From assembly GCF_009805705.1 (NCBI RefSeq), contig NZ_VSMB01000002.1, positions 124,001 to 188,000 on the forward strand: a stretch of 64,000 nucleotides of DNA, in the 5' to 3' direction. Both the position numbers and the translations under genes were made by a program. The number at the start of each line of letters is the position of its first letter. Within the stretch, counting starts at the first letter, position 1. Shown in pieces: positions 1 through 64,000 of this stretch. The notes beneath the pieces were generated by a model. The model searched no databases. It worked only from the letters and a program-made list of their open reading frames with translations, and was not told the DNA's origin. Origin of the DNA: Ruania rhizosphaerae (lineage in GTDB: Bacteria > Actinomycetota > Actinomycetes > Actinomycetales > Beutenbergiaceae).

Positions 1-2188
1 TGGTCAGCCGGGTGACCGTACCGGCCTCCTCGATCAGCTCCTCAGCGGTGATCGAGACCGGGTAGATGGTGCCCAGGTCGGTCCACAGCTGCTCGAGGTC
101 CCACTGCTCCGGGTGCGGGTTCGTCGTGGCCTCGGTGACCACGCCGGTGATGACGTCCTCGATGAAGGAGGCCGTCTGCTCCTCCAGGTCTCCACCCTCG
201 AGAAGCTCGCGGCGCTTGCTGTAGACGGCCTCGCGCTGACGCGAGAGCACGTCGTCGTACTTGAGGACGTTCTTGCGGATCTCCTGGTTGCGCCGCTCCA
301 CCTGCCCCTGGGCGCTCTCGATGCCGCGGCTGACCATCTTCGACTCCAGCGGCACATCCTCCGGGAATGTCGAGCTCATGAACCGCTCGGCCAGCCCGGA
401 GTTGAACAACCGCATGAGATCGTCTTCGAGGGAGAGGTAGAACCGGGACTCCCCCGGGTCTCCCTGACGCCCCGACCGGCCGCGCAACTGGTTGTCGATC
501 CGGCGCGACTCGTGCCGCTCGGTACCCAGCACGTACAGACCGCCCGCCTCGGAGACCTCGTCGTGCTCGGCGGCGACCGACTCCTGCGCCTCTTCCAGCG
601 CCTTCGGCCACGCCTCCTCGTATTCATCCGGGGTGTCGTGGGGGTTCAGGCCCCGCTCAGCGAGGGCGTCGATCGCGATGTGCTCGGCGTTGCCACCGAG
701 CATGATGTCTGTACCACGACCGGCCATGTTCGTCGCGACCGTCACTGCGCCCTTGCGACCGGCCATCGCCACGATGGAGGCCTCGCGGTCGTGCTGCTTG
801 GCGTTGAGCACCTCGTGCGGAACGCGCTTCTTCTTGAGCATCTTCGACAGCAGCTCGGACTTCTCCACACTGGTGGTGCCCACCAGCACCGGCTGGCCGG
901 CAGCGTGACGTTCGACGATGTCCTCGACGACAGCCTCGAACTTGCCCAGCTCGGTCTTGTAGACCAGATCGGAGGCGTCGATACGGGCCAGCGGCCGGTT
1001 CGGCGGCACCGGGACCACACCGATGGAATACGTACCCTGGAACTCGCCCGCCTCCGTCATGGCGGTACCGGTCATCCCGGAGAGCTTGTCGTAGCGGCGG
1101 AAGTAGTTCTGCAGGGTGATCGTGGCCAGTGTCTGGTTCTCGGCCTTGATCGTCACCCCTTCCTTCGCCTCCAGCGCCTGGTGCATGCCCTCGTTGTAAC
1201 GGCGCCCGGGCAGGATGCGTCCGGTGTGCTGATCGACGATGAGGAGCTCGCCCTTCATCACCACGTAGTCCTTGTCGCGGGTGAACAGCTCCTTCGCCTT
1301 CACCGCGTTGTTGAGGAACCCGATCAGCGGGGTGTTGAGGGACTCGTAGAGATTGTCGATGCCGAGATGGTCCTCGACCTTCTCGATACCGGGCTCGAGG
1401 ATGCCGACAGTGCGCTTCTTCTCATCCACCTCGTAGTCTTCGTCGACCGTCATCGTGCGCACGATCCGCGCGAACTCGGTGTACCACTTGTTGACGTCCC
1501 CGGAGGTGGGGCCGGAGATGATCAGCGGTGTGCGGGCCTCGTCGATGAGGATCGAGTCCACCTCGTCCACGATGGCCATGTTGTGCCCGCGCTGGACCAG
1601 CTCGGCGGTCGACCACGCCATGTTGTCGCGCAGGAAATCGAAGCCGAATTCGTTGTTGGTGCCGTAGGTGATGTCCGCGGCATACATCTCGCGCCGTTCG
1701 TCCGGCTTCTGCCCGGAGAGGATCACGCCGGTGGTCAGGCCGAGGAAGCGGAACACGCGACCCATCAGCTCGCTCTGGTAGCGGGCCAGGTAGTCGTTGA
1801 CGGTCACGATGTGCACGCCCTTGCCCGAGAGGGCGTTCAGGTAGGCCGGCAGCGTGGCGACGAGAGTCTTGCCCTCACCGGTCTTCATCTCGGCGATGTT
1901 GCCGAGGTGCAGGGCGGCGCCACCCATGATCTGGACATCGAAATGCCGCTGGCCGAGGGTGCGCACCGCCGCCTCGCGCACCACCGCGAACGCCTCCGGC
2001 AGCAGAGCGTCCAGGGATTCGCCATCGGCGATGCGCTCCTTGAACGCGTCGGTCTCGGCGCGGAGCTCGTCGTCGGAGAGGTCGCTGGTCACCGCTTCGA
2101 GGGCGTTGACCTGAGCCGTCAGTCCGTGCAACTGCTTGAGGATCTTGCCCTCACCCATGCGCAGGATCTTGTCGAGGATCGAAGGCAC
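1..2188 (-). CDS. secA: Preprotein translocase ATPase SecA, C-terminus cut by window edge
   Basis: SecA is the motor ATPase that drives unfolded preproteins through the SecYEG channel at the cytoplasmic membrane. The minus strand reads from a GTG at 2188 through 729 codons and leaves the window still open. Actinobacterial SecA proteins run to roughly 900 or more residues, so the C-terminal part is missing here. The Walker A motif MKTGEGKT is at about residues 101-108 and the DEVD box at about 208-211. The start is supported by GGGAG eight bases upstream and by the typical N-terminus [15 protein letters not shown]. The gene lies downstream of hpf as in other actinobacteria, but about 18 kb of catabolic genes separate the two. 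Identification is secure; only the 3' end is unseen. Confidence 0.97.
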
Positions 2189-2347
2189 GCACACTCCCGG
2201 GTCGGTCCGATCGGCGCCAAGCGGCACCGATGCACCCTCCATCGTATGCGAGCCTGCTGACCTGCCCGCACGCCTGATCGCTGGCAGCGGAACAGGACCG
2301 TCCCCGCCACGCGCCGATCCACCCTTCCAGCGACGCGCCGCCCCTCC

Positions 2348-2486
2348 CCACGGGCCGAAAGATAGACCCCTTCTCGGGTTTCACCCTGACTTTCGGGCCC
2401 ACAAGGCAGGACCGGCGACCAGCGACCCCCTCCACGGGCCGAACTTTCGACCCTTTCGCGGGTCCGACCCTGACTTTCAGGCCCAC
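2348..2486. repeat. Pair of 55-bp imperfect direct repeats with internal hairpins
   Basis: Two 55-bp copies lie at 2348-2402 and 2432-2486, identical at 45 of 55 positions by hand alignment. Both begin CCACGGGCCGAA and end in GGCCCAC. Each can fold: the ends pair as GGGCC/GGCCC, extended in the first copy by GAAAG/CTTTC with one bulge. The middle pairs as GACCC/GGGT, a perfect GACCC-TTTCGC-GGGTC hairpin in the second copy. They lie between the divergent secA and oxidoreductase genes. Function is unknown; structured leaders or a recombination scar are possible. Confidence 0.8.
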
Positions 2487-2487
2487 G

Positions 2488-2595
2488 GGCGGGCACCGGG
2501 CCATAGGCGGGTGCCAGGCCATGGGCGGGTGCCAGGCCATGGGCGGGTGCCAGGCCACAGGCGGGTGCCAGGCCACAGGCGGGCGCCAGGCCATG
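2488..2595. repeat. Six tandem copies of an 18-bp unit
   Basis: Six head-to-tail copies of an 18-bp unit, consensus GGCGGGTGCCAGGCCATG, start at 2488, 2506, 2524, 2542, 2560 and 2578. They differ at a few positions, chiefly the last two bases (TA, TG or CA). A degenerate seventh copy begins at 2596. Being a multiple of three and free of stops, the array could be read through, but no credible gene covers it. There are no unique spacers, so it is a minisatellite and not a CRISPR array. Confidence 0.9.
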
Positions 2596-2665
2596 GGCGC
2601 GGGACGGCCACACCAGCGCGCCACGCAACCAGGCACCCACCAGGCGATGTGCCACACTCACGACC

Positions 2666-3589
2666 ATGCCTCCAGCCCCCATCGCACTCCTCGGGCTGGC
2701 CACGAGCCATCCCTTCTCCGATGCGGCCACGCTGCTCGACCTGCGACCGGGCACGGTCTTCGACGTCTGGGAGCCCGACGCCGATCGGCGAGCGATGTTC
2801 ACCGAACGCTTTCCCGGCCATCGAATCCACTCCCGGATCGAGGACGCGCTCGCTGAGGCAGCGGGCGCCATCGTCAGCGTCCGTCCGCAGGACGTTGGGG
2901 GCGTGGTCGCCCAGGTGACCCAGCGTCAGGTGCCTGCCTTCGTGAACAAGCCGGTCGCCGTCACCAGGGCTCAGCGCGACGCGCTGGAACCTCACTGGTT
3001 GCGGCAAGACGCCCGGCTGTTCACCACCTCCGTGGTCCGGTTCGCGCAGGAGGTGGAGACTCTGCGGGCGGACCTCGATCGCACACGCGTGCTCTCGGCG
3101 CACGTGAGAGTCCGCCATGACGTCGGCCGGTGGACGCGAGGCTCGACGCCCTGGCAGGACGACCCGGCCATCGGCGGCGGGCTCATCGGGACGATGGGGC
3201 TGCACGGGGTCGAGTTGCTGGTGTCGCTGCTCGGCACACAGGCGTCAGTGGTTTCGAGCGATGTGAGCACCCGGTGGCACCAGGGCCTGATCAGCGGGGA
3301 CACGGGAGCAGTGACGATCCGCTGGGAGGAGGGGATCCTCGGGACGATCTCGATCGTCGGGGCCACCGAGCACGAGGGATACGAGATCGATGTCGAGACG
3401 GTCGACGGCCCCCGGCAGGTCCGCCTGCCTACCAGCGGTGACGACCCGCTCGGCTACCGGGCCACGACGCAACGGTTCGTGGCCATGGTCGACGACGCTG
3501 CGCCGTCACCGGTGCCGTGGGAGCAGACCCGGACGGTGGTGGATCTGCTGGCCGAGGCGATCGCACTGAGTACGAGCCCCAGGGTCTGA
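2666..3589 (+). CDS. Gfo/Idh/MocA family oxidoreductase
   Basis: A 307-residue protein with the two-domain layout of Gfo/Idh/MocA dehydrogenases, which oxidise or reduce sugars and inositols with NAD(P). The N-terminal nucleotide-binding part carries ALLGLATSHP at residues 7-16 in place of the usual GxGxxG loop; members with a GLxTSH start are known in this family. An NKP motif at 94-96 corresponds to the cofactor-side EKP. The stretch GGGLIGTMGLHGVELL (170-185) matches the substrate-side GG...H motif with His180. No strong ribosome-binding site precedes the ATG. The gene is convergent with the SDR gene at 3631 and is probably part of the glycan island. The substrate cannot be told. Confidence 0.8.
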   Translation: MPPAPIALLGLATSHPFSDAATLLDLRPGTVFDVWEPDADRRAMFTERFPGHRIHSRIEDALAEAAGAIVSVRPQDVGGVVAQVTQRQVPAFVNKPVAVTRAQRDALEPHWLRQDARLFTTSVVRFAQEVETLRADLDRTRVLSAHVRVRHDVGRWTRGSTPWQDDPAIGGGLIGTMGLHGVELLVSLLGTQASVVSSDVSTRWHQGLISGDTGAVTIRWEEGILGTISIVGATEHEGYEIDVETVDGPRQVRLPTSGDDPLGYRATTQRFVAMVDDAAPSPVPWEQTRTVVDLLAEAIALSTSPRV

Positions 3590-3630
3590 GCCACCTGCGG
3601 CGCCAGTTGCACTGACGAGGAGATCCGCGG

Positions 3631-4398
3631 TCAGCGCTTCCGGCCCACCGCCCCGAGCCAAGCGTCCTTGGCGAGCGGCGACCATCCCAGCAGCCGCTGC
3701 GCGCTGTCGTCGTCAATGGTTCGCGGGTCGGCGGCCAGTGCGATGGCCGCGTACTCCCCTCGCCGGGTCAGGGTTCGCTCGACCGCGTCCGTGAGGTCGT
3801 CGGGGTGGAGCGCCGGGTAGGAGGTGCCGTCCTCGAGCCGCAACGCACGGGCCCCTTCGGCGTCGGGATTGGACGGCGAGCGCCACCGGGGCCAGTCCTG
3901 TTCCTGCGCAGGAAAGGCCAGCCGCAGCGAGGTCACCGTGGTCGGGTCGGCGGCCAGCACGGCGCAGGCCTGCTCAGCCAGCCGCTTGCTGAGCCCGTAC
4001 GGGGCCGTGGAATCCGGCAGCGCACCGGCGCGGATCGGGTGACGGCCGAACTCCTGGAAGACCGACAGCGAACTGATGTGCACGAACGAGCGCAGGCGCT
4101 CCTGCACACTTATCGTGAGGGCTCCGACCACGCTGCCCACGTTCAGACGCACCGCCGCGTCGATCTGGCGAGCCTGCTCAGGGCCGCGCGGCACGATCGC
4201 TGCCAGGTGCACCACGGCATCGGCCGCCGGCACGTGCGCCTCGAGGCTCGCGTACTCGTTGGCGTCCGCGACGACGCTGCGCACCCCGGGAATGGTGACG
4301 GGCCGGACGTCGAGAACGGTCACCTTGTGGCGGGCCCGCATGCGTGTGGCCAGGGCGGTCCCGACGACGCCGCCTCCTCCGATGAGCAGGATCCGCAT
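3631..4398 (-). CDS. NAD-dependent epimerase/dehydratase (extended SDR)
   Basis: A 255-residue extended short-chain dehydrogenase/reductase. The dinucleotide loop GGGGVVG is at 7-13, the active-site serine region HISSLSVF near 108-115, and the catalytic pair Tyr134/Lys138 in YGLSK. Enzymes of this type epimerise or dehydrate sugars, or reduce sugar carbonyls, with bound NAD(P). The start is supported by GGAAGGA eight bases upstream. The gene is transcribed away from the six-gene operon beginning at 4507, and the shared 109-bp gap holds the palindromic operator at 4446-4459, so both directions may answer to one regulator. A role in processing monosaccharides released by the island is inferred. 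Confidence 0.85.
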   Translation of the reverse strand: MRILLIGGGGVVGTALATRMRARHKVTVLDVRPVTIPGVRSVVADANEYASLEAHVPAADAVVHLAAIVPRGPEQARQIDAAVRLNVGSVVGALTISVQERLRSFVHISSLSVFQEFGRHPIRAGALPDSTAPYGLSKRLAEQACAVLAADPTTVTSLRLAFPAQEQDWPRWRSPSNPDAEGARALRLEDGTSYPALHPDDLTDAVERTLTRRGEYAAIALAADPRTIDDDSAQRLLGWSPLAKDAWLGAVGRKR

Positions 4399-4436
4399 CT
4401 GCGTCCTTCCGTTACGTGATCGTCATCCGTGATGGA

Positions 4437-4465
4437 TTGACAATAACGGTCCGGACCGTAAATAT
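4437..4465 (+). promoter_or_regulatory. Promoter with palindromic operator in the spacer
   Basis: A perfect TTGACA -35 box (4437-4442) is followed 16 bases later by TAAATAT as the -10. The spacer is filled by the perfect 14-bp palindrome ACGGTCCGGACCGT at 4446-4459, so a protein bound there would block polymerase. The same 12-bp core recurs at 17803-17814 at the other end of the island. GGTCCGGACC has the geometry of GntR/HutC-type operators such as the DasR site core GGTCTAGACC, but the cognate regulator is not established. The promoter would drive the operon starting at 4507. Confidence 0.8.
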
Positions 4466-4506
4466 GAAACAACTGCCGACGACGCCCCAGCGGAGGAACT
4501 TCAGCG

Positions 4507-5550
4507 ATGACGACCGAACCCGGTGCCCCCAGTGACGAAGAGGCCCTGGAGCACCGACTCTCCTCCCCCTCCCCCGCGCTCGTCCAGGACGCCGCGCGTA
4601 TCGACAGTGACCTGGTCATCCTCGGCGCGGGCGGCAAGATGGGTCCGACGCTGGCGATGATGGCCCGCCGCGCCCTGGACGAGGCGGGACGCCGTGACGT
4701 GGCCGTGCACGCCGTCTCGCGGTGGAGCGATACCGAGGTGCGCGAGCGGCTCGAGTCCGCAGGAGTATCCACCGTGGTCGCCGATCTCGCCTCTCCCGAG
4801 GTCGAGTCCCAGCTTCCCGACGGCGGACATGTGGTTTTCATGGTCGGCGCCAAATTCGGGGTCACCGGCCAGGAGTACCGGGCGTGGCTGACCAACGCCG
4901 CTCTCCCGCACACGGTGACCCAGCGCTACCCGCAGGCCCGGATCTCCGCCCTCTCGACCGGCAACGTCTACCCGCTGACCGATCTGCGCTCGCCCGCACC
5001 GGATGAGACCTCACCGACCGGGCCGGTGGGTGAATATGCGATGAGCTGCCTGGGCCGCGAGCGCGTCTTCGAGGCCGCCGCTGCCACCCGCGGCACCCGC
5101 CTGGCCCTGGTGCGTCTCAACTACGCCGTCGAACCGCGCTATGGGGTCTTTGCCGACCTGGCGCGCACGATCCTCGACGGCCGGCCGGTGGACCTGACGA
5201 CCGGCTTCGTCAACGTCGTCTGGCAGCGCTACGCCAACGAGGTGGTGCTGCGCTCACTCCTGCACGCCAGCGCGCCGGAGCCGTTCCGGATCAACCTCAC
5301 CGGCCCCGAGACACTCTCGGTGCGCACCGCGGCCGAGACGCTCGCCGCAGCACTCGGCACCGAGGTGACATTCGACGGCCAGGAATCCGACAGTGCCCTG
5401 CTGGCCGACGCGACCCGCTGCCACGAGCTGTTCGGCTACCCGGACGTCCCCGCTCGCACACTGATCGGCTGGCAGGCCGACTGGATCGAGAAGGGAGGCC
5501 AGCTGTGGGACAAGCCGACGAAGTTCCAGCGACGCGACGGTCAGTTCTGA
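4507..5550 (+). CDS. NAD(P)-binding Rossmann-fold, epimerase-like protein
   Basis: A 347-residue protein with an SDR-like Rossmann fold starting about 35 residues in; the nucleotide loop is GAGGKMG at 40-46. The tyrosine of the expected YxxxK motif is present (Tyr176, in GEYAMSCLGRE) but the lysine position is Cys180, so the standard SDR catalytic pair is broken. A Ser/Thr pair sits at about 149-150. This suggests either a variant mechanism or a non-redox role. It is the first gene of the operon 4507-10485, preceded by a strong GGAGGAA site and the regulated TTGACA promoter at 4437. Two bases separate its stop from the next ATG. The substrate is unknown, presumably a sugar or uronate from the imported glycan. 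Confidence 0.75.
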   Translation: MTTEPGAPSDEEALEHRLSSPSPALVQDAARIDSDLVILGAGGKMGPTLAMMARRALDEAGRRDVAVHAVSRWSDTEVRERLESAGVSTVVADLASPEVESQLPDGGHVVFMVGAKFGVTGQEYRAWLTNAALPHTVTQRYPQARISALSTGNVYPLTDLRSPAPDETSPTGPVGEYAMSCLGRERVFEAAAATRGTRLALVRLNYAVEPRYGVFADLARTILDGRPVDLTTGFVNVVWQRYANEVVLRSLLHASAPEPFRINLTGPETLSVRTAAETLAAALGTEVTFDGQESDSALLADATRCHELFGYPDVPARTLIGWQADWIEKGGQLWDKPTKFQRRDGQF

Positions 5551-5552
5551 CG

Positions 5553-6596
5553 ATGGACGCCACCACTCCGCGCCGCACACGCAAGCAGATCACCGCCCGG
5601 CTACGCGACGGTCTGGTCATTCCTGCCCTCCCCTTGGCCCTACGGGAGGACGGCGTATTCGACGAAAGGCACCAGGCCGCCGTCGTGCGCTACTACGCAG
5701 CGGCGGGTGCCGGTGGTGTGGCGGCGGCCGTGCACACCACGCAGTTCGAGATCCGCAACCCGGGCACCCGGCTGCTGGAGCCGGTCCTCGAGCTCACCGC
5801 CGAGGTACTGCAGGAGACCTCCCTGCTGAAGATCGCCGGCGTCGCCGGAGATGAGGAGACCGCGGTGGCCGAGGCCGAGCTCGCCGCCCGCTTCGGCTAT
5901 GACGCCGTCTTGCTGATCCCGCCGCGCAATGGCGCCGCGGACGAGACGAAGATGCTCACCCGGGCCCGCTCCGTAGCTGACGTGATCCCGGTGATCGGCT
6001 TCTACCTGCAGGAGGCGATCGGCGGGCCTCGGCTGTCGGCGGCGTTCTGGCGGGAGTTCGCCGAGATCGAGAACGTCGTGGCCGTGAAGATCGCTCCGTT
6101 CGACCGGTACCGGACCCTGGACGTGGTCTCGGCGGTGCTGAGTTCCTCCCGTGCGGACCAGATTGCTCTCTACACAGGCAACGACGACAACATCATCGGC
6201 GATCTGATCACGCCGTTCACCGGCGGCCGCTGGATCGACGGCGGCCTGCTGGGTCAGTGGGCGGTGGGCACCCACGCGGCTGCCGGCCTGATGAGCAGGG
6301 TGCACGCGGCGCGCGCGGGTGACGATGAGGCGGTACGTGAGCTGACCGCCCGCGCCCCAGAGCTCACGGAGCTCAACGCCGCCGTCTTCGACGCAGAGAA
6401 CGACTTCCGCGGCTGCATCGCGGGAGTCAACGCCGTGCTCTGGTGGCAGGGCCTGCTGCCAAGCATGCGTTGCCTGAATCCCGGCGAGGTGCTCTCGCCG
6501 GGACAGGAAGACCGGATCCGCGGAACGCTGGCTCGCTACCCGTGGACCTCGGACAAGGACTTCATCGCGGATCGTCTCAGCGAGTGGCTGCGATGA
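5553..6596 (+). CDS. Dihydrodipicolinate synthase (DapA) superfamily protein
   Basis: A 347-residue TIM-barrel protein of the DapA/N-acetylneuraminate lyase superfamily, class I enzymes that make or break carbon-carbon bonds of 2-keto acids through a lysine Schiff base. The likely Schiff-base lysine is Lys179 in NVVAVKIAPFDRYR; Tyr151 in IGFYLQEA is in the usual tyrosine region. The N-terminal region reads HTTQFE where true DapA has a TTGE-type motif, so this is not lysine biosynthesis. The ATG at 5553, two bases after the upstream stop, is preferred to an upstream ATG at 5505 that overlaps the previous gene by 46 bp. In this operon a keto-sugar-acid aldolase or dehydratase role is plausible. 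Confidence 0.8.
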   Translation: MDATTPRRTRKQITARLRDGLVIPALPLALREDGVFDERHQAAVVRYYAAAGAGGVAAAVHTTQFEIRNPGTRLLEPVLELTAEVLQETSLLKIAGVAGDEETAVAEAELAARFGYDAVLLIPPRNGAADETKMLTRARSVADVIPVIGFYLQEAIGGPRLSAAFWREFAEIENVVAVKIAPFDRYRTLDVVSAVLSSSRADQIALYTGNDDNIIGDLITPFTGGRWIDGGLLGQWAVGTHAAAGLMSRVHAARAGDDEAVRELTARAPELTELNAAVFDAENDFRGCIAGVNAVLWWQGLLPSMRCLNPGEVLSPGQEDRIRGTLARYPWTSDKDFIADRLSEWLR

Positions 6597-6639
6597 CCAC
6601 CCGGATGCGAGGACGCATCACCCCACCCCAGGAGGATTC

Positions 6640-7893
6640 ATGAGAACCCGAACCACAGCCACGATCGCCGTCGGCGCGGCGGCAGCACTCGCGCTGACCG
6701 CCTGCTCCTCGGGCGACGACTCAGCCGAGGGCGGATCCAGTGAGATCACGCTCTGGATGTACCCCGTGATCGCCGACGAGGACGCCAGCCGCGACTACTG
6801 GGAGGCCTTCGAGACAGACTTCGAGGCCGAGCACTCCGACATCGACCTGTCGATCGAGCTCCTCCCTTGGGCCGATCGCGAGGAGAAGATCGGCACGGCG
6901 ATCGCCGCCGGTACCGGCCCCGACCTGGTGCTCCTGGTCCCCGACCTGGCGAGGAACTTCTACGACACCGGCGGTCTCAAGCCCATCGACGGCGCCATCG
7001 ACGACCCGGGCGTCTACTTCGAGGGTGCCCTCGCCGGCGGCACGTTCGACGGTGAGATCTACGGCCTGCCGATCTACCAGACGGCCAACGCCACGGCCTA
7101 CAACACAGCACTCTTCGAAGATGCCGGCATCACCGAGCTCCCACAGACGTGGGACGAGATCCTGGACGCCGCGCCCGCCCTCGCCGAGAACGGCGTCTCC
7201 GTGCTCGACTACTCCGGCTCGGCCGAGACCACGCTCAACATCTCCTTCTACCCGCTGCTGTGGCAGGCGGGCGGATCGGTGTTCACCGAGGACGGCAGCG
7301 ACATCGCCTTCGACGGCCCCGAAGGCGTCGAGGCACTGCAGTTCCTGCTCGACCTGCAGGAAGCAGGCGGACTCCCGGCCGATGCTGCGACCAAGACGAC
7401 CGCCGTGGAAGGTGGTCCGCTCGGCCTGGGAACGGCAGCGATGTCGTACGGGATGTCCGGCGCCACGATCGACCAGCTCGAGGCGGCCGTCGGCGAGGAG
7501 AACGTCACCGTCGGCGCTCCACTCACCGGTGCGGTCCAGGCCTCCTTCGGCACACCGGGCATCATCGGCCTGACCACGATCAACGAGGATGAAGAAGCAG
7601 CTCTCGAGGTAGCCCGAGCCCTGGCGGCGCCGGAAGCGCAGTCCGCGATGTTCGAAGCGGCCGGCTGGTTCCCCTCCCGTGAGGATGCCGAGATCACGAT
7701 CGACGACGACGCCACCCAGGCGCTGTTCGACTCCCTCGCCGTCTCCAACCCGGGAGAGGCCGCACCCGGAGCACGGCAGGTGATGTCCATCCTCGCCACG
7801 CACATCCAGTCCGCCCTGCAGGGTCAGGCGACCGCCGAAGAGGCCATCGCCGACGCCGCAGCAGAGGCGCGGGACGCCATCTCCCGTCTGTAA
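6640..7893 (+). CDS. Carbohydrate ABC transporter substrate-binding lipoprotein
   Basis: A 417-residue extracellular binding protein of the bacterial SBP family 1 (maltose/oligosaccharide type). The signal peptide ends in a lipobox LTAC with lipid-modified Cys22, followed by a Ser/Asp/Gly linker. The mature protein begins EITLWMYPVI, typical of the first beta strand of these proteins. A near-perfect AGGAGG lies just upstream of the ATG, and a 6-bp hairpin (6604-6619) just before that. It is followed by two permeases across a gap with a strong hairpin (7903-7932), an arrangement that lets the binding protein be made in excess. It probably delivers the oligosaccharide that the island degrades. 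Confidence 0.93.
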   Translation: MRTRTTATIAVGAAAALALTACSSGDDSAEGGSSEITLWMYPVIADEDASRDYWEAFETDFEAEHSDIDLSIELLPWADREEKIGTAIAAGTGPDLVLLVPDLARNFYDTGGLKPIDGAIDDPGVYFEGALAGGTFDGEIYGLPIYQTANATAYNTALFEDAGITELPQTWDEILDAAPALAENGVSVLDYSGSAETTLNISFYPLLWQAGGSVFTEDGSDIAFDGPEGVEALQFLLDLQEAGGLPADAATKTTAVEGGPLGLGTAAMSYGMSGATIDQLEAAVGEENVTVGAPLTGAVQASFGTPGIIGLTTINEDEEAALEVARALAAPEAQSAMFEAAGWFPSREDAEITIDDDATQALFDSLAVSNPGEAAPGARQVMSILATHIQSALQGQATAEEAIADAAAEARDAISRL

Positions 7894-7902
7894 CGGCTCC
7901 CG

Positions 7903-7932
7903 CTGTGGGGCGCACCACGGTGCGCCCCACAG
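7903..7932 (+). terminator. Intra-operon hairpin after the binding-protein gene
   Basis: A perfect 14-bp inverted repeat, CTGTGGGGCGCACC and its complement GGTGCGCCCCACAG, with a 2-nt centre. It lies between the binding-protein stop and the permease start and lacks a U-tract. It probably acts as a partial terminator or 3'-end stabiliser, raising binding-protein mRNA over permease mRNA. Confidence 0.75.
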
Positions 7933-7971
7933 CACTCGATCGCCTACCTCCATCGAATCGACAGTGAGACC

Positions 7972-8895
7972 ATGACTTCCACCACCCCCGTCTCAGCACT
8001 GGGCAGGCAGAAGCGACGCGGCTCGACCACCGCCGCACGCAGCGGCATGTGGGCGGGCATCCTGTTCGTGCTCCCCATGCTGGTGCTGTTCGTCATCTTC
8101 CGGTTCGTCCCCAGTCTCGGGGCGATCGGCATGAGCCTGACCGACTACAAGCTCAGCGGCGACTACTCCGTCGTCTGGTTCGACAACTACACGCGGATGC
8201 TCGCCGACGATGTGTTCCTCGGCGCCCTGACCACGACCCTGGTCTACGCCGCGATCTACGTGCCGCTCGTCGTCGTGGTCTCCATGGTGACCGCCCTGGT
8301 GCTCAACCGGCTGGTGTGGGGCACCGGGTTCTTCCGCGGTGCACTGTTCCTTCCGTACGTGACCTCGTTCGTGCTCGCGGCTGTGATCTGGCTGTGGATC
8401 TTCGCCAGCGACGGGCTGGTGAACGGGCTGCTCACCGAAGCGGGAGTCGATCCCTATCCCTTCCTGACGGGCAACCAGGCACAGGTGCTCACCTCGCTCG
8501 CCGTCGTCTCGGCGTGGCGAGGGTTCGGGTACTCGATGCTGATCCTGCTCGCGGGGTTGAAGAACATCCCGGAGGATCTGCTCGAATCGGCCACCCTCGA
8601 CGGCGCGAACGCGACTCAGCGGTTCTTCCGGATCGTCCTGCCGTTGCTGCGACCGGTGGTGTTCTTCGTGCTGGTGATCGAGACGATCGCCGCGTTCCAG
8701 GTCTTCGACACCATCTACGTCATGACCGGCGGCGGGCCTTCCCGTGCGTCCTACTCGCTGGTGTACGCCCTCTACGACCAGGGATTCAAGTTCTTCGACT
8801 TCGGCTACGCCGCCGCGATCGGTGTCGCGATCTTCCTACTCGTCTTCGTCATCTCGCTGATCCAGCGTCGCTTCCTCGATCGGAGCAACACATGA
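7972..8895 (+). CDS. Sugar ABC transporter permease (MalF/UgpA type)
   Basis: A 307-residue inner-membrane permease with six predicted membrane helices, the first at about residues 28-45. The cytoplasmic EAA loop that docks the ATPase is at about 205-224 (ESATLDGAN...RIVLP). It is the first of two permeases that form the channel for the binding protein at 6640. Its TGA overlaps the next gene's ATG in the sequence ATGA, so the two are translationally coupled. No ATP-binding protein is encoded in the operon. Many actinobacterial sugar importers share an MsiK-type ATPase encoded elsewhere, and that is likely here. Confidence 0.93.
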   Translation: MTSTTPVSALGRQKRRGSTTAARSGMWAGILFVLPMLVLFVIFRFVPSLGAIGMSLTDYKLSGDYSVVWFDNYTRMLADDVFLGALTTTLVYAAIYVPLVVVVSMVTALVLNRLVWGTGFFRGALFLPYVTSFVLAAVIWLWIFASDGLVNGLLTEAGVDPYPFLTGNQAQVLTSLAVVSAWRGFGYSMLILLAGLKNIPEDLLESATLDGANATQRFFRIVLPLLRPVVFFVLVIETIAAFQVFDTIYVMTGGGPSRASYSLVYALYDQGFKFFDFGYAAAIGVAIFLLVFVISLIQRRFLDRSNT

Positions 8896-9767
8896 CCGCC
8901 ACGCTCACGCGGCCCGGGACCGAGACCAACGGGGCACCCGCTACAGCGCGCCGCAGACGCCGCAACCGCATCAGGCCGGGAACGATCCTGGTGGCCTCGC
9001 TGCTCGCGTTCGGCACCATCGTGCCGTTCCTCGCTGTCTTCATCCTCGCCCTGAGTCCCGAGGGCGCCCGCACGATCCCCTTCCAGCTGCCGGACGAGTG
9101 GACGTTCGACAACCTGATCGCCGTCCTGACCGCACGCAACTTCCTGCGTTGGACGCTCAACACCACGATCTACTCGATCGTGTCGGTGGTGCTGGTGCTG
9201 ATCACGGCAGCCATGGCCGGATACGCCTTCGCGAAGAAGCGCTTCCCGGGCCGGGAGATCATGTTCTGGTCGTTCCTGGCGACCCTCATGGTGCCCACCC
9301 AGGCCACCATCATCCCGCTGTTCGTGCTGGTCGCCAGGCTGGAGGGCATCGACACGTTCTGGGGGCTGATCGTTCCGACCCTGGCGAACTCCCAGGCGGT
9401 GTTCCTGATGCGGCAGTTCATCATGGGTCTGCCCGACGAGCTCTTCGAAGCCGCCAAGATCGACGGTGCCCGGGAGTGGAGCATCTTCTGGCGGATCGTG
9501 CTCCCGCTGACAACGCCGATCCTGGCCACGCTCGGGATCTTCGTCTTCCTCTGGCACTGGAACGACTTCCTGTGGCCACTGATCATCGCCCAGACCGACG
9601 AGATGCGGACGCTGACCGTGGGTCTGGCCAGCCTCAACCAGGAGGCGGTCTCCCAGGCCCGGCTGATGGCGGCTGCGGCAATCACCGTGATCCCCTGCCT
9701 GGTGGTGTTCGCGGTGCTGCAGCGCTACATCGTCAACAGCGTGGCAGCGAGCGGGATCAAGGGGTGA
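8892..9767 (+). CDS. Sugar ABC transporter permease (MalG/UgpE type)
   Basis: A 291-residue partner permease. An N-terminal Arg-rich cytoplasmic stretch (RRRRNRIRPG, residues 21-30) precedes the first helix. The EAA loop EAAKIDGAREWSIFWRIVLP lies at 186-205, and the C-terminus VAASGIKG is typical of the MalG family. The ATG at 8892 sits in an ATGA overlap with the upstream permease. A longer in-frame reading upstream exists but would overlap the first permease by hundreds of bases and is not credible. It heterodimerises with the product of 7972. Confidence 0.93.
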   Translation: MTATLTRPGTETNGAPATARRRRRNRIRPGTILVASLLAFGTIVPFLAVFILALSPEGARTIPFQLPDEWTFDNLIAVLTARNFLRWTLNTTIYSIVSVVLVLITAAMAGYAFAKKRFPGREIMFWSFLATLMVPTQATIIPLFVLVARLEGIDTFWGLIVPTLANSQAVFLMRQFIMGLPDELFEAAKIDGAREWSIFWRIVLPLTTPILATLGIFVFLWHWNDFLWPLIIAQTDEMRTLTVGLASLNQEAVSQARLMAAAAITVIPCLVVFAVLQRYIVNSVAASGIKG

Positions 9768-9813
9768 CGAGGCCCGGTATCGAGGCGAAGCCGGACGCGA
9801 CCACGGGGCCGCG

Positions 9814-10485
9814 GTGACGGCGGAGAGTATCGAGACGCTCTATCGCAACCCGCTCGCATGCGAGTCGGACGTCGCCGGCTTCCGCGCCGAAGGGCCGGTC
9901 ACGCTCAGCTTCCCGCAGGGCCGGATGCGGGTGGAGAGCACCGTGCTCAGCGAGGACTCCACCCAGGGCAACTTCGTGCTGTGGTGCCCGGAGGAGTTCG
10001 GGCCGGACGTGGAGTACTCCTGGGACTTCTGGCCGATCCGGGAGCCCGGGCTGTGCATCGTGTTCTTCGCCGCACGAGGGCGAGGAGATGTCGATCTGTT
10101 CGACGCCTCGCTCACCCCGCGTGATGGCGATTATCCGCAGTACCACTCCGGAGACATCGACGCCTATCACCTCTCCTATTTCCGACGGCGGATCGACCCT
10201 CGTCTGCACACGTGCAACCTGCGGAAGAGTCACGGCTTTCATCTGGTCGCCACGGCGCCCGATCCGATCCCGCCCGTGGCCACGGCTGTGGCGCCGTACC
10301 GCATCCGGATACGGCACGCCGGAGCTCGGGTCTCGATGTTCGTGGACGATCTGCTGGTGCTCGACTGGTACGACGACGGATCGACCGGCGGGCCCGCTCT
10401 GGGGAGGGGGCGGTTCGGCTTCCGACAGATGTCCCCGATGATCGCCGAGTACGCGAACTTCGAGGCGCGAAGCCTGACCGCGTAG
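9814..10485 (+). CDS. DUF1961 family protein (YesU-like)
   Basis: A 223-residue protein matching the DUF1961 family, whose best-known member is YesU of the Bacillus rhamnogalacturonan (yes) locus. The recognisable core is FFAARGRGDVDLFD, then YHSGDIDAYHLSYFRR, and a late GRGRFGFRQM segment. The fold is a concanavalin-like beta sandwich, and a role in carbohydrate binding or cleavage has been suggested but not, to my knowledge, settled. There is no signal peptide, so it acts in the cytoplasm. It begins with GTG 46 bp after the permease and ends the operon. Its presence ties the operon to uronate-rich polysaccharide use. Confidence 0.8.
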   Translation: MTAESIETLYRNPLACESDVAGFRAEGPVTLSFPQGRMRVESTVLSEDSTQGNFVLWCPEEFGPDVEYSWDFWPIREPGLCIVFFAARGRGDVDLFDASLTPRDGDYPQYHSGDIDAYHLSYFRRRIDPRLHTCNLRKSHGFHLVATAPDPIPPVATAVAPYRIRIRHAGARVSMFVDDLLVLDWYDDGSTGGPALGRGRFGFRQMSPMIAEYANFEARSLTA

Positions 10486-10489
10486 TCGG

Positions 10490-10633
10490 CGGATGGTTCC
10501 TTCCGCGCAGGACGGCTTCGATGGTGTCCGCGGTCAGGATCCGGTCGGTCCAGGTCTCGAGCTGATCGATCGACGCCCCTTGGATGCGGGCCGCCTGCTC
10601 CGTGGTGAGCGGGCCGTGGCTCGTGGCCGACAA
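10490..10633 (-). pseudogene. Possible C-terminal remnant of an Rpn-family nuclease
   Basis: In the gap between the convergent DUF1961 and sulfatase genes the minus strand reads a short stretch with TTEQAARIQGASIDQLETW then DRILTADTIEAVLRG. This pattern (EQ..RI...D..QLE.W..R.LTA.T....L) is familiar from the C-terminal tail of Rpn/PD-(D/E)XK recombination-promoting nuclease or putative transposase proteins. Nothing resembling the catalytic part is present upstream, where the sulfatase gene ends. It is best read as a mobile-element relic of about 48 codons. The match is from memory of the family pattern and is only moderately secure. Confidence 0.4.
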
Positions 10634-10668
10634 GGCTGGGAGAAGACCACTGGCTCCCAGTCGCCGAG

Positions 10669-12162
10669 TCAGACCCCGTGCCGGGCGAGGCGCTGGGCGT
10701 AGTGGGGTGAGACCAGTGGCGGGCCGTCCCCGCGCGGGATCATTCGTCCGTTCTCGGTCCAGCCGCAGTCGCGTGCGGCGACGATCTCGACGAGCCGGCT
10801 GCGCCAGTGCTCGAGACTGTCGGCATAGGCCGGGTCTGCAGCCAGATCCCTCTCCTCGTGCGGGTCAGCGACCAGGTCGAACAGCCGCTCGGCGCCGTCC
10901 TGGGCGAACCAGATGTACTTCTGCTTGCCGTCGGTGAGGTACTGCATCTCCTGGCTGGGGTCGTAACACGTGGAGTGCTCGCCGTGGACCGCCTCCCGCC
11001 ACGGGGCACCAGGATCAGCAAGCACGGGCAGCACGCTACGGCCATCGACACTCTCCGGGATCTCGATCCCGCACGCGTCGAGGATGGTCGGCATGACGTC
11101 CTGGAGGCAGACGGGAGCCTCACTCCGGGTGCCGGGATCGATGCCATACCGCTCCCGGATCGCCTGCGGCAGCACAACGAACAACGGGATGTGGGCCGAT
11201 CCCTCATAGCCGTAGGTCTTGCGCCACAGGTGGTGATCGCCCTGCATATCGCCGTGGTCGGAGGTGAACACGATGATCGTGTTCTCCAGCAGTCCCTGCC
11301 GGGCGAGATTGAAGCGGATCCGCCCGATCTGCTGGTCGATGTGGGTAATCGTCGCGTAGTACCCGGCGCGGGTGCGGCGCACCTGCTCGACGCTGCGCAC
11401 ACCCCGCCATGCGTCCGGTGCCCAGCTGGTGACGGCATGGGGTGCTGCCCAGTCCCCGATCCAGGGCTCGGGCAGGTCAGCATCCAGGTACTGGTTCAGC
11501 AGCGGCTCCGGCGGGTCGTACGGTGAATGCGGCCGGGCAAAAGACGTCATCAGGAAGAACGGCTTCGTCGGGTCCCGCCGCCGCAGGAAATCGATCGATT
11601 CGGTCGCCGTCCAGTACGTCGGATGCTGACGCTCGGCCAGGTGCCACGCCCGGCTGTGCAACGAGTTCCAGCCGACGCCGTGAGAGTCCGCACTGGCGTC
11701 AGGCACCTCGCGCTGCAGCCACCGGTCGTAGTCCGAGAGGGTGTCCGGGTGCTCGCGCCGCCCGCACTCGTCCAGCACGGTGTGGTGGAAGCCGATGAGG
11801 TCGCGCTGCGGGTGCACGTGCAGCTTCCCCACCGCCTGCGTGTGATATCCGGCCCGTGCCAACGACTCGGGCAACGTGTTCTCGAGGCACTGCGCGGGCC
11901 CCTGCCCCTCCCCCATGCCGAGGATCCCCGTGTGCCAGGGGTCCTGTCCGGTCATCAGGCTTGCTCGTGCCGGGATACACGAGGGTGTCGCACTGTAGGC
12001 ATGCTCGAACCAGCTCCCTTCGGAGGCGAGCTGGTCGAGATTGGGGGTCTCGATGACGGTGTTGCCGGCGTAGCCCATCGAGTCCCACCGCTGCTGGTCG
12101 GTCATCACGAACCAGACGTTGGGACGTTCGGTCACGGCGTTCCGTCCTGGTGCGTCGCTCAC
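10669..12162 (-). CDS. Formylglycine-dependent sulfatase
   Basis: A 497-residue type I sulfatase. Cys62 in CIPARASLMTG (62-72) is the residue converted to formylglycine in the CxPxR...TG signature. Metal ligands are seen in MTDQQ near residues 20-24 and in the later SDHGDMQGDH segment. It removes sulfate esters from sugars. No signal peptide is visible, so it probably acts on imported oligosaccharides in the cytoplasm. Its start overlaps the stop of the upstream sulfatase in an ATGA junction. It is the last gene of the operon regulator-sulfatase-sulfatase. Maturation needs a formylglycine-generating enzyme, which is not in the window. Confidence 0.92.
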   Translation of the reverse strand: MSDAPGRNAVTERPNVWFVMTDQQRWDSMGYAGNTVIETPNLDQLASEGSWFEHAYSATPSCIPARASLMTGQDPWHTGILGMGEGQGPAQCLENTLPESLARAGYHTQAVGKLHVHPQRDLIGFHHTVLDECGRREHPDTLSDYDRWLQREVPDASADSHGVGWNSLHSRAWHLAERQHPTYWTATESIDFLRRRDPTKPFFLMTSFARPHSPYDPPEPLLNQYLDADLPEPWIGDWAAPHAVTSWAPDAWRGVRSVEQVRRTRAGYYATITHIDQQIGRIRFNLARQGLLENTIIVFTSDHGDMQGDHHLWRKTYGYEGSAHIPLFVVLPQAIRERYGIDPGTRSEAPVCLQDVMPTILDACGIEIPESVDGRSVLPVLADPGAPWREAVHGEHSTCYDPSQEMQYLTDGKQKYIWFAQDGAERLFDLVADPHEERDLAADPAYADSLEHWRSRLVEIVAARDCGWTENGRMIPRGDGPPLVSPHYAQRLARHGV

Positions 12163-14018
12163 GGCTGCGTGGCTATCGCGGCCAGGTCGTCGGCGATCGC
12201 GGTCAGGGCTGCTGCTGGGAGAACGCCGGAGGCTGCCAGGTCGATCAGCGTCGTGACCGGTGAGACCGTCAGCAGCTCGGTCTGTGCCAGGTCGGGTGCA
12301 TGTGCGGCGAGCGTGTCGCGCGTGCGTGGCTCGCCCAGGAGCTCCCCCACCGGTCGATCCAGGTCGGTCCGGGCCGGATGCCCGTTCAGATCGGGCAGTG
12401 GTTGCGCAGTGGCAGCGGCGCGTTCGGCGTCGCGGCCGGCCATGAGGTGCTCGACTCCCACGGGCCCTTCGACGGGCAACCCCAACCGGGTGAACTGGCT
12501 GGCCGGCGCATCGTTCTCGCGCATCAGCCGCACCAGCAGATCCAGCATCCGCAGCTCCACCTCATCATCGAGGAGCGGCTCACGCTGCTGCGGATCGCGC
12601 TCCACGTCGAAGAGCAACGTCCCATGCGGCCACGGGTTCATCCACCGGTTCGGCGTCTCCATGCGCATCGTCCGCAGCCCCTGGGTGAACGAGAACGGCT
12701 CCGCGGGTTCCCAGGCGGCCAGCTCACTGACGGGGAATCGTTCACGCATGTGCGTGGGCATCAGGGTGTACTGCTCCAGCGGGGCGTTCGACGGCGTCGC
12801 TGCCGAGCGCATGTACACGAACCTGCCATCGGTGACGTTCACGTGACCGCCGTGGATGCCGAACAGGCCACCCTCGCGTTCGGCGAGGGTGCCGGCACCC
12901 GCGTCAGCGGCTGGGACGGCACCGCCATCCGCACCAGCCGCGCCCACTGCACCCGTCTCGCCCACCGCACTGGTCAGTCCCAGATCCTTCCCCTGCATGC
13001 TCTCAGGCGGAGTCAGCCCGAAGTAGCGCAGCAACGTGGGGGCGATGTCGATGGTCTGAGCCACCGCCGTCGGGTGCTGCGACCCCTCAGGCGAGCGCGG
13101 GTCCCACAAGAAGAACGGGAGGTGGACGAGTTCCTCGAACCAGGGCATCACGGTCTTGGCCCACCAGCCGTGCTCACCGAGCAGGAACCCGTGGTCGGTG
13201 TTGACGATGAGCATCGTGTCCTCCCAGAGGTCATACTCATCCATCGCGTCGAGGACCCGGCCCAGCGAGCGGTCGCACATCGAGACCAGCGCGGCATACT
13301 CGCGGCGGACGTGCTCGAGCTGGTCCGGAGACTCGGTGACCTTGCGGTAGTCCGGCCAGTCGGTCCCCTCCTCCGACGGCGCCGAGCCGTCACGGTCCGC
13401 TGAGTACAGGTCCTTGTATGGCCGGTGGGTGAAGAAGGGTTCGTGCGGATCGAAGAGCTCCAGCTGCAGCAGCCACTCGTCCGCCGCGTGATTGGTCTCG
13501 AGGAACTCCAGCCCCGCATCGACCGTCCTGGTCTGCACGTGCTCGGCCTCGGTGGGCATGTAGGTGCGGTTGATCCGGTCCTGCACCCTGGCCCTGTCAT
13601 GCCCGCCAGCGCCGCGCGGTCCGGACTGCACGACTGCCTTCCACGGGTCACCCTCCTGGCCCCGATGGAAGTCCCAGGTGGTGTAGCGCGTGTGATAGGT
13701 CGCTCCGCCGTCCTCCCAGTAGTGGGGGTGATCGGAGACGAGGTGGCTGTGCACGCCCGCGTCCCGGAGGATCTGCGGCATCGACTCGTCGAACGGTTCC
13801 AGCGGCCCCCAGCTGCGATGCAGGAAGTTGTACCGGCCGGTGTGCAGCTCACGCCGTGCGGGGATACAGGGCAGCGATCCCGCGTAGAACTTCTCGAACC
13901 GGGTAGCACGCCGGGCCAGCCGCGCGAAGTTCGGAGCCTGCACCCACGTCTGTGGATCGTAGGGCGGCAGCATATGCCGGTTCAGGCTGTCGAACATCAG
14001 CATGATGGCGCGCTTCAT
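12159..14018 (-). CDS. Formylglycine-dependent sulfatase
   Basis: A 619-residue type I sulfatase, longer than its neighbour. The formylglycine motif is CIPARRELHTG at residues 51-61 (Cys51). Asp10 in LMFDSLNRHM and the later NTDHGFLLGEHG supply metal ligands. The ATG at 14018 has GGAG eight bases upstream and starts MKRAIMLMFDSL, the usual first strand; a start 12 codons further upstream lacks support. It has no signal peptide. An insertion of about 40 Ala/Gly-rich residues lies mid-protein (around minus-strand 12990-12880). The different length and sequence from the 10669 enzyme suggest that the two remove sulfates from different positions of one glycan. Confidence 0.92.
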   Translation of the reverse strand: MKRAIMLMFDSLNRHMLPPYDPQTWVQAPNFARLARRATRFEKFYAGSLPCIPARRELHTGRYNFLHRSWGPLEPFDESMPQILRDAGVHSHLVSDHPHYWEDGGATYHTRYTTWDFHRGQEGDPWKAVVQSGPRGAGGHDRARVQDRINRTYMPTEAEHVQTRTVDAGLEFLETNHAADEWLLQLELFDPHEPFFTHRPYKDLYSADRDGSAPSEEGTDWPDYRKVTESPDQLEHVRREYAALVSMCDRSLGRVLDAMDEYDLWEDTMLIVNTDHGFLLGEHGWWAKTVMPWFEELVHLPFFLWDPRSPEGSQHPTAVAQTIDIAPTLLRYFGLTPPESMQGKDLGLTSAVGETGAVGAAGADGGAVPAADAGAGTLAEREGGLFGIHGGHVNVTDGRFVYMRSAATPSNAPLEQYTLMPTHMRERFPVSELAAWEPAEPFSFTQGLRTMRMETPNRWMNPWPHGTLLFDVERDPQQREPLLDDEVELRMLDLLVRLMRENDAPASQFTRLGLPVEGPVGVEHLMAGRDAERAAATAQPLPDLNGHPARTDLDRPVGELLGEPRTRDTLAAHAPDLAQTELLTVSPVTTLIDLAASGVLPAAALTAIADDLAAIATQP

Positions 14019-14081
14019 CGCATCTCCGCTCGTCGTCGATTCACCGGGTTGCACCCCGGACTCTTGTTCTCCGCCCCTGGC

Positions 14082-15314
14082 CTACAGATGCAGCAGGTAC
14101 TGCGTGAGTGGCCTGCCGCTCGACTCTCGTGCCTCGTTTCCCACCCGTTCGGCATACCCACCGCGCTCCAGCCGCTGCAACATCCGCCGCGCGGTCCGCA
14201 GCTGGACGTCGAGCGCCTCGGCCACCACCCGGGAGGTCAGCGGCTCGTCCGGATGGAGGTGAGCCAGATCGCGCAGACGCGTCAAGGTCTGCAGTGCCAC
14301 ACCCACCCGGGTCGCGATGGTGCCCAGCGCCGGGGCCTCCTGCTCCCCGGGCACCTCACTGTTCTTGCCACCGGCACCGAGGGCGAGGTCCACATCGTTG
14401 CGGAACGAGACCACCGCCGTCGGTCCCGGATGCGTTCGGGCGCGGTTGAGCGCCCGGCGCGCCAGCTGTTCGGCCTCCAGCGCCGTGCGTCCCACTCCGA
14501 ACCCGGCGTTGGCACTGATGCCGGCCTCCGATAGCCGCCGAAGCAGCGGCGGCTGGGAAAACTGGTAGGAGGCGATCGCCAGGGCGCCCCGTGTGGTGAC
14601 CAGGAGCATCTCCCCCGTCTCAGCCAGGGCCACCGTGCCCGCGAGCGCCGTGGCCTGCGCCTTGAGAAACGGGGCCGCTCGGGTCATGTCGTCAGCGGCC
14701 AGCAGGCCCACCGCCACCTGCGAGTCCTCACTGACCTGGCTGTTGATCGTCAGCGTCAACCGGCTGATCGCCGTCCGGATCGCGTTCTCCGACGGCACCA
14801 GCCGAATGATGGAGATCTCCTCACGGAGTGCCTCGTAGACGCTGGAGACACAGGTGATGGCCGTCCAGGAGTCATCCGGGTTGGAGCGGTGGAAATCGAC
14901 CAGCTGCGAGACCCGCTGGTCCACCCGGTGCGGGAGCGATCGCGGCCGGTCCGGAGGTAGGTCCACCGCATCCGCGATCTCTCGCAGCTCTGGAATGCCC
15001 ACCGTATCGATGGAGGTACGGGCGATGTCGCGCCCTTCCCGAGCCAGGCGCACCCACGACCGCAGCACCGTCTCCCGGGTGTAGTCGACGAACGCGGCCG
15101 GCCGGCTCGTGGATCCCTTGGCGAGTGTGTAGGGAACAATGCCGGTGAACAGCCAGGCATCGACCGACGAGGCGTTCTGCCGCACGATATCGGACGTCTC
15201 GGACTCGTGGGAGTACGGGAGCGTGACGGCCTCGAGTCCGGCCATCTCACTGACCGACTCGGCCACGCCTGGTGCGAGATCGACCGGGCCGACGACGCCC
15301 ACGACCGGTGTCAT
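14082..15314 (-). CDS. Regulator with degenerate GGDEF-like domain and C-terminal winged helix
   Basis: A 410-residue soluble protein. The N-terminus (1-110) starts VVGVVGPVDLAPGVAESV and contains AWLFTGIVPYTLA, resembling the first domain of a little-studied regulator family also seen in Firmicutes. The middle (about 195-310) looks like a GGDEF/nucleotide-cyclase fold without a GGDEF motif (GLLAADDM..., NAGFGVGRTALEAEQLARRA). The last 60 residues form a winged helix (LTSRVVAEALDVQLRTARRMLQ). The ATG has GGGGGA eight bases upstream. Two sulfatase genes follow on the same strand after 63 bp, so it is their likely local regulator. Whether it binds the palindromes at 4446 and 17803 is unknown. 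Confidence 0.65.
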   Translation of the reverse strand: MTPVVGVVGPVDLAPGVAESVSEMAGLEAVTLPYSHESETSDIVRQNASSVDAWLFTGIVPYTLAKGSTSRPAAFVDYTRETVLRSWVRLAREGRDIARTSIDTVGIPELREIADAVDLPPDRPRSLPHRVDQRVSQLVDFHRSNPDDSWTAITCVSSVYEALREEISIIRLVPSENAIRTAISRLTLTINSQVSEDSQVAVGLLAADDMTRAAPFLKAQATALAGTVALAETGEMLLVTTRGALAIASYQFSQPPLLRRLSEAGISANAGFGVGRTALEAEQLARRALNRARTHPGPTAVVSFRNDVDLALGAGGKNSEVPGEQEAPALGTIATRVGVALQTLTRLRDLAHLHPDEPLTSRVVAEALDVQLRTARRMLQRLERGGYAERVGNEARESSGRPLTQYLLHL

Positions 15315-15407
15315 GTGTCCCCCGTTCTGCGACTGGTGCAGGTGCCGTTCATCGTGCCATACCCGCCACCGTCGCCCCCGTTACCTCGCCGACTGCGGGC
15401 CCGGACA

Positions 15408-15454
15408 GCGGTGCCCGGCAGGGCGACGAGTTCCGTCGCCCTGCCGGGCACCGC
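15408..15454 (-). terminator. Terminator of the beta-propeller gene
   Basis: A perfect 21-bp stem, arms at 15408-15428 and 15434-15454 with the 5-nt loop AGTTC. It begins 11 bp past the stop of the minus-strand propeller gene and separates it from the regulator operon. No long U-tract follows, as is common in high-GC actinobacteria. Confidence 0.9.
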
Positions 15455-15465
15455 GAGCACAATCC

Positions 15466-17742
15466 TCACCAGAACGAGTGGTACCCCACGTCGGAGGAGT
15501 TCCACGCGTCGTCGATGGCCCGGTACTCCAGCTCCGCACCGGGACCAACCACGATCGGAGCATCGCCCTCGTAGGACTGCCAGTCACCGTCATCGACCCG
15601 GTAGTCGATACGAGGCGCATCGTCCTGGTCGTCGGTGGCGGACAGCCAGACCGCCGCTCCACGCGCGTCGACCGTCACCTCGGGTGCCGTCACATCCTCG
15701 GGCAGGTCATAGCGGGCGAGGCGGGTGCCCTGACTGACCACATACAGGTCGCCGTAGCGATCCTGGGCCAGCTCGTGCACCTGCGTGACGCCGTCGCTGC
15801 GGCCGCTCTCGGCGCCGTAGAGGCTGGTGACCTCGCCGGTGACCTGGTCGAGGACGAACAGCCGGTCGGCCACCGATCCGAACAACCGCCCGTTGTCGAA
15901 GAGCAGCCGGTCGTTGTCACCGAACCGGTCGATCGGGGCGTCGGCATCGATCGTGACCGTGCGCAGCAACGACTGGGTCTGCAGATCGAACTCGAAGACC
16001 GTACGGCTGTCCGCCACGCCCCACAGGTGGCCGTCGTCATCGATGGCGAAGCCAGCGAGGGTTTCGGCCCCCGGGATCGGTGCAGCAGTCCACATCGTCT
16101 CCGTGCTCACCGGGTCCCAGGCGAACACGACCGCCTCATCGGTGACCGGGTCGATGCCGTAGCCGCCTTCGATGGAGGTGCCGCCGATGAGGATTCCCTC
16201 GTGCTGGACGAAGCCGACCGGGGTCTGGTCGGGCACCACGTCCCGGTACACGGTGTGCGTTCCGTCGTAGGGCTGCCACAGGGTGATCGCCCCGCCGTGC
16301 TCCCCGGGCTTTGGCACGGAAGCCACGGCCACGGTGTCCGGTACTGCTGTCAGCTCGATGAGGGACTGCGGGCGGCTCACTCCGTTGCCGAGCTCCAGCG
16401 GCGGGGTGTCGGGGTTGCTGCCGTAGTTCCAGGGCTGCTCCGGGTCGTACAGGTAGACCGAGCCCTGCGGGTAGCGGCCGAAGATGACGTTGCCATCGAA
16501 CGTGCCCCAACCCTCGACCTGGCTGGTGCCGTTCAGCAATGCGATGCCCTCACCGTCGGGGTCGTACTTGCCCGATCCGGGCGGGCTGAGGAAGGCTCCG
16601 GCGTAGATGTTGCCGAGGGGCCCGGCACCGAGGCTGATCAGCGGCGCCCCGGCTCCTTCGACCTCGGGGACGAGGTAGAAGCTTCCGCCGGTCTCCAGGT
16701 TCCAGCCGTACGTGCGGCCCTGGTTCCAGTAGGTCAGGGTCAGGTAAGGCCCGGATCCGTCGACCTCCATCCAGCCCCAGGATTCCGGTGTGGCGTTCGG
16801 CGCCTTGCCAGTACCCGTGATCTCCCCAGTCGTGAGGTCGTAGCGCTTCACCTCGCGCCCTTGGCGGAGGTAGACGGCGTTCGGATCGGTCGGCGAGACC
16901 GGTGAGACGCGGGCGTTGGCATCAGCGATCTCATCGACCCACTCACCGGTGACCAGGTTGCGCACGTACATGCTGGTGGTGCTGACGAACATCAGATCGC
17001 CGCGCACGTCGAGTGCGGTCAGATTCGTGCCGTCGTGTCCGGCCGGCATGGCGATCTCGGTGAACGTGCCGGTCGTGCGGTCGAACTCGGCAAGCTTGGC
17101 GTTGGCGTTCGTGCCGACGTAGATGGTGTCACCGACCGGGGCGATCGAGTTGATGTACTGCTCACCCGCGATCGCCTGACCGTGGTTGGTGAGAGTCCCC
17201 GAATCTGGATCCACCGAGTACAGGGCACCCGTCGGGTACCCGCCGATCCACGGCACGCCGTCCTCGTCGACCGCCAGCCCCCACGCCCGGACCCCGGTGG
17301 GAAGTGCGGCCACGTGCTCGACATCGTCGGCGCCCGGCACGTAGCGGTAGACGTGGCCGACGTCGGAAGTGCCGAAGTACACGGTGCCGTCCACGGGCGA
17401 GACGTCCAGGGCACGCTGGCTGCTCGCACCGTAGGGCAGGCGGGTGCGCATCACGGTTTCTTCCGTACGCAGATCGACGACGGCGAACTCCGCCGTGACG
17501 TTCTGGTTTCCGGAGACGACGTAGTAGCCGTAAGGGACGCCGTCGGGACCCATATCGGTGGCTGAGGCGAGCACCTGGGTCTTGCGGACGGCCTCCCCGA
17601 GGTCAGTGACCGGATCGCTGGCCGCGACCTCGGTGCTCACCGCAGGCGGTGGCCCGGAGTTCGCCGTTGCCGGCGCGGCAGCCCCGATCAGCATGGCGGC
17701 CGAGGCCACCAACGCGATCGTGGTGGATGGGCGGATTCTCAT
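15466..17742 (-). CDS. Large secreted beta-propeller protein of the glycan island
   Basis: A 758-residue exported protein. The signal peptide spans about residues 1-30 (basic start, LVASAAMLIGAAAPATANS). The body is a long series of four-strand repeats of the type VYFGTSDVGHVYRYVPG and WIGGYPTGALYSVDPDSG, typical of beta-propellers. The last 75 residues form an Ig/OmpL47-like module (YRVDDGDWQSYEG). The ATG at 17742 has AAGGAG eight bases upstream. The promoter carries the island palindrome (17803-17814), so it is probably co-regulated with the uptake operon. A polysaccharide lyase (several families are propellers) or a glycan-binding protein is possible; I cannot place catalytic residues. 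Confidence 0.75.
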   Translation of the reverse strand: MRIRPSTTIALVASAAMLIGAAAPATANSGPPPAVSTEVAASDPVTDLGEAVRKTQVLASATDMGPDGVPYGYYVVSGNQNVTAEFAVVDLRTEETVMRTRLPYGASSQRALDVSPVDGTVYFGTSDVGHVYRYVPGADDVEHVAALPTGVRAWGLAVDEDGVPWIGGYPTGALYSVDPDSGTLTNHGQAIAGEQYINSIAPVGDTIYVGTNANAKLAEFDRTTGTFTEIAMPAGHDGTNLTALDVRGDLMFVSTTSMYVRNLVTGEWVDEIADANARVSPVSPTDPNAVYLRQGREVKRYDLTTGEITGTGKAPNATPESWGWMEVDGSGPYLTLTYWNQGRTYGWNLETGGSFYLVPEVEGAGAPLISLGAGPLGNIYAGAFLSPPGSGKYDPDGEGIALLNGTSQVEGWGTFDGNVIFGRYPQGSVYLYDPEQPWNYGSNPDTPPLELGNGVSRPQSLIELTAVPDTVAVASVPKPGEHGGAITLWQPYDGTHTVYRDVVPDQTPVGFVQHEGILIGGTSIEGGYGIDPVTDEAVVFAWDPVSTETMWTAAPIPGAETLAGFAIDDDGHLWGVADSRTVFEFDLQTQSLLRTVTIDADAPIDRFGDNDRLLFDNGRLFGSVADRLFVLDQVTGEVTSLYGAESGRSDGVTQVHELAQDRYGDLYVVSQGTRLARYDLPEDVTAPEVTVDARGAAVWLSATDDQDDAPRIDYRVDDGDWQSYEGDAPIVVGPGAELEYRAIDDAWNSSDVGYHSFW

Positions 17743-17802
17743 ACTGCACTCCTTCGTCGTCATCGACTGCGGTGCGACTGCATCAAGCCGAGTCCTACTT
17801 AA

Positions 17803-17844
17803 CGGTCCGGACCGAAATTAGCGGATTCTGCGGAGCCGTGTCAA
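17803..17844 (-). promoter_or_regulatory. Promoter with palindromic operator just downstream of the -10
   Basis: On the minus strand TTGACA (17844-17839), an 18-bp spacer and TAATTT (17820-17815) form a good promoter. Immediately after the -10 lies the perfect 12-bp palindrome CGGTCCGGACCG (17814-17803), where bound protein would cover the start site. The flanks match the 4446 copy: AACGGTCCGGACCGAAA here against AACGGTCCGGACCGTAA there. It drives the propeller gene. Confidence 0.8.
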
Positions 17845-17879
17845 CGACAGGTCGGTGTCAGTGGAGCGTCAGCGCAGGG

Positions 17880-18824
17880 TCAGACCCCGCGCACCGCACA
17901 CGCGGCGACGTGCACCACCCGGTCCCGCTCACTCTCGCTGAGCCCACCGGGACGCGCAGGATCGTGCGCGAACTCAGCCGGGATGCGACCTTCGGCAACG
18001 GCGATCCACGCCATGCGCTGGACGTACCCGTCGAACGGGTCACAGAAGGTCACCTCGGCAAGGGCATCGAGTGCGCGGGAGGCGCCAACGAGCCCCTCCC
18101 CCGTGCGGAACGCCCGCAGTGCGCGCACGGTGACACTCGTCGCCGCAGCGCCCAGGCCGACGAGCGCGCCGGTGGCACCCCAGAGCAGGGACGGCACGAA
18201 CATCCTGTCCTCACCGGTCAACACCGGCACCCCCAGTCGCTGCGCCGCGCGGATCCCACTCTGGCAGGCGATCGCGTCATGCATCCGGGCCGGCTTGAAC
18301 GCACGCACAGCCGGATGTGCGAGCACGGCCTCGCGCGTCGAATCGTCGTAAGGATGCAGGTAGAGGTCGAAGCCGATCAGCGGCAACCGACTCGACTGCG
18401 CGATCTCGTCGAGCCGCCGCACCTCGTTCCCGGGGTCGAGCGTGTGCTCGGGCGCGACCAGGAGCGCGGTCGCACCGGCACGCGCAGCTTCCTCGGGCCA
18501 CGCCGGGTCGTCACCCGGCCACACCGCTGTGACCACCTGGCCGCTGACATCGCGAGCACACGAGATGAGCTCAGAGCGTGCCTCGACGCCCAGGCGATCG
18601 CCGCGGCCGGTGTGCACGGCCACTGCCAGTCCGTCGACCCCGTCTTCGACCACACTGGCGAAGTACTCCCGTGCCACCTCAGGATCGATCGAACCGTCGG
18701 ACGCCGTCGGCGTCAGCACCGCGGCCAGACAGGCGGTCGGTGTCAGCGGAGCCGGTTCGATCACCTGCTCGAGTATTCCAGGTCGCCGCACCGCGGCAAT
18801 GCGCCACCACAGTCCACCGTTCAC
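17880..18824 (-). CDS. Dihydrodipicolinate synthase (DapA) superfamily protein
   Basis: A 314-residue member of the DapA/aldolase superfamily, the second in the island and clearly different from the 5553 protein. The candidate Schiff-base lysine is in VRAFKPARMHDA; the region before it (IGFDLYLHPYDDS) holds the usual aromatic residue. The start is uncertain. The GTG at 18824 gives an N-terminal tail of about 30 residues before the barrel begins at CLAAVLTPTASDG, and no clear ribosome-binding site is seen. The propeller gene follows on the same strand but has its own promoter in the 137-bp gap. A lyase or aldolase acting on a keto sugar acid is the likeliest job. Confidence 0.75.
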   Translation of the reverse strand: MNGGLWWRIAAVRRPGILEQVIEPAPLTPTACLAAVLTPTASDGSIDPEVAREYFASVVEDGVDGLAVAVHTGRGDRLGVEARSELISCARDVSGQVVTAVWPGDDPAWPEEAARAGATALLVAPEHTLDPGNEVRRLDEIAQSSRLPLIGFDLYLHPYDDSTREAVLAHPAVRAFKPARMHDAIACQSGIRAAQRLGVPVLTGEDRMFVPSLLWGATGALVGLGAAATSVTVRALRAFRTGEGLVGASRALDALAEVTFCDPFDGYVQRMAWIAVAEGRIPAEFAHDPARPGGLSESERDRVVHVAACAVRGV

Positions 18825-18945
18825 CGTACCGACGTCGGCGGTGGTTCTCAGCTCAGACGCGGCAGCTTGTGCGGTGGCCTGTTGTCATGGGACGACTGCG
18901 ATCAACCGCCTAGCCCAAGCCCCCCCTCGCGGAACCACTGAACCC
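18825..18945. other. Gap between the DapA-like gene and ycaQ-like gene
   Basis: This 121-bp stretch separates the start of the DapA-like gene from the end of the ycaQ-like gene. I see no gene, no strong hairpin and no copy of the island palindrome in it. It is the probable right-hand edge of the catabolic island. Confidence 0.5.
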
Positions 18946-20175
18946 TCACGCTGCCGCGAGCGCCCGCCCCACCGGCACCGCGAGATCCCCGCGGATGTCC
19001 TCCTCCGGCAGCACCTGATCCAGCCCGAGCCACGCGGCCATCTCCCGCAGCTCGGCCACGAGCTCCTCGGCCGTCTCGCCCGGGGCCTCCGGCTCGGCGA
19101 ACGCGGTTCGCACCAGCAGCGCGCCATGCTCGCGGTCGGCCTTCAGATCCACCCGGGCCACGAGCCGGTCTCCCAGTAGGAACGGCAGCACGTAGTAGCC
19201 ATGAGTGCGCTCCGCGGCCGGAGTGTAGATGCCGATGCGGTAGTGCATCCCGAACAGTTCCAGCAACCGGCGGCGTTCGAACACCAGTGGGTCGAACGGG
19301 GCGAGCAGTGCCCGGCCGCGGGTGCGGCGGGGAACCCGGGCCTCACGGTGCAGCACCAGCGAGCGCTCCCATCCACGCACGCTCACCTCCTCCAGCACGC
19401 CGTCAGCCACGAGTTCGGAGATCGCCCGCTGCGTATCGGCCACCGGCACCCGGAAGTAGTCCGCCAGGCAGCGCGCGGTCCCGATCCCGTGCGCACGTGC
19501 CGCGATCTCGACCAGGGTGCGCACCGCCGTCGGCCGATCCGGAACAGGTGCGGCGAGCACAGCCGGCGGCAGCACCCGCTCCGGTAGGTCGTAGGCCCGT
19601 TCGAACTGTGTGGTGCGGTGGGCCGCCATCACCCGGCCCCGCGCGAAGTGGGCCTCCAGTGCCTGCTTCGCGACGGTCCAGTTCCACCCCCAATGCTCAC
19701 GCCGACCGCTCTGGTGGCCGAGCCGTTCGTGCACCTGCGCGGCTGTGAGCGGGCCGTCGGAACCGACGATGTCGAGCACCACCACCATGGTCTCGGGGTG
19801 CTCTCGCCACAGCTGCTCGTCCAGACGTCGCATCCGCGGCGAATCCATCCGCCACCGCAGCGCCTGGTACGTGCTCGGCGAGACGTAGGAGGCCTCGTGT
19901 GCCCAGTACTCGACGAGCCGCCGGGGTCGGGCGGGTGTCCCCCGCGTCGCCCGGTCCAGCAGGGCGGGGTCATAGTTGCCCAGACGCGCCTGCAGCGGCA
20001 GCAGATGGGCACGCGCCAGCACGTTCACCGAGTCGATCTGCAGCACTCCCAGCCGGTCGATGGTGCGCTGCAGGTGCGCCATGGTCGGCCGCGGCGGCCG
20101 CAGCGTGGATCGGTCGAGCAGCTGCGCGGCCACGGCGATGCGGCGGGCCTGGCCGAGGGTGAGGGTGCGGGGCAT
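18946..20175 (-). CDS. YcaQ-family winged-helix DNA glycosylase
   Basis: A 409-residue member of the YcaQ/AlkX family, winged-helix DNA glycosylases that unhook interstrand crosslinks and remove bulky alkylated bases. The family's QxD catalytic signature is seen as Gln46-Ile-Asp48 in LGVLQIDSVNVL, and the conserved EYWAHEASYV is at about 89-98. The ATG at 20175 is chosen because MPRTLTLGQARRIA fits the family N-terminus; the open frame runs 60 codons further upstream with unlikely composition and through repeats. It lies downstream of hpf on the same strand. It is a housekeeping repair gene and not part of the glycan pathway. Confidence 0.85.
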   Translation of the reverse strand: MPRTLTLGQARRIAVAAQLLDRSTLRPPRPTMAHLQRTIDRLGVLQIDSVNVLARAHLLPLQARLGNYDPALLDRATRGTPARPRRLVEYWAHEASYVSPSTYQALRWRMDSPRMRRLDEQLWREHPETMVVVLDIVGSDGPLTAAQVHERLGHQSGRREHWGWNWTVAKQALEAHFARGRVMAAHRTTQFERAYDLPERVLPPAVLAAPVPDRPTAVRTLVEIAARAHGIGTARCLADYFRVPVADTQRAISELVADGVLEEVSVRGWERSLVLHREARVPRRTRGRALLAPFDPLVFERRRLLELFGMHYRIGIYTPAAERTHGYYVLPFLLGDRLVARVDLKADREHGALLVRTAFAEPEAPGETAEELVAELREMAAWLGLDQVLPEEDIRGDLAVPVGRALAAA

Positions 20176-20197
20176 GAGCGCCAGAGTAGGAGATCGC

Positions 20198-20275
20198 ACC
20201 GACACCAACCTCACCCGGGGTGAGTGCACCGTCGATGATCGGGCCAGGACCGACGTCAACCTCACCCCCGGTGAG
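20198..20275. repeat. Two 27-bp direct repeats, each with a CTCACC/GGTGAG palindrome
   Basis: Copies at 20198-20224 and 20249-20275 read ACCGACNNCAACCTCACC...GGTGAG, start 51 bp apart and differ at only a few positions. Each contains an inverted repeat CTCACC-N3-GGTGAG. Further CCGGTGA units follow at about 20283 and 20298. They lie just upstream of the ycaQ-like gene and could be its operator; 51 bp is close to five helical turns, so two dimers would sit on one face. Confidence 0.7.
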
Positions 20276-20314
20276 GATGCTGCCGGTGAGGATGCTCCCG
20301 GTGACACACAGCGA

Positions 20315-20344
20315 CGCCGGCCGACCCTCGCGGATCGACCGGCG
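20315..20344 (-). terminator. Probable hpf terminator
   Basis: An inverted repeat CGCCGGCCGA / TCGACCGGCG with one mismatch and a 10-nt loop lies 25 bp past the hpf stop codon on the minus strand. It would separate hpf from ycaQ transcription. Confidence 0.6.
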
Positions 20345-20369
20345 CCGCCGGACACGTCAGAGTGGAACG

Positions 20370-21056
20370 TCAGGCTGTGGCCTCCACGTGCGCCAACTCG
20401 GTGGCCTCATAGTTGAGCCGGATCACTCCATAGGTCCATCCACGCCGGTTGTAGACCACGCACGGCTGCATCGTCTCGGAGTCGACGAACAGGTAGAACG
20501 GGTGCCCCACGAGTTCCATCTCCGCGAGCGCCTGGTCAACGGTCATCGGCGCGGTCTCGTGCACCTTCTGCCGGATCACCACGGGTGAGTCGCCCAACTG
20601 GGCCTCGACCGCCACGCCTGGCTCGGTCGGAGCATGCGGGGTGAAGGCATCCTCGTCCTCGGGAACGTGATTGGTCGACTCCTGAGTCGGCGCCTTCAGG
20701 TCAGTCAGCGCCTCCAGGTCCGGCGCAGGCATAGGTTCTGGGCGCCGTCCGTGGTGGGACTTGCGCCGATCCCGAGCGCGTCGCAATCGCTCGAGCAGTT
20801 TCGCGGTGGCCAGATCGAGTGCGCCGTACCTATCCGACGCTGCCGCCTCCGCCCGCACCACCGGACCCTTGGCCCGGACGGTGAGCTCCACACGTTCGGC
20901 CCGCTCCGCCAGTCGCGGGTTGTTCTCGTGGGACACCTCGACGTCGACGCGCTGGGCGTAGGGAGACAGCTGCGGCACCTTGGCCAGCTTCTCCTCGACG
21001 TGGCGCCGGAAGCGTTCCGGCACCTCGGTGTGACGGCTGACCACGACGATCTCCAT
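20370..21056 (-). CDS. hpf: Ribosome hibernation promoting factor, long form
   Basis: A 228-residue long-form HPF (RaiA/YfiA family). It binds the decoding region of the 30S subunit and pairs ribosomes into inactive 100S dimers in stationary phase. The N-terminal S30AE domain spans about 1-105 (starting MEIVVVSRHTEVPERFRRH). A charged linker follows, then the C-terminal dimerisation domain (about 165-228, FYLFVDSETMQPCVVYNRR). The ATG at 21056 has a clear GGAGG upstream and fits the family start; an upstream in-frame start adds 14 unlikely residues. In most actinobacteria it lies close to secA, but here the glycan island lies between. Confidence 0.95.
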   Translation of the reverse strand: MEIVVVSRHTEVPERFRRHVEEKLAKVPQLSPYAQRVDVEVSHENNPRLAERAERVELTVRAKGPVVRAEAAASDRYGALDLATAKLLERLRRARDRRKSHHGRRPEPMPAPDLEALTDLKAPTQESTNHVPEDEDAFTPHAPTEPGVAVEAQLGDSPVVIRQKVHETAPMTVDQALAEMELVGHPFYLFVDSETMQPCVVYNRRGWTYGVIRLNYEATELAHVEATA

Positions 21057-21232
21057 GACGAACCTCCACAGGTCTATCTGGGGCGTTCCCGGAGGCACCT
21101 GAGCCTCGGGACGAAAGAGTCGCCGCGTGCTGGTGACGCGGCGTCGTGCTAGACGGCATCACCTCCCCTTCCCCGGCTCCGGCGGCAAGAAGTGCCGATC
21201 TCGGTTGCGGGGTGGAGCTCCATGACATGACG
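21057..21232. promoter_or_regulatory. hpf upstream region with comF 3' hairpin
   Basis: This 176-bp gap between comF and hpf must hold the hpf promoter. A perfect hairpin CGCCGCGT / ACGCGGCG with a 7-nt loop (21121-21143) may end comF transcription. I cannot assign a convincing -10/-35 pair. Confidence 0.5.
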
Positions 21233-22021
21233 CTAGTCCACACCGGGCCGATGCGACAGTCGAAGCGCCGACGCGTTCTCACCGGGCGCCGCAGTGGCCG
21301 CGAGCACCACCGCCCCGAGCACGTTCGCACCCGCCCGCTGCAGGCTGACCCGTGCGGCGTCGAGGGTGGCACCGGTGGTGACGACGTCGTCGACCAGCAG
21401 GCACGCCGTACCCTCCGGGACGGGCCCCAGGCACCGCACGGCAGCACCGGTGCTGCGCCGGCGTGCGCGGGCACCCAGGGCATGCCCCGACCCACCCCGC
21501 CGCCGCAACAGGTCAGCCACCCACACCGACCGCCCGGACTCCTGCGCCAGCGACTGCGCCACCGCACGGGCGAGGGTCAGGGCTACGAGCCGTCGCCGCC
21601 ATCGTCTCCGCCAGCCCGACGGCGCGGGCACCACCACCAGTGCCGGATCACCCCGATCAGGCACTGGGTCCGCAAGCAGATCCCCGGCGAGACCGGCCAC
21701 GGCGCCGGCCATCAGTGCCGCGACCGGCCGGTCCAGATCGGCTCGCCCGCCGGACTTCCATGCGAGCACCACCCGCCGCACCGGTCCGGTGTAGTCGGCC
21801 AGAGTCCACACCGGCAGCCCGAGCGCCGGCAGTTGGTCGTCGACTCCGAGGAACACCGTGCCCTCCTCGCACCGTCGCGGCGGCCCGCTCAGCAGCCGCC
21901 TGCAGCGCCGGCACAGGGTGACGTCGGGTGCGTCACAGCCGGGACAGCTGCGCGGCAGCACGAGCGCGAGCAGGTCGTGCACGGGGGCGAGGAGCCATGC
22001 CACGGTTGCGGTCGCCGTCAT
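21233..22021 (-). CDS. comF: ComF family phosphoribosyltransferase-like protein
   Basis: A 262-residue ComF-family protein. Four cysteines (Cys26, Cys29, Cys37, Cys40 in CPGC...CRRC) form the usual N-terminal zinc motif. A type I phosphoribosyltransferase PRPP loop, CLLVDDVVTTGATL, lies near the C-terminus. ComF proteins aid DNA uptake in competent bacteria; their role in actinobacteria is not settled. The ATG at 22021 gives the standard length; the frame extends 70 codons upstream but with shadow-like composition. It lies between lpqB and hpf, exactly as in mycobacteria. Confidence 0.88.
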   Translation of the reverse strand: MTATATVAWLLAPVHDLLALVLPRSCPGCDAPDVTLCRRCRRLLSGPPRRCEEGTVFLGVDDQLPALGLPVWTLADYTGPVRRVVLAWKSGGRADLDRPVAALMAGAVAGLAGDLLADPVPDRGDPALVVVPAPSGWRRRWRRRLVALTLARAVAQSLAQESGRSVWVADLLRRRGGSGHALGARARRRSTGAAVRCLGPVPEGTACLLVDDVVTTGATLDAARVSLQRAGANVLGAVVLAATAAPGENASALRLSHRPGVD

Positions 22022-22182
22022 GGGGTCAGCGTGGCCCACGACGGCGCAGCTCGCCCTGGTCCACCCGCTCACTGTGGATACAGGTGCACCGAGCAGGCCG
22101 GCGGGGGCCCTGACGCGATCGACCGGTAGGCGTCGGCCTGGGGCACCAAGCGCCCCGGGCCGGCGTATCCCGGTCGATCCGG

Positions 22183-23886
22183 TCAGCCGGCGAAGGTGGG
22201 GTCGTGCGCCCCGGAGGCCACCTGGGCCCACCCGTTCCCCGACCGGCCGTACAGCACCCCGTCCTCGGTGGTGAGGAACAGATCGCGTTCACCGCTACCG
22301 GCGGCGATCCGGACCGTGCCCGCCACGCTGGGCAATCGGGTGAGGGGACCGCCGAGGGTGACCAGGTGCACCGTCTCGGTCTCACGGCTCGTGCCGAGCA
22401 CCGCCACGGTGACCGGATCGACCCAGACGACGTCGGTGATCTCCTCGATGCCGCGGGCGGGGGCCAGGGAGGCACCGAGCGCCTCGGGGACGCCGTCGGC
22501 CGAGCGCACCACGGAGAACACGAGGAGCTGGCTCGCCCCGTCGTCCTCGACCACGACGGCGAGCCGGGCGCCGTCACGGCTGACGCGCAATGCGCGCACC
22601 TGCTGGTCCTCGAGCGTGGCGGCAGTCACCGTCAGGGCCCCTCCCCCGGGCTGGACCACGACGAGTTCACCCGAGTTGTCCTGCTCCCCGGTCCAGATCC
22701 ATCCGCCGGGTCCGTAGGAGGGGGCGAGCAGCTCCCGTCCGGTGTAGAGCTGGTCCGCGCCCTGGCCGGCCGAAGGCACGGTGAGCAGGACCGAGCCGCT
22801 GGCCAGCGCCACTGTGGGGCCGTCGTCGTAGGGGACAGCCGGATCGGACAGTGCCAGCTGCCCGAGGTCGACGGCGTCGGACACAGGCACCAGCTCTGAG
22901 CCGTTGAACGTGGCGAGCAGGTCCTCGTCGGTGAGCACGAGGGGCGCCCGCCCGGTGGGCCGGTTCACCACGAGGTCGGTGCGCTCCTGGCCGTCCAACG
23001 CGACGCCGTCGACCGTCACCGTGGCCGATTGAACCTGCGGCAGCGCGGTGAGGGTCCGGCTGATCTGGGCCAGCAGCAGGCCGCGGTCATCGGTTCCGGC
23101 CGAGCGCACTTCGGGGGTCAGCGGTACTGTCGCCACCCCTCCGGAGACGGTGACCGAGTCGATGGACAGGGCGGTACCGGCCGGGATCGCGGAGACGACG
23201 GCGGGGCTGAGCCACTCGGAGGCGCCGGCGAGCAGGCTGCGCATCACGTACGTGGCGGCGTTGCGCTGCGGGAACCAGCGCACGTCCGGCACCAGCGCCG
23301 TCTGGTCGGAGGAGACGAAGTAGAGCGCACTCTGGCGGTAGAGCGTGCTGAAGTTGACCTCGGAGATCAGGATCCCGTCGGGCAGCGTGTCGATCCGCCA
23401 CTCCCCGTCCTCGTCCTGTTCCAGCTCGTAGGTGAGCGTGCTGGTGGCGCCGGGGCTGGCCGGCGTGTACACCCCGACGGCGTCCACGGTGGCTGCCACT
23501 GTGGCGGTCACCTCGATCACGCCCTCCTCGGGCTCTGCGAACCGCAGCGGCGCCGAACCGTCGTAGATGAGCACCTGCGCGGCCGGTGCCCACGGCCCTT
23601 TCGCGGCATCGGTCAGGTACTCGCGCGCCTGCACGTAGTCGTCGGAGCTGCCGGCCACGGCAGCCGAGTGGAAGCCACGCACGATGCTGGCCGGTGGGTC
23701 ACCCGGGTTCGGGGCCTCACCGGCCACGTACCCGACCCCCTCGTCGATACCGGCCTCCACCCCTTCTTCAACCGGTCCGGAGGTCGGCACGCGTGCACAT
23801 CCGGAGACCACCAGCAGGGCCGTGATCGCCGCGGCAACCACGGCACGGACCGGCCAGTACTCCCCCGTGCCACGCGCGTGCCTCAT
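22183..23886 (-). CDS. lpqB: Lipoprotein LpqB, MtrAB-associated
   Basis: A 567-residue lipoprotein. Lipobox VSGC places the lipidated cysteine at residue 30, followed by ARVPTSGPVEEG, the typical LpqB start. A GerMN domain (about 200-330) precedes a C-terminal beta-propeller. LpqB sits outside the membrane, binds the extracellular part of the MtrB kinase and modulates the MtrA response that controls cell division and wall synthesis. Its ATG overlaps the mtrB stop in an ATGA junction (23883-23886), so the three genes form one operon. Confidence 0.95.
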   Translation of the reverse strand: MRHARGTGEYWPVRAVVAAAITALLVVSGCARVPTSGPVEEGVEAGIDEGVGYVAGEAPNPGDPPASIVRGFHSAAVAGSSDDYVQAREYLTDAAKGPWAPAAQVLIYDGSAPLRFAEPEEGVIEVTATVAATVDAVGVYTPASPGATSTLTYELEQDEDGEWRIDTLPDGILISEVNFSTLYRQSALYFVSSDQTALVPDVRWFPQRNAATYVMRSLLAGASEWLSPAVVSAIPAGTALSIDSVTVSGGVATVPLTPEVRSAGTDDRGLLLAQISRTLTALPQVQSATVTVDGVALDGQERTDLVVNRPTGRAPLVLTDEDLLATFNGSELVPVSDAVDLGQLALSDPAVPYDDGPTVALASGSVLLTVPSAGQGADQLYTGRELLAPSYGPGGWIWTGEQDNSGELVVVQPGGGALTVTAATLEDQQVRALRVSRDGARLAVVVEDDGASQLLVFSVVRSADGVPEALGASLAPARGIEEITDVVWVDPVTVAVLGTSRETETVHLVTLGGPLTRLPSVAGTVRIAAGSGERDLFLTTEDGVLYGRSGNGWAQVASGAHDPTFAG

Positions 23887-25646
23887 CGGTCCTCCTCCAC
23901 TGACTGCCCCGGCATCTCGCTGCCCTCCCACGGGCCGAGCATCTCCCCTCGTGCTGGTGTCATCAGCGGTGGGAGCGCCGCCGGCCCCGAGGGATCTGCC
24001 TCACGCACCGGCGCCTCCTCCGCGGGGTCGGGCCCCAGCGGCAGCGGCGGCGTGCCCACCTCCTGACCAGCGCGGCGTGGCACGGTGAGACGGAAGGCCG
24101 CACCGTCACCGGGCCTGCCCCAGGCTTCCAAGGTGCCACCGTGCAGCCGTGCGTCTTCCAGAGCGATCGCCAGCCCGAGCCCGGTTCCACCGAGGGTGCG
24201 CGTCCGGGCGGGGTCGGCCCGCCAGAAGCGGTCGAAGACGCGTTCGGCCTCCGGTGCGGTCATCCCGATCCCGTGGTCGCGCACGACCGCGGCGACCGCT
24301 GTGGCGTGCACGCCTACGCGCACCTCGATCGGTTCACCCTCACCGTGCTCGACGGCATTGACGAGCAGGTTGCGCAGCACCCGCTCGACCCGCCGGGTGT
24401 CCATATCCGCCGTGCATGCCTCGTCGGGCATGTGCAGCACGATGTGCGAACCGCGTTCGACGGCGAGGGGCTCGGTGATGCCGACCACCCGCTCGACGAC
24501 CGTCCGCAAGTCGGCCTCCTCCACGTCCAGCACGGCAGCGCCGGCGTCGAAGCGGGAGATCTCCAGCAGGTCCACCAGCAAGCTCTCGAACCGGTCCAGC
24601 TGGGTCTGCAGCAGCTCGGCGGAACGCGCCTGGACCGGTGGCAGGTCGGCGCGGGCGCGATAGAGCACCTCAGCTGCCATGCGCACGGTGCTCAGCGGGG
24701 TGCGCAGCTCGTGGGAGACGTCCGAGACGAACCGCTGCTGCATCCGGGAGAGTGCCGCGAGCCGTTCGATCTGGTCCTGCAGGCTGGTGGCCATCTCATT
24801 GAAGGAACGTCCCAGCCGCGCGAGCTCATCGTGGCCGCGCACCTGCATGCGTTCGGTCAGGTTGCCGTCGGCGAGCAGCTCCGCGGTCCGGGCCGCCTGC
24901 TGCACCGGGTCGAGAACGCGGCGGGTGATGTACCACGTCATCACCACCAGCAGCACGGCGAGGGTCACGGCACCGACGGCGAGCACACGCTGCAGCAGGT
25001 CGAGCTGGGCCTGCTGGGCGGAGAGGGAGTAGACCATGAACAGCTGGTAGTTCCCCGCCACTGGGATCGTCACCGGAGATCCGACGACGATGCCGGGCAC
25101 CTCCTCGGCGGCGGGCCCTGGCAGCGCGATCGACTGCCACTGCTGGAAGTTCTGGTCGGCGATCTCGGCCTGCAGCTCCTCCTCGATCACGCTCCGCAGT
25201 GACTGGTCGGTGGCCGGCGGGAGGATAGCCGCTCCGGTCGTGGACCCCGGGGCAGGCAGCAGCAGTGCTCCTTCCGAGTCGGCAGCCGTGGCCTGGATGG
25301 ACTCCACCATGTCGTTGGCGAGCAGTTGGGCGTCCTGCGCGGTGCTCACCGTGGCGCCGTCGAAGCGACGCTGCGCCTGTTCGGCCCGGTTGGCGGCGTC
25401 GACGAGCACCTGGTCCCGGCGCTGCTCGAACAGGCCGTCGCGCACCTGATCCGAGAGCACTGTGGCCAGCAGTGCGAGCGCCACGGTGCCCACCACCACG
25501 GTGAAGAAGGCCACCCGCAGGCGCAGCGATCTGCTCCAGGCCCGCCGGCCGAACCGGGTGTAGGCCATGGCCCGCGCACCGGCATGACGCAGCCGCCGTG
25601 CCACCGGGGCCGGTTCGCCGCGGGCGACGGGTGGCGGACCGGTCAC
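23883..25646 (-). CDS. mtrB: Sensor histidine kinase MtrB
   Basis: A 587-residue membrane sensor kinase. There is a first helix at about 43-65, an extracellular sensor of about 150 residues and a second helix at about 220-240. HAMP (DPVQQAARTAELLADGNLTERM), dimerisation with phospho-acceptor His312 in SDVSHELRTPLS, and an ATPase domain with GTGLGLAIA follow. The proline-rich C-terminal tail is about 70 residues. It phosphorylates MtrA. The GTG at 25646 overlaps the mtrA stop (GTGA) and gives an extended N-terminus; an internal ATG at residue 28 (MAYTRFGRR) is an alternative. Confidence 0.95.
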   Translation of the reverse strand: MTGPPPVARGEPAPVARRLRHAGARAMAYTRFGRRAWSRSLRLRVAFFTVVVGTVALALLATVLSDQVRDGLFEQRRDQVLVDAANRAEQAQRRFDGATVSTAQDAQLLANDMVESIQATAADSEGALLLPAPGSTTGAAILPPATDQSLRSVIEEELQAEIADQNFQQWQSIALPGPAAEEVPGIVVGSPVTIPVAGNYQLFMVYSLSAQQAQLDLLQRVLAVGAVTLAVLLVVMTWYITRRVLDPVQQAARTAELLADGNLTERMQVRGHDELARLGRSFNEMATSLQDQIERLAALSRMQQRFVSDVSHELRTPLSTVRMAAEVLYRARADLPPVQARSAELLQTQLDRFESLLVDLLEISRFDAGAAVLDVEEADLRTVVERVVGITEPLAVERGSHIVLHMPDEACTADMDTRRVERVLRNLLVNAVEHGEGEPIEVRVGVHATAVAAVVRDHGIGMTAPEAERVFDRFWRADPARTRTLGGTGLGLAIALEDARLHGGTLEAWGRPGDGAAFRLTVPRRAGQEVGTPPLPLGPDPAEEAPVREADPSGPAALPPLMTPARGEMLGPWEGSEMPGQSVEEDR

Positions 25647-26326
25647 TGGACCGGGGTGCCCGCCCGGTACCCGACGCCTCGGACGGTTACAACCACGTGC
25701 GGGTTCTCCGGGTCGCGTTCGACCTTGGCCCGCAGCCGCTGCACGTGCACGTTCACCAGCCGGGTGTCGGCCTGATGCCGGTATCCCCACACCTGCTCCA
25801 GCAGCACCTCCCGGGAGAAGACCTGCCAGGGTTTGCGTGCGAGGGCCACCAGCAGGTCGAACTCCAGCGGCGTCAGGCCGATGGTCTCCTCACCGCGGCT
25901 GACCCGGTGGCCGGGCACGTCGACCACGAGGTCGCCGATCAGCAACCGCTCGGCGCCGTCGGTCTCCCGGTTGCGCAGCCGCGCTCGCACGCGGGCCACG
26001 AGCTCGGTGGGTTTGGCGGGTTTGGTGATGTAGTCATCGGCTCCCGCCTCGAGCCCCTCGACGACGTCGGTGGTCTCCCCCTTGGCGGTCAGCATGATGA
26101 TCGGGACCCCGGACTCGATGCGGATGCGGCGGCAGATCTCGATGCCGTCCATGCCCGGGAGCATCAGATCGAGCAGGACGAGATCCGGTTGGGCGGAGTG
26201 AAAGGCCTCCAATGCCTTGGAACCGTTCGAGCAGAACTCGGTCTCGAACCCCTCCGACTGCAGGACGATGCCGATCATCTCCGCGAGCGCGGCATCGTCG
26301 TCGACCACCAAGACGCGTGCGTTCAT
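25643..26326 (-). CDS. mtrA: Response regulator MtrA
   Basis: A 227-residue OmpR-type response regulator. Receiver domain: acidic pocket DDD at 9-11, phospho-acceptor Asp53 in LLDLMLPGMD, Lys in YITKPAKP. The C-terminal winged helix reads GLTPLEFDLLVALARKPWQV and ends VVTVRGVGYRAG. MtrA is an essential or near-essential actinobacterial regulator of division, wall hydrolases and osmotic response. The ATG at 26326 gives exactly the family length. It is divergent from the membrane-protein gene at 26418 across 91 bp. Confidence 0.96.
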   Translation of the reverse strand: MNARVLVVDDDAALAEMIGIVLQSEGFETEFCSNGSKALEAFHSAQPDLVLLDLMLPGMDGIEICRRIRIESGVPIIMLTAKGETTDVVEGLEAGADDYITKPAKPTELVARVRARLRNRETDGAERLLIGDLVVDVPGHRVSRGEETIGLTPLEFDLLVALARKPWQVFSREVLLEQVWGYRHQADTRLVNVHVQRLRAKVERDPENPHVVVTVRGVGYRAGTPVQ

Positions 26327-26417
26327 GCCCCTATCGTGACACTTCCTGTTCGCGGATGCCCGGACCGGCGCACGTGCGAAGATGGCAGGAGGGACCTGAA
26401 GCAGTGAGAGGAACGCG

Positions 26418-27626
26418 ATGTCGTATCCGGGATCGCCGCCACCCCAGGGTGGCGGATGGGGCGCGCCGGACGCCGGTTCGGGCTGGGGAGCACCCAACCC
26501 AGGCGGGTATCAGCAGCAGCCGCCTCAGCATGGCCAGCAGGGCGAGGGCCAGCCACCGCAGTACGGACAGCAGCCAGGAGCGGGCCAGCCTCCCATGCCA
26601 CCGGGAGGGCCGCCGTCGGGAACCCCGGGTTCTGGGAATCCGGGCGGCTACGGGCAGTTCGGGCCCGCGGGTCAGGGGGGTTTCGATCCCCACAGCGGGT
26701 TCGCCCCGCAACCTGGGGTGATCCCGCTCCGGCCGCTCACGCTCGGTGAGCTCTACGACGGAGCCATCCGCTCCATCCGCGCCAATCCGGCGGTGATGTT
26801 CGCGCTCACGGCGGTGCTGGTCTCGATCTCCGTGGCGATCCAGGGGGTGGCCACCTGGGGGTTCTACGAGGATCTCAACTCGCTCATGCTCAACCCCGAT
26901 GACTCGGCACTGATGTCCGGCGACATGAGCAGCCTCTACTCCACAATGCAGAGCGGCGTGCTCGGCTCACTCATCTCGTCGGCGGTCTCGTTCCTCGTCA
27001 CCACGATCCTGACTGGGCTGTTGATCCACTCGGTCAGTCAGTCGGTGATCGGTCGGAAGATGAGCCTCGGGGAGGTCTGGGCGGCCGTACGTGGCCAGAT
27101 CCTGCGGCTGCTCGGCCTGAGCCTGCTCATCGGGCTGATGCTCACCGTGGTGCTCGGCGCGGCGATCGGCCTGGTGGCGTTGGCAGCGCTCACCCAGGAG
27201 GTCGCGCTGATCGCGATCGTGGGCCTGCTGTCGCTGCTGCTCGCCGTGGTCGGGATGCTGGTGCTGCTCACGTTCACACTGCTCGCCACCCCGGCCCTAG
27301 TGCTGGAACGGGCGGGCATCCTGACGGCGTTGCGCCGATCCTTCACGCTGACGCGGCGGGCGTTCTGGCGCATCCTGGGGATCTACCTGCTCACTCAGGT
27401 GCTGGTGTTCGTGGTGGCCTCCGCAGTCAGTTATCCGATCGGGGCAGTCGGTGGCCTGTTCGGCAGCCTGACAGCGATCAACATCGCCAGTCTCATCGGG
27501 GCAGCTGTCACCCTCATCGTCACCACCCCGTTCGTGGCGGCGGTGACCGCGCTGTTGTACATCGACGTGCGGATCCGCACCGAGGCGCTGGACGTCGAGC
27601 TCGCACGGGCCGCGCAGGGCGCCTGA
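26418..27626 (+). CDS. Multi-span membrane protein with Pro/Gln/Gly-rich N-terminus
   Basis: A 402-residue protein. Residues 1-95 are low-complexity (PPQHGQQGEGQPPQYGQQPG type) and cytoplasmic by inference. The rest begins IPLRPLTLGELYDGAIRSIR and has about six membrane helices, the pattern of the DUF7847/glycerophosphoryl-diester-phosphodiesterase membrane-domain group found beside mtrA in many actinobacteria. No catalytic residues are visible. Four bases separate it from the DUF4129 gene; the five genes 26418-32175 form one tightly packed operon. Its job is unknown. Confidence 0.8.
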   Translation: MSYPGSPPPQGGGWGAPDAGSGWGAPNPGGYQQQPPQHGQQGEGQPPQYGQQPGAGQPPMPPGGPPSGTPGSGNPGGYGQFGPAGQGGFDPHSGFAPQPGVIPLRPLTLGELYDGAIRSIRANPAVMFALTAVLVSISVAIQGVATWGFYEDLNSLMLNPDDSALMSGDMSSLYSTMQSGVLGSLISSAVSFLVTTILTGLLIHSVSQSVIGRKMSLGEVWAAVRGQILRLLGLSLLIGLMLTVVLGAAIGLVALAALTQEVALIAIVGLLSLLLAVVGMLVLLTFTLLATPALVLERAGILTALRRSFTLTRRAFWRILGIYLLTQVLVFVVASAVSYPIGAVGGLFGSLTAINIASLIGAAVTLIVTTPFVAAVTALLYIDVRIRTEALDVELARAAQGA

Positions 27627-27630
27627 GGCG

Positions 27631-28320
27631 ATGCACCCACCGACCGCACCGACAGCACTGGGCGCCCGTGACGTCCCGCTCACGCCCTCGGCGGACGAGG
27701 CACGGGCGTGGGCCGAGGAGGAGCTGCGCAAGGGCATCTACAACGATGACCCGACCTTGCTCGAACGCGTGCTGGAGTGGCTGCGGGGCCTGTGGGAGCA
27801 GATCACCGGGCTGGAAGGGACTCTCGGTCCGGTGCTGGTGCCGGTGCTGGTCCTGGTGGCCGTGGGCGTGGTCGTCCTGGTGGCGCTGTTGCTGGGTGGG
27901 CCGGTCCGCAGGCGGCGGTCCCGCACCACCGGCGGCACCAGCGCAGCCGTACTGGATGGCGACGACCGCACCTCTGCCGATCTGCGCACCGCGGCCGAGG
28001 CAGCGCACGAGGCGGGCCGAGAGGCGCTCGCCGTGCTGGAGCGGTACCGCGCGATCGTGCGCTCGCTCGACGAACGCGCCATCCTCACCGACCGCGCCGG
28101 CCGTACCGCGCACGAGGCAGCCGTCGACGGCGGAGCTCGCCTGCCGTCGGTAGCCGACGACCTGGTCGCGGCCTCCCACCTGTTCGACGACGTCGCCTAC
28201 GGCGACGTCGAACCCACGGGTGAGCAGTACCTGTGGCTGCGGTCGGTGGACGGGCAGGTCAGCCGCACCCGGCCGGAACGTCGAGCACGTGCCGGCGCGA
28301 AGGCGGCGGTCTCCTCGTGA
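27631..28320 (+). CDS. DUF4129 domain membrane protein
   Basis: A 229-residue single-span protein with one helix at about 66-90. A cytoplasmic helical domain of the DUF4129 type (EALAVLERYRAIVRSLDERA) follows. This domain is otherwise found at the C-terminus of transglutaminase-like proteins and in the DUF58/MoxR clusters of actinobacteria. Its stop overlaps the next start in GTGA, so translation is coupled. The function is not established. Confidence 0.85.
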   Translation: MHPPTAPTALGARDVPLTPSADEARAWAEEELRKGIYNDDPTLLERVLEWLRGLWEQITGLEGTLGPVLVPVLVLVAVGVVVLVALLLGGPVRRRRSRTTGGTSAAVLDGDDRTSADLRTAAEAAHEAGREALAVLERYRAIVRSLDERAILTDRAGRTAHEAAVDGGARLPSVADDLVAASHLFDDVAYGDVEPTGEQYLWLRSVDGQVSRTRPERRARAGAKAAVSS

Positions 28321-29498
28321 GCACGATCACCGCACGCGGCAGCCGTCTCGGCTCGAGGACCGATAGCGCCTCCGAGCGCCGATCGAACCGGCGCGGCCTG
28401 ATCATCGTGGCCTGCGCGGTGGTCCTGCTGCTCGCCGGGACCATCGTGCTGAACCTCCTGGCGCCGCCGCAGAACAACGAACCGTACTCCTCATCCAACC
28501 CCGACCCTGACGGCGGCAGAGCAGCCGCACAGATCCTCGGCGAACACGGTGTGAGCGTGCAGGAGGTCACCACCACCCAAGCGGTGCTGGATGCTGCCGG
28601 GCCTGGTGGCACGCTGCTGATCACCGATCCCGGGGCGTTGCGGGAAGCGCAGCAGGAGGCGCTGCGGGACGTGCCGTCCGACATCGTACTGACCAATCTC
28701 GACTTCGGATCGCTCGAGGACCTCACCGACGAGATCACCGCCACGGGCGGGGGCGCCGTGGGGACCTACGCGGCCGAATGCACCGACGAGCACGCCGCGG
28801 CCGCGGGCGAGATCGTGACCTCGGGGCCCGGGGTGCTGGTGGGCGAGGACGCCGAGGGATGCTTCCCCATCGGCGACGACGACGCCGGCACCTCGTACGC
28901 CTTCGCCACGTGGACCGTCGGCGACCAGCGCTGGTACGCCATGCCCAACGGCTTCCCGCTCACCAACGAGGGCCTCCCCCAGGCGGGGAATGCTGCCCTG
29001 GTGCTGCGGATCCTCGGTCAGCACGATCGGCTCACCTGGTACGTGCCCGATCCTGCCGACCAGTTCGGGATCGACTCCGAGGCCGGTCCGCCCCCGGTGA
29101 TTCCTCCGGCCGTGTGGTGGTTCGGAGCGCTGCTGGCGCTGGCCGTGGTGCTCTGGCGCGGCCGGCACCTGGGCCGGGTGGTCGTCGAGCCGTTGCCGGT
29201 CGTGGTGCGGGCGACCGAGACGATCCGGGGCCGCGGGCGGCTGTACCGGCGCGCGCGAGCATTCGGGCACGCCGGCGCCGCACTCCGGGCCGGCACGGTG
29301 CGGCGACTCGCCCAGCGCACGGGCCTGCCTCGCACGGCCCAGCCCTACGAGGTGGTGGACGCGCTCGCCCGGGCGAGCGGCCGCCGTCCGGAGGAGATCG
29401 ACTCGCTGCTGTACGGACCACCGCCCACCGACGATTCCACCCTGCTCACGCTCACGCACGCCCTGGACACCCTGGAAGGTGAGGTTCACCGCTCATGA
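28317..29498 (+). CDS. DUF4350 domain membrane protein
   Basis: A 393-residue protein beginning with GTG in a GTGA overlap. A first helix at about 22-45 is followed by an extracellular domain that starts [20 protein letters not shown], the usual DUF4350 opening. A second helix at about 263-280 and a cytoplasmic C-terminus of roughly 110 residues follow. DUF4350 proteins accompany MoxR and DUF58 genes, and the set is thought to build a membrane-associated chaperone system. The next gene starts inside its stop (ATGA). Confidence 0.88.
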
Positions 29499-30883
29499 CC
29501 GTTCCACCGGCAACACCGGACCACCCCGAGGCTCCCCGCCCGGAGTCTGCAGCGCAGCCACCGCAGCGTGGGCAGGCTGAACAGCAACACCAACCACAGC
29601 AGCCGCACGAGCTCCCGCAGCCGCAGGAGGCCTATCACCCCGGGTATGGACAGCAGGGTGGCTACGGCCAGCAGGGTGCGTACGGACAGCAGGGCGCCGG
29701 CGCAGCACCGGGCTACGGGGCTCCCTCGGCACCGGGGGGCGCGCCGGGATACGGGGCCCAACCCGAGCACGGGGTGCAGCCGCAACACGGGGCGCCGCAG
29801 GGATACGGCGGGCAGCCCTACGCGGCCTCCCCCGCCTACGGCACCCAGCCCGCTGGGTACCCCCACCAGGGCGTCGGGGAATCTCCCGCGGCGTCTGCCC
29901 CGCAACCCGAGCCCGAACCGGAGTCGGACGAACAACGCCGCATCCGCTCGGCGCTGGCCCAGGTGCGCACGGAGGTGGCGAAGGCCGTCGTGGGCCAGGA
30001 CGCCGCCGTCACCGGACTGGTCATCGCGCTGCTGTGCCGCGGCCACGTTCTCCTCGAAGGCGTCCCGGGCGTCGCGAAGACGCTGCTCACGCGCACGCTG
30101 GGGGCGTCCCTCGACCTGGAGATGAAGCGGGTGCAGTTCACCCCGGACCTCATGCCCGGAGATGTGACCGGTTCGCTGGTCTACGACGCCCGCACCGCGG
30201 AGTTCTCCTTCCGGGAGGGCCCGGTGTTCACGAACCTGATGCTCGCCGACGAGATCAACCGCACTCCCCCGAAGACCCAGGCCTCGCTGCTGGAGGCGAT
30301 GGAGGAACGGCAGGTGAGTGTGGACGGCGAACCGCGGCCGCTGCCGACCCCATTCATGGTGATCGCCACTCAGAACCCGGTGGAGTACGAGGGAACCTAC
30401 CCGTTGCCGGAGGCGCAGCTGGACCGGTTCCTGCTCAAGCTGCTGCTGCCGCTGCCAGAGCGCACGGACGAGATCGAGGTGCTGAACCGGCACGCGCACG
30501 CGTTCGATCCCCGGGACCTGGCCGGGGCCGGTGTCGCCCGTGTGGCCGGTGCGGCCGATCTGGACGCTGCCCGGGCGGACGTCGCGCAGGTCGAGGTCGG
30601 CCCGCAGGTACTCGCCTACATCGTCGACATCTGCCGCGCCACCCGCACCTCCCCGTCACTCTCACTCGGTGTCTCCCCGCGTGGTGCGACCGCACTGCTG
30701 GCCACATCCCGCGCGTGGGCGTGGATGTCCGGGCGCCGCTATGTGACCCCGGACGACGTGAAGGCGCTCGCGCACCCCACGTTGCGGCACCGCGTGCAAC
30801 TACGTGCGGAGGCCGAGCTCGAGGGCATCACGGCCGAGTCTGTGCTGGACGGGATCCTCGGGTCGGTCCCGGTCCCCCGCTGA
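29495..30883 (+). CDS. MoxR family AAA+ ATPase with long low-complexity N-terminus
   Basis: A 462-residue MoxR-type AAA+ ATPase. Walker A is GVPGVAKT (189-196) and Walker B LMLADEIN (Asp252, Glu253). The C-terminal lid contains [17 protein letters not shown]. MoxR proteins act as chaperones that mature partner complexes, usually with vWA-domain proteins such as the adjacent DUF58 protein. The first 145 residues are unusual: Pro, Gln, Gly and Tyr with repeated GYGQQG and PGYGAP units, probably disordered. TGATG joins it to the DUF58 gene. Confidence 0.93.
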
Positions 30884-32175
30884 TGGCGATCACCGGTCGG
30901 ACCGTCCTGCTGGTGCTGCTCGGAGCGGTGCCGGTGCTGCTGGTTCCGCAGGTCACCACGGTCGCGGTGTGGGGGGCGGCTGTGGTCGTGCTCGTCGCCC
31001 TCGACACGCTGCTGGCTGCGGCCACGGGGGCGCTGGAGGTGGAGCGGCGCACCGCCGGGGCGGTCCGCCGGGGCGAGCAGGTGGAATCGGTGCTGACCGT
31101 CACCAACCTCGGGAGACGGACCCTACGAGGGCTGGTACGCGACGCCTGGCAGCCAACGGCGGGCGCCACGGGGAACCGGCACCGGCTGCGGATCCGGCCC
31201 GAGGAGGCGCAGCGCGTGCGCACCCCGCTGCGGCCGACCCGCCGCGGGGACGTGCGCGCGGACCGGGTGACGGTGCGCAGCTACGGACCGCTGGGCCTCG
31301 CGGCCCGCCAGTCATCGCGGGAGGTGCCTGGGATCGTGCGGGTGCTGCCGGAGTTCGCCTCGCGGCGTCATCTGCCCTCCCGGCTGGCGCGCCTGCGCGA
31401 GATGGACGGGCGCACCGCGGTGAACGTGCGTGGGCAGGGAACCGAGTTCGACTCCCTGCGCGAGTACGTCGTCGGTGACGATGTGCGGGCCATCGACTGG
31501 CGGGCCACAGCTCGCCGCTCGGAGGTGGTGGTGCGTACGTGGCGCCCGGAGCGGGATCGCCGGGTGCTGATCGTGCTGGACTCCTCGCGCCTGTCCGCCG
31601 CCCGCCTCGGGGACGCGCCGCGGCTGGACGCCTCGATCGAGGCGGCACTGCTGCTGACCGCCCTGGCGATCAAGGCCGGAGACAGGGTGGACCTGCTCGC
31701 CGTCGATTCGAGTGTGCAGGCACGAGTGCGCGGCACGCACGGGCCGGCCGTGATGGCCGCCATGGCCGATGCGCTCTCGCAGGTGACGCCGTCGTTGGTG
31801 GAGCCGGACTGGGCACGGATCACCCAGGAAGTGCGCGACACCCTCTCCCAGCGGGCGCTGGTGGTGCTGCTGACCGGTGTGGAAGCGGGGGCGACCGAGA
31901 CCGGCATGCTGCCCGCGGTGGCCACCATCGCACGGGACCATCAGGTGATCGTCGGCTCGGCGACCGACCCCGCTGCGGAGGAGCTACGCAGCGCGCGGGA
32001 CACCTCGGCGGACGTCTTCGACGCCGCAGCTGCCGAGCGGACCGACCTGGAGCGCGAGGCGCTCGCCACCCGGATGCAACGCGGCAGCAGCGAGGTGGTC
32101 GAGCGGGTACCGGAGGTACTGCCGCCGGCGATCGCCGACACCTACCTGGCGCTGAAGGCGGCCGGGCGGCTCTGA
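30883..32175 (+). CDS. DUF58 domain protein (vWA-like partner of MoxR)
   Basis: A 430-residue protein with two N-terminal helices (about 8-45) and the DUF58 signature EFDSLREYVVGDDVRAIDW at 188-206. A von Willebrand A-like domain follows with a metal-site motif DSSRLS at 233-238. It is the usual last gene of the MoxR cluster and the likely client or partner of the ATPase encoded just upstream. The ATG at 30883 overlaps the MoxR stop by one base; an upstream in-frame extension is a shadow of the MoxR gene. Confidence 0.92.
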   Translation: MAITGRTVLLVLLGAVPVLLVPQVTTVAVWGAAVVVLVALDTLLAAATGALEVERRTAGAVRRGEQVESVLTVTNLGRRTLRGLVRDAWQPTAGATGNRHRLRIRPEEAQRVRTPLRPTRRGDVRADRVTVRSYGPLGLAARQSSREVPGIVRVLPEFASRRHLPSRLARLREMDGRTAVNVRGQGTEFDSLREYVVGDDVRAIDWRATARRSEVVVRTWRPERDRRVLIVLDSSRLSAARLGDAPRLDASIEAALLLTALAIKAGDRVDLLAVDSSVQARVRGTHGPAVMAAMADALSQVTPSLVEPDWARITQEVRDTLSQRALVVLLTGVEAGATETGMLPAVATIARDHQVIVGSATDPAAEELRSARDTSADVFDAAAAERTDLEREALATRMQRGSSEVVERVPEVLPPAIADTYLALKAAGRL

Positions 32176-32217
32176 GTCCACCCAGATGCGGAGCCTGGGA
32201 GGCGTCACCCGCCGCTG

Positions 32218-32342
32218 GGTGCCATCCGTTGTCGCCCTGGCGCCGGAATAGCGACAACGAGTGGCACCTTGCGGTGCATGTGCGCGCGCTCGGTGCCATC
32301 GACCGTCGCTACGCCAGCTGATCTCCGACGCCGAGTGGCACC
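32218..32342. repeat. Two 51-bp palindromic elements (REP-like)
   Basis: Two elements of exactly 51 bp lie at 32218-32268 and 32292-32342. Each starts GGTGCCATC and ends CGAGTGGCACC, so its ends pair (GGTGCCA/TGGCACC). In the first copy the stem continues as GTTGTCGC/GCGACAAC; in the second as GTCG/CGAC. They lie just past the end of the MoxR operon, ahead of the terminator. No RAYT-type transposase is in the window. Confidence 0.75.
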
Positions 32343-32383
32343 TACTCCTGGCAGGGGCGAGGGACGCAACCCATCAGAGGCAC

Positions 32384-32420
32384 GAACGTGCCGCCCACCA
32401 CAGCGGTGGGCGGCACGTTC
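32384..32420. terminator. Bidirectional terminator between DUF58 and the LPXTG protein
   Basis: A perfect 16-bp stem, GAACGTGCCGCCCACC and its complement, with the loop ACAGC. It lies between the convergent DUF58 (plus) and LPXTG (minus) genes and would serve both. Confidence 0.9.
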
Positions 32421-32478
32421 TGTGTGCAGCCGGTGTGTGCAGCCAGGTGGCTAGATCACCCGGCTGGGAGTCGCTGGC

Positions 32479-35400
32479 CTACTCGGGCTGGCGCCGGTGG
32501 CGCACCACGAGCAATGTGCCCGTGCCGAGCAGCAGCAACAGGATCGCCGCCATCGGCGCCCAGCCGATTGAGGCACCGGTGACCGGCAGCTCCGGCGGCT
32601 CCTCCGGCGGGACGCAGTCCTGCGCATCCTGCGAGAGACCGTTGTGGTCGATGCCGGCGACGTTGCGGAAGCCGGCTGGTTCGCCGGATCCGGGCTCGCC
32701 GCAGCTGAACGTGGTCGCGTCAGTCTGTTCACCGATCGTGGCGGTGACCTGCACCTGGTAGGTGTGGGTCCCATCGGCTTCCAGGGAGACGTCTGTCGCG
32801 ACGACGTTGGCCTCGGAACCCTCCGATCCCTGACCGCTCCAGGACGAGGCCGCGATGACCCCCTCGGGTGTGGAGACGATGGTCGCGGAGGTGACCTCGA
32901 TCCCGGTGCCGAAGCGCAGCTGGTCGGTGAGGGTGTAGATACCCTCGACAGCCCCGTCGTTCGTCGCGGTGATCTCGTAGGTCACGGTCCACTCGCCGTC
33001 CGCGTCCACGACCGGGTCGCCGGTGACCTGCTTGACGATCTCGATCGACGGCAATGGTGCGCAGTCGGTATCGGTGGCCTCGTTACCGTTCTCGTCGGTC
33101 AGGGTGGCTGCGTTGTTCAGCCCCTGTTCGAGGGTGTTCGACCCTCCTGGTTCGGTGCAGGCCGGTGATCCGGTGCCATCGGCATCGGGTTCGTCGAACT
33201 GCATCGGGACGTTGGCGAGCACAGTCACCGTGTAGACGTGCGGTGCGTAGTCCTCGGAGTCGAGCCCCGCGAGCATCACATCCGTCGCGATCCGGGTATC
33301 ACTGGCGCCGTCGAAGCCCGCATTGAGCATCACACCCTCCGGTCCGGCCAACTGCACACCATCGACGGTGACCTCGGCAGCGAAGAGGAACTCATCGTCG
33401 AGGTCGTAGGTCGTGGCCTGACCACCGACGTTACCGACAGTGATGTCGTAGACGACCTCCCACTGCCCGCCACCGACGGGGGTCGCAGTGACCAGTTCCT
33501 TGTCGAGGGTGGGCTTGCCGGGAAGGATGCACTCCTCGTCCTCCTCCTCAATGCCGTTCCAGTCCACCGTGGCCTGGTTGTCCAACGCACCGGGGGCTGG
33601 GCCACCATCGGCAGTGGTGCACACTCCGTCCGTGGGTACCTCGACGTCGAACACATCAGCCGCATACCGCACGGTCACTTGATACATGTGCTCGACCGGT
33701 CCCTCGACCGCACCGGCGATGGCCTGGTCGGTCACGATGACCGTGTCATCGATGCCATCGAAGCCGTCGTTGATCACAGCACCCGGGGCATCAGTGGTGA
33801 CGTCCTGGACACCGATCACCTCGATACCCTCACCAGCCGCGAGCTCGTCGGTGAGGTCATAGGTGCCCTCACCGTCACCGGAGTTGGTCACGAGCAACTC
33901 GTAGGTGACGTCATAGACACCGTCCTGGTCCTCGACCGGCTCCACCGGTCCCGCGAGGGACTTGATGAGGTCGATCAGCGGAAGCGGGGCACACACGTCC
34001 TCGCCGCGGTCCTCACCGTTGTGGGTGAGTTCGGTCGAGTTCGCCAGACCGCCGCTTTCACCCGATCCGGGCTCCGGGCACTCCAACGCGTCCGGGGTGA
34101 CCGTCTCGAGGTCGAGGGAAACCGTCACGTCCACCTGGTACGTGTGCTCGCTCTCCTCGGGCAGCGTGACGTCGGAGGAGATCACGTTCTCCGCCGCACC
34201 TTCATCGCCGAGACCGGTCCAGCCCGGGTTGGTTTCCACACCCTCAGGTGCGGTGGTCACACCAGCGGACTCGATGATGATGCCCTCGCCATACAGCAGC
34301 TGATCAGTGAGGTCGTAGTCACCTGCGGCACCACCGGTATTCGTAGCGACCAGCTCGTAACTGATCGTCCACGTCCCGTCGCCGTTGGGCACCGGTCCCT
34401 CGCTGATCGTCTTGGCAATGTCGATGAGCGGCAGCGAGGCACAGACGTCGTCCTCGTCAACGATCCCGTTGTGGTCGAGCTCGGTGGAGTTCGCGAGCCC
34501 GCCGCTCTCACCCGATCCGGGCTCCGGGCATTCGAGCACCGATGGATCGATGGTCTCTTCGTCCAGCTGGACGATCACCTCGATCTGGTAGGTGTGCGAG
34601 GCATCCATCGCGAGCATGATGCCGTCGGCGACGACGTTCTCCGCCGCGCCCTCGTCACCCAGGCCCGTCCAGCCGGCGTTGGTCTCGACACCCTCAGGTG
34701 CGGTGATGATCCCGGCACTGGTGATCTCGATGCCCTCGCCATACTGCAACTGGTCGGAGATGTCGTACTCCCCGGCCGCGCCGCCAATGTTCTCGGCCAC
34801 CAAGTCGTAGGTGATCGTGAACGTCCCGTCACCGTTCGGCACCGGACCGTCCGAGATCGACTTGTCGACGACGATGGCCGCCACGGAGGTGCACTCCTCA
34901 TCAGCGTCGGTGAGGTCGTTGTGCTCGACCTCGGCCGTGTTAGCCAGACCGCCACCGTCAGCACCGGGTTCGGCGGGGCACGCCCCGACATCCGGAGGAC
35001 CTTCGATCCCCTCGGCCATCCCGAGCACGACCTCCACCTGATAGGTGTGCACTCCACCACCAGGCAGGCTCACACCCTCAGCGATCACGTTCTCTGCAGC
35101 GCCCTCAGCACCCAGACCCGTCCAACTCCCGTTCGTGGGGAGACCAGCGGGGCTGCTTCCCACGATGTCCGATGAGACGACGTCAAGGTCGCCACCGGCG
35201 GTCATCCGGTCGGTCACGTCGTAGTCGCCATCGGCTGCGCCGTCGTTCGTGGCGACGACGTCGTAGGAGACCGTCCAGGTACCGTCACCGTTCGGCACGG
35301 GACCATCCGTGATCGACTTCTCGACCCCGATCGAGGGCAACTCGGCGCACGCCCAGTCGTCCTCGGTCTCACCCGTGGACTTGGTCAGCTCGGAGGTGTT

Positions 35401-38400
35401 CGTGAACGCCCGATCGGTCGTTTCACCCTCCGCGCCGCATGCGGTCGGGTCGTCCTCACCCGATCCCGCGCCCTCGAGCTGCAACGGCACATCAGCGATG
35501 ACCGTTATCTCGTACACGTGCGGCTCATAGTCCGGGTTGTCCATGCCCTCGATCTCGGCAAAGTCGGTGATCGGCAGGTTCTCCTGCCCATCCCATGCCG
35601 GATCGGACAGCGTCACATCATCAGGCGATTCTGTGACCTCGGCCGAGGTGATCGTGGCCTGATCGGTGAAGTGCAACTCATCGGCCAGCGCGTACTCGGC
35701 CGCCGGGACCTCGATGCTCTCCACCACGATCTCGTAGACGATCTCCCACTGCCCGTCACCGATCGGAGTAGCCGATACCAGGTCCTTGCTGTGCGTCGTA
35801 TCGCCCAGGACGGTGATACCGGCCGGATCACAGTTGATGTCCGGGGCCAACGGGTCACCGTTCTCGTCCACCGAATCCGGTGGGGTATCTGCACCGGCGC
35901 AGGCCGTGTTGACGATGTCATCTTCATTGTCAGGTTCTTCCAGCACGATCTCGAACTCGTGGGATGCCGACTCACCAGGCGCCAGCTCATCAATGGTGAA
36001 CGAGCCACTGTCATAAATGTCGTCATCGACGACGATGTTGGTCAGCGTGCCCTGACCGGTGTTAGTCACTACGATCCGGTACGGCACCGTGTCACCGACG
36101 TGGTACTCGGGGTAGGTCTCCGCCTCGTTCGCATCGATCCAATCCTCATCGGTGGCATCCTCCAACGCCACATCCGGATCCAGGACGTACTTCTTCAGAT
36201 CCGCGGAGTAATAGGTGGCGATCGAGGTCTCCGCCGAGGTCCGCATGACCAGGCGCGTGTCCTCGGCCCGACCCTGCGCCCGGTTCACCAGTACATCTTC
36301 ACCTTCCATGCCGTCGGTGAGGATCGGGACGGTGAAGTTGAACGCGCCCCGCGGCTCCAGCTCGCCGGTGATGACGCGCACGGCCGTCGCATCCGCGGTG
36401 AAATCCGTGGTCCACCCCACCGTGTTACCGGTCGTGTCCCCCGCCGCACCATTCATCGGATCAGCCGGGTCGTCGGAGAGCGTCTCCGGAGGTGCCGTCG
36501 TGTAGTACACGGTCTCCTCGTCCATGCTCACCTGGACCGGGCCACTGAGCTGGTACGTGCCGGACATATCGGTCCCACGACCATCACCGTTATACGGAAG
36601 AATGTCGATCGTGTCCGTGAACACCTGCGGCGACGGATCCTCGGAGACGAGGTCCACAGTCCAGGAGCCCTCACCCACACCATCACCGTTCACGTTCGGG
36701 ATGAGTTCCTGATCGGCCGTCTTCACAATCGACGTGGCCCCAGCGGTATTGATCGTCACCGCCGCCGTCGCTGGATCACTCGGAACGCCGCCGATCTCAC
36801 CAGTGACCGAGTTCACCAACCGGTCACCACCATCAACATCCTCAGAAATATCGACGTCGTAAGACCAGGTGTTCGTCGTATTCGTCGGCACATCATCAAT
36901 GACCCACGTCAGGATCTGCTGACCCTCAGGGCCGGTCCCGATCTCATCCGGCTCCTGCGGCGCCGAACCAGGCACATAGGTCGCGCCGACCGGCATCGTG
37001 TCTTCCAACACGTAGCCGTCCACCGTCTCTGCGATGCTTCCCGTTCCCTGAGCCGTGTACAACAGATCGAACGTCGCCGAACCACCCGGATCCACCGTCG
37101 AGGGATTGACCTGCTTGTCCACCACCGGCGTCACCGTCGAGATCCGCAAGATGTCCCGCCCCGACGCCGCGAACGGGTAGCGCGCATTGTCCGTCTCCGT
37201 CCCCGCGGTGGGGATATCGGCCAGATCGGTGCTCCGGTTCTGGTAGGCCCAACCAGCCTCGTTCTGACGGAAGAAGCCTGAGAACGTCCAGACATCGTCT
37301 TCCGCCTCGAGACCGGCATCAGTATCAATCGTCTGGGTCACCCGCAGCGCCGGCCGCGAAGCTAGCGTGACCTCTTCGCCGGGGCCAATGTCGAATGTCG
37401 TGCGCACCGCACGGACGGTCGACAGATCGCCAGGAAGGGTGGTCGTCCAGTTCAGGCTCTCGTTGCCACACGGCTCCATGCCGTTGGGATCATTGTAGGG
37501 GTCGGGATTCACCAGGTACTCGACCGTTGTGCCGAGCGTTTGATGCCCTTCGTTGGCGTCTGTGACGGTCTCGCCCGTGTACGTGACGTAGTCGGAGTCC
37601 AGAATGGTGCACAAGCCACCCTGGGTCGGATTATCAGTGGCGTTGGCGTAGTTCACCGCGACATTCGACTGCACTTCGGTCCCCGGCGTGACGCGGTACT
37701 GATCCGTCCACGCACGAGCACTCGACCCCGTATAGTCGGCACGCCAGTTGGCGACACCGAAGCCGGAGAGCCAGTTGTTGGCGGAGGCGTTGTTCTCCGT
37801 GTCGTCCTCGATCGTGGCACCACCAGCAGAGACATACGTCGGCGCATCCGCCTGTAGATTGAGCTGGCCACTGTTCTCATCGGTGATGACCCGGATCTGC
37901 ACCTCACCAGAGGCCACCGCCACCTCAGCAACCGGCAGCGACCCACCAGTCGAATCCTCAGTCGGTACCTGCGTGTGGCTGTAGTCGATGCCAGTCAAGG
38001 TCAACTGATACGTCGAGCCCGAGCCTGTGAGCGTGCAGTCATTGACGAACGGCGCGATTTGCTCCTCGGGGTTGTCCCCTCCCGAATACGGGTGCCCCGT
38101 CGCAGCCCCCGACGTGAACGCCGTACATCCGTCGGGACCGAGCTCCATCGTCGCGCCCACGGTGTTGTCCATCGTGAGGGTGTACGTCACGCTGTCTGGA
38201 CCGTCGGGGCTGAACGCTCCGTGGACGAGTGTCCAGTTGAACGACATGTCCCTGGAATCCGGGTTGCTCTCGGTCTTCCCCGCGTTCTCGTCCCAGCGCA
38301 TGTCCATGAAGAATTCGTTCTGCACGCCGAGCTCGTCGAGATCAGCCTCCTGATCGGCGATCTCGCCAGACATCGACACGAACTCACCGTCTTCGGCAGT

Positions 38401-38874
38401 GACGGTCACCGACGCGTTCAGCCGCAGGGCGGTGCCCTCATCAAATGTCCCGCCGTTACACACCAGGGTCGCGCCGTCGTCGAGGATCTCCGACTCCGGG
38501 TCGAGCTCGGGGTCGTCATCGTGGGTCAAACACGCGGGCGGGATCTCCTCGAACACCGCACCCTCGACGGTCATGGTGATCGTGACGTTGTCGACGGGCT
38601 CGTTCCCGGGTGCCGCCGCGTCATCGTTGACGTTGGCCCACCACGTGGCTGCGATCGAGTCACCGGTCTGAACGGTGTCGGGAGTGTCGTCGTCCCACTC
38701 CCCCTCAAGCTCGTAGACCGTCGCCGCCTGCGCCGGCGCAGCGACGATCATGCTTGCGATCAGGGTTCCCACCAGCGCCAGAGCCAGCGTGGCAACCCAT
38801 CGCCCGACCCCCGTCGCACGCGACCACGGCCCCTCGGTGACGCGTGACGAACCTGCATGACGAATTGCACTCAC
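32479..38874 (-). CDS. Giant LPXTG-anchored surface protein with tandem adhesin-like modules
   Basis: A 2131-residue secreted, wall-anchored protein. The signal peptide runs to about residue 50 (ending APAQA|ATVYELE). The C-terminus has the sorting signal LPVTG (2096-2100), a hydrophobic helix and an RHRRQPE tail, so sortase should attach it to peptidoglycan. The body is acidic, Thr/Asp/Gly-rich beta-sandwich material of the DUF11/isopeptide type, including seven modules of about 153 residues in the C-terminal half. The GTG start has GGGAGGGA about nine bases upstream. It probably acts in adhesion or as a surface layer. The divergent TetR gene at 39174 shares its control region. No sortase gene is in the window. 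Confidence 0.9.
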   Translation of the reverse strand: MSAIRHAGSSRVTEGPWSRATGVGRWVATLALALVGTLIASMIVAAPAQAATVYELEGEWDDDTPDTVQTGDSIAATWWANVNDDAAAPGNEPVDNVTITMTVEGAVFEEIPPACLTHDDDPELDPESEILDDGATLVCNGGTFDEGTALRLNASVTVTAEDGEFVSMSGEIADQEADLDELGVQNEFFMDMRWDENAGKTESNPDSRDMSFNWTLVHGAFSPDGPDSVTYTLTMDNTVGATMELGPDGCTAFTSGAATGHPYSGGDNPEEQIAPFVNDCTLTGSGSTYQLTLTGIDYSHTQVPTEDSTGGSLPVAEVAVASGEVQIRVITDENSGQLNLQADAPTYVSAGGATIEDDTENNASANNWLSGFGVANWRADYTGSSARAWTDQYRVTPGTEVQSNVAVNYANATDNPTQGGLCTILDSDYVTYTGETVTDANEGHQTLGTTVEYLVNPDPYNDPNGMEPCGNESLNWTTTLPGDLSTVRAVRTTFDIGPGEEVTLASRPALRVTQTIDTDAGLEAEDDVWTFSGFFRQNEAGWAYQNRSTDLADIPTAGTETDNARYPFAASGRDILRISTVTPVVDKQVNPSTVDPGGSATFDLLYTAQGTGSIAETVDGYVLEDTMPVGATYVPGSAPQEPDEIGTGPEGQQILTWVIDDVPTNTTNTWSYDVDISEDVDGGDRLVNSVTGEIGGVPSDPATAAVTINTAGATSIVKTADQELIPNVNGDGVGEGSWTVDLVSEDPSPQVFTDTIDILPYNGDGRGTDMSGTYQLSGPVQVSMDEETVYYTTAPPETLSDDPADPMNGAAGDTTGNTVGWTTDFTADATAVRVITGELEPRGAFNFTVPILTDGMEGEDVLVNRAQGRAEDTRLVMRTSAETSIATYYSADLKKYVLDPDVALEDATDEDWIDANEAETYPEYHVGDTVPYRIVVTNTGQGTLTNIVVDDDIYDSGSFTIDELAPGESASHEFEIVLEEPDNEDDIVNTACAGADTPPDSVDENGDPLAPDINCDPAGITVLGDTTHSKDLVSATPIGDGQWEIVYEIVVESIEVPAAEYALADELHFTDQATITSAEVTESPDDVTLSDPAWDGQENLPITDFAEIEGMDNPDYEPHVYEITVIADVPLQLEGAGSGEDDPTACGAEGETTDRAFTNTSELTKSTGETEDDWACAELPSIGVEKSITDGPVPNGDGTWTVSYDVVATNDGAADGDYDVTDRMTAGGDLDVVSSDIVGSSPAGLPTNGSWTGLGAEGAAENVIAEGVSLPGGGVHTYQVEVVLGMAEGIEGPPDVGACPAEPGADGGGLANTAEVEHNDLTDADEECTSVAAIVVDKSISDGPVPNGDGTFTITYDLVAENIGGAAGEYDISDQLQYGEGIEITSAGIITAPEGVETNAGWTGLGDEGAAENVVADGIMLAMDASHTYQIEVIVQLDEETIDPSVLECPEPGSGESGGLANSTELDHNGIVDEDDVCASLPLIDIAKTISEGPVPNGDGTWTISYELVATNTGGAAGDYDLTDQLLYGEGIIIESAGVTTAPEGVETNPGWTGLGDEGAAENVISSDVTLPEESEHTYQVDVTVSLDLETVTPDALECPEPGSGESGGLANSTELTHNGEDRGEDVCAPLPLIDLIKSLAGPVEPVEDQDGVYDVTYELLVTNSGDGEGTYDLTDELAAGEGIEVIGVQDVTTDAPGAVINDGFDGIDDTVIVTDQAIAGAVEGPVEHMYQVTVRYAADVFDVEVPTDGVCTTADGGPAPGALDNQATVDWNGIEEEDEECILPGKPTLDKELVTATPVGGGQWEVVYDITVGNVGGQATTYDLDDEFLFAAEVTVDGVQLAGPEGVMLNAGFDGASDTRIATDVMLAGLDSEDYAPHVYTVTVLANVPMQFDEPDADGTGSPACTEPGGSNTLEQGLNNAATLTDENGNEATDTDCAPLPSIEIVKQVTGDPVVDADGEWTVTYEITATNDGAVEGIYTLTDQLRFGTGIEVTSATIVSTPEGVIAASSWSGQGSEGSEANVVATDVSLEADGTHTYQVQVTATIGEQTDATTFSCGEPGSGEPAGFRNVAGIDHNGLSQDAQDCVPPEEPPELPVTGASIGWAPMAAILLLLLGTGTLLVVRHRRQPE
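32700..35800 (-). repeat. Seven tandem modules of about 460 bp inside the LPXTG gene
   Basis: Module starts, each a KS/KT/KE/KQ-type strand followed by a GDGxWxVxY strand, fall near minus-strand 35790, 35330, 34870, 34420, 33970, 33510 and 33050. Two adjacent modules (34870 and 34420) share long almost identical DNA, for example the CCCGATCCGGGCTCCGGGCA segments near 34070 and 34520, which points to recent duplication. Confidence 0.85.
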
Positions 38875-39173
38875 GAGCAGTCCCTCCCTCAGATGTGCTG
38901 CGCTTCGCCCATGTGGAGGGCTCTGCGATACTTCGTGCTCTCTGGACTGGACAATTCACCAGCACCCCTGCCTCGCCTGAAGACCCGGGGCGCTCATCGC
39001 TCGCCAGCGAGCGATGAGCCGACTGTATAACAGGGGATCCGAAATTGCGATACCTGTCACATATCGCACCAGGACGCCGCATAACACAGAATGCGCAGCA
39101 CCGCATGGCCAGAGTGAACAAGCGTCCCGGTAGAATCTCCAGAGCACCACGAGGGCGACTGGGGGATCACGCA
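38875..39173. promoter_or_regulatory. Divergent control region: perfect palindrome and TGCGATA repeats
   Basis: The 299-bp gap between the LPXTG gene and the first TetR gene contains a perfect 12-bp inverted repeat, GCTCATCGCTCG-CCAG-CGAGCGATGAGC (38992-39019). A second inverted repeat, TGCGATA-N9-TATCGCA, spans 39046-39068. A third TGCGATA lies at 38924-38930. The region is visibly richer in A/T than its surroundings. This fits binding sites of the adjacent TetR regulator controlling both directions. Confidence 0.65.
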
Positions 39174-39749
39174 ATGGCAGGTGGCCGGGCCGATAGCGGA
39201 TCGAGCGCGCGGGCCGATCTCGTTGCTACGGGGATCCGCATGTTCGGCCAGCACGGCTTCGGCCTGGGACTGCGTGAGATCGCCGCCGAGGCGGGCGTGA
39301 CAGCCGGCTCCGTGACCTACCACTTCGGAGGAAAGACGGGCTTCCTCGCCGCCTGCGACCGTCAGGTTCTCGACGGCGCTCGGATCTATCTACCAGCCGT
39401 GATGGCCTCAGGCGAGCGTGAGGTGCAGCTTCGTGGCAACGACCGGACCCACCTGCACCTTCTCCGATACCTGATGCGCAGTCTCGCTGAGTCGACCGCA
39501 CTGGTGGAGCCGTTCATCGAGATCCTCGTGGACGCCACTCGTACCGAGGTGCTCGCACACTTCCAGGCGGAACATCCGGACCCAGGGTGCGTCGACACAG
39601 CCGCGAGGGACGTGATCCGGCGGACTCTGGGCGTAGCGATGCTCGACCATGCCCTGACCGCTCCCACTACCGCCGAGGAACTCCAAGCCATGCTCACCTC
39701 GTGGCGCAATATCGGCAGAGACACGATCGCGGTCTACCGGGCCCGCTGA
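39174..39749 (+). CDS. TetR family transcriptional regulator
   Basis: A 191-residue TetR protein. The N-terminal HTH runs from about residue 12 to 55 (ATGIRMFGQHGFGLGLREIA, then GVTAGSVTYHFGGKTGF). The C-terminal helical domain would bind a ligand and dimerise. The ATG at 39174, with GGGGGA about nine bases before it, gives a standard start; longer in-frame starts pass through the control region. It is divergent from the giant LPXTG gene and probably controls it. It is a clear paralogue of the TetR at 41974 (both have YHFGGKxGxxxACDxxVL). Confidence 0.88.
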   Translation: MAGGRADSGSSARADLVATGIRMFGQHGFGLGLREIAAEAGVTAGSVTYHFGGKTGFLAACDRQVLDGARIYLPAVMASGEREVQLRGNDRTHLHLLRYLMRSLAESTALVEPFIEILVDATRTEVLAHFQAEHPDPGCVDTAARDVIRRTLGVAMLDHALTAPTTAEELQAMLTSWRNIGRDTIAVYRAR

Positions 39750-39797
39750 GACGATCACCAACGGCTGTGCGGTACACGCCTACCAGCACGTGCAACG

Positions 39798-41600
39798 CTA
39801 TGGCTGGACCACCTGGAATGTGACTGAGTACCAGGCGCCTTCAGCCCCTGATCCCATATCTACGTAGCGGACCGCCATCGTCGACTCACCGATCACCTGA
39901 GGGCTGCTGACGAAGGTCATCGGCGAACCATTGGCCTCGTGAACCAAGGACGAAATCTCGCCGTTGCGCCGGAACTGCATCCCCCAACCAGAGTCCCCGA
40001 CGGCGGTGATCAGGATGTCGTCCAGGTCACCGTTGCCGTTCACGTCCCAGGTCTCGAGCGGGACGTCGTCACCTTCGCTGATGTTGGTGATCTGTGGCGC
40101 CAGCAGATCCACCGGGTCACTCGTACTGAGCTCGGATGCCTCCCCATCGACGATCTGCCGCGCATCGAACGTGGCGCCCTCGGCAACCGGAATACTCTCC
40201 GGGACCACCGACCAGGTGCCGTTCGCCGTGACTGCCGTGGTCGCAATGACCTGGTCGAGCGCACCCAGGATTTCCACCGTTGCGTCCGGAACACCGGTAC
40301 CGGTGATCTCCGGCATCACGCGGTACGTCGTCGCAGGGAACGGGTCGATGGCCGGTGGTTCAGGCGCCGGCTCTTCGGTGGGCTCCTCGGTCGGCTCTTC
40401 CGTCGGTTCCTCAGTCGGTTCCTCGGCGGGGTCTTCAGTCGGCTCGTCGGTCACTCCCGCGCCAGGGGTGTCGGCGGGCTCATCCGCCGGATCACTGGGG
40501 GGAAGGATGGGTACCTGCGGCGGCTCTTGTTCGGGAGGTGCCACGGTCACGGAGCCGGTTGGCGACGTGGTCGGATCCTCAGCGGGTTCCTGCTGAGCGT
40601 CATCGTTGTCACGGTCATCGTCGGTGGGTGGCGCCGGCGGAGCCGTGCTCGGCGCAGGTGCCGGGGATGCGGAGGCCGAGGGTGTCGGGGGTGCAGCGGA
40701 CGGGTCGCCGGGCGCGTTCCAGGCGAACGCCAGCACTGGGATGGCAACCGCTGCGGCCACAACCACCACAGCGCCGGCCACCTGACCTCGTGACTTCGTG
40801 GCCAACCAGGAGCCGGCGGCAGCATGGCCCAGGTGCGGGACCAGCCCGGCGAGCAGCAGGAGCATACCCGCCTCGTTCAGGCGCGCCGAGGCATGCGAGA
40901 GGTCCAGCAGCACAGCCTGGCAATGTTCGCAATCCTCCACGTGGTCCTCGATCGTCCGCGAACGCCGAGAACTCACCTTGCCGCGCTGCCATGCCGCCAG
41001 ATGCTTGACCACCCTGCGGCACTCCTGAGGTGCGCCGTCGCCATTGACATGCGCATCGAGCCAGGCGGTTCGCAGCCGCTCGCGAGCGCGATAGGCCAAG
41101 GCTGCCGCACTGCTGGCGCTGAGCCCGAACTGCACGCCAACATCCTCGAGGGGCCGACCTTCGACGTCCACGAGCCAGAGCACCTGGCGCCACCGGTCCG
41201 GCAGCGTCCGGAACGCCTTCGTCAGCAGCATCTGATCGAGGACTGCCCCTTCGCGGGTTGATGATCTGTCATCAAGCACGTCGTGAGACTCGAGCGGCAT
41301 CTCCGGACCGCGGGAGCCGATGCGCAGGGCGGCACGCCGCACAGAGGTCGTGATGTAGGCGCGCACATGCTGGTTCGGCCCACCGCCAGAACGTACTGCT
41401 TGCAGCACCTGCATGAACCCGACCTGCACGGCGTCATCGGCCGCCGACTCGTCGAGAACGCGCCGTGCCGCTGCGACGGCGGCCGGTCGGTGTCGCTGGT
41501 AGATCTCCGCGAATGCCTCAAGATCGCCGCCGCGCACTCGGTCGAGCGCCTCGGCATCATCGTTGGGCGCTACAGTCCCGACATCGGGCGCCTCATCCAC
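39798..41600 (-). CDS. Membrane-tethered ECF sigma factor fused to anti-sigma and extracellular domains
   Basis: A 600-residue multidomain protein. Sigma-70 region 2 spans about 18-95 and region 4 about 125-180 (TLPDRWRQVLWLVDVEGRPL, ASSAAALAYRARERL). A zinc anti-sigma-like motif H220-x3-C224-x2-C227 (HVEDCEHC) follows, then one membrane helix (about 274-294). A Pro/Thr/Glu linker (298-418) with EEPTEEPTEEPTEEP could cross the wall. Two Ig-like beta domains end the chain (about 420-500 and 500-600, the latter with a calcium-like DVNGNGDLDDI). The start is GTG with AGGGAG upstream. ECF factors with such C-terminal extensions are known in actinobacteria (for example ECF52-type); release presumably needs proteolysis. 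It is convergent with one TetR gene and downstream of the other. Confidence 0.88.
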   Translation of the reverse strand: MDEAPDVGTVAPNDDAEALDRVRGGDLEAFAEIYQRHRPAAVAAARRVLDESAADDAVQVGFMQVLQAVRSGGGPNQHVRAYITTSVRRAALRIGSRGPEMPLESHDVLDDRSSTREGAVLDQMLLTKAFRTLPDRWRQVLWLVDVEGRPLEDVGVQFGLSASSAAALAYRARERLRTAWLDAHVNGDGAPQECRRVVKHLAAWQRGKVSSRRSRTIEDHVEDCEHCQAVLLDLSHASARLNEAGMLLLLAGLVPHLGHAAAGSWLATKSRGQVAGAVVVVAAAVAIPVLAFAWNAPGDPSAAPPTPSASASPAPAPSTAPPAPPTDDDRDNDDAQQEPAEDPTTSPTGSVTVAPPEQEPPQVPILPPSDPADEPADTPGAGVTDEPTEDPAEEPTEEPTEEPTEEPTEEPAPEPPAIDPFPATTYRVMPEITGTGVPDATVEILGALDQVIATTAVTANGTWSVVPESIPVAEGATFDARQIVDGEASELSTSDPVDLLAPQITNISEGDDVPLETWDVNGNGDLDDILITAVGDSGWGMQFRRNGEISSLVHEANGSPMTFVSSPQVIGESTMAVRYVDMGSGAEGAWYSVTFQVVQP

Positions 41601-41973
41601 GATGTACTCCCTGGCACTCGCCTAGGGATACACGCGGGCCGGAACTCATCCTTCGAATCTAACAGGATCGTCTCCCAAAGCAGCAGGGCAGCCGACTGAG
41701 AGTGACGCGCGTCGCACAATAACTGAACTATCGTTCAATGACGTGCCACGAGCACGGGAACGACATCGCCAGCACCACAGACTGATTCCAGGAATGGTGA
41801 TCGGGGCCCGGCCGCGCATCAACCGTGATCACCGCGGCGTCATCGATCTGCTGCGAGAGTCCGCGCTTCTGGACGACCTGGGCGATTCTCCGTGAGCGGT
41901 CAATGAATGATCTTCACGGCTTGATGGAGCCCATTCTCCACCTTATTCCTGCCCAACGTAATGAATTGCTGAG
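41601..41973. promoter_or_regulatory. 373-bp gap with a TetR-type operator and a possible gene relic
   Basis: The gap separates the sigma-factor gene from the second TetR gene. It holds the inverted repeat TGAAC-TATC-GTTCA (41724-41737), a shape typical of TetR operators. Immediately after it an ATG opens a 15-codon frame. Another frame from GTG 41743 runs 51 codons to a stop near 41897 (containing MVIGARPRINRDHRG) with no recognisable homology. The last 60 bp are A/T-rich. It may be a decayed TetR target gene whose operator survives. Confidence 0.5.
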
Positions 41974-42567
41974 CTAGTCAGCGTTGGTCTCAACAAGCAT
42001 GTCCGGATTCTCCTCGATCCGCGCGATGAGTGGCAGAAACTCTGTCTCCCAGGCGGTCATCACGAACGCGACCGCCGGGTCCAGACCGTCGGGCCGTCCC
42101 ACCGCGAAGTCGAGCATGGTCGCACCGAGTCCGAACCGGACGATGCGGCGCGCTCGCTCGCGAAGCTCGTCTGGCGACTCCCCCCGGTTCGATCCGAGCA
42201 AGCCATACACATGGGAGGTCAGGCGCGAGACCAGCGGACGCGCCAGCGGTGCTCCTTCTCCCAGGCTGCGCATGCAGTAGTACAGGACGGACTCAAAGTC
42301 ATCGTCATCAGCCAGTTGCGGCCGAACCACCCCTTCAGCCGGGAAGAAGATCGGCAGCACGCGGTCGACGATGGCCAAGACACGCCGATCACAGGCCTCG
42401 CGCAGACCCTCCTTGCCGCCGAAGTGGTATTGCACGATGCCGGCCGCCGCCGTAGCTCGTGAGGTGATGGTCCGGATGCCCACATCGAATCCCTCGCGGC
42501 CGAAGGCGTCGATGGCGACCGTGACGAGGCGGTGCTTGGTCGGCAGCGGGTTGCGTGTTTGGTTCAC
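41974..42567 (-). CDS. TetR family transcriptional regulator
   Basis: A 197-residue TetR regulator starting with GTG. The HTH is in residues about 10-55 (AIDAFGREGFDVGIRTITSR, AAAGIVQYHFGGKEGL). The C-terminal part is helical, with no recognised ligand pocket. It is paralogous to the TetR at 39174, and both flank the sigma-factor gene. The ribosome-binding site is poor (AGAGACGGA), so the exact start is uncertain. The nearest candidate operator is downstream, at 41724. No efflux pump, the usual TetR target, is nearby. Confidence 0.85.
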   Translation of the reverse strand: MNQTRNPLPTKHRLVTVAIDAFGREGFDVGIRTITSRATAAAGIVQYHFGGKEGLREACDRRVLAIVDRVLPIFFPAEGVVRPQLADDDDFESVLYYCMRSLGEGAPLARPLVSRLTSHVYGLLGSNRGESPDELRERARRIVRFGLGATMLDFAVGRPDGLDPAVAFVMTAWETEFLPLIARIEENPDMLVETNAD

Positions 42568-42709
42568 TGGTCGGTCCGTCTCTTGTCATCGCGGCGAAGC
42601 ACGGCGGTCAGGCTGTCACCGACCGGGCACACCCGGCCGAACGATCACCTGTAAGAGGCGGTGGGACCGTCGACGATGACGCAGTTGTGCCGACGAGTTT
42701 TCGAGGTGA

Positions 42710-43705
42710 TCAGTCGGCCATCGCGACGGTGTCTTCGGCATGCTCGGCCCGCACATCACCGGTCTCGCCGTCCCGCACGGCGCGACGGCCGAGGACGATC
42801 GTGTAGAGCCAGTAGGCAGCCAGCACCAGGGCTCCGATGGTGATCTTCACCCCGGTGGGCAGGCTCGACGGCGTCACGAATCCTTCGACGAGCCCACTCA
42901 CCCCGAGCACGACCACCAGGCCGATGGCCACAGTGAAGACAGACCGGCCCTCTTCCGCGAGCGCGCGCGATCGGGTGCGTGGTCCCGCGAAGGCCCAGGC
43001 GCCGAACAGCCTCAGACCGGCGCCGGCGGCGATGAAGATCGCCGAGAGCTCCATCAGCCCGTGCGGCAGGATCAGCCCGAAGAACACATCGAGGTAGCCG
43101 TGCTCAGCCATGACAGCTCCCGCCATCCCGACCCCGACCGCGTTCTGCACCAGGACGAACACCGGGAAGACGCCCGTGATGCCGCCGGCGATGCACTGAG
43201 CGGCGATCCAGGCATTGTTGGTCCACACCTGGGCGGCGAAGTCCGGAGCGGGGTAGTTGGAGTAGTAGGCCGCGAACGCCTGCTCTGCATACTGCTCGCG
43301 CTGGCTGGGAGTTCCCATCTGCGCGAGCAGCTCAGGGTCGGCTGTGGCCCGCATACCGGCGACGATGGCGATCGCGCAGAAGAACACCATCGCGGCCACC
43401 GTCAGCCATCGTGCCCGGTAGAACGCAGCCGGCAGGGAGATGACGACGAACCGGGTGATGTCGCTCCAGGCTGGCTCGTGGGCCCCGGCGACGACGCCAC
43501 GCGCACGGGCCAGCAGCCCGCTCAAGCGCGCGATGATCTCCGGATCGGGCGCGCTGGTGCGCACCTGGGAGAGGTGGGTGGCCGTGAGCCGGTACAGCTG
43601 GATCAGCTCGTCGGCCTCGGCACCGGTGCGCTGACGCGCGCGCGTCAGCTGGTCAAGCCGATCCCACCGCGCGGCATTGACCGCGACGAACGCATCCAGG
43701 TCCAC
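42710..43705 (-). CDS. Stage II sporulation protein M family (SpoIIM/DUF95) membrane protein
   Basis: A 331-residue integral membrane protein of the SpoIIM/DUF95 family. The N-terminus (VDLDAFVAVNAARWDRLDQL) is the typical cytoplasmic helical start. At least five membrane helices follow, including the LPHGLMELSAIFIAAGAGLRL segment of the family. In non-sporulating actinobacteria these proteins pair with RDD genes, and their role is unknown. The GTG at 43705 is chosen over a frame running 57 codons further into the divergent gene. There is no ribosome-binding site, and only 19 bp separate it from the opposite RDD start, so the mRNA may be leaderless. Confidence 0.88.
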   Translation of the reverse strand: MDLDAFVAVNAARWDRLDQLTRARQRTGAEADELIQLYRLTATHLSQVRTSAPDPEIIARLSGLLARARGVVAGAHEPAWSDITRFVVISLPAAFYRARWLTVAAMVFFCAIAIVAGMRATADPELLAQMGTPSQREQYAEQAFAAYYSNYPAPDFAAQVWTNNAWIAAQCIAGGITGVFPVFVLVQNAVGVGMAGAVMAEHGYLDVFFGLILPHGLMELSAIFIAAGAGLRLFGAWAFAGPRTRSRALAEEGRSVFTVAIGLVVVLGVSGLVEGFVTPSSLPTGVKITIGALVLAAYWLYTIVLGRRAVRDGETGDVRAEHAEDTVAMAD

Positions 43706-43724
43706 ACCAGCTAATCTGCCATAG
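43706..43724. promoter_or_regulatory. 19-bp divergent start region, probably leaderless
   Basis: Only 19 bp separate the GTG of the SpoIIM-type gene from the ATG of the RDD gene. For the plus strand TAATCT lies about seven bases before the ATG, the position of a -10 box for a transcript starting at the ATG itself. Neither gene has a Shine-Dalgarno sequence. Confidence 0.5.
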
Positions 43725-44762
43725 ATGAACCCTTCGGTGACGCCACCCGCTCCCCCGGCGCCTGACGTAGTGGCTACGGCGGCGAACCCGTACGCCACGT
43801 CGGCCTCGCGAAGCGCACCGCCGGGAACCTCCGCTGCCAGGTCCGGTGCTGCTGGCCCTGGCGCGCACGGGGCCACGACCCGGGGCGGCTCTGTCCGCAG
43901 CTCTCACGCTGCTGATGGCACCAATGCTCCCTCGGACCCATTTCGTCCGGTGGGACTGCCGACGGATCTGATCGTCACCGGGGAGGCTGTGGCGCTCGAG
44001 GCACGCCCGGCGATGTTGCTGAGCCGGGTCGGGTCAGGGTTGATCGACCTGGCTGTGCAGGGACTCGGCGGCGTACTGGTGCTCATCATCGGGTTCTCGT
44101 TGGCCTCCAACGATGCCCAGTTCGCCGTCGCATCGATCCTCGCCCTTGTCACGGCCATGGTGGCCATCCCGACGGCGGTGGAGACCATCACACGCGGGCT
44201 GTCGGCTGGCAAGGTGGCCACCGGGATCAGGATCGTGCGTGACGACGGCGGTCCCGTGCGCTTCCGGCAGGCGTTCGTGCGAGCGCTGACCGGGGCGATC
44301 GAGATCTGGGTCTCGGTCGGGTCGCTCGCGATCATCACTTCGCTGGTGAACTCGCGCGGGAAGCGCCTCGGGGATCTCCTTGCCGGGACCTACGCCGTGC
44401 GCAGCCGCGCTGGCACCGGCATGCGCGCCCCGCTGCTCATGCCGCCGGATCTGGCCGCCTGGGCGGAGCGCGCCGACATCCGCCGCCTGCCACCCGGACC
44501 GGCCCTGCACGCCCGGATCTTCCTCTCCCGCACCAACGCGATGCGACCCCAGGCTCGGCAACAGGCAGCACACGCTCTAGCAGCCGCCATCGAGCCCTAT
44601 GTCGCACCGCCGCCCCCGTGGGGTACCCACCCCGAACGGTTCCTCGCGGCCGTTCTGGTGGCTCGGCGAGACCGGGAGTACGCCACCGCCATGCGCAGGC
44701 AGGCTGCCGAGCACGAGGCGGCCGAACAGATGCGCCACCTGCCGTTCGGGGTGGCTGACTAA
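43725..44762 (+). CDS. RDD family membrane protein
   Basis: A 345-residue protein with a disordered Ala/Pro-rich N-terminus (1-75) and an RDD domain (about 95-230). The domain has the signature RVGSGLIDLAVQG, membrane helices near 105-125 and 132-152, and SAGKVATGIRIVRDDGGPV. A soluble, Arg/Ala-rich C-terminal tail of about 100 residues follows. RDD proteins are of unknown or transport-related function. The gene is divergent from the SpoIIM-type gene, a conserved actinobacterial pair. Confidence 0.88.
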   Translation: MNPSVTPPAPPAPDVVATAANPYATSASRSAPPGTSAARSGAAGPGAHGATTRGGSVRSSHAADGTNAPSDPFRPVGLPTDLIVTGEAVALEARPAMLLSRVGSGLIDLAVQGLGGVLVLIIGFSLASNDAQFAVASILALVTAMVAIPTAVETITRGLSAGKVATGIRIVRDDGGPVRFRQAFVRALTGAIEIWVSVGSLAIITSLVNSRGKRLGDLLAGTYAVRSRAGTGMRAPLLMPPDLAAWAERADIRRLPPGPALHARIFLSRTNAMRPQARQQAAHALAAAIEPYVAPPPPWGTHPERFLAAVLVARRDREYATAMRRQAAEHEAAEQMRHLPFGVAD

Positions 44763-44888
44763 GCCACCGACCGGAGTCACGTGGGTGCGTTCTTGGACAG
44801 TTTCGGAGGATCTGGACTCCGCGGCGGGATCCGCACACGAGTGGTGGAACACCACACCCGAATGCCGGCCAGTACGCGCGAGACGGAC

Positions 44889-44929
44889 GCCCGTCCTCCC
44901 CGCACTCTTCCGGTGCGGGGAGGACGGGC
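44889..44929. terminator. Bidirectional terminator between RDD and second LPXTG gene
   Basis: A perfect 17-bp stem (GCCCGTCCTCCCCGCAC and complement) with a 7-nt loop between the two convergent genes. Confidence 0.9.
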
Positions 44930-44958
44930 CGTCATTCAACCCTGGCTAGCCGCAGAGG

Positions 44959-47900
44959 CTATTCGCGGGCCCGCGCCCTGATCATCAGCGCAGTACCGAT
45001 GAGCAGCAGCAACCCGGTCAGTGCCAAGGGCAACACCGGTGCAGCACCGGTATTGGGCAGCGCGTCCCCATCGTCAGGCTCGGCCGGGCCGCTCGGAGCG
45101 TCCGGCACCGTGACGTCCACACTCGCCTCGTCCTCCGCGGCGATGGCGGGCATGTCGGGATCGACAGGGTGAGCGACCGTCGCGACTGCGACGTTCTCGT
45201 ATCCTTCGGTCACGTTCTCCTGCGTGATGACACGGGTGTCGCTCTCACCGGCGCCGAGGGCATCGATCTCGTAGGTGAGGTCGAGAGCCTCATCGGTGAC
45301 CTGCACTCCTGTGAGGTCACTGTTGCCGGTGTTGGTGACAGTGATCTGCCAGTAGGCCGACTCCCCGGAGACGAGGGTGACACCCTCGGCCCAAGGACCG
45401 TCCTCGGTAGCCGACACCTGCTTGACCACATCGAGGCCCGGCTCGACGCCGTAGTACCACGAGGAGTCGGTGCCGGTCAGCTCCTCGCCGAGCGCACTGG
45501 TCGCGGCCACCCTGACGGTGTTCTCGTACTGGCCCGCCTCGGCGGTACCGGTAGCCGTCAGTTCGACCGACTCACCCGGTGCAAGCACCGGGATCGTCTC
45601 GCTGAACACCTCCGCACCCGAGCCGTCCACGTCGGAGACACTCACATCCTCCAGCTCGAACGAGTCGCTGGTGTTGGTCACCGTGTAGGTCCAGGTGACC
45701 TCGCTGCCCGGAACCACCCGGACACCGGGGGCCTGCTCGACATCCTCACCGTTGGTCGTCTTGACGACGGTCAGCCCGTTGTCACCGGCCAGGTACCAGG
45801 ATGAATCGCTGGCCGTATACCTGGCGTCGTCCAGGATCTCTCCGGACTCGTCGACGACCACCATCGTTGCTGTCACGGTGTTCTCGTACTGACCCGCCAC
45901 CGCGACATCCGTCGCCGTGAACGTGCGCGACTCATCTGGAGCCAAGGGGCCGGACGCGGTCGAGGACGGGGTCAAGGTGCCCTCGGTGCCGTCACCGGCG
46001 ACGAAAGCGTCCTCGATGTCGTCGACGTCGAGATAGGTGTTGCCGGTGTTCGTCACCTCGTAGGTCCAGACAACGTCCGAACCGGTAGCCACGAGAGCAC
46101 CCGGTGCAGCCCCGTACATCATTCCGTTGGTCGTCTTCACCACCTCGGCAGCCGGTGCGCCACCGAAGTACCAGGAGGTGTCGGTCGCAGTGAGGTCCTC
46201 ACCACCGAGCGGATCGGTAGCCGTGGCAGTCACCGTGTTCTCGTACTGCCCCTCCACCGCGACACCGCTGGCCGTGAGCTCAACGGACTCGCCCGCAGCC
46301 AAGGTGGCGATCGTGTCGAAGTAGACCTCAGCACCGTCGGCGTCCACGTCAACCACGGACACATCCGTCAGGGCGAGGGTCTCGCTGGTGTTGGTCACCG
46401 TGTACGTCCAGGTCACATCGTCACCGGAAAGTGCGAAGACGCCCGGCGCTTCGTCGACGTCCTCACCATTCGTCGTCTTCACAACCGTGAGGCCCGTCTG
46501 ATCTGCCAAATACCAGGAGTCGTCCGAGACCGGGTCTACCGCGGGGGCGTTCGCCAGCGGCTCGTCGGCTTCGTCCACGACGACTGGAGACACGGTGACG
46601 GTGTTCTCGTACTGACCCGCCACAGCGACATCAGACGCCGTGAACGTGCGCGAATCTCCCGGAGCCAGCGGATCCGAGTCAGCCGAGGTCGGGACCAGCG
46701 TGCCGGTGGAGCCATCACCTGCGGTGTAGGCATCGGCGATGTTCGACACATCCAGGTAGGTGTTCCCTGTGTTGGTCACCTCGTACTCCCACACCACGTC
46801 CGCACCCGTCTCGACCAGTGCACCAGGGGCGGCGTCATACTCGGTGCCGTTGGTGGTCTTCACCACCTCCGCCGATGGGTCGGCCGGAGCGAACAGCGTC
46901 GCATCGTTCGATGTGCCCGTCACTGTGCTACCTGCGTAGGTGGCGCTGAACGTCGCGGCGTTGACCCACTCGTCGAGCGCGACGGCCTCGCCATCGAGCT
47001 GAATCGGCACCACCAACTCCACCGAGTCACCAGAGGCAAGTTGATCGACCGACACACGGAACGCCGTCGCATCAGTGAAGTCGGTCGACCACGTACCATC
47101 GGCGGCGCTGGTCGCGTCCGTGGAGTACTCCGCGACCGAACCTGCCGGCGCTCCGAACACTTCGCCGTCGAGCACCGCTGCGACACCATCGACCGCCGGG
47201 AGCAGGTCGAAGATGACCAGATCCGTCACCGTCTCCGGCAGGAAGTTCGTCATCGTCACCCGGTACGCTCCCGTACCGTCCGCAGCGAGTTCGCTGCGCA
47301 CACCAAAGGCCTCGCCATCGGCACTGGCTTCCTTACCGGTCGCCAGCGCACCCGCCGTCACCGCAGCCGAGATGTCCTCAGCGAACACGATCTCGTCCAG
47401 CGGGGAGAACTCGAACACATCGTCCGCGAGTCCCGCGTCGCCCATCGGGAGATTCTCGTAGTCCGGGTGATCGACGTGACCCCAGGCCTCCACGTCCAGA
47501 CCCTCACCGTAGGCGGCCAGGGTTACCTCGACAGGGATGTCGTAGCAGGAATGCTCGCGGTCCGCGTCATAGATGTCCAGGGAGTCGAGCTGATCGAGGG
47601 TGATGGTGACCACCTCGCGCAGGTTTCCGTCGTCGGTGACTGTGGACGTCGTCACGGTCGCACCATCTCCGATCGGCGACGCCGTCGCGTTCGCCGCGCT
47701 CACGCCGGTGTCGGCGTCGTAGGTGACGCCCACCGGGAGCACCGCCTCCAGCGTCGCGTTCGGGTAGTCCCGCACCGAATCCAGGTTCCAGATGCACACC
47801 TGGTAGGTCGCCGCTCCCCCGATCGCCACGGAGTTCGGAGCGTCCACCGAGACGTTGACCGGCACGGCCTCAAGGATCGTCTGGGTCGCGGTCGACTCGT

Positions 47901-49419
47901 CCGAGAGCGGCTCGCCGTCCTCGAACTCGGCACTCTGGATGGCCGTGTTCGTGAACGTGAGCGGGCCATCACCCAGATCACCGGTGTACGTCGGCACACC
48001 ACGCATCTGTACCCGCAGGCTGCCGCTGCTGATCGGGTTCCCTGCATCCGGAGAGAGTTGCAACCGCCATCCGGTCACATACTCACCCTCGGGCACCGCG
48101 TTCGAGCTCGTGGTGCTGAATTGGTAGTCGGCCGTGGTGCCCACACTGCTGGTGTTCTGCTCGCCGGCGCCGGACTCGATCCACGTGCCCGGGTCAGCGG
48201 ACGTCGTGTACTCGAGTACGAATGGCACATCTTGGATCTGCATCGCGGTGTCGAGGATGACGCGGAGCCTGTAGATGCGGTTGGCTTCGTACCAGGCCGC
48301 ATTGTCACCCGTCGCGGACGAGTCCTCGATGGTCCAGAACTCCAACGGATCCGCCGACTCGAAGTTCGCGGACACGTTGTAGATGCCCCTGTTGTTCTCG
48401 ATTTCGCCGTTGCTGACCGTCCGATCCGCGGGGCTCTTGGAGATCCCGAACGACGTGCCCGGCCCGAAGTCGGTGATCGGGTCACCGGTCGCGCTGGCGT
48501 CCGGGAAGTCGTCGTGGGCGGTACCGTCGGCGTCGGCGACGGCGAGCTCGACCGTATTGGTCGGCGGCGTCTCCGGCGGATCCTGCGCCGGGAATGCGGC
48601 TTCGGGGTAGGACACGACCAGGTAGCCGGCGTTGGTGCCGCCGCGTCGGATGTTGCGTTCATCGGTCCAGGTGGCGGTGATGCCGGTGGCCGCGTCGCCC
48701 GCGAACGTCCACGTTCCAACGCCCCCGTCGGAAGCGACGATCTCCGCACCGACCGGGAGCTCATCGGTCAACACCGGGTCCGATCCGACGAAGTTCGAGT
48801 CGGCACCCCTCACCTGGAAGCTGTACGTCACCTGACGACCATTCGTCGCAGGCGTGGTGTCCGCACTCTTCGTGGGGTAAAAGTCGAATGTTCCCGTCAC
48901 CGACGTCCGCACAGAGTCGGTCGGCGTGTCGCCAGAAGGCGTCGAACTACCCGTGACCGTCGCTTCGAGGACGGTGTCGGGTGTGTAGGTGGAGATGTCG
49001 TCCTGGGTGACCGCAACTGTAAAGGACGTCACGGAATCCTCGATGTCCTTCATCACCAGGGAGACGATGCCGGTGGCGGGGTCGAAACTGTACGACTCCA
49101 CCGGCGAACCAGCACCCGTGGGAATGACGTCGACACCGATGCCCTCGGGCAGCTGGATCTCCATCGTGATATCGGTGGCAGGTGTACCGGGGCTCGCCTC
49201 CGGCAGATTCATCGTCACGGCGTACTCGTACGGATCCGTGACCGCGACATCGGTGGGGCCGTCGATCGAGACGGTGTAGTCACCGGGGGCGGCATATGCG
49301 GCCGGCACGCCGACCACGCCCAGCACCAGAACGACACCCGATGCCACGATCGCTGCTGCCAACCTTCTCAGAGACCGCCACGGCGGGCTCCACTCCTCGC
49401 GCCTGGTTTGCCTACTCAT
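44959..49419 (-). CDS. Giant LPXTG-anchored surface protein with alternating DUF11-type modules
   Basis: A 1486-residue wall-anchored protein. The signal peptide runs to about residue 43 (ending VPAAYA|APGDYTV). The sorting signal LPNTG at about 1454-1458 is followed by a hydrophobic helix and RARARE. The N-terminal 850 residues are acidic beta-rich material. The C-terminal part is a series of DUF11-like modules, each opening VVKTTNG and containing WxYxVTNTG, arranged A-B-A-B plus a divergent fifth. The ATG at 49419 has AAGGAGAGG upstream. It resembles the 32479 protein in architecture but not in module sequence. An adhesin or structural surface role is inferred. The HTH gene 183 bp upstream on the same strand may control it. 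Confidence 0.9.
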   Translation of the reverse strand: MSRQTRREEWSPPWRSLRRLAAAIVASGVVLVLGVVGVPAAYAAPGDYTVSIDGPTDVAVTDPYEYAVTMNLPEASPGTPATDITMEIQLPEGIGVDVIPTGAGSPVESYSFDPATGIVSLVMKDIEDSVTSFTVAVTQDDISTYTPDTVLEATVTGSSTPSGDTPTDSVRTSVTGTFDFYPTKSADTTPATNGRQVTYSFQVRGADSNFVGSDPVLTDELPVGAEIVASDGGVGTWTFAGDAATGITATWTDERNIRRGGTNAGYLVVSYPEAAFPAQDPPETPPTNTVELAVADADGTAHDDFPDASATGDPITDFGPGTSFGISKSPADRTVSNGEIENNRGIYNVSANFESADPLEFWTIEDSSATGDNAAWYEANRIYRLRVILDTAMQIQDVPFVLEYTTSADPGTWIESGAGEQNTSSVGTTADYQFSTTSSNAVPEGEYVTGWRLQLSPDAGNPISSGSLRVQMRGVPTYTGDLGDGPLTFTNTAIQSAEFEDGEPLSDESTATQTILEAVPVNVSVDAPNSVAIGGAATYQVCIWNLDSVRDYPNATLEAVLPVGVTYDADTGVSAANATASPIGDGATVTTSTVTDDGNLREVVTITLDQLDSLDIYDADREHSCYDIPVEVTLAAYGEGLDVEAWGHVDHPDYENLPMGDAGLADDVFEFSPLDEIVFAEDISAAVTAGALATGKEASADGEAFGVRSELAADGTGAYRVTMTNFLPETVTDLVIFDLLPAVDGVAAVLDGEVFGAPAGSVAEYSTDATSAADGTWSTDFTDATAFRVSVDQLASGDSVELVVPIQLDGEAVALDEWVNAATFSATYAGSTVTGTSNDATLFAPADPSAEVVKTTNGTEYDAAPGALVETGADVVWEYEVTNTGNTYLDVSNIADAYTAGDGSTGTLVPTSADSDPLAPGDSRTFTASDVAVAGQYENTVTVSPVVVDEADEPLANAPAVDPVSDDSWYLADQTGLTVVKTTNGEDVDEAPGVFALSGDDVTWTYTVTNTSETLALTDVSVVDVDADGAEVYFDTIATLAAGESVELTASGVAVEGQYENTVTATATDPLGGEDLTATDTSWYFGGAPAAEVVKTTNGMMYGAAPGALVATGSDVVWTYEVTNTGNTYLDVDDIEDAFVAGDGTEGTLTPSSTASGPLAPDESRTFTATDVAVAGQYENTVTATMVVVDESGEILDDARYTASDSSWYLAGDNGLTVVKTTNGEDVEQAPGVRVVPGSEVTWTYTVTNTSDSFELEDVSVSDVDGSGAEVFSETIPVLAPGESVELTATGTAEAGQYENTVRVAATSALGEELTGTDSSWYYGVEPGLDVVKQVSATEDGPWAEGVTLVSGESAYWQITVTNTGNSDLTGVQVTDEALDLTYEIDALGAGESDTRVITQENVTEGYENVAVATVAHPVDPDMPAIAAEDEASVDVTVPDAPSGPAEPDDGDALPNTGAAPVLPLALTGLLLLIGTALMIRARARE
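45160..46880 (-). repeat. A-B-A-B module duplication in the second LPXTG gene
   Basis: Module A copies begin near 46870 and 46150, module B copies near 46500 and 45780, and a divergent module near 45435. The A to A and B to B distances are both about 720 bp, so an A-B pair was duplicated as a unit. A modules contain NTYLDV and GTLxPxS; B modules contain SVELTA and GAEVxxxTI. Confidence 0.8.
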
Positions 49420-49602
49420 GTTTGCCTCTCCTTCGAACTGCCCTGGTGGTCGTGCTGTGTGGTGGTCTTCGGGTGCGCCTCTGCTTGCCCGGCAGCCTCG
49501 CCGGGGCCGTGCGCCACAGTCATCCCGTCGAGCGACGGCGAGATTACGGTTGCTCGCCTTCACACCGTCAGATCGAGCGTGAAGATGTGCCCTGGCGGCC
49601 CG

Positions 49603-50523
49603 CTAGTGCGGAATGCACAGGTCGTCCTCGTCTCCCATCTCCCAGCGCAGTCCCAGTACGCCCGGACCGAAGTCGCGGCGTGCCTGATGCACCGAGGTTG
49701 TACCAAGAGGCAATTGCTTGTCGGCCACCGAGCTCCGGCCCTCGTGTTCCTCGTACTCACCGATCCATACGGGAAGAGACTCCGGGCTGAACCGGGTCCA
49801 GATCACCAGGTCCCGCACGGACCTGGTGAGGTGGTAGTCGACTGTCTGCCCCGTCGGGAAGCCAGCGGGAACGTCAACGTCGAGTTCGACCATGGTGGTC
49901 TCCCCCGCGTTGAGCGGGCGCTCAAGCTCGATCACCACGCCGTAGACCATTCCGCTGGGATGGAGGCACTGCCGCCCGAGGGATCCGCCGGCGACGATGT
50001 CAACCGCTGGTGCCTGCGTCGCCGGTTCGACCGAGAGCAGCAGCCCCGGGAGTCTGCTCACGGCTGGCGCGACTGCCTGGTACAGCCACCGGGATGAACG
50101 ACGGACGACGCATCCATCAGTTCCGACATCGTTGACCACGTTCGCGGAAAGCTGCCTCGCATCCCCGAACCCGCCTCCCAATGCCGCCAACGTCTCCTCG
50201 ATCTGCACACGCCCGTCCTGCTCCCACACGGGGACCCGGGCGGGCGACACGGCGCCGAGACGGGTGGGCGGCCTCACCAACGAGGTGAGTTGCCCCGCCC
50301 GGAGACCGAGCAGATCCTCAATCTCGGTGACGGCCTCGACGGACCGCGGACCAGAGGGCCTGCGCGCTCCCGATCGCCACGAGCTCAGTGTCGCGAGCGC
50401 CATCGGGATCCCTCGTTCGGTCATGCTGGTGACCAAGGACGTGAGGGTGAGACCACTGTTGTCAACCGCGGCACCGAAGGCGCGGGCGAATGTATTATCA
50501 CTCTCGGTGCGACCAGCCGACAT
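49603..50523 (-). CDS. HTH regulator with unrecognised C-terminal domain
   Basis: A 306-residue soluble protein. Residues 1-85 form a Xre-like helix-turn-helix region (LTLTSLVTSMTERGIPMALA, TLSSWRSGARRPSGPRSVEA). The rest is probably a beta-rich domain (VVIELERPLNAGETTMVELD, VRDLVIWTRFSPESLPVW) ending with DFGPGVLGLRWEMGD. I do not recognise this domain by name. The ATG has GGAGGGAGGGA directly before it, one of the strongest sites in the window. It is 183 bp upstream of the giant LPXTG gene on the same strand, so a regulatory link is plausible but unproven. Confidence 0.65.
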   Translation of the reverse strand: MSAGRTESDNTFARAFGAAVDNSGLTLTSLVTSMTERGIPMALATLSSWRSGARRPSGPRSVEAVTEIEDLLGLRAGQLTSLVRPPTRLGAVSPARVPVWEQDGRVQIEETLAALGGGFGDARQLSANVVNDVGTDGCVVRRSSRWLYQAVAPAVSRLPGLLLSVEPATQAPAVDIVAGGSLGRQCLHPSGMVYGVVIELERPLNAGETTMVELDVDVPAGFPTGQTVDYHLTRSVRDLVIWTRFSPESLPVWIGEYEEHEGRSSVADKQLPLGTTSVHQARRDFGPGVLGLRWEMGDEDDLCIPH

Positions 50524-50759
50524 GTCCCTCCCTCCTCGTTCATGTCCTCACACATGCAGCCAATGTGGCGTTTGTCACCTGTATGAGCCGCGCCGCCGGA
50601 AACGCATCACGCACACTGGGATGTGATCTGCAACACATTCCCGTGGCGATGGGCCCTCGCATTCCCAGCACGGCCCGGTGAAAGTGAGGCTGCGGGACGT
50701 CGCAGGGCTCGTCGGGAAGACTGAGTCCTCCACGCAGGAGATCGCAGGAGACAGGACCG
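50524..50759. other. Gap between the HTH gene and the acyltransferase gene
   Basis: This 236-bp divergent gap must hold promoters for both genes. I see a weak inverted repeat ATGTG-N8-CACAT (50621-50638) and no convincing -10/-35 pair. No gene is supported. Confidence 0.4.
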
Positions 50760-51851
50760 ATGAGCCCGATCGCCACAGCTGCCTCGCCGCCCCGGCTCAC
50801 CTGGGTCGATGTCGCCAAGGCAGTCGCGATCATCCTCGTCGTGCACTACCACGTGAGCGTGGCCGGTGCCGGTCAGTTGCTCCCCGGGTCTTCCAGCAGC
50901 CTGGTCTCGTGGTGGAGCGATGTCAGCAGGGCCCTCATCCCCGTACGGATGCCGCTGTTCTTCCTTGCCTCGGGACTCCTGGCGAGCAACGCGATCGAGC
51001 GCCCGTGGCGGCGGCTGTGGCGACCCCGGGTCGGGAATCTGCTCTGGCCGTTCCTGTTGTGGAGCGTGCTGTTCGCCGTCCTCTGCGCCCCGCGATACGA
51101 CCCCGAGGATCCGGGGCGGTACATGCGCTCGAACCTGGAGGCGATCGGTTTCGGTGGTACTGCCTACTGGTTCCTCTCGGTGCTGGTGGTCTTCTTCCTC
51201 ACGGCCCGGCTGCTGCGGCGGTTCCGTTACGTCCTGCTGCTGGTCGGTGTGGCTCTGGTGGCGATCGCGCCGCTGGTCTCGTCGTTCCTGGTCAACGCCT
51301 TGGACACTCCCCAAGCACTGGCGTCGAACATCTCACGCGTGTGCTACTTCGCGGTGTGGTACTTCGTCGGGTGCTTCGGTCGGCCGGCGGTCGAGCGGAT
51401 CGCGACCGGCGCCACCTGGCTGACCGCCGCCGCGGCCGGCGGGATCTACGTCGGCTTCGCCTGGGCGATCGACGTCGGCGGTATCGCGGACAGCATCACG
51501 CCGCTGCTGATCCTGGCGATGAACGTGCTCGGCCTGGTCACCGCGTGTCAGCTGGCTTTCCTCACCGCCAAGTCGGGAGCCGTCCAGCGAGTGAGCCGCT
51601 ACCTCGCGGGCCGCACTCTGGCGATCTATGTACTCCACCCGGTCCTGCTCAGTGGTCTGATCCTGCTGCTCCGCCGGGACGACGGCACGACCGTGCTCCC
51701 ACTGGCCAGCCCGGCGGTCGATGCCCTACTGTTCCCGGTGGTCACCGCGATGCTGGTGGTGGCCTCGACGGCCCTGTACGACCTCAGTCAGAAGCTCGGC
51801 GCTCGGTGGCTCTTCGCCCTGCCTGGCGACCGTGCACCGGACCGCACCTGA
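50760..51851 (+). CDS. Acyltransferase family membrane protein (OafA/YrhL type)
   Basis: A 363-residue protein with about ten membrane helices and the acyltransferase-3 opening: TWVDVAKAVAIILVVHYHVS near residues 14-33, then RMPLFFLASGLL. These enzymes transfer acetyl or other acyl groups to cell-surface sugars from the cytoplasmic side. An AGGAGACAGGA purine tract precedes the ATG. It sits alone on the plus strand between the HTH gene and the AbiEi-like gene. The acceptor is unknown; wall polysaccharide is likely. Confidence 0.88.
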   Translation: MSPIATAASPPRLTWVDVAKAVAIILVVHYHVSVAGAGQLLPGSSSSLVSWWSDVSRALIPVRMPLFFLASGLLASNAIERPWRRLWRPRVGNLLWPFLLWSVLFAVLCAPRYDPEDPGRYMRSNLEAIGFGGTAYWFLSVLVVFFLTARLLRRFRYVLLLVGVALVAIAPLVSSFLVNALDTPQALASNISRVCYFAVWYFVGCFGRPAVERIATGATWLTAAAAGGIYVGFAWAIDVGGIADSITPLLILAMNVLGLVTACQLAFLTAKSGAVQRVSRYLAGRTLAIYVLHPVLLSGLILLLRRDDGTTVLPLASPAVDALLFPVVTAMLVVASTALYDLSQKLGARWLFALPGDRAPDRT

Positions 51852-51994
51852 GAGAGCCGCTGACCGGATCGACACGGCTGCGTCGGTCTGCGGCAGAATC
51901 ATTCCGCACGCCACGCGCCTGTGTCGGTCCGACTATCCACAGCCCCCTCCTGACCCACCGACGCTCGATCCTCCTGCTCGCCAGGCTGACCCGC

Positions 51995-52852
51995 ATGACC
52001 ACCTCACACTCAGTGGATGTCGGCATCTACTCCCGGGAACAGTTGCGCGAGCGCGGCATCGACCGGCGACGGCTCAGGCACCTCCTCGATCACGGGCGGC
52101 TGCTGCACATCGCCCGGGGCTGGTACGCCCGGCCGGACGCCGACACAGCAGCAGTCGCTGCGCTCCGCTCGGGTACCCGCCTGACGTGCCTCGCGGCGGC
52201 CAGGCTCCACGGCCTATGGCTGCCGGAACGGTCTGGCGAGCACGTCTACGCCCGGCGTGGGGACGTCCCGGCTGGTTGGGTACCGCACGGGCCGCGACTG
52301 GATGCCTGGCCCGAGCCCAATCCGGTCGCCAGTCTGCCGTTGTGTCTGGACCATGCCGCGCGATGCCTGAGCCCGGAAAGCGCCGCGATCCTGTTCGAGT
52401 CGGCACTCACTCGGGCAAAGCTCACCACCACCGAGTCGAGCCTGGCCCTCGCAGCACTGCCCCTGCGGATCTCGTCCGCGATCGGCACCGTCACGCCGCT
52501 GAGCCAGTCCGGCTCGGAGACGAGGGTGGCGCGGTGGTTGCGGGGCCGGGGAGTACGCATCCGGCAACAGGTGTCAATCCGGGGCATCGGCACCGTGGAC
52601 ATCCTGGTGGGTGGCCGCTGGATCATCGAGGTCGACAGCCAGGCGCACCACACCTCACCCAAGGACTACGAGAACGACCGGCGCCGGGACATGAGGGCCC
52701 GCCTCCTGGGATACGAGGTGACGCGCCTCAGCTATGACCAGGTCTGGCAATGGTGGGCGCAGACGCAGGATGACCTGGCAGACATCCTCGCCTCGCGCAG
52801 GCACCTACGGCTGCCACGGGCCCTGCGTCACCGTCCGCGGGGTCGACACTGA
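51995..52852 (+). CDS. AbiEi-like / DUF559 domain protein, orphan
   Basis: A 285-residue protein with an N-terminal winged helix of the AbiEi antitoxin type (YSREQLRERGIDRRRLRHLL, residues about 12-32). The C-terminal DUF559 domain of the Vsr/restriction-endonuclease fold (about 215-275) has acidic residues in WIIEVDSQAHH and YENDRRRD. Such proteins are very common in actinobacteria. They are often annotated as type IV antitoxins, but no AbiEii toxin gene is adjacent here. The ATG at 51995 gives the usual length. The stop lies inside the left arm of the following terminator. Confidence 0.8.
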   Translation: MTTSHSVDVGIYSREQLRERGIDRRRLRHLLDHGRLLHIARGWYARPDADTAAVAALRSGTRLTCLAAARLHGLWLPERSGEHVYARRGDVPAGWVPHGPRLDAWPEPNPVASLPLCLDHAARCLSPESAAILFESALTRAKLTTTESSLALAALPLRISSAIGTVTPLSQSGSETRVARWLRGRGVRIRQQVSIRGIGTVDILVGGRWIIEVDSQAHHTSPKDYENDRRRDMRARLLGYEVTRLSYDQVWQWWAQTQDDLADILASRRHLRLPRALRHRPRGRH

Positions 52853-52900
52853 TGCGTGGGGCGGCGCACTGGTGTGCCCCGCCCCACGCATCTGTGTCGA
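52843..52900. terminator. Long bidirectional terminator overlapping a stop codon
   Basis: The core is a 14-bp stem GATGCGTGGGGCGG / CCGCCCCACGCATC (52851-52864 and 52879-52892). It is extended outward by TCGACACT / TGTGTCGA with one mismatch, giving about 22 bp. The left arm includes the TGA of the AbiEi-like gene. It serves that gene and the convergent ABC operon. Confidence 0.9.
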
Positions 52901-52917
52901 TCCGGTCAGCACACGCC

Positions 52918-53676
52918 CTACCCCGCCGTGAGCGCCACCAGCCGACCGTCGATCTCGCGGACATCCACCGGCAGGTCGTAGACGGACTCCAGCACCTCCG
53001 GATCCATCACCTCAGCGGCCGGCCCGTCACAGACCACGCGCCCGTCGCGCATCGCCACGATCCGGTCGCAGTACCGGGCAGCGACATTGATGTCGTGCAG
53101 CACCACCACGATCCGCTTGCCGAGCTCGTCGGCCATGCGCCGCAGCAGCCGCATGATCTCCACCGCATGGCGAAGGTCGAGGTTGTTCAGCGGCTCGTCC
53201 AGCAGCACGTAGCGGGTGTCCTGGGCGAGCACCATGGCCACGAACGCGCGCTGCCGCTGGCCACCGGAGAGCTGGTCGAGGTAGCGGGCACGGTAGGGCT
53301 GCAGGTCCAGGTAGTCCAGGGCCTGCTCCACGTGCTCACGGTCTTCGGTGGTCATTCGCCCGCGCGAGTGGGGGAAGCGGCCGAACTCCACCAGGTCCGC
53401 CACGGTGAGCCGGGCGGCGATGTGGTTGTCCTGGCGCAGCACCGCCAGCCGGGTGGCCAGCGTGCGCGAGGGTGCCGTGGCGACGTCGAGGTCGTCGACG
53501 AGCACGCGCCCCTCCTCGGGCTGGAGTAGCCGCCCGATCACCGAGAACAGCGTGGACTTGCCGGCACCGTTGGGGCCGATGAGCGCCGTCACGCCCTCCT
53601 CACCGAAGCTCAACGAGACCTGATCGAGCACGGTCGTGGAGCCATAGCGCTTGGTGGCGCCGTCGAGCACGATCAT
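52918..53676 (-). CDS. Iron-siderophore ABC transporter ATP-binding protein
   Basis: A 252-residue ABC ATPase of the FecE/CeuD type. Walker A is GPNGAGKST (34-42), the signature LSGGQRQRA at about 138-146, Walker B VLLDEPLNNLD, and the switch histidine in VVVLHDINVA. It powers the permease pair encoded just upstream. The ATG at 53676 overlaps the permease stop (ATGA). It is the last gene of the operon binding protein-permease-permease-ATPase. Confidence 0.94.
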   Translation of the reverse strand: MIVLDGATKRYGSTTVLDQVSLSFGEEGVTALIGPNGAGKSTLFSVIGRLLQPEEGRVLVDDLDVATAPSRTLATRLAVLRQDNHIAARLTVADLVEFGRFPHSRGRMTTEDREHVEQALDYLDLQPYRARYLDQLSGGQRQRAFVAMVLAQDTRYVLLDEPLNNLDLRHAVEIMRLLRRMADELGKRIVVVLHDINVAARYCDRIVAMRDGRVVCDGPAAEVMDPEVLESVYDLPVDVREIDGRLVALTAG

Positions 53677-54800
53677 CGTGCCCCCTTTCGCAGCACGAGG
53701 TAGAGGAAGAACAGGCCGCCGGTGAACTCGATGATCATCGCCAGCGCACCCCCGAAGCCGAACACCCGCTCCAGCACCAGCTGCCCGCCCACGAGGCACA
53801 CCATGCCGAGCCCGACGGCGGCCGGCAGCGTGAAGCGGTGCCGGAACGAGCCCACATAGGAGTAGGCGAGGTTGGACACGATCAGCCCGAAGAACAGGAT
53901 CGGGCCGACCATGGACGTGGAGGCAGCCACCATCACCGAGACGATGGCGAACAGCCCCATCACCACGCGCCGATGGTCCACGCCCAATCCCACTGCCATC
54001 GACTCACCGAGCGTGAGTACGTCCAGGATCCGCAGCAGCGGAATCAGCGCGACCACCCCGGCCACCACCAGCCCGCCGGTGAGCATCAGCAGCGTCTCGT
54101 CGGGGCGGCTCAGTGAGGCGAACATCGCATCGGTGACCACCTGGAAGTCGAGCGGGTCGAGCATCCGTTGCATCCACTCCGCGAGCGCCCGCAGGAAGGT
54201 GCCGAGCACGATGCCCACCAGGAGCATCAGGTGCAGCGAGCGCCGTTTCCCGCCGAACAGCCACGTGAACAGCAGCACGCTGAAGGCCACCATCACCACC
54301 AGTTGCACGAACCACAGCGTGAGCGTGTCGGCGTTGAGGAAGGCCGCGGAGCCACCGAAGAACACCATCGCGGTGGCCACGAGCCCGTAGAACGCGTCGA
54401 ATCCCATGATGGAGGGCGTGAGGATGCGGTTGGCTGTGATCGTGTGGAACACGACCGTCGAGATTCCCACCGCGGTCGACACCACGAGCATGGCCAGCAC
54501 GGTCATCCCACGGATCGTGACGGCGAAGGCGAGCGATCCGGGCACGTCGGTCAGCAGGTAGCAGGCCACCAGGATCACGACGGCGCAGCCCAGGACCGTC
54601 AGCCGGGCACCAGGGCTGTGCCACAGCCGCCGGAGTCCATGTGGTTCCGGGGCGAGCTCGGTCCCGTTCTGCGTGGAGTGAGCAGCATCGGGGGGCACAG
54701 ACACCAGAGGCTGGGTACGATCGCGGGCTCTCATAGCCTCGGTGCTCCTGGCACCGCTGCCAGGACCAGTGCTGCGAGCCGTCGTCGGATCAGTGAGCAC
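53673..54800 (-). CDS. Iron-siderophore ABC transporter permease (FecCD)
   Basis: A 375-residue FecCD-family permease with about nine helices after an unusual 60-residue soluble N-terminal extension (Ser/Thr/Pro-rich). It contains the family segment MVGPILFFGLIVSNLAYSYVG. The GTG start at 54800 overlaps the preceding permease gene by 11 bp. A later in-frame ATG (residue 23) could shorten the extension. It heterodimerises with the 54790 product. Confidence 0.92.
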   Translation of the reverse strand: MLTDPTTARSTGPGSGARSTEAMRARDRTQPLVSVPPDAAHSTQNGTELAPEPHGLRRLWHSPGARLTVLGCAVVILVACYLLTDVPGSLAFAVTIRGMTVLAMLVVSTAVGISTVVFHTITANRILTPSIMGFDAFYGLVATAMVFFGGSAAFLNADTLTLWFVQLVVMVAFSVLLFTWLFGGKRRSLHLMLLVGIVLGTFLRALAEWMQRMLDPLDFQVVTDAMFASLSRPDETLLMLTGGLVVAGVVALIPLLRILDVLTLGESMAVGLGVDHRRVVMGLFAIVSVMVAASTSMVGPILFFGLIVSNLAYSYVGSFRHRFTLPAAVGLGMVCLVGGQLVLERVFGFGGALAMIIEFTGGLFFLYLVLRKGAR

Positions 54801-55800
54801 GAGACCCCTTCCGTAGCAGCAGCCAGAGGAAGATCCCGGCGCCGACGATGCCGACGATCACCGAGAGCGGGATCTCGTACGGGAATCGCACCACCCGGGC
54901 CAGGATGTCGCAGGCGAGGATGAAGACCGCACCCAGGCCGGCCACCCACGGGATCGCCCGGCGCACGTTGTCGCCGATGATGAGGCTGACGACATTCGGT
55001 ACGACCAGGCCCAGGAACGGCACAATCCCGGCGGTGGCCAGCACTGTGGCGGTGATGACCGCGATGATGACCATTCCGATGGCCATGACGCGCCGGCAGT
55101 TCAGCCCGAGGTTGGTGGCGAAGTCCTCACCGAGCCCGATCACGGAGAACCGGTCGGCCGCCACCCAGGCCACGATGACCATGGCTCCGGCGAGCCAGAG
55201 CAGCTCGTAGCGCCCGGCCATCACCGAGGCGAAACTGCCCTGGGACCACTGGCCCAGGGACTGCAGCAGGTCCATCCGGTACGCGATGAAGGTGGTGAAG
55301 GCGCCCACCACTCCCCCGAGCATGATGCCCACGAGCGGCACCAACACCAGCTGTCGCACAGGGACGGCCTTGATCACCTGCAGGAACACCCAGGTGCCGG
55401 CCAGCCCGAACACCGCGGCCACGGCTGCCTTGCCCACCACCGGCAACGCGGGGGCGAGCACGATGCAGCCGAGCATGCCGAGCGTCGCGAACTCGGTGAC
55501 CCCGGTGGTGCTGGGTTCGACGAACCTGTTGCGCACCATCATCTGCATGATCAGGCCGGCGATCCCGAGCGAGGCACCGACCAGCAGCACCGCCACCGTG
55601 CGCGGGATGCGGCTGACCAGCAGTAGGAATGCCGCATGGGAGTCAGCGTCCGCACGCACCAGGGAAGCGGGTGTGACATCGGAGACGCCGATGAACACGC
55701 TCGTCACCGTGAGCACCAGCAGCGCTATCCCGACGACGACGCCCACCCCGGTCCGCGAGGTGCGGGCCGGGGTGGGCGCGTGGTTGGTCACGGCGGTCAT
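54790..55800 (-). CDS. Iron-siderophore ABC transporter permease (FecCD)
   Basis: A 336-residue FecCD permease: a short N-terminal tail, a first helix at about 18-40, the family motif RIPRTVAVLLVGASLGIAGL at 64-83, then GIVPFLGLVVPNVVSLIIGD. With its partner it moves ferric siderophore across the membrane. It follows the binding-protein gene by 39 bp. The order matches the ceuBCDE/yclNOPQ type of catecholate-siderophore transporters. Confidence 0.93.
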   Translation of the reverse strand: MTAVTNHAPTPARTSRTGVGVVVGIALLVLTVTSVFIGVSDVTPASLVRADADSHAAFLLLVSRIPRTVAVLLVGASLGIAGLIMQMMVRNRFVEPSTTGVTEFATLGMLGCIVLAPALPVVGKAAVAAVFGLAGTWVFLQVIKAVPVRQLVLVPLVGIMLGGVVGAFTTFIAYRMDLLQSLGQWSQGSFASVMAGRYELLWLAGAMVIVAWVAADRFSVIGLGEDFATNLGLNCRRVMAIGMVIIAVITATVLATAGIVPFLGLVVPNVVSLIIGDNVRRAIPWVAGLGAVFILACDILARVVRFPYEIPLSVIVGIVGAGIFLWLLLRKGSRAH

Positions 55801-55839
55801 CGCTGGCCCTGCCGAAACTGGTCCGGTGTCATCGGGGAA

Positions 55840-56850
55840 CTACAGAGCGGCGGAGATGTCGTCGATCATCACCTGCGTGGTGTCCAGGCCGCCGTAGACG
55901 ATGTACCAGGCGACGGGGTTGAGGTAGTGGATCTGCTCGTTCTGCGCAGCCACGGTCTCGTTGATGATGTCGTTGTCGAGCACCTCCGCAGCGGCCTGCG
56001 CGTCCTCGGTACCGATGGCCTGGTCGCGATCGATCACGAACAGGTGGTCGGGGTTCTGCTCGAGCACGAACTCGAAGGAGACAGGCTCACCGTGGGTAGC
56101 ACCCTGGATGTCCTCGATCACGGGCTGCACGCCGAAGACGTCATACATGATTCCACTGCGGTAGGTGAAGCCACCTTCGGTGCCACCACTGGCGGCGAGC
56201 GCGCTGAGGCTGCCCCCGGAGACCATCAGCCCCAGGCCGGTGCCGAGCTCGGCAGTCTGAGCGCGCACGTCCTCGATCTGGGAGTTGAGGCTCTCGACAG
56301 CCTCGTCAGCCTGGTCCTCAGCACCGAGCACCTGGCCGAGGAACTCGGTGTTGCGCTCCAGGGTCTCGAGGTAGGTGCCGGCCGGGCTCAGGTCCACTGT
56401 CGGGGCGATCTCGTTGAGGTCCTCCCACAGGGCGGAGGAGCGGCCGGAGACGAGGATGAGGTCGGGCTGCTGGGCCTCGATCTCCACCAGGTCCGCCTCG
56501 AACAGGGTGCCGGCGTTGAAGGCGTCCTCGGCCAGGTAGCCGCTGAGGTAGTCGGGCACGTTGTCCAGCGGCGCGCCGGCGATCTCGCCGCCGAGTGCAC
56601 CCACGGTGTCGAGGCTCGCGATGTCGAAGGCGACGATCGTCTCCGGGTTCACTGGCGCCTCGACGCTGGTCTCCTCGTACTGCGGATCCTCGTCCTCGCC
56701 GGCAGTGTTCCGGTCCCAGGTGAAGGTGACGGTCTCGGTCGATTCCTCGCCCTCGGATCCGGAGGCGGTATCGGGACCGCCGCACGCGGCCACGGCGAGC
56801 GAGGTTGCCGCCGCGATCGAGACGAGGGCCACAGGGCGCTTCACAGACAT
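55840..56850 (-). CDS. Ferric siderophore-binding lipoprotein (FatB/YclQ type)
   Basis: A 336-residue periplasmic-binding-type lipoprotein. The lipobox LAVAAC puts the lipidated cysteine at residue 23. The mature sequence includes NPETIVAFDIASLDTVGALG, the usual first domain strand of class III binding proteins, and VSGRSSALWEDLNEIAPTVD, typical of FatB/CeuA/YclQ. The ATG at 56850 has GAGGAG upstream. A DtxR/IdeR-like box lies about 120 bp upstream, so iron repression is expected. The exact siderophore is unknown; catecholate or petrobactin-like is the family tendency. Confidence 0.92.
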   Translation of the reverse strand: MSVKRPVALVSIAAATSLAVAACGGPDTASGSEGEESTETVTFTWDRNTAGEDEDPQYEETSVEAPVNPETIVAFDIASLDTVGALGGEIAGAPLDNVPDYLSGYLAEDAFNAGTLFEADLVEIEAQQPDLILVSGRSSALWEDLNEIAPTVDLSPAGTYLETLERNTEFLGQVLGAEDQADEAVESLNSQIEDVRAQTAELGTGLGLMVSGGSLSALAASGGTEGGFTYRSGIMYDVFGVQPVIEDIQGATHGEPVSFEFVLEQNPDHLFVIDRDQAIGTEDAQAAAEVLDNDIINETVAAQNEQIHYLNPVAWYIVYGGLDTTQVMIDDISAAL

Positions 56851-56967
56851 GGTGATTCTCCTCAGCTGGGGTTCGGACGCACTCGTATCCGAGCGCTCGA
56901 GGTGTGGGCCGAGCATCTGCCGCAGCGACGCGCCCCAGGGCCCATGAGGGCCGATCCCACCTCGTTG

Positions 56968-56986
56968 TTAGCCGAGCCTAACCTAG
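56968..56986 (-). promoter_or_regulatory. DtxR/IdeR-type iron box
   Basis: TTAGCCGAGCCTAACCTAG matches the DtxR/IdeR consensus TTAGGTTAGSCTAACCTAA at 15 of 19 positions, with the right half nearly perfect. It lies upstream of the siderophore-binding protein gene and should shut the operon off when iron is plentiful. Confidence 0.8.
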
Positions 56987-57188
56987 CAAAGGGAAGCCTT
57001 ACCTCATTCGCGGCCGAGAGTGATTGAGATCACGAACGCGCCGATCCGCCGACCGGCTTCGGCCGCTAGCCCACCCAGAAATCCCTCGTCGATCTGGCGG
57101 GCCGCTTCATGGTGTCCACGCGCCATGTCACGGTCGATTCGAGCGTGCGCACCCTCGCCAGCCGTACCCTGCCCTGGGGCGGAACCTC
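56987..57188. other. Gap downstream of nhaA
   Basis: This stretch between the iron box and the end of nhaA contains no well-supported gene. A 40-codon minus-strand frame from ATG 57126 to 57004 is open, but it has no ribosome-binding site and no recognisable homology. No strong terminator is visible. Confidence 0.4.
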
Positions 57189-58496
57189 TTACTCGGAGTT
57201 CTCGTCCTCGTCGACGAAACCATGACTCCCCCGCAGCCGGTGAACCCGGCCCCGCCACGCGAGAATGGCGCAGCCCACGAGCGCCGCGAGGATCGAGGCC
57301 GAGAGCACCGCGAGCTTGGCGTGCTCGTCCCGCGGATGCCCGACGCCGAACGCGAGCTCGGCCACCAGCAGGGAGACGGTGAACCCGATCCCGGCCAGGG
57401 CCCCGACGCCGAGTACGTCGGTCCATCCCAACCCGGGGGCAAGGTTGGCGTGCCGGGTGCGCGAGATCAGCCAGGTGGCCGCGACAATCCCGACCGGTTT
57501 GCCGAGCACGAGCCCGAGCGCCACCCCGGCAGCGACCGGATCGGCGATCGCTTCGCTCAGGACGCTCGGGTCCACCGACACCCCGGCAGTGAAGAGCGCG
57601 AAGACTGGCACCACCACGCCGGAGGAGATCGGGCGCCACAGGTGTTCGAAGTACTCGGCCACGGAGGCGTCCCGGGAGAGCTGACGCGGCAGCCGGTCCG
57701 CGACCTTCCCCCGCAGCGGCACAGCCGGGGCGACCATCCCGAGCGCGACGCCTGCGATCGTGGCGTGGATGCCGGAGGCGTGCATCGTCAGCCAGGCGAG
57801 GATCGCGAGCGGGATGAGCAGGTACCAGGCGGTGATTCCTCGCCGCACCAGCAGCGCGAACGCGGTCACGCAGGCCGCGGCGGCGAGCAACCAGGCGAGG
57901 GTGAGGCCGTCGCTGTAGGCGATGGCGATCACGATGATCGCCAGCAGGTCGTCCACCACGGCCAGAGTGAGCAGGAACGCACGCAGTGAGGCGGGCAACC
58001 ACTTGCCCACCAGCGCCAGCACGGCCACGGCGAAGGCGATGTCGGTGGCCGTGGGAATCGCCCAGCCGTGCGGGGCGCCGTCGGCGGCCGGGAGGTTGAT
58101 CGCCAGGTAGATCAGGGCGGGCACGGCCATCCCGCCCACGGCTGCTGCCACGGGGACGATCGCCGTCGAGAATCTGCGCAACTCACCGGTGACGATCTCC
58201 CGCTTGAGCTCCACCCCGACCACGAAGAAGAACACGGCCAGCAGGCCGTCCGCCGCCCACTCCCCCACGGTGAGATCCAGGTGCAGTGCCTCGATCGCGA
58301 GCGGGGTGTCGCGGATGGTGGTGTAGGAGTCCTGCCAGGGTGAGTTGGCCCAGATCAGGGCGAGCACGGCCCCGACGACGAGGAGCACCCCTCCCATCGA
58401 CTCACCGCGGAGGGTGTCGGCCATGTTCCGCAGGCCGCCGGCGGAGAGCCGGCCGAAGAGCGGTTCAACCAGGGGTGAGTCGTGCTTGTCGTTCAC
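57189..58496 (-). CDS. nhaA: Na+/H+ antiporter NhaA
   Basis: A 435-residue NhaA antiporter, which expels sodium in exchange for protons and supports salt and alkali tolerance. About twelve helices are present. The ion-binding aspartate pair is Asp182-Asp183 in LAVVDDLLAI, and Asp152 in TATDIAFA matches the family's other conserved aspartate. The start is GTG with GGGGAGA eight bases upstream. It is 38 bp downstream of ahcY on the same strand and may be cotranscribed with it. The C-terminal tail ends VDEDENSE. Confidence 0.95.
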   Translation of the reverse strand: MNDKHDSPLVEPLFGRLSAGGLRNMADTLRGESMGGVLLVVGAVLALIWANSPWQDSYTTIRDTPLAIEALHLDLTVGEWAADGLLAVFFFVVGVELKREIVTGELRRFSTAIVPVAAAVGGMAVPALIYLAINLPAADGAPHGWAIPTATDIAFAVAVLALVGKWLPASLRAFLLTLAVVDDLLAIIVIAIAYSDGLTLAWLLAAAACVTAFALLVRRGITAWYLLIPLAILAWLTMHASGIHATIAGVALGMVAPAVPLRGKVADRLPRQLSRDASVAEYFEHLWRPISSGVVVPVFALFTAGVSVDPSVLSEAIADPVAAGVALGLVLGKPVGIVAATWLISRTRHANLAPGLGWTDVLGVGALAGIGFTVSLLVAELAFGVGHPRDEHAKLAVLSASILAALVGCAILAWRGRVHRLRGSHGFVDEDENSE

Positions 58497-58534
58497 ATCC
58501 GTCTCCCCGGCTCGCCCGCTGGCCGTCGTCGCTG

Positions 58535-60010
<1,476 letters not shown>

Positions 60011-60137
60011 GGAGCCAGGGTATCGGCCCGTCCGGGCCCCTCGTCCGCGCTGCGATCCGGCCGCGGCGGAGTCACCCATGCTCGCGGACCGAGTGCCCGC
60101 CCGCCGGCACCACCACCACGCCGAGGCAGCGCTCACC

Positions 60138-61193
60138 TCAGGAACTGCCCCGCACCACCAGGGTCGCGGGCATGGTCACCGACCTGATCGCCCCACCGGC
60201 GATGATGTCCAGCAGCAGGGCGACCATCTGCGCGCTGATCTGGTCGAAGGGCTGGTGCATGGTGGTCAGCGTCGGATCGAGACTCGTGGCCAGGGCCGAG
60301 TCGTCGAAGCCCCCGACGGCGACGTCCTCGGGAATGCGGCGCCCGGCCCGGCGTAGCGCGGCGATCGCCCCGGCCGCCATCGCGTCGGAGGCGGCGAAGA
60401 CTGCGTCGATGTCGCCGACGCGCCCCAGCAACTCGGTCATCGCCACCGTCCCGGATTCGTAGCTCCAGTCGCCGCTGGCCACCAGGACCTGGTCGAAGTC
60501 CGCGCCGAGCTCGTCGCGGTAGCCCTGCAGCCGGTATCGGCCACCGGGCTGATCCTCGGGGCCGGTGATCATGGCGATCCGGCGGCAACCCCGGCTGCGC
60601 AGGTGCGCGACCATCTCGCGCGCCCCACCGACTTCGTCCACCGAGACGGAGGCGACCCGGTCGGTGCGTCCCAGCGGCAACCCGCACGAGACGACCGGGA
60701 TCTCGTGCTCGAGCAGCAGGTCCACCAACGGATCGTTCTCGTGGGAGGAGATCAGCATCGCGCCGTCCACGTGACCGCCGGACATGTAGGTCACCGCGTT
60801 CAGACGCTCCTCGGGTGATCCGGCCACCAGCAGGTTCAACGTCATCTGATGACCGGCCAGCGCTTCGGCGGCGCCACGCAGCAGCGGTGCGTAGGTCGGG
60901 TCGACGAACAACCGGTCCTGCGGTTCGGCGAGCAGGAACGCCAGCGCATTCGCACGTCCGGTGACCAACGAGCGGGCGTGCTGGTTCGTGCGGTACCCGG
61001 TGCGCCGGATCGCCCGCTCCACCGAGTCGCGAGCATCGGGTGAGACCCACTTCCCACCGTTGAGATAGCGCGAGACCGTCCCGCGGGACACCCCCGCGGT
61101 GGCGGCGACGTCCTTGATCGTGGGGCGACGACGCGTGGCTTCAGCCCCGCCGCTGCCACCTCGCTCGTCGCCTCCATCGATGTGCACGATCAC
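60138..61193 (-). CDS. LacI family transcriptional regulator
   Basis: A 351-residue LacI-type repressor. The HTH is [20 protein letters not shown] (about 25-44), with the hinge helix near 70-80 ([19 protein letters not shown]). A periplasmic-binding-type ligand domain follows. The start is GTG at 61193. It is divergent from the GH42 beta-galactosidase gene, whose promoter carries a LacI-type palindrome (61248-61263), so it most likely represses that operon until galactoside is present. Confidence 0.92.
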
Positions 61194-61234
61194 AGCGTGC
61201 CAGAACGGCAGGGGAACACCAACTCAGCGAAAGG

Positions 61235-61263
61235 TTGACAAACAGGACTGTGCACGTTCACAG
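61235..61263 (+). promoter_or_regulatory. Promoter -35 and LacI-type operator of the GH42 operon
   Basis: TTGACA (61235-61240) is a perfect -35. Seven bases later the 16-bp near-palindrome CTGTGCACGTTCACAG (61248-61263), with a central CG and one mismatched pair, occupies the spacer and the -10 region. It is the classic LacI-family operator type. The -10 itself is poor, near CACAGT. Confidence 0.8.
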
Positions 61264-61326
61264 TTTGGGTGCCGGCTCACCACCGATGGGGGCCGAGGTC
61301 TTGTCCCAGCTGCTCGACGGAGTGCG

Positions 61327-63387
61327 ATGTTGAACGACTCATGGCCCCTGCCTCACGCCATTGCCTACGGGGGCGATTACAACCCCGAGCAGTGGCCACG
61401 CGAGGTGTGGGACGACGATGTCGCCCTGATGCGTCAGGCGGGCGTCAACCTCGTCAGCGTCGGCATCTTCTCCTGGGCACTCCTCGAACCCGAGGAGGGG
61501 GTCTTCGACTTCGGGTGGCTCGACGAGTTGCTGGACCTGCTGCACGCGAACGGCATCGCCGTCGATCTGGCCACCCCGAGCGTCTCCCCGCCCGCCTGGT
61601 TCTTCGCCGCCTACCCGCAGGCGCAGGTGCGCAACGCCGACGGCGTCACGATGGGTTTCGGCTCCCGCGGTATGGCCTCGCACGCCTCACCGGAGTATCG
61701 GGCGGCGATTGTCCGGGTGGCCGATGCGCTGGCCCGCCGCTACGGGCAGCACCCCGCCGTGGTGCTCTGGCACGTGCACAACGAGTACGGCGTCCCGGTC
61801 GGTGAGGACTTCTCCGAACAGTCGGTCCGATCCTGGCGCCAGTGGCTGCAGCAGCGTTACGGCACACTCGCGGCCCTGAACGAGGCCTGGGGCACCGCCT
61901 TCTGGGGGCAGTGGTACCACCACTGGGAGCACGTGGTGGCACCGGCCACCACACCCACCACGATCAACCCCGCCATGAAGCTCGACTGGGCCCGGTTCAC
62001 CGACGACCAGCTCCGGGAGTGCTTCCGGCTGGAGCGCGATGCGATCCGCGCCCACGCACCGCAGCCGATCACCACGAACTTCATGGCGCATCAGTCGTGG
62101 AACACCGATCTGTGGAAGTGGGCCCAGGAGGTCGACATCGTCTCCGACGATCACTACCTGTGGTCACCGGACCCGGAGGCGCACGTGGCCCTCGCCCTCT
62201 CCGCGGATCTGACCCGCTCGGTGGCCGGTGGCCGCCCATGGATCCTGATGGAGCACTCGACCTCCGCCGTCAACTGGCAGGGACGCAACATCGCCAAGGA
62301 GCCCGGCGAGATGCAGCGCAATGCGCTGACCCATGTGGGCCGCGGCGCGGACGCGATCATGTTCTTCCAGTGGCGCGCCTCCCGGTCGGGTGCGGAGAAG
62401 TTCCACTCCGCGATGCTCCCCCACGCCGGGCCCTCCAGCCGGGTGTTCCGGGAGGTGACCGAACTCGGATCCCAACTCAAGCAGCTGGGCGAGCTGCAGG
62501 ACTCACGCGTACGGGCTGAGGTGGCGGTGCTCTACGACTGGGAGTCGCTGTGGGCGCAAGACCTGCAGTGGCGCCCCTCGGACGACCTGCAGTTCCGGGA
62601 GCGGATGCGCACCTTCTACGAGCGGCTGTGGCGTGACGGTGTGCCGGTGGACTTCGCCCACCCGGGCGATGACCTCTCCGGCTACCGGCTCGTGGTCGCC
62701 CCCGCCTCCTACCTGCTCACCACCGCGGACGCCGCGAACCTGACCTCCTACGTCCGCACCGGCGGCACCCTGCTGGTCTCCTGCTTCGCCGCGGCCGTGG
62801 ACTCCCACGACGCGGTGCACGCCGGTGGGTTCGGTGCCCCGCTCGCCGACGCGCTCGGCGTGCGGGTGGAGGAGTACCGGCCGCTGCGCGCCGGGTCCAC
62901 CTGCACCGTCGCTTTCGGCGAGCACACGCTCGAGGCCGATGTGTGGACCGAGGACCTCGTGCTCGATGGTGCCGAGGTACTCGGCCGCTATGGCAGCCCG
63001 GCCAAGGGCGGAGCCACCGCAGGTGCCCCCGCCATCACCCGCCATCGGGCCGGCGAAGGCACGGGCTGGTACGTGAGCACCCGGCTCGGCCTCGACGCCC
63101 TCGCCCCGGTGCTGGAGGCGGTCTACGCCGACGCCGGGATCGTGCCGGCCGACCACCCGGAGGGTGTGGAGCTGATGACCCGCCACGGGCAGAACCACGA
63201 CTACGTCATCGCTGTGAACCACCGCGACGAGGAGGTCACCGTGGCCATGGACGGCACGAACATCCTCACCGGTGACCGCCTCGGAGGCGAGCTGAGACTC
63301 TCCGCCGGAAGGGTCGCCGTCGTGCGCACCGTGGCCAGCCTCCGCGTACCAACCCCAGACCACCCTCAGCTGATCTCAACGCAGTGA
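61327..63387 (+). CDS. Beta-galactosidase, glycoside hydrolase family 42
   Basis: A 686-residue GH42 enzyme without signal peptide, so cytoplasmic. It starts AIAYGGDYNPEQWPREVW, the family opening. The acid/base is Glu153 in HVHNEYGVP and the likely nucleophile Glu309 in WILMEHSTSAVNW. The trimerisation and C-terminal beta domains are present. It releases galactose from beta-galactosides or galacto-oligosaccharides. GGAG lies eight bases before the ATG at 61327; the frame extends further upstream through the operator but without support. The binding-protein gene follows after 40 bp. Confidence 0.95.
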   Translation: MLNDSWPLPHAIAYGGDYNPEQWPREVWDDDVALMRQAGVNLVSVGIFSWALLEPEEGVFDFGWLDELLDLLHANGIAVDLATPSVSPPAWFFAAYPQAQVRNADGVTMGFGSRGMASHASPEYRAAIVRVADALARRYGQHPAVVLWHVHNEYGVPVGEDFSEQSVRSWRQWLQQRYGTLAALNEAWGTAFWGQWYHHWEHVVAPATTPTTINPAMKLDWARFTDDQLRECFRLERDAIRAHAPQPITTNFMAHQSWNTDLWKWAQEVDIVSDDHYLWSPDPEAHVALALSADLTRSVAGGRPWILMEHSTSAVNWQGRNIAKEPGEMQRNALTHVGRGADAIMFFQWRASRSGAEKFHSAMLPHAGPSSRVFREVTELGSQLKQLGELQDSRVRAEVAVLYDWESLWAQDLQWRPSDDLQFRERMRTFYERLWRDGVPVDFAHPGDDLSGYRLVVAPASYLLTTADAANLTSYVRTGGTLLVSCFAAAVDSHDAVHAGGFGAPLADALGVRVEEYRPLRAGSTCTVAFGEHTLEADVWTEDLVLDGAEVLGRYGSPAKGGATAGAPAITRHRAGEGTGWYVSTRLGLDALAPVLEAVYADAGIVPADHPEGVELMTRHGQNHDYVIAVNHRDEEVTVAMDGTNILTGDRLGGELRLSAGRVAVVRTVASLRVPTPDHPQLISTQ

Positions 63388-63427
63388 TCACCCGGCACCA
63401 GATGTGCCATGTCAGGAAGGACAGTTC

Positions 63428-64000
63428 ATGCGCAAGCAATTCGGGCTCGGAGTGAGCCTGGCCGCATCGGTCGCACTGCTCGCGGCCTGCGGCGGCGGTA
63501 GCGATCCGGCCGAGACGGCCACCACAGCCGAGACCACCGGCGGAGGCGCTGATGGCGCCGAGTTGGTCGTGTGGTCCGACGCCGAGCGGGCCGAGGCGAT
63601 CGAGAGCGCCGCCGGTCAGTTCGAGGAGGACACCGGCGCCACGGTGACGGTGGTGCAGAAGAACTTCGAGGACCTGCGGGCCGACTTCCTCGCCCAGGTG
63701 CCCACGGGTGAGGGACCGGACATCACGGTCGGCGCGCACGACTGGCTGGGCGAGTTCGTCGAGTCCGGGGTGGTCGACACGGTCGATCTCGGCGACCGGG
63801 CCGGGGCGTTCGAGCAGGTGACCCTGGACGCCTTCACCTACGAGGGCCAGCTGTACGCGATGCCGTACGCGCAGGAGTCGGTCGCGCTCATCCAGAACAC
63901 CGAGCTGGTTGGCGAGGAGGCACCGGCCACCTGGGACGAGATGATCCAGATGGCCACGGACGCCGGTTTCGAGGAGCGCCCGTTCATCCTCTACACCAAC
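63428..64000 (+). CDS. Sugar ABC transporter substrate-binding lipoprotein (MalE type), 3' truncated
   Basis: The first 191 codons of a binding-protein gene that runs off the window. The signal peptide has lipobox LLAAC (Cys21), then a Gly/Thr-rich linker. The mature part starts LVVWSDAERAEAIESAAGQF and contains VPTGEGPDITVGAHDWLGEF, typical of maltose-type SBP family 1 proteins. AGGAAGGA precedes the ATG. It should supply the galacto-oligosaccharide for the GH42 enzyme; permease genes are expected just beyond the window. Confidence 0.93.
   Translation, partial: MRKQFGLGVSLAASVALLAACGGGSDPAETATTAETTGGGADGAELVVWSDAERAEAIESAAGQFEEDTGATVTVVQKNFEDLRADFLAQVPTGEGPDITVGAHDWLGEFVESGVVDTVDLGDRAGAFEQVTLDAFTYEGQLYAMPYAQESVALIQNTELVGEEAPATWDEMIQMATDAGFEERPFILYTN

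Follow-up and report, generated by a model that had tools for sequence, protein, structure and literature searches.

The sigma factor gene described here lies in a 64,000-nucleotide stretch of a Ruania rhizosphaerae contig (hereafter the window) and encodes, in a single chain, an ECF sigma factor, a zinc-type anti-sigma segment, a membrane helix, a long linker and an Ig-like outer part. It is reasonably likely that this protein works as a one-piece transmembrane device, in which the sigma factor would be held inactive in cis and freed by regulated intramembrane proteolysis. Directly observed were the domain order, the zinc motif, the hydrophobic helix, conservation among relatives, homology of the sigma and zinc parts to SCO4117-like proteins, and M50-family genes in the genome. 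One-piece sensors of this kind are known and widespread; the variant described here has an Ig-like ectodomain instead of a carbohydrate-binding one.

Domain architecture of the fused sigma factor

According to the list of open reading frames, the gene occupies exactly 39798..41600 on the minus strand and starts with GTG. The sequence AGGGAG just upstream of the start codon is, judged by eye, plausible as a ribosome-binding site. The gene and the parts of its product are as follows.

39798..41600, minus strand: fused ECF sigma / zinc anti-sigma / membrane / Ig-like protein, 600 aa (ORF, Pfam, NCBIfam, hydropathy)
41322..41504, minus strand: sigma region 2, residues 33-93 (Pfam Sigma70_r2, E 3.5e-9, above cut-off)
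41073..41231, minus strand: sigma region 4, residues 124-176 (Pfam Sigma70_r4_2, E 3.5e-7, above cut-off)
40917..41021, minus strand: zinc anti-sigma segment, residues 194-228 (zf-HC2, E 3.3e-5, above cut-off)
40725..40781, minus strand: membrane helix, residues 274-292 (mean hydropathy 2.69 over 19 residues; charge asymmetry)
40329..40721, minus strand: Pro/Ala/Glu/Thr/Asp linker, residues 294-424 (composition)
40164..40310, minus strand: Ig-like (Big_6-like) core, residues 431-479 (Pfam Big_6, E 3.8e-5, below cut-off)
39801..40103, minus strand: conserved C-terminal domain, residues 500-600 (alignment of 12 ectodomains)
40017..40046, minus strand: DVNGNGDLDD calcium-like loop, residues 519-528 (sequence; within the last domain)

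In addition to the two Pfam sigma regions, the NCBIfam model TIGR02937 (sigma70-ECF) matched the protein above its cut-off. The zinc motif reads C194-x25-H220-x3-C224-x2-C227, and all four ligands were invariant in an alignment of 20 proteins, namely the window protein and 19 of its 21 relatives (L072, a split gene, and L077, the most distant relative, were left out). The H-x3-C-x2-C part was present in the window protein and in all 21 relatives. Among the aligned proteins, zf-HC2 and Sigma70_r2 were each recognized by Pfam in 20/20 and Sigma70_r4_2 in 19/20. The zinc domain shares its chain with the ECF sigma factor, and its putative role is inhibitory. A sequence-only reading of the same DNA had proposed the order sigma, zinc segment, helix, linker and Ig-like part, on which Pfam, NCBIfam, hydropathy and conservation agree. 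Its further proposal, a sigma factor fused to its probable inhibitor and sensor, is borne out by the family matches, the invariant zinc ligands and the conservation.

Residues 274-292 were the only segment of the window protein to pass the hydropathy threshold. Lysine and arginine occur within the 15 residues before this helix and are absent from the 20 residues after it, consistent with a predicted topology of sigma part inside the cell and Ig part outside. Many relatives have two or three hydrophobic segments by hydropathy, and the topology may therefore vary within the group.

The linker as delimited comprises 131 residues (28% P, 15% A, 14% E, 11% T, 11% D), close to the 120 residues given earlier; a PT repeat at residues 386-415 was matched by Pfam below the cut-off. 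The Big_6 family was found at E up to 0.01 in 17 of the 20 aligned proteins. The C-terminal domain (residues 500-600) is probably all-beta. D-x-D-x-D-G is a calcium loop pattern, which the DVNGNGDLDD sequence in this domain resembles; calcium binding is putative. The form D-x-N-x-N-G-x-x-D-D was present in 4/4 members of the window clade among the 12 aligned ectodomains (DVNGNGDLDD, DVNNNGEIDD, DVNGNGDLDD and DVNSNGELDD). The three aligned members of the paralogue clade all had acidic equivalents (DLDQDGEEDD in two, DYDDDGDRDD in one), and the loop was not found in the other five ectodomains. Thus, the loop pointed out in the sequence-only reading is present at residues 519-528 but was found in two related clades only. 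At E up to 1, Pfam gave six matches in the window protein, none of them to NPCBM or any other CBM.

Structure modeling added little. Two single-sequence models reached mean pLDDT values of 50.2 and 53.9; in the former, residues 500-600 were mostly under 50. Such models are too poor to support claims, including one that the zinc segment docks onto the sigma part. A PDB fold search with the ectodomain model returned no match at E 0.001 or better; the best, non-significant match was to a biofilm-associated protein C region (E 0.017). Sequence searches against solved structures gave three weak matches, all to SigE, and two chance-level matches with the ectodomain sequence.

Relatives and distribution

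Relatives of the window protein along its whole length were found in three genomes of the genus, with 65% identity in G017 and 56% in G019; the G020 relative was recovered in two pieces (60 and 69% identity). Their presence argues that the sigma protein is not a chance product. The own genome also encodes a paralogue of the same design, 35% identical over residues 10-600. At the family level, 17/24 genomes, the own genome counted, had a match at E 1e-20. The fusion had earlier been called uncommon, which does not fit the wider counts: with query residues 1-300, a sigma/zinc relative was found in about a third of genomes, 66/198 in the order (E 1e-15) and 86/246 in the class (E 1e-12), where both counts include the own genome, the class sample overlaps the genomes of the order, and short frames as well as plain sigma factors are among the matches, so that the numbers refer to genomes with a sigma/zinc relative, not to proven fusions.

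Fifteen fused proteins of other families were scanned for their outer parts. NPCBM was found in two, I-set with a ricin-type lectin in one, fn3 in one, DUF11 in one (and in one more under the cut-off) and DUF3344 in one; in 8/15 the outer part had no match beyond PT repeats. Judging from these domain matches, evolution seems to have put NPCBM, lectin, fn3, DUF11 and Ig-like parts on one chassis.

Several loci were unusual in their gene structure. At L072:9269-11076 (plus strand, genome G015) the fused gene is divided between two overlapping frames in different phases, one of 433 aa that stops at the linker and one of 175 aa with the Ig-like part, due to either a sequencing error or a real phase change. 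A similar split is described for the S. clavuligerus orthologue in the excerpted text of PMC5826349. In G019, L059:8971-14220 carries two different convergent fused sigma genes near a homologue of giant surface protein 1 (see below); the 1.6 kb that separate the two contain a TetR gene. In several of the loci L121-L145 (families f9 and f10), a fused sigma gene of about 690-1600 aa occupies a common place near upp-like and dnaK/grpE/dnaJ-like genes (named by eye).

Among the 30 loci returned by a genome-contig search, 28 matched linker residues, since the linker is of low complexity; the remaining two, L037 and L054, were weak sigma matches. A plasmid search returned 12 records, all below 60% identity, from Streptomyces (8), Arthrobacter (2), Nonomuraea and Paenarthrobacter.

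Phylogenetic position and comparison with known fused ECF factors

The zinc-type anti-sigma factors RsiW, RskA and RsrA have the release logic suggested here but are separate from their ECF partners (two proteins). A tree was reconstructed from 79 sigma/zinc regions; its root is arbitrary and long-branch warnings were given, so its deepest joins are uncertain. One clade (4 rows, support 100/91) united the window protein with the G017, G019 and G020 orthologues. A SCO4117-like clade of 8 rows from genomes of 5.8-9.9 Mb (support 100/100) stood apart from it in the tree, with the reservation that long-branch warnings apply to deep joins. Both scanned members of the SCO4117-like clade combined sigma with NPCBM, and one of the two had zf-HC2 at E <0.01, under the Pfam cut-off. 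In 7/8 rows of this clade TetR was the direct neighbor, confirmed by Pfam for two of these TetR proteins. Compared by description, the clade matches the SCO4117/ECF52 anatomy and locus in the published excerpts (PMC5826349).

As far as the excerpts of PMC5826349 and PMC8999054 describe them, ECF52/SCO4117 proteins resemble the window protein in that one chain carries a sigma factor, a zinc finger, a membrane region, a linker rich in proline and an outer domain, and in having an adjoining TetR gene (the latter from PMC5826349). The sigma and zinc parts of the window protein are homologous to those of the SCO4117-like clade. In contrast, its outer part consists of an Ig-like domain and a domain with the calcium-like loop, with no NPCBM match, the protein belongs to a separate clade, and giant sortase-type proteins lie near its gene. 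The TetR proteins differ too: those of the window best match TetR_C_25 (under cut-off) and two of the SCO4117-like clade match TetR_C_43. The window protein may therefore be regarded as a homologue of the ECF52 type, not as a demonstrated ECF52.

ECF53 and ECF48 are likewise described, in the parts of PMC8999054 and PMC10766802 consulted, as actinobacterial proteins whose C-terminal fusion consists of a zinc-finger domain followed by one or two membrane helices, as in the window protein. The window protein has the domain features of ECF48/52/53: both sigma regions, an anti-sigma domain of the zinc type in the same chain and, by hydropathy, one helix after it. The same excerpts state that some ECF52/53 proteins have predicted carbohydrate-binding or glycosyl-hydrolase domains (PMC8999054, PMC10766802). 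According to the excerpted PMC8999054, activation of ECF48/52/53 by proteolysis is expected, not demonstrated, and SCO4117 is the best understood member of the three actinobacterial groups. IutY of Pseudomonas putida (ECF243) also combines sigma and a membrane anti-sigma in one chain and is, in that text, the only such sigma factor with a characterized proteolytic mechanism, but it belongs to a Gram-negative and serves iron-starvation cell-surface signaling (PMC8999054). The titles and opening parts of abstracts surveyed made no mention of an ECF fusion that has an Ig-like ectodomain or is paired with LPxTG proteins; full texts may differ.

Gene neighborhood

In the window, the genes are arranged in the order giant surface protein 1, TetR a, sigma gene, TetR b, a SpoIIM-type gene, an RDD-like gene (by eye) and giant surface protein 2.

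32479..38874, minus strand: giant surface protein 1, 2131 aa (DUF7507 repeats, weaker DUF11, LPVTG tail)
39045..39749, plus strand: TetR-family regulator a (Pfam TetR_N, E 2.2e-11; the listed TTG start is probably too early)
41974..42567, minus strand: TetR-family regulator b (Pfam TetR_N, E 2.8e-6)
44959..49563, minus strand: giant surface protein 2, 1534 aa (DUF7507 and DUF11 repeats, LPNTG tail)

The two TetR genes and a giant adhesin had been named as neighbors in the sequence-only reading; they are there, except that there are two giants and one was named. The SpoIIM-type membrane protein (Pfam E 1.3e-41) is divergent from the RDD-like frame (by eye) at 42710-44762, and both frames are about 96% identical in L058, where they lie between the tetR genes and giant 2. 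Elsewhere in the window, at 10669-14054 (minus strand), two adjacent frames have starts that look sulfatase-like by eye.

TetR genes and giant sortase-type surface proteins were found near the orthologue in 4/4 genomes, and giant LPxTG proteins lay at most 4 kb from the sigma gene in 4/4 members of the window clade. G017 keeps the gene order of the window and has one more tetR; at L058:1643-7992 (minus strand) in this genome the giant 1 homologue is split into two overlapping frames (1209 and 955 aa). In G020, TetR lies on one side of the sigma gene and, on the other, a different giant of 2836 residues with LPSTG, SdrD_B and DUF11. The G019 orthologue has other neighbors, among them a TetR, the second fused sigma gene and the giant 1 homologue (81% identity).

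A survey of 60 relatives' stretches (window excluded) and 40 control stretches gave LPxTG proteins near fused sigma genes as a lead. A strict LPxTG protein was found in 10/60 relatives' stretches vs. 0/40 controls (Fisher p 0.005), a cut picked after the table had been seen and applied to loci that are related. The looser sorting motif, which had been coded first, gave 15/60 vs. 6/40, and sorted proteins of at least 700 aa gave 6/60 vs. 1/40. Six stretches did not reach 19 kb, and in four the sigma gene was overlooked by the gene picker. A sorted surface protein directly adjoins the sigma gene in L073 (collagen-binding-type domain) and L132 (SpaA).

TetR was the direct neighbor of 11/79 sigma/zinc genes vs. 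1/648 control genes, as detected with a profile that was itself made from eight TetR proteins encoded at these loci. Four of the 11 cases belong to the window genus and seven to the SCO4117-like clade, with none elsewhere. In the 60 stretches and 40 controls, the recurrent non-sigma neighbors in families f9, f10 and f20 were upp-, tadA-, dnaK-, grpE- and dnaJ-like (named by eye), and they reflect a common chromosomal place rather than function. An origin of the ectodomain from adhesin repeats was considered but drew no support from the Pfam matches, in which no family is common to the giants (DUF7507/DUF11 and others) and the sigma protein (Big_6). A distant relative, L128, has DUF11 in its own ectodomain.

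Upstream elements

Four elements were recognized in the intergenic regions around the sigma gene and giant 1.

41724..41737, no strand assigned: operator-like inverted repeat TGAACTATCGTTCA (given on the plus strand), 5-base arms, upstream of the sigma gene
41656..41666, minus strand: CCTGTTAGATT, extended -10-like (TGnTAnnnT), identical upstream of the L058 orthologue
38998..39013, no strand assigned: operator-like inverted repeat CGCTCG-N4-CGAGCG, between giant 1 and TetR a
39023..39033, minus strand: CTGTTATACAG, extended -10-like, next to the repeat, upstream of giant 1, also at L058 8145

The TGAACTATCGTTCA repeat lies about 125 bases upstream of the sigma gene start. In a whole-genome pattern scan, TTGAACGNNNGTTCA occurred once, at this site; a repeat of the TGAACTATCGTTCA type with one mismatch is expected 0.69 times per window by chance. 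The related motif [TC]TGAACG-N3-GT[TG] was present upstream of the sigma gene in one copy in the window, three in L058 and two in L060, where the gap that holds the copies is also upstream of the giant. All six copies are intergenic and lie on the same strand as the sigma gene. The motif was absent from L059 and L061-L065, and the 40 control stretches contained it once, within a gene. In the window and in one of the three L058 copies it forms a 5-base-arm inverted repeat, which suggests a candidate TetR-type operator. Its presence followed that of a TetR a homologue in four stretches (3/3 with, 1/1 without); the G020 homologue of TetR a is only 48% identical, and the 20-kb stretch of L059 has no TetR a orthologue.

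The CGCTCG-N4-CGAGCG repeat, which by eye has 10-base arms in the window, also occurred at L058 8120 and in 3/40 control stretches (one between genes), and was not found in L059 or L060. CCTGTTAGATT was not found in L059 or L060 either, and CTGTTATACAG was absent from these two loci and from the 40 control stretches. Both sequences look like extended -10 housekeeping promoters. A common ECF promoter of the sigma gene and the giants was sought by eye and with a few patterns and rejected as a candidate: giant 1 and the sigma gene shared only the housekeeping-like CTGTTA(G/T)A, both in the window and in L058. No constant -35 was seen for it, nor any element marking an ECF promoter common to both genes. 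The upstream region of giant 1, beside the divergent tetR gene, looks housekeeping- and TetR-controlled, which makes giant 1 a doubtful target of the sigma factor. The earlier proposal that the giant adhesin gene at 32479 responds to the sigma factor is weakened accordingly, the upstream elements shared with G017 being a housekeeping-like extended -10 and the repeat by the divergent tetR.

Proposed mechanism and alternative explanations

We propose that the zinc anti-sigma segment would keep the preceding ECF sigma domain (residues 1-180) inactive within the same chain. Helix 274-292 would hold both parts at the membrane, and the disordered linker of about 130 residues would take the Ig-like ectodomain through or into the cell wall. 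Upon a signal on the ectodomain or linker, a site-1 protease would cut outside, a site-2 (M50) protease would then cut within the membrane, and cytoplasmic proteolysis would strip the anti-sigma remnant and so free the sigma domain. The signal would probably arise at the wall or surface, since the conserved outer part would sit there. A neighboring TetR acting at the upstream inverted repeat would probably also set the protein supply. The M50 family was represented in the genome by three matched stretches in two open frames; M50 matches were present in all 14 control genomes, so this is weak evidence. For SCO4117, the available excerpt of PMC5826349 reports that a sigma-only truncation still delayed development, less than the deletion did, and simple release may thus not be the whole story.

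The inverted repeat upstream of the gene bears on two other explanations. Activity might be set mainly by the amount of protein, under a neighboring TetR repressor, while the membrane part only stores or localizes the sigma factor. The position of the repeat, the uniqueness of its exact pattern, the related copies in L058 and L060, its absence from L059 together with TetR a and the adjacency of TetR to 11/79 genes all point this way, but the one-mismatch form is expected 0.69 times per window by chance, the adjacency rests on a profile made from the same loci and is confined to two groups, and the entire ectodomain, unneeded for mere storage, is conserved; we regard this explanation as unlikely. 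The TTGAACG repeats might instead be the -35 elements of the sigma factor itself, serving auto-activation and not TetR binding. ECF -35 elements often have a GAAC core, and the constant orientation of the six copies would agree with such a role. SCO4117 was also proposed to activate itself, according to the excerpted PMC5826349. Against this stand the lack, by eye, of a constant -10 partner at a fixed distance, the two copies that are inverted repeats and the empty upstream region of the G019 orthologue, which leave auto-activation improbable.

Other explanations concern what the ectodomain and the giants do. RsrA-type zinc anti-sigma segments act as redox switches, and the zinc segment here could answer the cytoplasmic redox or zinc state, with an ectodomain that is mainly adhesive or wall-holding. 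The non-significant fold match to a biofilm-associated protein would suit this, but the long linker and ectodomain conserved on close relatives suggest sensing outside, and we consider it very unlikely. Somewhat more room, though still on the doubtful side, is left for the giant surface protein genes as the regulon, with the device reporting their assembly as a feedback module. The proximity of giants throughout the window clade and the strict LPxTG counts speak for it. The other neighbors of the G019 gene, the different giant in G020, the flatter counts with the looser motif and the size limit, the post hoc cut and the housekeeping- and TetR-like upstream region of giant 1 speak against it. 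A broader reading is quite improbable as it stands: the sigma/zinc/membrane chassis with exchangeable ectodomains would be an actinobacterial receptor family, wired in this genus to sortase-anchored giants and TetR, and the ectodomain would report calcium-dependent assembly or wall attachment of a surface layer and release the sigma factor.

The small neighborhood and defined upstream element of the window protein would make proteolytic activation directly testable. If the reading as a fused device freed by proteolysis is right, one gene would constitute a complete line from the outside to the promoter, which could be fitted with other sensor domains.
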